Shown here: positions 1 through 22,405 of the stretch, piece after piece | Layout of the letters: every line of letters starts with the position of its first letter | How positions within the stretch are numbered: position 1 is the first letter of the stretch | IMG/VR virus record: IMGVR_UViG_3300005537_000068 | Coordinates: 1 to 22,405 of that record | Source: a virus | Reading direction: 5' to 3' (one strand) | Length of the DNA: 22,405 bases | Made by a program: the position numbers and the translations under genes | Notes under the pieces: model-generated | Told to the model about the DNA's origin: nothing | Database searches by the model: none | The model's input: the letters and a program-made list of their open reading frames with translations, nothing else

Positions 1-119
1 TTCGGCGCAACACGCGGCTTGAATGCCCAGAACCACTCTCGGACCGCGGCGGCAATTTCCGCCCCGGTGACGGTGAATGCGCTACTCGTCTCCGGAGGCG
101 TCGGAGGCGTCTTCCTCAT
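1..119 (-). CDS. Terminase large subunit, N-terminal part (runs off the left edge)
   Basis: The ATG at 119-117 opens a frame that stays open to the window edge and gives 39 residues. After a Pro/Thr-rich start, the segment AAAVREWFWAFKPR resembles the N-terminus of GpA-type terminase large subunits, the ATPase/nuclease that packages DNA into the prohead. The start overlaps the end of the small subunit gene by 38 bp in another frame, which is the usual small-then-large terminase order. Only the N-terminus is present, so the Walker and nuclease motifs cannot be checked. The call rests on position and on this short similarity. Confidence 0.7.
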   Translation of the reverse strand, partial: MRKTPPTPPETSSAFTVTGAEIAAAVREWFWAFKPRVAP

Positions 120-582
120 CCATGCCCCCGCCTATGGCCGCCTCGACCCGCGTCACGCTGAGCTCCTCGAGCGCGTCGTTAATCGCGAGCTCGATCCGTT
201 CGCGGAGCTTGTTGTCGCCCTTGGCCACCAAGGCGGCCACTTGGGAGAGCCGCGTGACAGCGAGGGCAATCACCCCGATGACCGCGCCGGTCATGTTGGG
301 CAGCGAAGCGAGCTCCTTGCGGCGCTCGGCATTGTCCATGGCCTTGGAGTCCGCCTGCTCCTTCGCGAGACGGGCCTGCTCCTGTTCCTTGTCGAGGCGT
401 TCGTCTCCATCCTCGCCGGACTTCGGCAAGTGACGAGCGACCCAAGCCTCGATGTTCTCCTGCATCGATGCGCCGTCGGCCGGCATCTCGCCTTTGGCGC
501 GGAGCTCGCCCACCCACCGGCTGGTGATTCCGAGCACTGCGGCGATTTGCGGCCGAGTGGGCTCGTTGATGTCGATTTCCAT
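82..582 (-). CDS. Terminase small subunit (Nu1-like)
   Basis: The product has 166 residues. The N-terminus (about residues 8-40: PTRPQIAAVLGITSRWVGEL) looks like the winged helix-turn-helix of lambda Nu1-type small terminases, which recognise cos DNA and recruit the large subunit. The middle (about 50-90) is a charged Glu/Lys/Arg helix that probably oligomerises, followed by a hydrophobic helix with Arg/Glu. The C-terminus is acidic (DEEDASDASGDE), a plausible contact with the large subunit. The ATG at 582 is preceded by AGGGA at suitable spacing. The large subunit gene starts inside its 3' end. Family assignment is from fold features and context, not from a search. Confidence 0.75.
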   Translation of the reverse strand: MEIDINEPTRPQIAAVLGITSRWVGELRAKGEMPADGASMQENIEAWVARHLPKSGEDGDERLDKEQEQARLAKEQADSKAMDNAERRKELASLPNMTGAVIGVIALAVTRLSQVAALVAKGDNKLRERIELAINDALEELSVTRVEAAIGGGMDEEDASDASGDE

Positions 583-928
583 CGAGTTCCCTGGTCAAAT
601 CGCCGGAAATGGCTGAAATCCGCCGTTTTTCGGGCCAAGGAGGAAGAAGTATGGCGGAAATACGTGCCTAGACGGTTTCTGGGCCTCAGCCGCCCGCATT
701 ACACGCCGGCCGGGAAGGACCCAAAGGGTGGGGGGGGGTGTGGCGCGCGCCTGGACATGCCCAGACAGGCCTTCCCGGCTATCCGCGCCTCCGATACGTT
801 CGCGCAACGATTGGGAATCCGTAACACCATGAAGGCCATGGCGATCGCCGTCGCATTGCTCGCCGCCCCGGCGAGCGCTGCACGTGCTACGTGCAGGATG
901 CGCCAAAGCGAGCGTTCTAGCGACGGCC
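583..928. other. 346-bp non-coding interval upstream of terminase, candidate cos region
   Basis: No minus-strand frame here looks like a gene. In lambda-like phages cos lies just upstream of the small terminase gene, so this is the place to expect it. Visible landmarks are a run of nine G (730-738), a perfect 8-bp inverted repeat at 878-896, and a Shine-Dalgarno-like AAGGAGG (plus strand, 637-643) before a six-codon ATG-to-TAG frame at 651-671. A 40-codon plus-strand frame at 829-951 starts with a signal-peptide-like stretch but lies against the direction of the late genes and is probably chance. The cos role is inference. Confidence 0.35.
878..896. repeat. Perfect inverted repeat, 8-bp arms, 3-bp spacer
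   Basis: CTGCACGT (878-885) and ACGTGCAG (889-896) are perfect reverse complements separated by GCT. The repeat lies in the non-coding interval upstream of the terminase genes. It could be a protein-binding site or part of a cos/packaging signal. No T-run follows on either strand, so it is not a typical terminator. Confidence 0.6.
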
Positions 929-1021
929 TCACGCCATCAGCGCCGCGATAGCGGAGCCCAGCCAGATGATCGCAACGGCGAAAATCAACGCCACGATCGT
1001 GATGCATTCACGTGCGGTCAT
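929..1021 (-). CDS. Small single-pass membrane protein, 30 aa
   Basis: The frame ATG (1021) to TGA (929) encodes about 30 residues. Residues 7-29 form one hydrophobic segment (ITIVALIFAVAIIWLGSAIA) after a short polar start (MTARE). Its ATG overlaps the stop of the upstream gene as ATGA, which strongly suggests translational coupling and supports it as a real gene. A tiny membrane protein near the terminase could be part of the lysis set, such as a holin-like protein or pinholin, but length alone does not show this. Function unknown. Confidence 0.6.
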   Translation of the reverse strand: MTARECITIVALIFAVAIIWLGSAIAALMA

Positions 1022-1281
1022 CGGCGCGGCTCGTAGCTGGCGCTGCTACCGCCACGGGGCGGCGCAGACATCGGCACTTCACCCCGTTCGATGTACCGCT
1101 TGCACGTCGCCCATCGCCTCGCGAGCCGGATCCATTCACGGTGCGAGACAGTGCGCCCTGATTTGTCGATGCGCTTGAGATCGGCGAGGAGCGCGAGCAT
1201 CGGCGCCGACGGATCGATCGGTCGTGGTTGGTAGCCCATCGACTGCCGGCGCGTCGGCGGCGGTCGGTCGCTAGTTACCAC
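1018..1281 (-). CDS. Conserved-looking small phage protein, 87 aa
   Basis: I do not recognise the family. The protein is basic and Pro/Arg-rich at both ends, with a central helical part (about residues 28-66, APMLALLADLKRIDKSGRTV and the WIRLARRWATCKRYIERGE region) that could bind nucleic acid or a protein. The GTG start at 1281 overlaps the 3' end of the preceding gene by 11 bp. An ATG 14 codons later is the alternative start. Its TGA overlaps the next ATG. The coupling on both sides makes it likely to be real. Confidence 0.6.
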   Translation of the reverse strand: MVTSDRPPPTRRQSMGYQPRPIDPSAPMLALLADLKRIDKSGRTVSHREWIRLARRWATCKRYIERGEVPMSAPPRGGSSASYEPRR

Positions 1282-1432
1282 GGCCTATCAGCCTATTGAG
1301 ACCGCGCAGTGCTTCATCCTTGGCGTGGTAGCTACGCTCCGGGTCGCGACCGCCTGGGATGATGTCGCGCACTTCCTGACGGATCTCGATCAGCTTGGCG
1401 ACAACGACGGCGGGAAGCTGCGCAGTGGACAT
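1271..1432 (-). CDS. Small hypothetical protein, 53 aa
   Basis: The ATG at 1432 is preceded by a good Shine-Dalgarno sequence (GGGAGG, about 6 bases upstream), which lies between the tRNA 3' end and this start. The product is a compact helical protein (AQLPAVVVAKLIEIRQEVRD followed by GRDPERSYHAKDEALRGLNR) with no membrane segment or recognisable motif. It overlaps the start of the next gene. It probably belongs to one transcript with the tRNA and the Acb2/Tad1-like gene. Function unknown. Confidence 0.65.
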   Translation of the reverse strand: MSTAQLPAVVVAKLIEIRQEVRDIIPGGRDPERSYHAKDEALRGLNRLIGRGN

Positions 1433-1448
1433 GCACAGCCTCCCAGAT

Positions 1449-1525
1449 TGGTTGCGGGGACAGGATTCGAACCTGCGACCTTCGCGTTATGAGCGCGACG
1501 AGCTACCGAGCTGCTCTACCCCACG
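1449..1525 (-). tRNA. tRNA-Met(CAT), initiator (fMet) type, phage-encoded
   Basis: A full 77-nt cloverleaf including an encoded CCA (3' end at 1449). The anticodon CAT is at 1491-1489. Initiator hallmarks are present: a C1 x A72 mismatch at the top of the acceptor stem, the A11:U24 pair in the D stem, and an overall sequence very like bacterial tRNA-fMet. The anticodon stem is TCGCG/CGCGA, so positions 29-31 pair as G:C, C:G, G:C instead of the canonical three G:C pairs with G on the 5' side. Position 3-70 is a U-G wobble. The gene starts 10 nt after the Acb2/Tad1-like stop, and the Shine-Dalgarno sequence of the next gene follows at once, so it is probably processed from a late mRNA. Confidence 0.92.
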
Positions 1526-1535
1526 ATGAATCGGT

Positions 1536-1766
1536 TCAGGCGGTGACGTGCTTCACCGACCAGAAGACAGCTTCCTCGACCTTGGTCTTGGCCAGCGACA
1601 GTTCGCGGCTGGAACCGATTTTCTCAATCTCGGCGAGGAATGCCGCGCCAGCATCCTTGAGGGCAAGCATCTGCGCTTTCTCGGCATCACCAAGCACGCG
1701 GTATTGGTGACGAACAGCGTTGTTCGCAGTCCGATCGTCGGACGCGCTGTTGATCTGGTCGGCCAT
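1536..1766 (-). CDS. Acb2/Tad1 hairpin-domain protein, candidate anti-CBASS/anti-Thoeris sponge
   Basis: The product has 76 residues. The core, from HQYRVLGDAEKAQML through a helix to GSSRELSLAKTKVEEAVFW and ending VKHVTA, matches the pattern I know for the Acb2/Tad1 hairpin domain: two antiparallel helices with a conserved SRELSLA-K-EEA-W stretch. Known members bind cyclic nucleotides or ADP-ribose-derived signals and so block CBASS or Thoeris. Which ligand this one binds cannot be read from the sequence. A longer in-frame extension upstream is Pro/Arg-rich and crosses a terminator. I chose the ATG at 1766 because GGGAG lies 7-11 bases upstream. It heads the transcript that includes the tRNA. 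Confidence 0.75.
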   Translation of the reverse strand: MADQINSASDDRTANNAVRHQYRVLGDAEKAQMLALKDAGAAFLAEIEKIGSSRELSLAKTKVEEAVFWSVKHVTA

Positions 1767-1842
1767 GGATGTCTCCCGAAGCAGGTGCGGGCTGAACGTC
1801 ATGCGAGCCGGATCGACGGTGTGACGGGGCGGCACGGGCATG

Positions 1843-1872
1843 AAAAAGCCCGCGAGCCTCTCGGCTGCGGGC
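1843..1872 (-). terminator. Rho-independent terminator, minus strand
   Basis: Read on the minus strand, the GC-rich stem GCCCGC...GCGGGC with inner pairing AGCC/GGCT (plus positions 1848-1872) is followed at once by five T (1847-1843). It would stop leftward transcripts arriving from the early and accessory region before they reach the Acb2/Tad1-tRNA-terminase block. Nothing else recognisable lies in 1767-2010 apart from the ribosome binding site of the Acb2/Tad1-like gene. Confidence 0.75.
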
Positions 1873-2010
1873 GCATCTATAACTGTTCCTTCTCTGTGCC
1901 ACTTAGCTGCGCACGGGTCAAGTCCGACCAAACGTTGCTTGACCTGCTGAGATATCCCGGCTTCACCACCCAACGCCAATCATGGCGCGTTCGAAACGGG
2001 GGTTTCATAA

Positions 2011-2673
2011 ATGTATAGGGGAGTAGGCGCCATCCTCGGCGCATCGATGCTTTGCATCTCGGCAGTCGCCAACGCTCAAATCACCACCCAGCCTGTCAGC
2101 GCATCCGCGCCTCAAGTCCTCGTCGTCCAGAAGGCCGCCGTCGGATCGTCATTGCCTAGCAATACAGAGGTATGGGTCAGCCTAGACAATGGAATGACCT
2201 CCAAGAAGACCAAAGTCGGCGACAAATTCGATGTCACAGTTTCCCGCGACGTGATGATGGGCGATTATGTCGTCATCCCGCGCGGTACGCCTGGTCATGG
2301 GCAGATCGCATACCGCACGGGCAAGGGCGCCTTCGGCAAGTCGGCGAAGATGGAATTCGACCTTGTCGATGTGAAGGTGGGTGACCGCTACATTCCGATC
2401 AGTGGTCACTATCGCATCGAGGGTAACGGCAACACCGGCGCCGCGGTTGGCGCTGTCGTTGCGGTCGGTGTTTTTGGGGCGTTCGTGACAGGCCACAGTG
2501 CGGCAGCCGCCCAAGGTAGCGAGTGGAAGGCGTACACCAAGGAGCCGATTTTGCTCGCGATCGCGGCAACACCGACGCCGGTTCTCGCGGCTGCACCGGT
2601 GGTGCAAGTCGCGCCGGCAGCGCCGGGCGGCGCACCGCTAACACCTGCGGCGGCCGCAACCCTGCACCAATAA
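2011..2673 (+). CDS. Secreted/envelope protein of unknown function, accessory (moron) gene
   Basis: The product has 220 residues. A signal peptide is clear: MYRG, a hydrophobic core, then a likely cleavage site after AVANA near residue 22. The mature part (about 45-180) is beta-rich: TEVWVSLDNGMTSKKTKVGD, then VVIPRGTPGHGQI, a GAFGKSAKMEFDL stretch, and a glycine/valine-rich hydrophobic hairpin (GAAVGAVVAVGVFGAF). The C-terminus is Ala/Pro-rich and low complexity. Similar proteins are, to my knowledge, common on sphingomonad chromosomes and unassigned. The gene runs against both neighbours, as expected for independently expressed cargo. It could alter the cell surface, but that is inference. 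Confidence 0.75.
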   Translation: MYRGVGAILGASMLCISAVANAQITTQPVSASAPQVLVVQKAAVGSSLPSNTEVWVSLDNGMTSKKTKVGDKFDVTVSRDVMMGDYVVIPRGTPGHGQIAYRTGKGAFGKSAKMEFDLVDVKVGDRYIPISGHYRIEGNGNTGAAVGAVVAVGVFGAFVTGHSAAAAQGSEWKAYTKEPILLAIAATPTPVLAAAPVVQVAPAAPGGAPLTPAAAATLHQ

Positions 2674-2695
2674 CCGGAAGTGGGCTCTAGGGCGC

Positions 2696-3244
2696 CTAGA
2701 GCCCGCGCCACATCGCGATCAGGCTTGCCGCGAAGGCAACTGTCGTTTTCGCTGCATCGACGGCCGAACGGCTGTTGCTGGCAAGCTTCGATCCGGCGAC
2801 GCCAGCTTCCTCATCAAACCGGCACACGTTCTCGTAGACGTCCCAATAGGGGCGCGGGACCCGCTCCTTGAGCCGCGAAAGCTCTACAAGCGCTTCATGT
2901 TGTGACCAGCCGAGCGGAGCGTCCACGCGATCAGCGGTGAGATCGACGGCACTGAGGCCTCCATCGGCTCGGTGCCACAGGTTGCGGCAGTAGCGGATGG
3001 CCTGCTGCTGGGGCTCCTGGAACAAGCCGGCGCGGTCTCCTGCGATCCAGCGATCCACCGCCGTGCCGCCGCGATTGAGCATGACCTTCACCATCGTCAT
3101 GCGCTTGCCGCCGATCGATCCATCGAGGTCGACAACGGTGGACTGCTCGTAGTGGCCGTGCGCAGCGGCAAAATCGTTCACCAGCGGCTCTTTGGCCACC
3201 GGCGGCACCTTGCTGATGCGACTACGTCTGCGAGACTTGGCCAT
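2696..3244 (-). CDS. Hypothetical protein at the early/late boundary, possible late regulator
   Basis: The product has 182 residues from the ATG at 3244 (MAKSRRRSRISK). The frame stays open further upstream, but that part lies opposite the BrnT gene and is a shadow. The N-terminus is strongly basic. The region around residues 50-125 (MTMVKVMLNRGGTAVDRWIA and the AIRYCRNLW and WDVYENVCRFDEEAG regions) recalls helical phage regulators of the DUF6456/antitermination kind, but I cannot confirm this. It sits between the early operon and the late genes, where phages often encode a late activator or antiterminator. It is convergent with the secreted-protein gene, with 22 bp between them. Confidence 0.6.
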   Translation of the reverse strand: MAKSRRRSRISKVPPVAKEPLVNDFAAAHGHYEQSTVVDLDGSIGGKRMTMVKVMLNRGGTAVDRWIAGDRAGLFQEPQQQAIRYCRNLWHRADGGLSAVDLTADRVDAPLGWSQHEALVELSRLKERVPRPYWDVYENVCRFDEEAGVAGSKLASNSRSAVDAAKTTVAFAASLIAMWRGL

Positions 3245-3332
3245 CGTCACCCCCACTCTGTGCCCGGTACGTATGCGGCACGTTCCGGCCTCGCCAGCCC
3301 CTTCACGCCGCGCGCGCCTCCCATTTTCGCTC

Positions 3333-3361
3333 TTGAAAACCCTATTTAATGTAGCTACAAA
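3333..3361 (+). promoter_or_regulatory. brnT promoter with overlapping palindromic operator
   Basis: TTGAAA (3333-3338), 17 bp, then TACAAA (3356-3361). The predicted transcription start falls at about 3368, the A of the brnT ATG, so the mRNA is probably leaderless. No Shine-Dalgarno sequence is visible. A perfect 10-bp palindrome TGTAGCTACA (3350-3359) covers the -10 side and sits inside a longer imperfect inverted repeat. BrnA proteins are known to repress their own operon with BrnT, so this is the natural operator. Confidence 0.55.
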
Positions 3362-3367
3362 TAATGC

Positions 3368-3637
3368 ATGGAAATCGAATTCGACAGCGCCAAGGACGAG
3401 GCCAACACCGCGAAGCATGGCGTCTCGCTCGCATTCGGTGCCCGCGTTTTCGATGACACCATGCACATCGTTCTGACGTCCATCCGCCCGGTAGACGGCG
3501 AGGATCGGTTCAAGGCGATTGGCATGGTGGAGGGCCGCCTTTGGACCGCCATCCACGTGTTGCGCGGCTCTCGTGTCCGGTTCATCTCGGTAAGGAAAAG
3601 CAATGACGGCGAAGAGCGCATCTACCATCGGCCTTAG
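3368..3637 (+). CDS. brnT: BrnT family toxin
   Basis: The product has 89 residues and matches the BrnT pattern: IEFDSAKDEANTAKHGVSL near the start (the F-x-D-x-x-K-x-x-x-N-x-x-KHG motif), VFDDTMHIV, R...IGMVEGRLWTAIHVL, and the C-terminal VRFISVRKS...E..IYHRP with the conserved Arg and Lys-Ser. BrnT is a RelE-like ribonuclease of type II toxin-antitoxin systems that blocks translation when free. All the motifs I recall are present, so it is probably active. The antitoxin gene overlaps its 3' end by 35 bp. As a phage-borne module it may stabilise the element or act against other phages. Confidence 0.92.
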   Translation: MEIEFDSAKDEANTAKHGVSLAFGARVFDDTMHIVLTSIRPVDGEDRFKAIGMVEGRLWTAIHVLRGSRVRFISVRKSNDGEERIYHRP

Positions 3638-3860
3638 CGCCGACCCGCACGACCCCGACGACTTCGATGTCAGCGAGGCTGAGATCGAACGCGCGCTAGC
3701 CGTGCGTCGTAAGCGGGGCCGCCCATCCGGCTCGCATAAGGAGCAGGTGACGCTGCGCGTTGACAGCGAGGTGCTCGATTACTTCAAGCACGCGGGGCCA
3801 GGCTGGCAGACTAGGATGAACGCGGTGCTGCGCAAGGCGATGGAAGAGACCGCGCGTTAG
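3603..3860 (+). CDS. brnA: BrnA family antitoxin
   Basis: The product has 85 residues. The acidic N-terminal half (DPHDPDDFDVSEAEIERAL) probably wraps the toxin. The C-terminal half (GRPSGSHKEQVTLRVDSEVL, then YFKHAGPGWQTRMNAVLRKAM) is the ribbon-helix-helix domain typical of BrnA, with the GPGWQTRMN signature. It neutralises BrnT and is expected to bind the palindrome at 3350-3359. The ATG at 3603 lies inside brnT. Its TAG overlaps the TAA of the convergent gene as TTAG, so there is no room for a bidirectional terminator here. Confidence 0.92.
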   Translation: MTAKSASTIGLSADPHDPDDFDVSEAEIERALAVRRKRGRPSGSHKEQVTLRVDSEVLDYFKHAGPGWQTRMNAVLRKAMEETAR

Positions 3861-4435
3861 GCCGCATGCTGGCTCTCCTGCGATTTGAGGGGCTGGGTTG
3901 CGTTCTGGAAAAGCGCGCTGAGCTGGCCCGGCGCGACGAGGTCGATTGCGGCTTTTGGCCGATTGGCCAGCAGGCGCCGCAGCCGGGCTTCAACGATCAA
4001 CCGTCGGGGCGTCGGCACCCGGCGCGCATGCTCGCGCAGTTCGGCGATCGAAGGGAAGAATTTCCCGTCACGCACGGCCGCGCTGAATGCCTTGCCGAGG
4101 ATGCTCGAATCGATGTCCGCAAGCTCGCTTTGGTAGACAGCCAGGCGCGCATCGGCTTCGGCTGCGCTCAGCTTGCCGGCTGGATAGGCGAGGGCAGCGG
4201 TTCCCATGAGCGCTGCGACGTGCTCGGGCGACGATCCGCGCGGCATCGTGTCGAAGACCGCCAGTGCCTGCTCGGCAGCCTTGCGTTGGGCGTCGGTAAG
4301 CACCGGCAGCGGACCCCGCTCAATCCAGAGGGAGTTCTCGTCCACGATCGCTGCGAGCGAGGGATCGAGCTGCGGCGGCTGCCATCGGGTTGCCGAATTC
4401 GCCCTGTTGGGGCTCGTGGTGAGGTCGTTGCCCAT
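3857..4435 (-). CDS. Last gene of the early operon, hypothetical, possible replication accessory protein
   Basis: From the ATG at 4435 (MGNDLTTSPNRANSATRW) the product has 192 residues. The frame is also open to 4492, and a GTG at 4345 is possible. I do not recognise the family. The protein is helical. The middle holds AEQALAVFDTMPRGSSPEHV and GKAFSAAVRDGKFFPSIAEL, a pattern found in phage proteins encoded next to replication initiators. A role as helicase loader or initiator partner is only suggested by position, directly after the initiator gene. The chosen start makes a 116-bp overlap with that gene, so a shorter protein from 4345 (26-bp overlap) is a fair alternative. Confidence 0.6.
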   Translation of the reverse strand: MGNDLTTSPNRANSATRWQPPQLDPSLAAIVDENSLWIERGPLPVLTDAQRKAAEQALAVFDTMPRGSSPEHVAALMGTAALAYPAGKLSAAEADARLAVYQSELADIDSSILGKAFSAAVRDGKFFPSIAELREHARRVPTPRRLIVEARLRRLLANRPKAAIDLVAPGQLSALFQNATQPLKSQESQHAA

Positions 4436-5129
4436 TCCGATTTCCGTTTTCGCGAGGATCGTAAATTCCAGCCCAGCCGCGCTCAGCGGCATGTTGCAGG
4501 ATCCGGCCGGGCGGCCACTCCTCGTCGGCTAGCCGCGCGATGTCGCTCAGCAGCCGGGCGTGGGCCGTCGCGGTGTTCGGAAGCTTCTTGCGCTTCCGGT
4601 TGGCGAGGAAGTCTGCCCAGTGCTGGGGATCTGCGAAATCGGGCCGAGGGAACGGGTCGGCATGCGGGGTTTGGGCTCGCTGTACCGAAGAAGCTTTAGC
4701 TTCTGAGGTATTCTTTACTTCTTTCCCTTCTTTCTTCTTTGCGTCGCCGCCGCGTCGTTGCTGCGTCGCGTCTGCGTCGTCACCTGCGTCGGGCGATCCA
4801 CCGGGCGTCTGGTAAACCTCGTAATTTCTAATGGTTATGACCGTCTGGCCTGCGTCGGTTGATGCGTCGATTATTTGCGACTTCACTAACGACGAAAGAA
4901 ACCGACGCACCTTCGCTTCGTCCCATTTCCAGGCCTTCGCCATGAACCGGAGCGAGTGCGAAAGCTGGCCGCGTTCGAGCATGATTTCGCCCGTGCCGGC
5001 ATGGATTTTGGTCGGGCGGAACGCGGCTTCCTCGATCAGCCAGACAAAGGCGTCGCGGCGCGAAAACTCTTCGTTCCGGAACACGGCATTGTCCTGCCAG
5101 CCGCGATGCATCAGGTAGAAGCCACTCAC
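4320..5129 (-). CDS. Phage replication initiator (O-like, winged helix)
   Basis: The product has 269 residues. Residues 1-105 match the N-terminal winged-helix domain common in phage replication proteins: FYLMHRGWQDNAVF, RRDAFVWLIEEAAF, GEIMLERGQLSHSLRFMA, WKWDEAKVRRFLSSL, and TVITIRNYEVYQ. A low-complexity linker follows (about 108-150, Asp/Ala/Gln then Lys/Glu-rich), then a C-terminal helical domain (about 165-230) that would contact a helicase or loader. The linker DNA carries the repeat array and AT-rich tract described separately, as in the lambda O gene. The GTG start overlaps the ThiF-like stop as GTGA. Confidence 0.75.
   Translation of the reverse strand: MSGFYLMHRGWQDNAVFRNEEFSRRDAFVWLIEEAAFRPTKIHAGTGEIMLERGQLSHSLRFMAKAWKWDEAKVRRFLSSLVKSQIIDASTDAGQTVITIRNYEVYQTPGGSPDAGDDADATQQRRGGDAKKKEGKEVKNTSEAKASSVQRAQTPHADPFPRPDFADPQHWADFLANRKRKKLPNTATAHARLLSDIARLADEEWPPGRILQHAAERGWAGIYDPRENGNRNGQRPHHEPQQGEFGNPMAAAAARSLARSDRGRELPLD
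4689..4869. other. Candidate replication origin: direct repeats plus AT/pyrimidine tract inside the initiator gene
   Basis: GCGTCG occurs at 4741, 4752, 4763, 4774 and 4786, a spacing of 11, 11, 11 and 12 bp (about one helical turn). Two more copies lie at 4852 and 4864. The repeats abut 4711-4740, 30 nt with a single purine on the plus strand and 70% A+T, in a GC-rich region. Next to that is a 16-bp inverted repeat (4689-4704, GAAGCT-TT-AGCTTC core). On the coding strand the order is repeats, then purine-rich tract, as in lambda ori within gene O. The function is inferred from layout. Confidence 0.6.
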
Positions 5130-5905
5130 GCTGGTACCCCGGTCAACAGATTAGGTGAGATCGGTTTGGGCAGCGCGATCGGAATGACCTGCCCGCTCTT
5201 CAGATTGACGAATCCGCCGGCGTTACCAATCGAGCCGCGCCCCAGCAGGTCGAACAGCAGCGCAAGCGCATGGCTCGCGACAACGCGGTTCACGAACAGC
5301 GATTGACGCTCTAGCGCCTCGGCCACCGAGCACGATGGGGTATCGTCCTCAGCCACCGTCGCATCGGCTAGTTCGGGGAAATGCTCGAGCACGGTCGGGA
5401 GCCGGTCGCACTTCGTGCCAGCCGCTGCGCTAGGGCAACCGATCACGAACTGCCCGTCAGTCGCACGGTTGCCTAGGTCGAGCCAGTAATGCGGCGATGG
5501 TCGGCCCTCGGGCATTTGATCACCCAGCGCGCGTCGGGCCGCCGCGGTGTCGACGCAGGTGATGAGGATGTCGATGCCATCGAGCCCGATCGCGGCTGGT
5601 GCACGGCCATGCACCGCCCGCCAGTTCAAGCCATGCGCGAGGTTGATACGCTCGGTCAGCGTGTGCGCCTTCGAGTTGCCGAGGTCGCAGCGATAGAAGG
5701 GCTGGCGGCCCAGGTTCGCCTCGGTAACGATATCGTCGTCCACCACGGTGACGTGGAGCGACCGCGACGAGATCGCGCGTAGCGCGGTATCGAGCGACGC
5801 AAGGCCCATCAGCATCTGCGCGCCATTGCCGCCGCAGCCGACGAGCATGACGTCCAGTGTGCGGTTCTCCAGCGTCGCAGGGAGATAGTGGCGGTTAGGC
5901 TGCAT
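5126..5905 (-). CDS. PRTRC system ThiF family protein (E1-like)
   Basis: The product has 259 residues. The E1/ThiF nucleotide-binding loop is at 21-28 (LVGCGGNG), followed by VVDDD (54-58), EANLGRQPF (62-70, the conserved Arg and Gln), the SKA element (78-80) and CVD (117-119). The segment TPSCSVAEALERQSLFVN (189-206) carries a candidate catalytic Cys192. E1-like enzymes adenylate the C-terminus of a ubiquitin-like protein. Here the likely substrate is the small protein C of the same cassette. The usual zinc CxxC pairs are not evident. The start overlaps the protein A gene by 11 bp. Confidence 0.9.
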   Translation of the reverse strand: MQPNRHYLPATLENRTLDVMLVGCGGNGAQMLMGLASLDTALRAISSRSLHVTVVDDDIVTEANLGRQPFYRCDLGNSKAHTLTERINLAHGLNWRAVHGRAPAAIGLDGIDILITCVDTAAARRALGDQMPEGRPSPHYWLDLGNRATDGQFVIGCPSAAAGTKCDRLPTVLEHFPELADATVAEDDTPSCSVAEALERQSLFVNRVVASHALALLFDLLGRGSIGNAGGFVNLKSGQVIPIALPKPISPNLLTGVPA

Positions 5906-6557
5906 TGGATTCTCCGGCGAACGGGCTGCGCGGCATCGGGAGGAACATGCCTGCCGCGCAGATGCGCGAGGCCATTACCGGGCCCTCCGAATCGTCGAGC
6001 CGACCGATCACGAGCGCGATCTTTGTGGCGTGAGCGTCGTCGGCGTCGTCGGTGGCGCTGAAGAAGGCCGAGCCGCGCCCGTGGCTGTGTATGTCGCAGA
6101 TCAGGTGCCAGCCGTGCGGGAGGGCCGGCATGCGATAGACCAGCCGAGACGGGGTGGCGGCATCGATGGCGGGGAATTCTACCCCGAACTCGCCGGTCTC
6201 TTCGCACCAGATAATGAACGCGGCTGCCTCGTTAGGGAGCGCGGCCCGGAAGTGATCTAGTATCCGCTCCAGGTGCTCACGTGGGATCAAGCCGCAGCGC
6301 AGGTCGGCCTTGGGCGCGCCCGCGCTTCCGTAGGGCAGGTATGCGACGATCGGCGAGCTGACGGGGACGTCAAGCGCGAGCCACGGCCGCCGCAGGACGA
6401 GCATCACCACGTCCTGGCCTATCGCGAGGCCGTGGCCGGCGCGAGCGGCGCGGAGCGCGTCGATTGCGGGCGACATGCCGCTGGGCGGGACTGGGTAGCA
6501 GGGCATCGTCGCGAGCACCGCAGCAGCAGTCGGATCGGCAGCAAGCACGGCGGTCAT
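5895..6557 (-). CDS. PRTRC system protein A (JAB/JAMM metallopeptidase)
   Basis: The product has 220 residues. The JAMM zinc motif is complete: H157-S-H159, seven residues, S167, two residues, D170 (read as HSHG...FSATD). A candidate catalytic Glu lies in WCEETGE near residue 119 or 120. JAB-domain enzymes cleave after the C-terminal glycine of ubiquitin-like proteins, either maturing or removing them. The neighbouring ThiF-like protein and protein C fit as partners. The start is fixed by an ATGA overlap with the protein B stop. The metal-binding residues are intact, so an active enzyme is expected. Confidence 0.9.
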   Translation of the reverse strand: MTAVLAADPTAAAVLATMPCYPVPPSGMSPAIDALRAARAGHGLAIGQDVVMLVLRRPWLALDVPVSSPIVAYLPYGSAGAPKADLRCGLIPREHLERILDHFRAALPNEAAAFIIWCEETGEFGVEFPAIDAATPSRLVYRMPALPHGWHLICDIHSHGRGSAFFSATDDADDAHATKIALVIGRLDDSEGPVMASRICAAGMFLPMPRSPFAGESNAA

Positions 6558-7363
6558 CGCGCAGCCCTCCCGACGAGCTTACCGAGCGTGATCGGCTCGA
6601 CCGCGTTCCGGCGCACGTTGGGATCGAACGGCTTGAGGCGCTTTACCGGAAACCGCTTCGCGCCCTTCGCCGCGAGCTCGTCCCACAGCCGCACGAGGCC
6701 GCCCTTACCGCTGACGGTCAATTCCTGGCCCGGATTCGGATGCGTCGACCAGCTATCGAACACCGCGCGCTCGTATGCGGGAATGGACGCGACCGTCAGC
6801 GCCTTCGGCTGGGCGATGTTGCCCCAGCAGAGCGCGCCGTCGATGAAGACGTTCAAGACGGGCGAGTGCAGCAGAGGCGTCGCTGCGGTCGGTCGTTGGT
6901 TTTCCCGGAGCGCATAGACGCCGAGCCCGCGCCGCGTCGCAATGAACAGGTGGGCGGGATAGGGAAGAGGCAGCGTCGTTCGCTCGGTCAGCACCTTGAG
7001 GCCAGCTGGGGGCCGCGACAGCGCGAAATAGGAGGGACGTACCTTCTCCGGCACCCACCATGCGAGCATGTCGGGATGCGACACCAGCACATTGCCGGGC
7101 AGGATTTCCGGGGCGACGTTGCGCCCCAGCGCCTCGTTCCATTGGCGCAGGTGCGCGCGCGTCAACGGCACGCCGGCGGCAATCGTCGGCTGGCCGTCGT
7201 TGTGCTCGACCTTGTGCATGCTGGCGAACGCCGCACCGGCCGCCTGCTGCGGGCTGTAGGCGCCGCCTTTCTCAGGCTGATAGAGCAGGATGGCATTGGT
7301 CAGCACAAGGCCGCCGGCCGTAGGTTCGAACTGGGTGGAATGATTGGCCATGGGAGTGCTCAC
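6554..7363 (-). CDS. PRTRC system protein B (possible E2-like)
   Basis: The product has 269 residues from the GTG that overlaps the protein F stop as GTGA. An ATG four codons in is the alternative start. The pattern fits PRTRC protein B: AILLYQPEKGG near 25-34, the LVSHPDMLAWWVPEKVRPSYF region, LPYPAHLFIA, LGVYAL, and NVFIDGALCWGN with Cys179, which I find to be the only cysteine in the protein. I recall a proposal that this family is E2-like. A single cysteine in that strand would suit a conjugating role, but this has not been shown, to my knowledge. Confidence 0.85.
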   Translation of the reverse strand: MSTPMANHSTQFEPTAGGLVLTNAILLYQPEKGGAYSPQQAAGAAFASMHKVEHNDGQPTIAAGVPLTRAHLRQWNEALGRNVAPEILPGNVLVSHPDMLAWWVPEKVRPSYFALSRPPAGLKVLTERTTLPLPYPAHLFIATRRGLGVYALRENQRPTAATPLLHSPVLNVFIDGALCWGNIAQPKALTVASIPAYERAVFDSWSTHPNPGQELTVSGKGGLVRLWDELAAKGAKRFPVKRLKPFDPNVRRNAVEPITLGKLVGRAAR

Positions 7364-8487
7364 GGTTTGACAGGATCGGTATCGATCAGGTCCTGGGCGG
7401 CGAGCAGGAGTTCGACGCCAAGCTTTAGGGAAGTGAACCAGCGCTCGACCTTGTCCGCGTCAGACAACAGACATAGTCCCACGATGTCCATGAAGCGGGT
7501 TTCCATGCCGTGACGCCCGACTTCATCGAGCTCCCGCGCGAAATGATCGAACGGAACCAGCGTCAGCGGTGGCAGCGTCGAACAATCCTCGTAATCGGAC
7601 ACGTATGCGCCGATTTCTTCGAAATCGAAGTGCCATGCGTTGCCGTCAGGCTTGAGGCTGGTAATGGCCTTATGCGCTGCGCGCAGCCTGCAAATCCGAT
7701 CGCGGAGGCCTGCTGGGAGGGCCTTTAGGGGCCCGGCGTTGGTTGCGATCATCCAAGCCGGCCGCCGCGCATTTATAGCTGACGGCAGCATCTCTTCATC
7801 GATCTCGTTGGGGTCAGTGCCGTGCCACTCAAGCATGGCCTTCACCGCAGCCGCGTCGTCGGTTTCACCTTCCCAATAATATGCTGCGATATGCTCGAAG
7901 AGATCATCGTACCCGAATATTGGAAGCACGGACTTCAGCGTCTCCCCAAGGGCTTTGTACGCGGTCGCCCGCCATTTGACCGGCGGGACCGCACCGACCA
8001 GCGTTTGCGAAAGCACATTGCTCTTCTCGATCCAGCCGAGTTCCAGAGACCCGATGCTGTCGCAGATCAACGCGAGCGCCGGCGGGAGGATATCATCGCC
8101 GACCAGCGGCACGACGCGGAGGTCGGCGAGCTGGAGCGGCGCCAGGATTTCCAGCACCGCCGCATCGAACACCCGCTCGATCTGTCGGCGAGCCTCCGTG
8201 CGCGTTTTCCGTCGCACGGACGTTTCGCGCATTGCCACCCAGCGGCCGATCACCTTGTGGTGTGGCGCGAGCGGCGCGTCGAAGACGACGGGCACGTCCG
8301 GCGACAGCCGGACGGCCCGCCCGGCCAGATCAACCGAGCGGCGCGAGGCGGAGACCACGGGGCGGCTGAAGCGGCTCGTGCCTGCCGCTGCCGCGCTCGT
8401 CGGGCGTGGCGACAATGCGCGCATGGAGGGCTTGAGCCTGCGCGGTGCACGCGGGCTGGGTTGAGCGGGGAGCGTCGCTATCATCAT
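7360..8487 (-). CDS. PRTRC system protein F
   Basis: The product has 375 residues if the ATG at 8487 is right. The body from about residue 60 on (VVFDAPLAPHHKVIGRWVAM, the REQIERVFDAAVLEILAP-like region, WEGETDDAAAVKAMLEWHG, and the PSAINARRPAWM segment) fits protein F of PRTRC cassettes by position and pattern. No biochemical role is known to me. The first 50 or so residues are Pro/Arg/Ser-rich and poorly convincing. A second frame (from the ATG at 8512, MTLLEWIEHDDDSDAP) covers the same DNA, so the true N-terminus is uncertain. It lies between proteins C and B. Confidence 0.75.
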   Translation of the reverse strand: MMIATLPAQPSPRAPRRLKPSMRALSPRPTSAAAAGTSRFSRPVVSASRRSVDLAGRAVRLSPDVPVVFDAPLAPHHKVIGRWVAMRETSVRRKTRTEARRQIERVFDAAVLEILAPLQLADLRVVPLVGDDILPPALALICDSIGSLELGWIEKSNVLSQTLVGAVPPVKWRATAYKALGETLKSVLPIFGYDDLFEHIAAYYWEGETDDAAAVKAMLEWHGTDPNEIDEEMLPSAINARRPAWMIATNAGPLKALPAGLRDRICRLRAAHKAITSLKPDGNAWHFDFEEIGAYVSDYEDCSTLPPLTLVPFDHFARELDEVGRHGMETRFMDIVGLCLLSDADKVERWFTSLKLGVELLLAAQDLIDTDPVKP

Positions 8488-8559
8488 CGTGCTCGATCCA
8501 TTCGAGGAGAGTCATGCGGTGGGCGGCCGGTATCGCCGTGGTGGTGCCGCGCGCCACGG

Positions 8560-8766
8560 TCAGCCCTTGGTGCCGACCGCGCGTCGGTACTCGGTGACGT
8601 GGACATCCCCGGAGACGCCGGCGTCGACCATCTCGGCGTTGAGGATCGCGGGGTATAGCGTCGCATGATAGGCGCGCAGGCCCTGCGGATCGTCGGCAAG
8701 GTGTGGCGGGGCCGGAAGGTCGATGCCGTCGTAGCGATAGACGCGCGTCAGATGATTGATTTGCAT
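8560..8766 (-). CDS. PRTRC system protein C (ubiquitin-like)
   Basis: The product has 68 residues. It begins MQINHLTRVYRYDGIDLPAP, has the Leu/Tyr pattern of a small beta-grasp fold, and ends RRAVGTKG, the C-terminus I associate with this family. I recall that protein C has been proposed as a ubiquitin-like member, with the conserved Gly tail as the site activated by the ThiF-like enzyme and cut by the JAB protein. The tail ends in a single Gly, not Gly-Gly. It contains no cysteine. It follows protein E by 42 bp. Confidence 0.85.
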   Translation of the reverse strand: MQINHLTRVYRYDGIDLPAPPHLADDPQGLRAYHATLYPAILNAEMVDAGVSGDVHVTEYRRAVGTKG

Positions 8767-8808
8767 TGGGGCCTCTCGGCTAAGGGTGGTGGGGGCAGGT
8801 GGCGCGCC

Positions 8809-9216
8809 TCACCAAAGGCTGGCGGGCTCGCCGGCCTTGGCGGCCGTTGACGAGGCGGGTGTCGGCGGCGCGGCTGTCGCCTTGGGGGCATCGGCCGCGG
8901 GCTTTTTCTTGGAAGCCGTCTCGGTCTTCGCCGCCTCGGCCGCCTCGCGCTGTTCCGCGATCTGGTCACCGAGCGACTTGCGCGCGATGATGAGCTGACC
9001 GAGCGCACCGTCCTCGCCCTTCGCAAGCTCGGCATCGATCTCGGCCGCACTCGCGGTGATCGAGATCGGTCGCATCTCGCCGCCTTCGGGGGTGTGCTTT
9101 GCCCCGGCGGCCTTGCGCGGGATGATGGTCAGCGTGACCGTTTCGTCGGGCGCGGCGACCAGATCGAAGCCGAGCGAATAGCGTGAGAGCAGCGGGAGCA
9201 GGCTGGTGATCAACAT
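8809..9216 (-). CDS. PRTRC system protein E
   Basis: The product has 135 residues from the ATG at 9216 (MLITSLLPLLSRYSLGFDLV). The N-terminal half (about 1-85) holds DETVTLTIIPRK, the PISITASAAEIDAEL segment and a helix to EQREAAEA, consistent with protein E of the cassette. The C-terminal 45 residues are low complexity (Ala/Pro/Lys/Thr). A longer open frame upstream runs inside the ParB gene and is a shadow. It starts 5 bp after the ParB stop, so the two are surely co-translated. Molecular function unknown. Confidence 0.8.
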   Translation of the reverse strand: MLITSLLPLLSRYSLGFDLVAAPDETVTLTIIPRKAAGAKHTPEGGEMRPISITASAAEIDAELAKGEDGALGQLIIARKSLGDQIAEQREAAEAAKTETASKKKPAADAPKATAAPPTPASSTAAKAGEPASLW

Positions 9217-9221
9217 CGGAA

Positions 9222-10520
9222 TCAGTCCTTGTCCGAGGTGGCGGGGGACGACGCGGCTTCGGCAGGCGGCCCGTACTTCCCATCGATGGTCATCGCGCTC
9301 GGCAGGCGGCCGGCCCAACTGAACCCGGTCGCGTTCAGCATCCCCGCGACGATCTTGTCGTTCGGAGCAGCGAGCAGCTTGGCGAACGCCTTCTCGCCCA
9401 TGTGCTTGACCAGGCCGCATTCGTGGGCGATGAATTTGAGCTCGTCCTTGCCGAAGCGCGACAGGAAGGTTCGATCGACCTGCCAGGTATCGCGCAGCAC
9501 CGCCTCAAACGCGCGCGCGATCTCGGGATCGCCCTCCGCCGCCTGAATAAGCGCGCCGCGCCACGCCGCCTCGCGGAGATCGGTGACATGCTTGGCGACC
9601 GACGCAGTGGTGACGCTCGGCTTTGACGCCGCGGGCGCGCCGCGCGCGGGCTTGGCCTCCGGCTTCGATGGCGCAGCAGCTGCCGAAGGCGCGGGCGTGG
9701 TCGCCTTGGCGGGCGCCGGCTCATCGGCGCCTGCTGGCGGCGAGGATTTCTCCATTGCCTCGGTCTTCAGCTGGAAGCAGCCCGGGTTGGTGCAGTGCCC
9801 GTCATCGACATGGGTCTCGAAAAGCGCGCGCTGCGAACCCGAGTTGAACGGGCACGTCGTGCATTCCGTCTTATCGAACACAGCAGCCGCGAGGCTCTGC
9901 GTCACACGCATGAGAAGCTCGCGCGTTTTAGCGACGTCCAGGCCAGCGCTCAGAATTGTCTCGAGGGCCTTGTCCTGCTTGTCGGCAGGAACGACCGCGA
10001 GCAGCTCAGCGTGACCGACCTTGACGCGTCGCTCGTTGAGCGCGGTCTTTACCGTCTCCGAGAGATCTGCGAGCGCGAGCCTGCGGTCCAGCTTGGAGGC
10101 CGACCAGCCGAGGCGACGGGCGGCCTCCGCGCGATCGCTCTGGCATGCGGCGAGGACGCGGAGCGCGGCGTCTGCCTGCTCGGTTTCCGAAGCATCTTCG
10201 CGAATATCGTTCTCGTCGATCGCGGCTTCCAGCGCTTCCTGGTCGGTCATCTCGCGGATGACGACCGGCACTTCACCTTCGGGACCGAACACTTCCAGCG
10301 CAGCTTTGTACCGACGCTCCCCGGCGACGATAACGAACTGGGCGTCGTCATCGCCTGAAGGGCGGAGCAACAGCGGCTGCAGCAGCCCGCGCAGACGGAT
10401 CGAGGTCGCAAGCTCGCCATGCTTTAGCTGGTCGAAATACCGACGCGGATTGTCCCCTGGCCGGATCTTTGAGAGTGGCAGCATGGCTGGCGCTGCGGAG
10501 CCGGATATGTGACCGTGCAT
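9222..10520 (-). CDS. PRTRC system ParB family protein
   Basis: The product has 432 residues from the ATG at 10520. The ParB/Srx nucleotide-binding domain is at about 12-110: NPRR (24-27), GLLQPLLLRP, the GERR box (67-70) and ENDIRED (103-109). A helix-turn-helix follows at about 130-153 (AEAARRLGWSASKLDRRL). Next is a cysteine cluster C220, C223, C243, C248, probably a zinc site. A low-complexity Pro/Ala linker and a C-terminal domain (about 320-432) complete it. ParB proteins bind centromere-like DNA and hydrolyse CTP. No ParA-like gene is in the window. The start overlaps the previous stop as TGATG. Confidence 0.92.
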   Translation of the reverse strand: MHGHISGSAAPAMLPLSKIRPGDNPRRYFDQLKHGELATSIRLRGLLQPLLLRPSGDDDAQFVIVAGERRYKAALEVFGPEGEVPVVIREMTDQEALEAAIDENDIREDASETEQADAALRVLAACQSDRAEAARRLGWSASKLDRRLALADLSETVKTALNERRVKVGHAELLAVVPADKQDKALETILSAGLDVAKTRELLMRVTQSLAAAVFDKTECTTCPFNSGSQRALFETHVDDGHCTNPGCFQLKTEAMEKSSPPAGADEPAPAKATTPAPSAAAAPSKPEAKPARGAPAASKPSVTTASVAKHVTDLREAAWRGALIQAAEGDPEIARAFEAVLRDTWQVDRTFLSRFGKDELKFIAHECGLVKHMGEKAFAKLLAAPNDKIVAGMLNATGFSWAGRLPSAMTIDGKYGPPAEAASSPATSDKD

Positions 10521-10723
10521 CAGGAAGCCCTTCGGTTGATCAGCGCGTCGCGCTGGTAGGTTTCGTGGATTCGGGTGGGCCAGCCCTTGGCCGTCCGGCA
10601 GCTGCGCTCGGCGCGACCGGCCCGACGAGCCTCGAGGGCTTCTTCCTGCTTCTTGGCGAGCTGGATCACCCGATAGTGATGGGCGCGGCGCTCTAGCCAG
10701 CGCTGGCTGAAGGCGCCGATCAT
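10520..10723 (-). CDS. Small basic protein, 67 aa
   Basis: Not recognised. It is a charged helical protein (FSQRWLERRAHHYRVIQLAK, then KQEEALEARRAGRAERSC) with net positive charge, so it may bind nucleic acid. Both ends are coupled: its ATG overlaps the upstream stop as ATGA, and its TGA overlaps the ParB ATG as TGATG. It directly precedes ParB and may be expressed in step with it. Confidence 0.65.
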   Translation of the reverse strand: MIGAFSQRWLERRAHHYRVIQLAKKQEEALEARRAGRAERSCRTAKGWPTRIHETYQRDALINRRAS

Positions 10724-11511
10724 GCTGGCACCGCACGTTTTGTGGCCGCGGCAAAAGCCTCGAAGGCCTCGCGATCGCCGTTACAGCAGGTCCACTTGAT
10801 TTTGCGCTTCCGGCTGACTGCTTTGCCGCGCTCCCACTGGGTCTCAGTGTCCATCCGGAGAGCTGCCGCCCCGATGGCCTGGCCGGGAAACGAGAACGAC
10901 ACGATCGCCTGCTCGACGATCAGCTGCCCCAGCCGATTGCGCGTCACATAGACGTGCGGCCGAAGATACTCTTTGTGCTCAATGACGGATCCAGGGAGGC
11001 GCCGGAGAATGACACGTTCGAAGCGGGCGATAGCCCGGTCCCCGAAGCGCTTTCTCGCGGCCTGCTCCTTGTCGTGCGCGTTCTTGCAGCTCTGGCGGCA
11101 GAATACCGTCCCGTGCTGCGAGCCGATCACATGATCAGGCTTCCAGCGCGCATAACGCAGGTTAGCGCCGTTGAGGGGTTCGTCTGCGCCGACCTCATTT
11201 TCCCAAGCGAGCGGCAGGTCATGATCGATCCGACGGCCGCAGCCGGTGCACTCGAAGTGCCACCCGGCATATATCATTGCCGATACGGGGATGATGCCGT
11301 CCGCCGCGAACTGGTCCGCCCACGGCGCTCGACGACACTCCACACCGTGGAAATCTCCGTCGCCAAATTGGCAAGCGCCCTCTCGGCGAGCGACGACATT
11401 GTGCCGAGCGAAGACGATGCCGCCGGTACCCTCGCAGGTCTCGGTCACGGCATACGCGCGCAACGGCTTGCTCGCCTTATCCGAGGCGAGAACGGTACCG
11501 GCGGCGCTCAT
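10720..11511 (-). CDS. Zinc-ribbon-like phage protein, 263 aa, unknown function
   Basis: From the ATG at 11511. The N-terminal part (about 18-62: RAYAVTETCEGTGGIVFARH, then C47 and C59) and the central FECTGCGRR (86-94) with VFCRQSCKNAHDKEQAARKR about 55 residues later look like a zinc-binding site of the Cys2-Cys2 type. A basic region and a beta-rich C-terminal part follow (HVYVTRNRLGQLIVEQAIV). Proteins of this kind occur in alphaproteobacterial phages without an assigned role. DNA binding or nuclease activity is possible, but no catalytic motif is clear. Coupled to both neighbours (TGATG upstream, ATGA downstream). Confidence 0.7.
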   Translation of the reverse strand: MSAAGTVLASDKASKPLRAYAVTETCEGTGGIVFARHNVVARREGACQFGDGDFHGVECRRAPWADQFAADGIIPVSAMIYAGWHFECTGCGRRIDHDLPLAWENEVGADEPLNGANLRYARWKPDHVIGSQHGTVFCRQSCKNAHDKEQAARKRFGDRAIARFERVILRRLPGSVIEHKEYLRPHVYVTRNRLGQLIVEQAIVSFSFPGQAIGAAALRMDTETQWERGKAVSRKRKIKWTCCNGDREAFEAFAAATKRAVPA

Positions 11512-13097
11512 CAGTCCCACCGATCGATGCGGTAGTTGACCGTGCCGAGCTTCGTTCGAACCCGAATCCGGTGACCTAGGCCACCATCCGGCACGAGGAG
11601 CCCGCAAGCGCTTGCCTCATCGGCACCCTCAATCGAGCGGCTGGCGTTGAATTGCTCAATCGTCCGCCGAACGCCGTGAAGCTCGGACCGGAGGATCTCC
11701 GGGAAAAGGCACAGGTTGCGGCTATCCTGATCAGCGGCGCCGTCCAGGATGAAGATCGCGCTGGCTGAGTGGCGGAGATAGGCCTTGTCGCCCCACATGC
11801 TCGGGTTGAGCGCGACTGCCGTCACGTCGACCCAAGCGCCGATAGGAAGCCCCCATCGGATCGCGCTGGAGCCACCGTGATAGAGATACCATGAGACGGG
11901 ATTCCGCTGGTCGTCGCGGTCCCACTGCAGAATAGGCGCGGCCTCAGAATCTGCTGCGGTTACCAACGCGGCAAGGTTCATCTGGCCGTCGGTACGGACG
12001 CTGATCGCCGCCGCCATGGGGAGCACGGTGCGCGCAAACTTCTCCCACGTGATCGCGATCGTTGCGCCGCCCATATCGCCGGCGTCCTTTGCCGGTACGC
12101 CCGAGCGAAGATGGCCAAACACGCCGCTCTCGGCTGGCGCATTCGGGGCGGACGGTGCCGGTCGCCAGATAGTCTCGATTTCATCTAGCCGAGCGAAACG
12201 GCGACGGAGTGCGCTGCCGATGCCTAGTTTTGCAACGATCGCCTCAGCCTGCTCGATGTTGCCCGATGAAGCCGGCGCCTGCGGGCGCTGGTAGCGAAGC
12301 GGGTGCATCTTCGCGGCGAACCGGCTCTTGATCTCCTCGAAGGAGAGGCCGCCCGAGATGTCCTCGAGAAGCGTACCGATCATGCTCGATCGCGGTGTGC
12401 AGAAGCCGGCAGGCGCCGTCGCCACAGCGCGCCAAACGACGTTCCTGCGACGCTCTTTGCCCTGTGCGTTTGCGACAGCCGTCTGGACGTCGTGAAGGAA
12501 CTGGGCCGGCCCAAGAACCTTCTCGGTCCGGTAGAGTGCGTCCGCCTGAAGAAGCGTCAGCGCCTGGCCGACCTGCTCCGGCGTGAATTCGGCGAGCCCA
12601 CGGCTGAGCGTCCCGAAATGCTCTCGCTTCAGGGCCATCGCTTGACCAGCGGTCTCGACACGCGAGTGATGGATGTGCGGGGACTGCAGGGAGAAGTGCG
12701 TCCATTCGCCCGTCCGCGGGGTGCCCCAGGTCGCATCCGAATTGAGGAAGACGCCGGTGACTTTCCCCGCCGCGACGGCTCGGCGCATCGCGGCGACACC
12801 CGGCGCGAAGAAGGGATCGATGCCGTCGACGGGCCACAACGCCGGGATGAGCTCGCCGTCGGCAGCTATCACGGCCAAGCTACCAAAGCGGCGGAGGAAA
12901 TGCCGGCAGGCCGAGCAGTTATGGTGCAGCCGGTCGGCTTCGTCGGTGAAATGATCCAGATAGATGGCGTTCAGGTCGCCAGCATCGACTACGAAGAGCG
13001 GGCCATGCGCCTTAACCTGAGCTTGGAAGTGGTCTCGGATGGTCGAGGCGAACGCGTCGAACGATGCCTCCGTCGAGAGGATGGTAGCGGTGCTCAC
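11511..13097 (-). CDS. Large phage protein of unknown function, 528 aa
   Basis: From the GTG at 13097, overlapped as GTGA with the stop of the upstream gene. Near the N-terminus, HFTDEADRLHHNCSACRHFL (49-68) contains a His/Cys cluster (C61, C64 with flanking His) that could bind metal. The rest mixes helical segments with a repeated WG-x-P or WK-like aromatic pattern and shows no Walker, polymerase or nuclease motif I can name. Proteins with the HNCSACRHF segment are, as I recall, frequent in phages and unassigned. Its place among replication genes suggests a role in DNA metabolism or host takeover, which is inference. Confidence 0.75.
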   Translation of the reverse strand: MSTATILSTEASFDAFASTIRDHFQAQVKAHGPLFVVDAGDLNAIYLDHFTDEADRLHHNCSACRHFLRRFGSLAVIAADGELIPALWPVDGIDPFFAPGVAAMRRAVAAGKVTGVFLNSDATWGTPRTGEWTHFSLQSPHIHHSRVETAGQAMALKREHFGTLSRGLAEFTPEQVGQALTLLQADALYRTEKVLGPAQFLHDVQTAVANAQGKERRRNVVWRAVATAPAGFCTPRSSMIGTLLEDISGGLSFEEIKSRFAAKMHPLRYQRPQAPASSGNIEQAEAIVAKLGIGSALRRRFARLDEIETIWRPAPSAPNAPAESGVFGHLRSGVPAKDAGDMGGATIAITWEKFARTVLPMAAAISVRTDGQMNLAALVTAADSEAAPILQWDRDDQRNPVSWYLYHGGSSAIRWGLPIGAWVDVTAVALNPSMWGDKAYLRHSASAIFILDGAADQDSRNLCLFPEILRSELHGVRRTIEQFNASRSIEGADEASACGLLVPDGGLGHRIRVRTKLGTVNYRIDRWD

Positions 13098-13396
13098 TGG
13101 TTGCTCTCCTGTCCGTCGATGAGTGAGGTCAGGCGCGCGGCGAGTTCGTCCGCTTGGCGAGCCCGGGCCGAAAGCGCGCCTATTGCGAGGCGCACGTCTT
13201 CGTCGTGGATCGGTCGTTCAGCGGAGATCTTCTGGCGCAGCTGCCGTGTGGCGATGCCAAGTGCATCCGCCAGCGCCGCTTGACCTCCGACGATCTCAGC
13301 CGCGCGCTCCAGCGCGGCCATGCGGCGTGCATCGCGAACAGCGCCGTTTTTGCGGCTCGCGTTGGCGATCACGCCGGGGGTTCGCGCGGAGCTCAT
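13094..13396 (-). CDS. Small helix-turn-helix protein (YdaS/Cro-like)
   Basis: The product has 100 residues. The segment ALERAAEIVGGQAALADALG followed by IATRQLRQKISAERPI (about 28-62) is a helix-turn-helix of the YdaS/Cro type, with the Gly-x-Gln-Ala-Ala-Leu-Ala pattern. The C-terminus is a helix. It probably binds DNA as a regulator inside the early operon. Its ATG overlaps the GapR stop as TGATG. Confidence 0.7.
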   Translation of the reverse strand: MSSARTPGVIANASRKNGAVRDARRMAALERAAEIVGGQAALADALGIATRQLRQKISAERPIHDEDVRLAIGALSARARQADELAARLTSLIDGQESNQ

Positions 13397-13638
13397 CAGT
13401 TGAGTCCCAGCGCGGCCTTGTAGACCTCGAGAAGGGCTTCCGCCTCGTCACGAGCGTTCTTGTCGAGCCTCCGCAGGCGGACAATGGTGCGCATCGTCTT
13501 GGCGTCGTAGCCCTGCGATTTTGCCTCGAGGTAGACGTCCTTGATGTCGTCATTCATCCCCTTCTTCTCTTCTTCGAGCCGCTCAATGCGTTCGATGAAG
13601 AGGCGAAGCTGATCGGCCGACACGTTGCCATCAGACAT
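13396..13638 (-). CDS. gapR: GapR family DNA-binding protein (DUF2312)
   Basis: The product has 80 residues and is strongly family-like: SADQLRLFIERIERLEEEKK, GMNDDIKDVYLEAKSQGYD, AKTMRTIVRLRRLD, then ARDEAEALLEVYKAALG. GapR, best known from Caulobacter, binds overtwisted AT-rich DNA ahead of forks and RNA polymerase and stimulates topoisomerases. It is all helical and acts as a dimer or tetramer. A phage copy could support its own fast replication or displace the host protein. The start is preceded by the stop of the upstream gene (8-bp overlap). The length is near the usual 80-90. Confidence 0.93.
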   Translation of the reverse strand: MSDGNVSADQLRLFIERIERLEEEKKGMNDDIKDVYLEAKSQGYDAKTMRTIVRLRRLDKNARDEAEALLEVYKAALGLN

Positions 13639-14188
13639 GGCGAATTCCCTTCTGTGTGGTGAAGCGGGCAGCGCGATCGCGGCCGTAGAGGCAGGCGAGC
13701 ATCGCGATTTCGGCGGTGGTGCCGGCGCTGGAGGCGAGGGCGCTGAAGTGGCGGACCATGGCGTTGTAGAGCGCCACGCTGCCGGTCTTCGCGGTCATGT
13801 CCTCGCGGGCAGGCAACGGCGGGCCGTCGAGGTCATTGCAGCCGGCCGAGGTACGCTCGCCGGGGAGACGCGCGCGGATCTTCCCCACCAGTTCGCGAGA
13901 GCAGCCGATGTACGAGGCGATGTAGCCGTCGCTCTTGATGTAGCCGCACAGGCGCAGGATCTCGTTCGCCAGCTCCGCCGACACTTCACGTGCAGCATCA
14001 GCTTCGCTCATCAAGAGGTTGAGATTTAGCCGCTTTGCCCGATGGTGGATCGAATAGCGCGTGCGCCGGGGCAGCAGCGGGATGATCTGGCCGATGTGTT
14101 TGCCCTCATCGATAGCGGCGCGAAGAACGGCATCCTCTGCGCGCGACCAGTTGGGCGCCGTCGCGTTGAACGAGGCGGGGTGGGTCAT
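13631..14188 (-). CDS. SANT/Myb-like DNA-binding protein, 185 aa
   Basis: I chose the ATG at 14188 (MTHPASFNATAPNW). A TTG three codons upstream is the alternative. Residues 13-57 (NWSRAEDAVLRAAIDEGKHI, then IPLLPRRTRYSIHHRAKRLN) follow the W-[ST]-x-x-E-D...LP-x-R...I-x-x-R-A-x-R-L pattern of SANT/Myb-like or GcrA-like domains. A second predicted helical region (about 75-110: LANEILRLCGYIKSDGYIA) resembles another helix-turn-helix. It is probably a regulator of phage genes. It shares the first domain with the 51-aa protein at 15855-16010. It overlaps gapR by 8 bp. Confidence 0.65.
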   Translation of the reverse strand: MTHPASFNATAPNWSRAEDAVLRAAIDEGKHIGQIIPLLPRRTRYSIHHRAKRLNLNLLMSEADAAREVSAELANEILRLCGYIKSDGYIASYIGCSRELVGKIRARLPGERTSAGCNDLDGPPLPAREDMTAKTGSVALYNAMVRHFSALASSAGTTAEIAMLACLYGRDRAARFTTQKGIRHV

Positions 14189-14222
14189 GGCATTCAAGCG
14201 AGCTCTCCCAGATCCACCGCGC

Positions 14223-15425
14223 TCAGACGCGAACTGGCATGATGACGCCGCCCCAAGCGGGGTCGGCTGGGTTGCGAACGAGCGACGCCATCATCCCCTC
14301 GTCGGTTGGTGCGATGAGCAGCTCGTCACCGCCGGCTGCATCGACGAGCGCCAGCAGATAGGCGCCCTGGTAACCAAGGCGCGCGCCCGTCCAGCCCCGC
14401 ATGTTGTGGGTGCATTCGATGCGCACCGATGTTCCGATGCCGGTGTCGAGGAATTGCGCGCTCAGCACCGCCCCCTCGGCGTCCGGCACGATCTTCACCG
14501 CGCGAATATGCTTGCTGCCGAACGACAGCGCCCGGACGGCGCGACGCAGTTCAGCCGACTTGAACAGCATCGAGAAGCGCGGAGTGGTAGGGACGACCCT
14601 GGTGTAGTCGGGAAAGGTGCCGTCGATCAGCTTGGTCGCGAGCGTGACGCGCGCCGGGCCGGACGCCAGCGTGAAGTCAGCGCGGGTGGCGCGCGGGTCT
14701 GTCGGTGCCGTCGTGGTTGGCGCCGCATTGCTCAACGCCTGCGTACCGATGCGAACCGCGATGCCGCGATCGTCACGCCCGGGCCGTGTTCCGACAATAT
14801 CGAACAGCACCGTCAGCGCTAGGCGGGGAATGATCGCGCCCTTCAAGGCGCCGGCAGCGTCGGGCAGCTGGAGGTCCAGCCAGTGCAGGCGATGGCCATC
14901 CGTCGCCACCGCGCGATAGGTGTGCCCGTCCAGATGGTGGAAATAGATCCCGTTCAGATAGTAGCGGGTCTCTTCCGTCGATATCGCCGCGCTGACGCGG
15001 CGCAGTGACTGGATCTGTTCGTGGCTGAACGTCGCAGCGAAGGTTTCGGTCGTGATCCCGTGATCCGTCGGGAAATCGTCGACATGCTGTTGGCTCTTGA
15101 TGCCGATGCATAATGCATCGCTGCGCAGTTGCATCTGCTCGCCCGATGCATCGATGCTCATGTCGGCGCCGCCTGCTGCACCAACCGCGCCAATCACCGA
15201 TCGGAAATCGGGCAGCATGAACGCGGCATCAACCTCGCCCGAGCGTTCCACCTTGGCCGTCACCGTGAGGTCCAAGTTGGTGCCGGTAGCCTCAAACGAG
15301 CCATTGGCGCGGCAACGGACCATTTCGAGGATGGGAATGGTGGAGCGCCGCTCGACGGCCTTCCCGGCGAGCATGACGGCGTGGCGGAAGTCGCGCGTCG
15401 AAAGCGCGATAGCAGGCTCAGACAT
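14223..15425 (-). CDS. dnaN: DNA polymerase III beta subunit (sliding clamp), phage-encoded
   Basis: The product has 400 residues, against about 370 for the host type. Hallmarks in order: ERRSTIPILEMV (25-36), GTNLDLTV (48-55), TRYYLNGIYF (153-162), ATDGHRL (174-180), DGTFPDYTRVVP (268-279) and the C-terminus ending IMPVRV (compare MPMRL of DnaN). A Thr/Pro-rich insertion near 230-250 explains the extra length. The clamp tethers polymerase to DNA and binds mismatch and lesion-repair proteins. No phage polymerase is in the window, so it probably works with the host polymerase III or other clamp-binding proteins. Overlaps the preceding gene by 8 bp. Confidence 0.92.
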   Translation of the reverse strand: MSEPAIALSTRDFRHAVMLAGKAVERRSTIPILEMVRCRANGSFEATGTNLDLTVTAKVERSGEVDAAFMLPDFRSVIGAVGAAGGADMSIDASGEQMQLRSDALCIGIKSQQHVDDFPTDHGITTETFAATFSHEQIQSLRRVSAAISTEETRYYLNGIYFHHLDGHTYRAVATDGHRLHWLDLQLPDAAGALKGAIIPRLALTVLFDIVGTRPGRDDRGIAVRIGTQALSNAAPTTTAPTDPRATRADFTLASGPARVTLATKLIDGTFPDYTRVVPTTPRFSMLFKSAELRRAVRALSFGSKHIRAVKIVPDAEGAVLSAQFLDTGIGTSVRIECTHNMRGWTGARLGYQGAYLLALVDAAGGDELLIAPTDEGMMASLVRNPADPAWGGVIMPVRV

Positions 15426-15858
15426 TTGCAGTCCCTTTCGTTGTCGTGGGTCGGGAGAAGCCGAGGCGCTCGGCGTGGGCGATCAGTTCGCTGTCGGTCA
15501 GCCAGCGGTCATGGCCTGCGACGTCCCAGCGATCTGGCGGTCCGTCGACGACATGGGCACGGAAGACGACCAGGCCGCGGCGCTGGAGGTACAGCCGCGC
15601 CTGCTCGGCCGGGTCAGCGGCGACGCGCTCCCGTCGCTCCATCTCCATCCGCACACCAGCGCCCAAGGCGCGCTCGGAGAGCTGGCGCATCGATTGGCCA
15701 CGGGTGGTGGGCGGCCCGCCGACGTTCCCGGAGATCAGCCGCCGAGCGTAGCCGCGCTGGACCGCACGGACGCGGAACGCCTCCATGTTGATCGGCTGAT
15801 CGTCGTCCGGGCGGACATAGTCCTCTACCCAAGAGCGGAACGGCTCGCGCTCGCTCAC
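15418..15858 (-). CDS. Hypothetical protein, 146 aa
   Basis: The GTG start at 15858 overlaps the stop of the upstream gene as GTGA. The much longer open frame upstream of it is a shadow. The protein is Arg-rich and helical (QLSERALGAGVRMEMERRER, then DPAEQARLYLQRRGLVVFRA) with a C-terminal DRWLTDSELIAHAERLGFSR. No family is recognised. It lies immediately before the clamp and overlaps it, so it may work in the same step. Confidence 0.65.
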   Translation of the reverse strand: MSEREPFRSWVEDYVRPDDDQPINMEAFRVRAVQRGYARRLISGNVGGPPTTRGQSMRQLSERALGAGVRMEMERRERVAADPAEQARLYLQRRGLVVFRAHVVDGPPDRWDVAGHDRWLTDSELIAHAERLGFSRPTTTKGTANV

Positions 15859-16010
15859 GCCGGCACCTGCAGGCCGAGTCGCTCGGCACGGTGCCGGATC
15901 GCCTTCATGTTCCGGCCCGGCAGGCGGACGCAGATGCGCGCAAGCGACACGCCGACCCCGATGCTTTCGCGCAGGATGATGTCCTCGCGGCAGGTCCAGA
16001 CGGCCTTCAT
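15855..16010 (-). CDS. Small SANT/Myb-like protein, 51 aa
   Basis: The protein is essentially one domain: WTCREDIILRESIGVGVSLA then ICVRLPGRNMKAIRHRAERL, ending GLQVPA. The W..ED..LR.....LP.R...I.HRA.RLGL pattern matches the first domain of the protein at 13631-14188, so the two are probably related in fold. It would be a minimal DNA-binding regulator. The start overlaps the methyltransferase stop as ATGA, and its own TGA overlaps the next GTG. Confidence 0.7.
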   Translation of the reverse strand: MKAVWTCREDIILRESIGVGVSLARICVRLPGRNMKAIRHRAERLGLQVPA

Positions 16011-16672
16011 GCGACCGCACCAGGCGCCATCCAGCGCACCCGCGTTTCGCGGTCGTGGGGCTTGGTCCAGACGATCCAGCAGAAGTCCGTCGTGCCGCCC
16101 TTGAAGGCCTTGGGGCCAAGTTCGGCGATCTTGTGGCCAGGCGGCATGCTAGGCCGCTTCGACAGGATCAGGATATCACTCGGAGGATAATCGCTGAAGA
16201 GAGCCTGCCGGCCGACGCTGGCGAGGAACGAGAGCTGCTGCAGCATCACGACGCGCCGATCGGCGAGCCGGAGCATGCGGCGTGCGATGTCCTCCGCCAG
16301 CTTGAAGGGTGGGTTCATCACGACCGAGACGCGGGCGCCCACAGGCACCTCATTGGGGCAGCCTTCGCCGGTCGCGTCCCAGATGCCGCTGAAGAAGGGG
16401 TAGCCGCGATCGACTATGTCCGTGGCAACCGTGGGATTGCGCCGTTCCGTGAAGACGCTCGGAATCGTCCCGCCGCCGCAGCACGGATCCCAGATCCAGT
16501 CGCCGCAAAAGTCGATCGCATCAGCTAGCATCTCGACGCACCAGCGGGGCTCGACATACCAGTCATCCGCCGCGCGATCGTATGCGGTTGACCGGAAATT
16601 CCGGGCGACGTTCGCAGGCAAAGCAACACTGCTCTCCGAAGCCTGTGCTTCGGAGCCAAAGCTCACATCCAT
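16007..16672 (-). CDS. DNA adenine-type methyltransferase, orphan
   Basis: The product has 221 residues. WDPCCGGGTI (61-70) is the S-adenosylmethionine-binding motif I (D-P-x-x-G-x-G). MNPPF (119-123) is catalytic motif IV of the N-P-P-[FYW] type, which marks N6-adenine or N4-cytosine enzymes. DWYVEP (37-42) just upstream suits motif X. No restriction enzyme gene is adjacent, so it is an orphan phage methylase, perhaps protecting phage DNA or timing replication. It is short, with no evident target-recognition domain. The ATG at 16672 has GGGGGAG 7-13 bases upstream, next to a hairpin. A 71-bp gap separates it from the previous gene, one of the few gaps in the operon. Confidence 0.85.
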   Translation of the reverse strand: MDVSFGSEAQASESSVALPANVARNFRSTAYDRAADDWYVEPRWCVEMLADAIDFCGDWIWDPCCGGGTIPSVFTERRNPTVATDIVDRGYPFFSGIWDATGEGCPNEVPVGARVSVVMNPPFKLAEDIARRMLRLADRRVVMLQQLSFLASVGRQALFSDYPPSDILILSKRPSMPPGHKIAELGPKAFKGGTTDFCWIVWTKPHDRETRVRWMAPGAVA

Positions 16673-16700
16673 GCTACACTCCCCCGAGGTGCCCCCTCGG
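16634..16700 (-). promoter_or_regulatory. Two RNA hairpins flanking the methyltransferase start
   Basis: Upstream hairpin 16684-16700: CCGAGG, 5-nt loop, CCTCGG; it touches the Shine-Dalgarno sequence (16679-16685) on the minus strand. Downstream hairpin 16634-16655: CTCCGAAGC, 4-nt loop, GCTTCGGAG, nine perfect pairs within codons 6-13. Neither has a T-run, so terminators are unlikely. Translational control or an RNA-binding site is plausible. Confidence 0.45.
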
Positions 16701-16743
16701 TCTTAAGTCAGGTCGTTACGCGGTCGATCTCGCCGCCAAGCTA

Positions 16744-17001
16744 TCAGCCGCGCCGGCCCGGCGGGTTCAGGGCGCCGGCATCAGTCGCGCGCGGGACGAC
16801 CGGCGAAACAACGCCCGCCTCGACCATCTCGACGAAAGGCGCGTCGAAGTAGTGCGTGTCGTAGGTCTTGCCGTCGTGGTGGCCCTGCATCTTGATGCCG
16901 ACCTGATCGCAGCCGGTCAGATACTCGACCTTGGCGGTGCAAATGCCCTCGTACCCGCTCAAGCGGTCGCGGACCTTGTCGCCCAAATTGATACGGCTCA
17001 T
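16744..17001 (-). CDS. Conserved phage protein, 85 aa, unknown function
   Basis: It has a recognisable core (NLGDKVRDRLSGYEGICTAK, VEYLTGCDQVGIKM, then YDTHYFDAPFVEMVE) that I have seen in many phage hypothetical proteins of about 80-90 residues: a small beta-rich fold with the G-x-x-G-I-x-T-A-[KR] turn and a YFD strand. No function is known to me. The C-terminus is Pro/Ala-rich. The ATG overlaps the stop of the upstream gene as ATGA. Confidence 0.8.
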   Translation of the reverse strand: MSRINLGDKVRDRLSGYEGICTAKVEYLTGCDQVGIKMQGHHDGKTYDTHYFDAPFVEMVEAGVVSPVVPRATDAGALNPPGRRG

Positions 17002-17354
17002 GCTCGAATCTCCTGTGTGTGGACGGGCACCAGCGCGCCGCGGCGACGGAGCGCCTTGGTTCTATTGCCCTTGGAAATGGCGGCCGATCGGCGACGCTTG
17101 CGCGTGAGCAGGGCCTCCTGCGCGACGTTGCGTTCGGCCAATGCCGAGGCCATCTCGTCGCTAAGCGAATGGATGCGTTCACCCTGATTGCTCACGGTGA
17201 GCTGCAGGCGATCCTCGCGGACGCGGTAACCGCTGATGACCTTCTTCAAGCCGGTGCGCTCTTCGCGGAGCTCGGTCACCTTGGTTTGCAGGCTCTCGGC
17301 ATGCGCGCGCGCCTCGCGCACAGCCGCCCACGGGTTCCAACGCCAGCTCTTCAT
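16998..17354 (-). CDS. Coiled-coil protein, 118 aa
   Basis: From the ATG at 17354 (MKSWRWNPWAAVREAR). Residues 10-85 form a long charged helix with heptad-like Leu/Val spacing (AHAESLQTKVTELREERTGL, then LQLTVSNQGERIHSLSDEMA). The C-terminus is strongly basic (KRRRSAAISKGNRTKALRRR). It looks like a coiled coil with a basic, perhaps DNA-binding tail. The upstream extension of the frame overlaps another small gene and is a shadow. Coupled by ATGA at both ends. Function unknown. Confidence 0.65.
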   Translation of the reverse strand: MKSWRWNPWAAVREARAHAESLQTKVTELREERTGLKKVISGYRVREDRLQLTVSNQGERIHSLSDEMASALAERNVAQEALLTRKRRRSAAISKGNRTKALRRRGALVPVHTQEIRA

Positions 17355-17488
17355 GCCAACATCTCCCAGACATTCGCGGCCATAGGCTCGCTGAAACGGA
17401 CGGCCAAAACCGCGCACAGACCCCAGAAGGCGGCGCCGGCGCTGATCGCGATCGACGCGACAAGGAGCGGGCTGGGCGACGTCGTCAT
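17351..17488 (-). CDS. Small membrane protein, 45 aa
   Basis: The frame ATG (17488) to TGA (17351) gives 45 residues with one hydrophobic segment (LLVASIAISAGAAFWGLCAV, about residues 8-27, continuing LAVRF) and a short C-terminal tail (SEPMAANVWEMLA). Both ends overlap neighbours as ATGA, strong support for a real gene. It could be an early-expressed membrane protein, for example one altering the host envelope. Function unknown. Confidence 0.65.
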   Translation of the reverse strand: MTTSPSPLLVASIAISAGAAFWGLCAVLAVRFSEPMAANVWEMLA

Positions 17489-17952
17489 GCCACACACCGC
17501 AGACGAAGCCGCTCGCGCAGCGCATCGATGACGCGGCCGGCAGCATCGAGCTCTGGCCGCATGGCCATCAGCTCGCGGTCATCGATCTTGCCATCGTCCG
17601 CCAGCGCGATCGCGACCTCGTTGAGGATGCCGGTTAGCGCCGTCAGCGTGTCCCGGTCAGTCGCAGCGGAGGATTCGATCGACACCACCTTCATGCCGAA
17701 CAGGCCGAGGGCGTCGTTGATGAAGCGGCCATCCCACTCGCGGCAGCCGAGCAATAGTGAGACGACACCCATGTCCGCGTCGCCGCTGCGATACTTGCCC
17801 GCCTGGTCATCGCTCTTGCCGAGCACTCGGCCGAGATCGACGTCCGTGAGATTGTCCTCCTTCTTGATGCGCGCAAGACTGGCGCCCAGCGTTTCGAGCA
17901 TCTGGGAAGCGGGAACGGTCCTGTAACGACCGTGGATTGCCGGTACGCTCAC
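17485..17952 (-). CDS. Phage regulator with helix-turn-helix, 155 aa
   Basis: The GTG start overlaps the upstream stop as GTGA, and a GGGGG lies a few bases upstream. Residues about 18-57 (MLETLGASLARIKKEDNLTD, then LGRVLGKSDDQAGKYRSGDA) form a helix-turn-helix, followed by VVSLLLGCREWDGRFINDAL and a C-terminal helical part. Proteins of this pattern are frequent in the early regions of alphaproteobacterial prophages. The role is probably transcriptional (CII-like timing is possible), but the target is unknown. Confidence 0.7.
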   Translation of the reverse strand: MSVPAIHGRYRTVPASQMLETLGASLARIKKEDNLTDVDLGRVLGKSDDQAGKYRSGDADMGVVSLLLGCREWDGRFINDALGLFGMKVVSIESSAATDRDTLTALTGILNEVAIALADDGKIDDRELMAMRPELDAAGRVIDALRERLRLRCVA

Positions 17953-18140
17953 AGGTTACCCCCATTTGCATGATGACGATCGGACAGGCCGCAGTCGGAA
18001 CGGGTGCAGGTGCGGGCGCGCGCGCTGCCCGGCGCATTGCCGCACCCGCCGCAGCAGGCGATCGCGAACATGCGCCGCTCGCTGGCCGACGCGCTGAACA
18101 GCGTGACCGGAATGGCATGGGGGCTCAGGGCGCCGATCAT
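17949..18140 (-). CDS. Small cysteine-rich protein, 63 aa
   Basis: From the ATG at 18140. Residues about 28-58 contain IACCGGCGNAPG, then RTCTRSDCGLSDRHH: five or six Cys and two His in a spacing that could form a zinc finger. The start overlaps the previous stop (ATGA), and its TGA overlaps the next GTG. Possibly a small regulator or a protein-binding finger. Family not recognised. Confidence 0.65.
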   Translation of the reverse strand: MIGALSPHAIPVTLFSASASERRMFAIACCGGCGNAPGSARARTCTRSDCGLSDRHHANGGNL

Positions 18141-18325
18141 ACCTTCTCGCCGTCCCAAGGCTTCGTTTCGTGAACGCCGCCGAGCTTGGTGTTGAGGGCC
18201 TCGAGCTGCGAGGCCACCGGCTTGATCGCCGCAGCGACGCCGTCTGTGACGGCTCGTGTGAGCAGCTCAACCAGCTGGTCGAGCGTCAGCACTACCCCTT
18301 CTGGATTACCCCCTACGATTGTCAC
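18137..18325 (-). CDS. Small hypothetical protein, 62 aa
   Basis: The GTG at 18325 is chosen because it overlaps the Cro-like stop as GTGA. The frame is open further upstream but only as a Pro-rich shadow of the Cro-like gene. The protein is a beta hairpin (VTIVGGNPEGVVLTLDQLVE) followed by a long amphipathic helix (LLTRAVTDGVAAAIKPVASQ) and a polar tail. No family is recognised. Confidence 0.6.
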   Translation of the reverse strand: MTIVGGNPEGVVLTLDQLVELLTRAVTDGVAAAIKPVASQLEALNTKLGGVHETKPWDGEKV

Positions 18326-18588
18326 GGATGCGCCTCCGCCGGGTGCCGGTCGACGGTGCGACGGGTCGGATTCTGGAAAGGGGGCGGTGATTCCGCCAAC
18401 GGGGTCCATGCCTGCATGGGGACTTCGCCGCTGGTTTGGACCTCGATCTCAGCCGCCGTGTCGAGTGTCGGCTTAATGATGCCGCGACGGATCTTGCTGA
18501 CCATCGAGCGATCGAGCTTGATCAATGGCGCGAACTCGGCATCCTTGATGCCGTTGCGTTGCATGTAGTCGTCGAGGGGCGTGCTCAT
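18322..18588 (-). CDS. Cro-like repressor, first gene of the leftward early operon
   Basis: The product has 88 residues. LDDYMQRNGIKDAEFAPLIK, then LDRSMVSKIRRGIIKPTLDT (about 5-44) is a helix-turn-helix of the Cro/CI class. The C-terminus is Pro-rich and unstructured. It is transcribed divergently from the larger repressor across the three-operator region, the standard place for Cro. Its start is 10 bp from operator O1. It probably competes for the same operators to favour lytic growth. Confidence 0.75.
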   Translation of the reverse strand: MSTPLDDYMQRNGIKDAEFAPLIKLDRSMVSKIRRGIIKPTLDTAAEIEVQTSGEVPMQAWTPLAESPPPFQNPTRRTVDRHPAEAHP

Positions 18589-18594
18589 GGCTCA

Positions 18595-18623
18595 ACAATG
18601 TGCAATTGATGCACACACGTCAA
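18595..18623 (-). promoter_or_regulatory. Leftward early promoter candidate
   Basis: On the minus strand TTGACG (18623-18618) is a good -35. With 17 bp spacing the -10 is CATTGT (18600-18595), which is weak. O1 covers the spacer. The stretch TTGCACATTG around the -10 side recurs at the second operator region, which supports a shared promoter design. The exact -10 is uncertain. Confidence 0.5.
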
Positions 18624-18674
18624 GCGGTTTCTGTGCATCGTTTGCGCACGACACAGGTGTGCGCGCTGTGCACA
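18599..18674. promoter_or_regulatory. Immunity operators O1, O2, O3 (17-bp inverted repeats)
   Basis: Three copies of TGTGCA-N5-TGCACA: O1 18599-18615 (TGTGCAATTGATGCACA, perfect arms), O2 18632-18648 (TGTGCA...TGCGCA), O3 18658-18674 (TGTGCG...TGCACA). Centres are 33 and 26 bp apart. They lie between the divergent Cro-like and repressor genes. O3 reaches to within 8 bp of the repressor ATG, so repressor binding there would limit its own expression. Confidence 0.85.
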
Positions 18675-18682
18675 AAGGCCGC

Positions 18683-19177
18683 ATGGATTACGCGTGGTTC
18701 AAGCAGCAGAAAGAAGCGCTCGGTCTCAAAGATAAGGAGATCGCGAAGGCGGCCGGGCGCGAGCGCTCGGTCGTCAACAAGATCATCAACGGAGCCGGCA
18801 CATTCTCGCAAGACCGCGCGGATGAGCTGGCAGAGTTATTCCAGGCCTCGCGGCCGGAAATTCTCTACCGCTTGGGACTACTCGAGCATGGCGACGTGGT
18901 CCGAGAGGAGCGTACCCAGCGCGTCACGCTCGAAGTCGTGTTCCCTAGTGCAGAAGCGTTGACTGGCATGTTCGTCGGTATGTTGGAGGCGGCGGGCCAT
19001 CCGCAAATCGCTGACGAACTCGCACCACAGCTCGCTCAGCTTCTTCCAGGCGCCCTAGCGCGAGCGCAAGCCGCTCAAGCTCAAGCTCCGTCGGGCGGCG
19101 AGAAGACATTTGCCGGCGAAGGCCTTCAACCTCTCTCCACAGGTCGTCACGCGCTCCCACCACCACGGCGCATGTGA
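18683..19177 (+). CDS. CI-like lysogeny repressor
   Basis: The product has 164 residues from the ATG at 18683; the longer upstream frame would run through the operators. The N-terminal MDYAWFKQQKEALGLKDKEI, then AKAAGRERSVVNKIINGAGT (1-40) is a helix-turn-helix of the XRE/CI class. Residues 50-85 are helical. The C-terminal part is Ala/Gln/Leu-rich (DELAPQLAQLLPGALARAQA), suited to oligomerisation. No LexA/S24 peptidase with Ser-Lys dyad is visible, so induction by RecA-stimulated self-cleavage is unlikely. Position and orientation opposite the Cro-like gene, with operators between, support the repressor role. Confidence 0.8.
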   Translation: MDYAWFKQQKEALGLKDKEIAKAAGRERSVVNKIINGAGTFSQDRADELAELFQASRPEILYRLGLLEHGDVVREERTQRVTLEVVFPSAEALTGMFVGMLEAAGHPQIADELAPQLAQLLPGALARAQAAQAQAPSGGEKTFAGEGLQPLSTGRHALPPPRRM

Positions 19178-19473
19178 TGGGGCAGCGTGCGCAGGCTAGC
19201 TCGCATCCCGGCTCGGTGCTCAAGACGGGATCGTTTCGCGGGCGAATCTGCATCATGTTCTATTTCTGTTCTCTCAAAGCCTACATGTCTAGGATATTTC
19301 CTAGTGCCCTCCGCTTCGCCTAATCTCTTCCCCGAAGAGGGCTTGAACCGGCCGCCGCCCACCGGTCTCAAGGCTGAAAGTTATTGAAATATTGACATTA
19401 GGGCGAGCAGAAACGAAGCCATGCTAGCAGATCGCGCTAGCTTGATAGCGCTGATAGCGGATTGTGCTGGCAC
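19178..19473. promoter_or_regulatory. Non-coding leader of the HicAB operon with palindrome and direct repeats
   Basis: No convincing gene; the sequence is more AT-rich after 19250. CTAGGA-TATT-TCCTAG (19289-19304) is a perfect 6-bp inverted repeat. TTGACA (19392-19397) could be a -35, but no good -10 follows at standard spacing. GCTAGC occurs at 19423 and 19436. TGATAGCG is directly repeated at 19443 and 19452 just before hicA. The latter are candidate HicB operators. Confidence 0.45.
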
Positions 19474-19728
19474 ATGGATGAACTAGAGCGAGAAACGCTT
19501 GTGGCCATCTTTCAGGAACCGGTGCCAACGACCATCGAATGGGAGGCTATCGAGGATCTGTTCGAGGCGATCGGTTGCGCCGTGGTTGACGACGACGGTG
19601 AGCGCATCACGTTCGAGTTGCGCGGCGCGATTGGCAGCTTTGAGAGGCCACCGATCCGGCAAATGGCGCGGCGCTACACCGTGCTGGCGGCTCGGGATTA
19701 CCTGACGAGGCTTGGAGTCACGCCATGA
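19474..19728 (+). CDS. hicA: HicA-like toxin, probably inactive (no histidine)
   Basis: The product has 84 residues from the ATG at 19474. It follows the long-form HicA pattern: RETLVAIFQEPVPTTIEWEA near the start, IEDLFEAIGCAVVDDDGERI in the middle, and YTVLAARDYLTRLGVTP at the end. HicA toxins are small RNases with a double-stranded-RNA-binding-like fold. In this subfamily I expect a conserved F-H-R-P-H-P motif; here it reads FERPPI, and the whole protein has no histidine. The catalytic function is therefore doubtful. Its TGA overlaps the antitoxin ATG as ATGA. Confidence 0.8.
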   Translation: MDELERETLVAIFQEPVPTTIEWEAIEDLFEAIGCAVVDDDGERITFELRGAIGSFERPPIRQMARRYTVLAARDYLTRLGVTP

Positions 19729-20081
19729 GCGCGATCACTTACAAGGGCCACTATGCCACGATCGAGTTCGATCCGGAGGACATGATCCTCACAGGGCGGC
19801 TGGCCGGGATAGACGACATCGTGACGTTCCACGCTGAAAGCGGGGCAGGCATCGTGAAGGCCTTCCGCGAAGCCGTCGATTCGTATCTTCGAACGTGCAA
19901 GCGGCTCGGTAAGGATCCAGAGCGGCCATACTCCGGTCGGCTGTTCGTGCGAGTGGATCCGTCTCTGCATGCCCAGGTCGTACGTGCCGCAGAGCTTTCC
20001 GGAATGAGCTTCAACGAGTGGGGTGGGGAAGTGCTGCGTCGCGCTGCATTGGACGTGCACGAAAACGCCGTCAGCGTCTGA
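19725..20081 (+). CDS. hicB: HicB-like antitoxin
   Basis: The product has 118 residues. The N-terminal half (ITYKGHYATIEFDPEDMILT, then GRLAGIDDIVTFHAES and FREAVDSYL) is the partially degraded RNase H-like HicB fold that caps HicA. The C-terminal half (YSGRLFVRVDPSLHAQVVRA, then ELSGMSFNEWGGEVLRRAA) is a ribbon-helix-helix DNA-binding domain. All typical features are present, so it can probably still act as an operon repressor even if the toxin is dead. The end lies 25 bp from the next operator. Confidence 0.92.
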   Translation: MSAITYKGHYATIEFDPEDMILTGRLAGIDDIVTFHAESGAGIVKAFREAVDSYLRTCKRLGKDPERPYSGRLFVRVDPSLHAQVVRAAELSGMSFNEWGGEVLRRAALDVHENAVSV

Positions 20082-20105
20082 GCTCCCATCCTCGTCGTGC
20101 ACATG

Positions 20106-20158
20106 TGTGCAATGGATGCACTTTTTCTGTTGACGACGTTGTGCACGCGTTGCACATT
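20106..20158 (+). promoter_or_regulatory. Second operator region (O4, O5) with rightward early promoter
   Basis: O4 20106-20122 (TGTGCAATGGATGCACT) and O5 20140-20156 (TGTGCACGCGTTGCACA, perfect arms) match the immunity operators; centres are 34 bp apart. A lone half-site TGCACA lies at 20098-20103. Between them TTGACG (20130-20135) is a -35, and with 17 bp spacing CACATT (20153-20158) is a possible -10. O5 lies across the spacer and -10, so repressor would block polymerase. Confidence 0.75.
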
Positions 20159-20181
20159 GCCTCCATCAGGCCACCCGGCCG

Positions 20182-20682
20182 ATGGAGATCACCTTGCTGC
20201 ACCAGCGCACCGACAAGCCATTCGGCGACGATGAAGACGCGAACCGCGCAGTCGGTAGCGTGCTCTCACTCGTCGGAGAGCTGAGCGTCCAGAGCCGGAA
20301 GCTCGCGAAGACTGACTTCCGGAACATGCAGGCCGAGGGGCGCCAGCGCGCGCTCGTTGCAGATCTGCGCGAACGGATCGCCTCGCGGGCCCGGTCCGTG
20401 CATGTCGACCCCGAGAAGTTCATCGAGGCGGTGCGCATCGAACTGCAGCGTCGCACGCGCCGCTCGATCGTCATCCACGCCGACCGCGTACACCGCGTCG
20501 GCCTCGATCCGGATCAACGCCGCCTCGATGCCGATGTGCTCGCCGTTCGCCATTTGCTGGAGAACGCAGAGCAGAACCTGAAACGGGCGCAGACCCGCGT
20601 CGCCAACCTCAAAGCCGATCTGGCCGCGAAGGAGAAGGCCGCGCGCGCCCATGCCGCAGCCCAGATGGGGAGGGCGGCATGA
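20182..20682 (+). CDS. First gene of the rightward early operon, 166 aa
   Basis: Family not recognised. The protein is almost entirely helical and charged: DEDANRAVGSVLSLVGELSV, then a basic region with LVADLRERIASRARSVHVDP, and a C-terminal long helix (LLENAEQNLKRAQTRVANLK, then AKEKAARAHAAAQ) likely to be a coiled coil. As the first gene behind the repressed promoter it may be an early regulator or host-takeover protein. The ATG at 20182 is 26 bp after O5. No strong Shine-Dalgarno sequence is visible. Confidence 0.7.
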   Translation: MEITLLHQRTDKPFGDDEDANRAVGSVLSLVGELSVQSRKLAKTDFRNMQAEGRQRALVADLRERIASRARSVHVDPEKFIEAVRIELQRRTRRSIVIHADRVHRVGLDPDQRRLDADVLAVRHLLENAEQNLKRAQTRVANLKADLAAKEKAARAHAAAQMGRAA

Positions 20683-20912
20683 AGAGGCTTCCCTGCGCCA
20701 TCATCGCGGGCCTGATGTCCGGTCCGGCTGTCTCCGGCTTCTATCATCATGACGTGTGGCTGGGCGCTAGCTTCGTCGCCGGCGCGCTCGTCGTGCTGTT
20801 CGCGCCAGAGCTCTTCGGCGAATTGGCAGAGGATCCAGTCTCCGAGCCCGTCGACCCCGACAACATGAACCCGGGCGCACAGCGCTACTACAGCCTGGAG
20901 CCGCGCCGGTGA
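20679..20912 (+). CDS. Small membrane protein, 77 aa
   Basis: The start overlaps the upstream stop as ATGA. Two hydrophobic segments: CAIIAGLMSGPAVSGF (about 6-21) and WLGASFVAGALVVLFAPELF (27-46), joined by a short HHD loop. The tail is acidic and Pro-rich (ELAEDPVSEPVDPDNMNPGA). A two-pass protein with a soluble C-terminus would be placed in the inner membrane. Its role is unknown. Superinfection exclusion is a possibility by analogy only. Confidence 0.65.
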   Translation: MKRLPCAIIAGLMSGPAVSGFYHHDVWLGASFVAGALVVLFAPELFGELAEDPVSEPVDPDNMNPGAQRYYSLEPRR

Positions 20913-21109
20913 GGCCCGCGATCGCCCAGCCGCCGCGCGACTATCGCGCCGTGCTCGCCGACCGCCGGCGCCGTGGCCAGGCGAGCGCGTGGGCGCCTCT
21001 CGACTTCGTCTTCTTCCCCGCAGCCCCGACCGCTCGCTCCCCGGAAGCGGTTCGCAACACCGACGGCGCCTTCGGGGCGGGCGCCGTCACCCAACACGGA
21101 AAGCGCTGA
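20909..21109 (+). CDS. Small hypothetical protein, 66 aa
   Basis: The GTG start overlaps the previous stop as GTGA. The sequence is Arg/Ala/Pro-rich (AIAQPPRDYRAVLADRRRRG, then ASAWAPLDFVFFPAAPTARS) with no clear fold. Its TGA overlaps the next ATG (TGATG). Coupling at both ends is the main evidence for a real gene. Confidence 0.5.
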   Translation: MRPAIAQPPRDYRAVLADRRRRGQASAWAPLDFVFFPAAPTARSPEAVRNTDGAFGAGAVTQHGKR

Positions 21110-21477
21110 TGCTCACGCGCTTCAATCCCGGGCCGCGTCATCGCAACGCCGGCCGTCCGCCGGAGAAGTCGGCGCCTGGCTATCTCCAGTGGCTGCGCGG
21201 CCGCGCCTGCCTGCTCGCGCCTACCAAGGAATGCGGCGGCAAGGTGCGTGCCTGCCACTTCGATCCGTGGGGGGATAAGGGCGTCGGGACGAAGGTGGCT
21301 GATGCTGCAGCGCTCCCCCTTTGTGACTCGCACCACACCGAGCAGACCGATCGTCTAGGCTGGGGTCCGTTCCAGCGGAAATACGGCTTCGACGGGCGCG
21401 AGATGGTTATGCGCTACTGGCGCGCCTGGCCGGGTCGGGTCGTTTGGGAACGCGAGAACGGCGAGGTCAAGCCGTGA
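21109..21477 (+). CDS. DUF968/HNH-type nuclease-like protein
   Basis: The product has 122 residues from the ATG at 21109; the longer frame upstream is a shadow. The pattern YLQWLRGRACLLAP, C42, RACHFD (H50), KGVGTKVAD, LPLCDSHHTEQ (C72, H75, H76) and a C-terminal YWRAWPGR fits DUF968-like putative HNH proteins of phages. Cys34, Cys42, His50, Cys72 and His75/76 are plausible zinc and catalytic ligands. The related Ref protein of phage P1 is a RecA-dependent nuclease. A role in recombination or host DNA attack is possible. Confidence 0.8.
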   Translation: MLTRFNPGPRHRNAGRPPEKSAPGYLQWLRGRACLLAPTKECGGKVRACHFDPWGDKGVGTKVADAAALPLCDSHHTEQTDRLGWGPFQRKYGFDGREMVMRYWRAWPGRVVWERENGEVKP

Positions 21478-21866
21478 GGCAGCCGCCCCGCAACATCATC
21501 TCGGACCAGCTTGAGCAGGAAATCCGGTCCAGGCGCGTCGTCGCCCCGTCCAAGGTCAGCACCGACTTCTGGTACGGCGGATGGGTCAACGGTCAGACGT
21601 TCACCTATCAGCAGATCCGCGAGCTGCGCGCGATGAAGATCGAGGTCGCCACGGCCGAGGCGATGACCGTCTACGTCACCTGCGCTGACATGGTCTGGTC
21701 CAGCGGGCTCACCGGCGTTCCGCACCGCGCGATCCGCTGCCCCGTCGTCGGTCGCCGCCTCGATCGCGTGAAGGTGATCACCCCCAACGGCCACGGCAAG
21801 CTCGTCTGGCCCGATGGGTATCTCACCAAACCACCGCTTCAGGGAAGCCGGCGCCATGCGCGCTGA
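21474..21866 (+). CDS. Hypothetical protein, 130 aa
   Basis: The GTG overlaps the HNH stop as GTGA. Not recognised. The middle (FTYQQIRELRAMKIEVATAE, then AMTVYVTCADMVWSSGL) is a helix-strand mix, and the C-terminus (KVITPNGHGKLVWPDGYLTK) looks beta-rich. It may be small and globular. No catalytic motif is evident. Co-expressed with the HNH protein. Confidence 0.65.
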   Translation: MRQPPRNIISDQLEQEIRSRRVVAPSKVSTDFWYGGWVNGQTFTYQQIRELRAMKIEVATAEAMTVYVTCADMVWSSGLTGVPHRAIRCPVVGRRLDRVKVITPNGHGKLVWPDGYLTKPPLQGSRRHAR

Positions 21867-21951
21867 AATGAAGATCGAGGCGGCAAGTCCGCGCATCGGA
21901 ACATGTCTCGCCGCGCAGCGGCGACAGATGAAGGAGACCACCGGATGTTGA
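21856..21951 (+). CDS. Very short peptide gene, 31 aa
   Basis: The frame ATG (21856) to TGA (21949-21951) overlaps the preceding gene by 11 bp and the next by 7 bp. The product is basic with no recognisable motif. It may be only a translational link to the next gene. An internal GAAGGAGA Shine-Dalgarno-like sequence (about 21929-21936) serves the next start. Confidence 0.35.
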   Translation: MRAEMKIEAASPRIGTCLAAQRRQMKETTGC

Positions 21952-22405
21952 CGACAGTTCAGACGGCTGGCGAGGCGTTCGCCCGCTTCGAGGCTTTTCT
22001 CGCCGAGGATCGGCTCATCCAGAACGGGTGGCACCAGGAGAAGGATGGGCGACACCTTGCTTGCGCCTTGGGGGTTCTGGGCGACGAGATCGACGCCCCG
22101 AGCAAATGTCCGGCCCAGATCATGCCGCGCTGGCTCGCCAAGATGGTGCCGTGGATCTTCGACCGGTTGCCGTTCGAAGAAGCTACGGATTGGGGCCGCC
22201 AATTCTATGAGCAGCTTGCCCGTCTCGACGGCAAGGTACCCTTCAGCGTCGTATATGACTGGCAGGCCAACGTGGTCACGGCTGGCGTGATCGAGGCCGC
22301 CACTGTGGCCCAGCGCGATCCGGCGGCGCACCAGAAGCTCCAGGCGCTGCATCTCCGCGCCTTGCAAGGTGACACTGCACCTCGTGCCGAATGGCATGAG
22401 GTGCT
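21945..22405 (+). CDS. Phage hypothetical protein, N-terminal part (runs off the right edge)
   Basis: From the ATG at 21945 the frame is open to the window end (153 codons). An AAGGAG about 9 bases upstream supports the start. The pattern (FARFEAFLAEDRLIQNGWHQ, then EKDGRHLACALGVLGDEI, CPAQIMPRWLAKMVPWIFD and VPFSVVYDWQANVVT) is one I recall from unassigned phage and plasmid proteins of roughly this size. It has Trp- and Cys-containing motifs but no named catalytic site. Function unknown, and the C-terminus is missing. Confidence 0.7.
   Translation, partial: MLTTVQTAGEAFARFEAFLAEDRLIQNGWHQEKDGRHLACALGVLGDEIDAPSKCPAQIMPRWLAKMVPWIFDRLPFEEATDWGRQFYEQLARLDGKVPFSVVYDWQANVVTAGVIEAATVAQRDPAAHQKLQALHLRALQGDTAPRAEWHEV

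Follow-up and report, generated by a model that had tools for sequence, protein, structure and literature searches.

The ribosome is held to check the initiator tRNA at three G:C pairs of its anticodon stem, above all the middle one. These pairs are described as highly conserved across all domains (PMC7949028). In E. coli tRNA-fMet, the exchange of G30:C40 for C30:G40 is known as the M1 mutation, which is reported to weaken the A-minor interactions made by 16S A1339 and G1338 and to reduce initiation in vivo 20-fold (PMC11497404), in line with an earlier reading of the present locus (the original prediction), which had named the middle pair as important for initiation in E. coli. When the host initiator is depleted or its genes are removed, stem mutants do start translation in E. 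coli (PMC7949028). The anticodon arm is also cut by nucleases: VapC toxins, including one from the alphaproteobacterium Bosea, cleave tRNA-fMet at the anticodon stem-loop (PMC8522696), and AriB of the PARIS system cleaves other tRNAs, its reported targets excluding fMet, between positions 40 and 41 and is evaded by phage tRNA variants (PMC12409363). Nuclease-evasion changes in phage tRNAs usually lie in the anticodon loop, and tRNA-fMet is generally missing from the tRNAs that phages carry where it is a VapC target (PMC10264068).

Phage-encoded tRNAs are of a known kind; what is new at the locus described here is a naturally inverted 30:40 stem pair, and no paper found in the open-licence PMC literature describes natural C30:G40 phage initiators. 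We favor, at a probability of roughly 40%, the reading that the tRNA is a functional accessory initiator, carried by the phage to make up for a depleted or cut host tRNA-fMet pool, in agreement with one option of the original prediction, the replacement of a cleaved host tRNA.

The tRNA gene and its surroundings

The DNA analyzed, referred to as the window, is a 22,405-base stretch of an IMG/VR virus record. Its sole tRNA, identified by ARAGORN as tRNA-Met(cat), occupies positions 1449–1525 on the minus strand and comprises 77 nt including the encoded CCA. Scoring with a tRNA model, as the original prediction suggested, gave 59.9 bits for Rfam tRNA (RF00005), over the gathering score of 29, and the cloverleaf is the minimum-energy fold. 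As the record contains a terminase small subunit and phage replication genes, the tRNA counts as phage-encoded. On the minus strand the gene reads CGUGGGG UA GAGC AGCUCGGUA GCUC G UCGCG CUCAUAA CGCGA AGGUC GCAGG UUCGAAU CCUGU CCCCGCA A CCA. At the acceptor end, C1 (position 1525) does not pair with A72 (1453), the initiator hallmark for formylation, and is followed by G2:C71 and U3.G70, with A73 and CCA at the 3′ terminus; the D stem carries A11:U24, so that both proposed initiator hallmarks, C1xA72 and A11:U24, are present. The tRNA therefore shares with bacterial tRNA-fMet an unpaired 1:72 position next to G2:C71, a purine 11:pyrimidine 24 pair and the CAU anticodon (1489–1491) within the loop CUCAUAA. 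The anticodon stem consists of U27:A43, C28:G42, G29:C41, C30:G40 and G31:C39, where G29, C30 and G31 correspond to positions 1496, 1495 and 1494 (1494–1496), and C39, G40 and C41 to 1486, 1485 and 1484 (1484–1486), all on the minus strand. The triplet at 29–31/39–41 is G:C, C:G, G:C with the middle pair inverted, exactly as first read, in place of the three identically oriented G:C pairs of bacterial tRNA-fMet. Because 30:40 is C:G, we use the term initiator-type tRNA rather than canonical tRNA-fMet.

The gene lies in a compact same-strand run. The stop codon of an acb2-like gene (1536–1766, minus strand), belonging to the anti-CBASS cyclic-nucleotide sponge family (Pfam PF24729 Acb2_Tad1_hairpin, E = 1.7e-15; relatives 91% identical in amino acid sequence), is located 10 nt upstream of the tRNA; an ORF of 53 amino acids (1271–1432, minus strand) begins 16 nt downstream of it, and the terminase small subunit (82–582, minus strand; phrog_57, E = 5e-12) lies downstream in the same direction. 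This arrangement is consistent with co-transcription; a promoter and terminator scan found nothing, including no upstream match to a promoter (sigma70-consensus promoters only). Judged from sequence, the tRNA is an optional passenger of the run, because in the three loci with a 91% identical Acb2 (L002–L004) a different sequence takes its place, with a small ORF likewise downstream of acb2. We also considered an obligate pairing of acb2 with the tRNA and rejected it, given the acb2 relatives without the tRNA and the lack of acb2 in any of the flipped loci examined. A search for relatives with a 528-amino-acid phage protein returned only two contigs, both distant.

Elsewhere, this phage-like contig carries a near-complete PRTRC cassette (ThiF, A/JAB, B/E2, C, E and ParB, with a weak F; 5126–10754, minus strand), and among INPHARED phages a nearly full-length match to its ThiF was found only in Burkholderia phage BgVeeders33. 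Two toxin-antitoxin-like modules lie on the plus strand, BrnT/BrnA at 3368–3860 and a HicA-like toxin with HicB at 19462–20081.

The presence of repressor-like genes and of a single tRNA in the window raises the question of tRNA-dependent lysogeny, in which a phage inserts itself into the tRNA-fMet gene of its host, does not restore that gene and brings a substitute along; temperate actinophages are known to use this mechanism for single tRNAs (PMC10865867). The scanned proteins of the 22.4-kb fragment included no integrase, and the tRNA adjoins acb2 and the terminase rather than an attP-integrase region. The tRNAs known to be used in this way are those for Lys, Ile2 and Leu; a substitute for the initiator, which is essential, should initiate well; and the presence of ParB and PRTRC genes points to possible maintenance outside the chromosome. 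Together, these observations make this explanation improbable.

The anticodon stem in bacterial genomes and in phages

The host is likely a member of the Sphingomonadales, because the 19 plasmid matches to the window's PRTRC F-like protein are without exception from Sphingomonads (19/19); scanning genomes with the DnaN of the window yielded relatives of only 30–34% identity and did not pinpoint it further. In the order sample, 119 of 199 genomes matched the initiator pattern, and nearly all of the matches listed have A29 G30 G31 / C39 C40 U41, with a few TGG-type or irregular copies and no C30:G40 among them. When 3 mismatches were allowed, one of 25 genomes without a match gained one; the non-matching genomes are likely explained by rRNA-operon copies missing from drafts. 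Matches were obtained for 54 of 96 genomes in the class sample, almost all AGG, and for 77 of 100 in the phylum sample, where AGG or GGG prevailed and GGC was rare. The alphaproteobacterial baseline is therefore A29:U41, G30:C40, G31:C39, which lacks the full G:C set and retains G30:C40, and the window tRNA departs from its likely host group at 29:41 as well as at 30:40. The suggestion of a one-pair flip thus held for the inversion of 30:40 itself, but relative to a host with A29:U41 two pairs differ, not one.

Neither the 385 alphaproteobacterial genomes searched nor the 299 from Pseudomonadota yielded a C30:G40 initiator, in a cellular census that covers Pseudomonadota only and uses genome sets that overlap slightly. 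The possibility that the host's own fMet genes share the flipped stem, raised together with the original prediction as grounds for abandoning it, is thereby rejected for the sampled genomes of the probable host group. One alphaproteobacterial genome (G216, contig 34) has an initiator-like tRNA with an A30xC40 mismatch, which may be a sequencing error.

In viral contigs, a general initiator pattern gave at least 120 listed tRNAs; the pattern fixes GCUC at 22–25, the loop and AGGUC, and misses other initiators. The most frequent triplets among the 120 listed are A:U G:C G:C (45), all G:C (26) and U:A G:C G:C (22), with others fewer. Of these 120, 115 have G:C at the middle pair, 5 (about 4%) have C:G and none has A:U, and the outer pairs 29:41 and 31:39 vary widely (A:U, U:A, G:C, C:G). 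Initiator-type tRNAs are thus common in phages (L153–L272), relaxed at the outer pairs and with G30:C40 in most of those listed. Comparing the 5 of 120 listed phage tRNAs with 0 of roughly 446 genomes, a scaled estimate of those with a detectable initiator, gives a Fisher P = 0.0004; with the 131 genomes directly seen, P = 0.02.

A full IMG/VR scan for C30:G40 initiator-type tRNAs identified 103 contigs with 85 distinct sequences, and the flip that the original prediction proposed to look for in related phages therefore recurs, several times beside phage structural genes. The triplets are A:U C:G G:C in 53, G:C C:G G:C, identical to that of the window, in 29, and G:C C:G C:G in 9; 29:41 and 31:39 are paired in all of these tRNAs, although the pattern left pairing free. 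A further full scan, for tRNAs with A or T at both 30 and 40, gave 15 candidates, 13 of them tRNA-like, and all 13 have U30xU40 mismatches (L408, L413, L414, L416–L424 and L426); A:U or U:A was never seen. Genes near flipped tRNAs encode TerL (L064, L067, L072), a major head protein (L069) and a portal (L070, L320), while a family search on ten neighboring proteins left 4 of 10 without a match. Initiator-type tRNAs in general often adjoin terminase genes (L064, L067, L072, L428, which is phiLM21, L430 and L439). Named phages contain no near match to L064, C30:G40 is absent from nine initiator-type tRNAs read from named phages (0/9), and no laboratory isolate with the flip was identified. The identifiers of L064, L067, L320 and L340 differ in form from metagenome identifiers, and these four may derive from isolate genomes. 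Across phage initiator-type tRNAs, 71% have a mismatch at 1:72, another 21% have U:A there, and A73 is kept in about 90%; initiator identity is therefore retained. At the level of sequence, C30:G40 is a real, phage-specific variant, recurrent in phages and unseen in the sampled bacterial genomes.

Origin of the flip and its possible function

A tree of 220 tRNAs was built with positions 29–31 and 39–41 omitted, leaving 68 columns and low resolution. On the best tree the flip changes 51 times, at least 8 of which are forced by well-supported branches, indicating that it arose repeatedly, with many origins among phages. By tree path, the nearest rows to the window tRNA are L067 and L064, both flipped, which have U3, A9 and G57 in common with it and differ at position 72, in the D-loop and in the T stem. 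Once the stem is masked, the best identity is 93%, to a sphingomonad fMet gene (L275), from which the complete tRNA departs at 9 positions (88% identity).

These 9 differences are the argument for a host-derived copy in decay. Four of them, at 29, 30, 40 and 41, make up two fully compensated pairs, and none breaks a stem pair, an outcome that 9 random substitutions reach in 0.5% of simulations (P = 0.005). The differences also cluster in the three stem pairs (P = 0.0013 by base, 0.04 by event), a modest concentration. With stem pairing intact, CCA and the invariant positions retained and the flip carried by L064 and L067 too, decay, which the original prediction had listed as an option, is very improbable. 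Nor do the data fit a recent host copy with random changes in each phage, as the observed changes compensate one another and are found again in further phages.

The main rival to an accessory initiator is relaxed selection, according to which the tRNA is a dispensable but functional copy whose stem pairs drift among paired states, because the host supplies good initiators, and C30:G40 is neutral or slightly harmful. The wide variation at 29:41 and 31:39, with all three G:C pairs in only 26 of the 120 listed phage tRNAs, the rarity of C30:G40 (5 of 120) and the near relatives that lack the tRNA are as expected on this account. Free drift is harder to reconcile with the constraint on the middle pair, for which the listed tRNAs offer 115 G:C, 5 C:G and no A:U, and with the A/T scan, which yielded U30xU40 mismatches only. 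The retention of 1:72 weakness and A73, the nearly always intact pairing and the sharing of the flip with L064 and L067, which diverge from the window tRNA elsewhere, point in the same direction. We regard relaxed selection as a possible explanation, somewhat less probable than an accessory initiator.

Another suggestion was that the tRNA biases initiation toward phage mRNAs with GTG starts. This runs counter to the behavior of the matching M1 tRNA, the stability of which on GUG and UUG is reportedly down about 10-fold, with no improvement on CUG (PMC11497404); as C30:G40 weakens GUG and UUG complexes, GTG starts would be served worse. A broader version, with initiation altered toward phage messages or relaxed start codons, could draw on the lowered discrimination against CUG and more elongator-like codon recognition conferred by C30:G40 in E. 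coli (PMC11497404), but that effect stems from weaker GUG/UUG binding rather than better CUG use, and an excess of non-AUG starts was not demonstrated in the window. We consider it unlikely to be correct.

For the preferred reading, an accessory initiator, we infer a mechanism extending from expression, charging and formylation to the trigger and the nuclease. The tRNA would probably be co-transcribed with the anti-CBASS gene acb2 in one operon and then processed. Given the retained C1xA72, G2:C71, A11:U24 and A73, it would be charged with Met and formylated, and it could supply initiation once infection-triggered anticodon-arm tRNases cut or deplete host tRNA-fMet. The changes at 29:41 and 30:40 leave the three-pair stem fully G:C and may alter its readout by an anticodon-arm nuclease or by the 30S head; two adjacent changed pairs could escape nuclease recognition, and the loss of the A1339/G1338 grip would be tolerated when the normal initiator is scarce, since stem mutants then initiate, so that the cost would be minor under depletion. 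We know of no host nuclease acting on the window tRNA. This reading is favored by the intact initiator features, the compensated stem, the recurrence in phages and absence in cells, the phage structural genes near flipped tRNAs and the position of the tRNA 10 nt after acb2, as well as by the existence of arm-cutting tRNases (PMC8522696, PMC12409363) and the rescue of stem mutants by depletion (PMC7949028). It is weakened by the lack of any change in the anticodon loop, where evasion changes usually fall (PMC10264068), the poor initiation by M1 in E. coli, the lack of an upstream promoter match in the sigma70-consensus scan, and the close acb2 relatives without the tRNA together with flipped loci without acb2.

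More generally, phage initiators represent a natural mutational scan of the stem, in which variation is free at the outer pairs, 96% of about 120 listed tRNAs have G:C in the middle, and the sole paired alternative at 30:40 in the listed tRNAs is the exact M1 inversion. Tentatively, phages may repeatedly evolve an initiator whose stem is orthogonal to that of the host, sustaining initiation after destruction of the host initiator or resetting start-site selection, and C30:G40 might then be a naturally selected equivalent of a mutation that is considered crippling. The natural flip makes testable the strictness of the rule in ribosomes other than those of E. coli, evasion of stem-directed tRNases and the idea of a second, phage initiator.

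Comparison with described systems

The closest counterpart, M1, has the same 30:40 inversion, flanked by G:C at both 29:41 and 31:39, as well as C1xA72 and the CAU anticodon. M1 is, however, man-made in E. coli, whereas the window tRNA is natural and phage-borne, additionally has U3.G70, A9 and G57, and probably faces an alphaproteobacterial host with an A:U, G:C, G:C stem. Like the proposed nuclease-escape tRNAs of other phages (PMC10264068), it departs from the host tRNA in the anticodon arm; there the changes affect the loop, while the window tRNA has an altered stem and an unchanged loop. The temperate phages with tRNA-dependent lysogeny (PMC10865867) likewise have a single tRNA gene, but of other isotypes, and integrate at the cognate host gene, whereas no integrase was seen among the scanned proteins of the window. 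The Sinorhizobium phiLM21-like prophages (PMC12429752) resemble it as temperate alphaproteobacterial phages with one initiator-type tRNA, given as tRNA-Met or tRNA-fMet, near terminase genes; they differ in having a normal G30:C40, with TGG/CCA in phiLM21 itself, and an analysis of the stem was not found in PMC12429752.

Follow-up and report, generated by a model that had tools for sequence, protein, structure and literature searches.

Does the small gene that lies beside a tRNA gene and ahead of the packaging genes of this virus encode a sponge for nucleotide alarm signals, and if so, for which signals? The gene comes from IMG/VR virus record IMGVR_UViG_3300005537_000068, all 22,405 bases of which were analysed (hereafter the window) and for which megablast of the whole stretch against phages gave no match. 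The earlier note on this DNA had assigned the gene to the Acb2/Tad1 proteins, whose family, fold and mode of action are already known (reviews PMC12043709, PMC10419184). Our best explanation, to which we give a probability of about 0.75, is that it encodes an Acb2-type nucleotide sponge, the first gene of a packaging operon, which would bind cyclic di- or trinucleotide alarm signals.

Reading 1536-1766 on the minus strand gives an open reading frame of 76 amino acids and a stop codon, with GGGAG seen by eye upstream of the ATG; the plus strand of the interval yields no such protein on translation, and the earlier note had named no strand. The pattern quoted there, SRELSLA...EEAVFW...HVTA, is present in the protein as written, and the gene, its motif and its tRNA neighbour are all confirmed. 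A profile search had been proposed as the check on family membership, and the protein matches Pfam PF24729 (Acb2_Tad1_hairpin) over residues 22-75 of 76 with 59.4 bits (cut-off 27, E 3.8e-16); Acb2 of phage T4 matches the same model (7.1e-20). This match, together with the homologues described below, rules out a chance open reading frame. When the single sequence was searched against the PDB, Acb2 homolog 43 appeared at E 0.16 and an unrelated Binary toxin A-like protein scored better (8.1e-5), no single stretch passing alone. A profile of 51 subfamily rows, searched against all PDB sequences, placed only Acb2 or Tad1 chains at ranks 1-9 (E 0.0021-0.0066), the first other chain following at E 0.02. 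In PHROGs the protein matches a family recorded as of unknown function, and searches with it of PADLOC and NCBIfam gave no match.

Table 1. Features of the window, with strand and the basis of each assignment.
Feature	Position (strand)	Basis or remark
acb2-like gene, 76 aa	1536..1766 (-)	N-terminal arm at 10-19; hairpin helices at 27-50 and 54-75; by prediction a sponge for cyclic oligonucleotides
tRNA-Met(CAT), initiator-like, CCA encoded	1449..1525 (-)	ARAGORN; Rfam RF00005, 59.9 bits
GC-rich stem-loop of leader + TTTTT (1843-1847), terminator-like	1848..1872 (-)	fold energy; counterpart in L003
leader motif CTTGACCCGTGCGCAGCTAAGTGGCA	1897..1922 (-)	conserved upstream of hairpin; presumed late promoter/control site
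small ORF, 53 aa, cargo slot	1271..1432 (-)	no family match
small ORF, 87 aa, cargo slot	1018..1281 (-)	no family match
terminase small subunit (TerS)	82..582 (-)	phrog_57, 5.3e-12; packaging block led into by acb2
orf182	2696..3244 (-)	directly upstream of leader in relatives; no family match; possible late regulator
orf220, divergent, between orf182 and leader	2011..2673 (+)	missing from L003
BrnT/BrnA toxin-antitoxin pair	3368-3860 (+)	6.6e-21 and 4.5e-20; adjoins replication genes
PRTRC cassette	5126-10754 (-)	ThiF (E1-like), PRTRC_A with JAB domain, PRTRC_B (E2-like), PRTRC_C (Prok_Ub), weak PRTRC_F, PRTRC ParB
conserved phage proteins, function unassigned in PHROGs	11511-13097 and 17485-17952 (-)	phrog_1735, 9.5e-107; phrog_16695, 3.3e-48
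sliding-clamp-like protein	14223-15425 (-)	DNA_pol3_beta_2, 8e-13; dnan model below its cut-off

The AlphaFold model (48 rows; pLDDT 85, pTM 0.64) consists of a short N-terminal helix followed by a two-helix hairpin, with a pLDDT of 98 over residues 31-70 and of only about 58 in the N-terminal helix or arm, and we compared this helix layout with the feature described in PMC10419184. Using Foldseek, rows 1-10 from the PDB were all Acb2/Tad1 (probability 0.63-0.97), among them 8h2x_E (probability 0.96, rmsd 1.2) and 7uq2_A (0.97), and rows 1-12 from the viral predicted models of BFVD were all Acb2/Tad1 hairpins (0.99-1.00); neither database returned an E-value below 0.001. VIA-align placed T4 Acb2 first (Z 6.8) and Acb2 of phage PaP2 third and fourth (6.4), with unrelated helical chains at similar Z, for example a nuclear-pore chain at 6.6. 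Since helical hairpins match many folds, and unrelated chains reach similar scores, the fold alone is not decisive and it is the fold together with the sequence that decides. The earlier note had staked its identification on a two-helix hairpin and on the residues of the ligand pocket: the hairpin and most of the pocket positions are present. The 76-residue model is all-helical, with no beta strand, and the N-terminal domain of Tad1 is missing.

We then aligned the pocket residues with those of the studied sponges. Hhalign matches the protein to T4 Acb2 with E 9.4e-8 (probability 94), and in the profile alignment Y22 falls on Y8, K37 on K23, T61 on T68, R54 on D61 and T75 on F82; in PaP2 Acb2 the positions aligned with Y22, K37, R54 and T61 are 11, 26, 67 and 74 in chain numbering. 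We take Y11 and K26 of PaP2 Acb2 to contact dinucleotides and R67 to contact trinucleotides. For T4 Acb2 it has been reported that with Y8A Panoptes is no longer activated and the binding of dinucleotides is disrupted (PMC12657218, PMC12657230), that F82 stacks on the dinucleotide (PMC12657218) and that T68M lowers binding (PMC12657230). Among the 127 rows that were not recruited via the N-terminal seed, Y22 is kept in 122, K37 in 125, R54 in 124 and A59 in 126; T61 and residues 64-70 fall within the search seed, and conservation counts there are biased. The position of T4 F82 is occupied by Thr (T75) in 124 of the 127. Judged by alignment, then, the dinucleotide tyrosine and lysine and a candidate trinucleotide arginine are kept and the T4 phenylalanine is lost. 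PaP2 Acb2 has Ala at this aligned end, which indicates that the stacking aromatic is a T4 feature and not defining for all Acb2. The N-terminal arm of the subfamily is itself near-invariant (R-T-x-N-N-x-x-R-H-x-Y-R), with R12 in 115, N15 in 117, N16 in 111, R19 in 121 and H20 in 116 of the same 127 rows, and nothing in the aligned portions of T4 and PaP2 Acb2 corresponds to these five residues.

T4 Acb2 (Vs.4, NP_049728.1, PDB 7uq2) shares the Pfam family, the helical hairpin and the equivalents of Y8, K23 and T68, whereas Thr75 stands here for its Phe82 and Arg54 for its Asp61, the conserved N-terminal arm is 14 residues longer and the inter-helix loop is much shorter. With PaP2 Acb2 (p26, PDB 8h2j, 8ixz) the protein has the equivalents of Y11, K26, R67 and T74 in common and superimposes at a Foldseek rmsd of 1.2-1.3, but identity in structure alignments is about 17-22%, the PaP2 loop is 24 residues longer and the N-terminal arm is not common to both. 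Acb2 homolog 43 (PDB 9ptq) also has 76 residues and an alignable hairpin part, but the alignment is limited to the helix-2 region and leaves the N-terminal arm unmatched. Tad1 (PDB 7uav, 8smd, 8kbe-8kbh) shares the motif of the second hairpin helix, SRExxxAxTxxEEAxMW, and differs by its N-terminal beta domain: an antiparallel sheet of four strands precedes two long helices, and loops of the sheet form the gcADPR pocket (PMC12043709).

How widely is the gene spread, and in what company? At least 202 homologous loci were fetched, and the subfamily HMM re-finds all 202; they comprise 59 and 58 viral loci (the 58 from a second search covering the best 80 of 403 relatives), 80 genome loci, 3 named phages and 2 genomes of a class-wide sample. 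Titles of the 80 genome loci are mostly alphaproteobacterial, and in the class-wide sample the subfamily occurs in 3 of 385 genomes, one being the centre genome itself. Full-length homologues in named phages are those of Dunaliella viridis virus SI2 (72%), Sinorhizobium phage Aussie (61%) and ctCJ8213 (46%), all annotated as hypothetical, of which the first two match PF24729. Their neighbourhoods differ from that of the window, the SI2 gene sitting ahead of a holin and the Aussie gene among head genes, between head-to-tail adaptor and stopper, and no tRNA was found beside any of the three. Neighbouring proteins were clustered over 207 loci (besides the relatives, these include the window, a repeat of L093 called L300 and, from the tRNA scan, L197 and L263) using a simple ORF caller whose output also includes wrong-strand ORFs. 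Among the matches listed, the most frequent cluster occurs at no more than 9 of the 207 loci, which rules out a constant partner gene and suggests that the acb2-like gene is a stand-alone cargo gene. Some members of the subfamily (L033, L034, L038-L041, L044-L046, L051-L054, L056) carry inter-helix insertions of 9-27 residues, some with W69 changed to R, and are possibly specificity variants. Our literature search, conducted without most subscription papers or the original Acb2 reports, found no paper on the subfamily and no member of the alphaproteobacterial branch that had been assayed; nor did a literature search find a paper on Acb2 homolog 43.

We compared host genomes for the SMODS domain of CBASS synthases, drawing on the genomes that were available. 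Of the 80 genome loci, 43 made up the carrier set, largely named isolates, and those left out were for the most part MAGs and repeats; sponge carriers, except the family centres, were kept in the controls. At 40 bits or more, SMODS is found in 10 of 43 carriers against 29 of 446 genomes of the three carrier families (Fisher p 9e-4), against 2 of 51 genomes of the class with a GpA-type terminase (Fisher p 0.006), and against 2 of 29 such genomes of at least 3.5 Mb (p 0.06). The 40-bit cut was adopted afterwards, once group searches had proved to miss weak hits (genome G001 scored in one SMODS search and not in another); at the curated cut-off the figures are 13 of 43 carriers and 45 of 446 controls (three family centres removed). 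The enrichment fits an anti-CBASS role weakly, since unmatched genome size, a bias towards isolates and the post hoc threshold all confound it.

The gene had been described as following directly on a terminator, as the promoter-proximal gene of a late block, and the surroundings agree with this: a terminator-like hairpin precedes it, TerS lies beyond it on the same strand, and in relatives TerS and the large subunit, TerL, come after the same leader. The hairpin has a fold energy of -21 kcal/mol (z -2.85, 1 of 200 shuffles equally good); a consensus scan did not list it and gave no promoter-like site in 900-2200. It has a counterpart in L003 and, with shifted pairing, in L362-L364. Among the leader-bearing contigs, the T-run behind it is clear in the window only, and thus a terminator is likely, not proven.

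The closest relatives, L002-L004 (91%), have orf182 upstream as in the window (74%) and share with it, between orf182 and acb2, a leader of CTTGAC...TGCGCAGCTAAGTGRCA followed by the GC hairpin. Scanning for exact copies of the leader motif recovered L002-L004 and L362; near-copies are present in the orf182 relatives L363 and L364, and none was seen in a further one, L365. Behind the leader, L362 and L363 have TerS and TerL and no evident cargo, L364 has a 108-residue secreted-looking protein, L003 has Acb2, HNH, TerS, TerL and portal, and the window has Acb2, the tRNA, two small ORFs and TerS, so that the slot has no obvious cargo in 2 contigs, a secreted protein in 1 and Acb2 in one group of 3 contigs. 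This gene order suggests a packaging operon that can be switched on and that has a slot with exchangeable contents. In L364, two copies of a GC hairpin (GAGCCGCGCCC...), around 4584 and 5102, flank the cargo gene, as if it were bracketed by duplicated terminators. The divergent orf220 is probably a later insertion. Antitermination of the Q type at the leader is only an analogy; family searches with orf182 gave no match and its predicted model is poor (pLDDT 47), and a Q-like antiterminator therefore stays a guess from position. Elsewhere in the window, the PRTRC cassette combines ubiquitin-like parts with a partition protein, in a virus record that is perhaps a phage-plasmid.

The neighbouring tRNA-Met starts 10 nt past the acb2 stop codon; the adjacency claimed by the earlier note is real but rare, and the short gap suggests that the two may be co-transcribed. 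The anti-host function which that note ascribed to the tRNA stays conjectural. This tRNA has C1xA72 and A11:U24, which we take to be marks of an initiator-like tRNA, and an anticodon-stem strand of G29-C30-G31, in which C30:G40 breaks the usual G30:C40; C30 occurs in 2 of 120 viral initiator-like tRNAs among the matches listed. Its exact anticodon stem recurs in contigs L064 and L065, next to ORFs read by inspection as large terminase and with no acb2. Of the 202 listed relatives, which have 28 tRNA genes, 1 has a tRNA on the same strand no more than 100 nt downstream (198 of the 202 have at least 200 nt of downstream sequence), which rules out the tRNA as a family-wide partner, and the pairing is thus not a family feature. 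This one is the Microvirga lupini prophage L093, in which the order is HNH, Acb2 (61%), 8 nt, a CAT tRNA with C1xA72, small ORFs and terminase large subunit; because its tRNA has C11:G24 and a different stem, the pair was probably assembled separately there. A first pattern scan of viral contigs for acb2 with an initiator tRNA gave 31 loci, in which the HMM found no sponge gene, a second scan, broader at the tRNA, gave 0 loci, and a scan for initiator tRNAs (120 loci among the matches listed) gave 2 with a sponge relative, L197 and L263, in each of which it lies far from the tRNA. Several unrelated phages (the window, L064, L065 and L093) have initiator-like tRNAs close to terminase genes or immediately ahead of them. 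Genes for tRNA-Met and tRNA-fMet are also reported from phiLM21-like prophages of Sinorhizobium (PMC12429752), and such tRNAs are therefore not rare in alphaproteobacterial prophages.

Two other readings concern the ligand. It is possible, if unlikely, that the hairpin serves a signal other than those of CBASS, the arm building a different pocket for another nucleotide: each of the arm residues is kept in 111-121 of the 127 rows recruited independently of the arm, Phe82 of T4 has become Thr, and Tad1, of the same Pfam family, shows that a hairpin can serve gcADPR (PMC12043709). However, the Y22, K37, R54 and T61 positions are kept (the T61 count being seed-biased), and the arm may merely pack between protomers. 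The earlier note had named the signalling molecules of CBASS and Thoeris as what known members sequester; its assignment to the hairpin family is supported, the Thoeris part weakly if at all. A Tad1-like sponge that sequesters gcADPR could be argued from the shared Pfam hairpin family and from the Tad1 chains among the Foldseek and profile matches, but these align over 41-42 residues only and the protein lacks the beta-sheet domain from whose loops the gcADPR pocket is built (PMC12043709); we give this reading hardly any weight and consider a sponge for the cyclic oligonucleotides of CBASS the likelier.

Other readings concern what the gene does in the operon. That it is a domesticated hairpin protein with a housekeeping role in the phage, for example in packaging or regulation, and no sponge activity, is in keeping with its frequent position among structural genes, as between adaptor and stopper in Aussie, and with an arm unlike that of studied Acb2. 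We consider this very improbable, since the gene has no constant neighbour, its pocket positions are conserved, and it is missing behind the same leader in L362-L364, whereas a structural component that was essential could not be dispensed with. The acb2-tRNA pair could instead form a two-gene anti-defence cassette, a sponge with a replacement initiator tRNA against tRNA-cutting toxins, an evasion by phage tRNAs that has been proposed (PMC10264068); the gaps of 10 nt in the window and 8 nt in L093, the same order ahead of terminase genes, and the fact that the sole close downstream tRNA among the 202 listed relatives is again CAT with C1xA72 would agree with it. Yet that is a single relative of 202, initiator tRNAs with the same stem occur beside terminase-like ORFs in L064 and L065, where acb2 is missing, such that a shared insertion slot explains the pairing, and C30:G40 may impair initiation; the cassette is in our view distinctly doubtful. 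A broader proposal, which we regard as a long shot, is that the subfamily is a distinct class of sponge in which the arm closes over a pocket for a signal unbound by T4 or PaP2 Acb2, loaded with an initiator-type tRNA in a leader-controlled slot ahead of terminase and countering both signal-driven suicide and loss of initiator tRNA.

Under the preferred reading of an Acb2-type sponge for cyclic oligonucleotides, transcription through the leader hairpin, once the phage has infected or the prophage has been induced, would turn on the packaging operon, with acb2 as its first gene. The small helical protein would then assemble into a hexamer, as Acb2 does, and bind cyclic di- and/or trinucleotides from CBASS-type enzymes without cutting them, such that the signal would be sequestered and the death effector would stay off before virions are packaged. 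The tRNA would be a separate cargo of the same slot, which probably supplies or spares initiator tRNA in late translation. Panoptes senses sponges (PMC12657218), and carrying the acb2-like gene may therefore have a cost.

Acb2 homologues are under wide study, as PDB 9ptq shows, and with this locus Acb2 sponges now reach into an uncharacterised branch, carried chiefly by alphaproteobacterial prophages and phages, whose near-invariant arm makes a clear prediction about the choice of ligand. Moreover, reading the slot between leader and terminase in other phages offers a route to further counter-defence genes.
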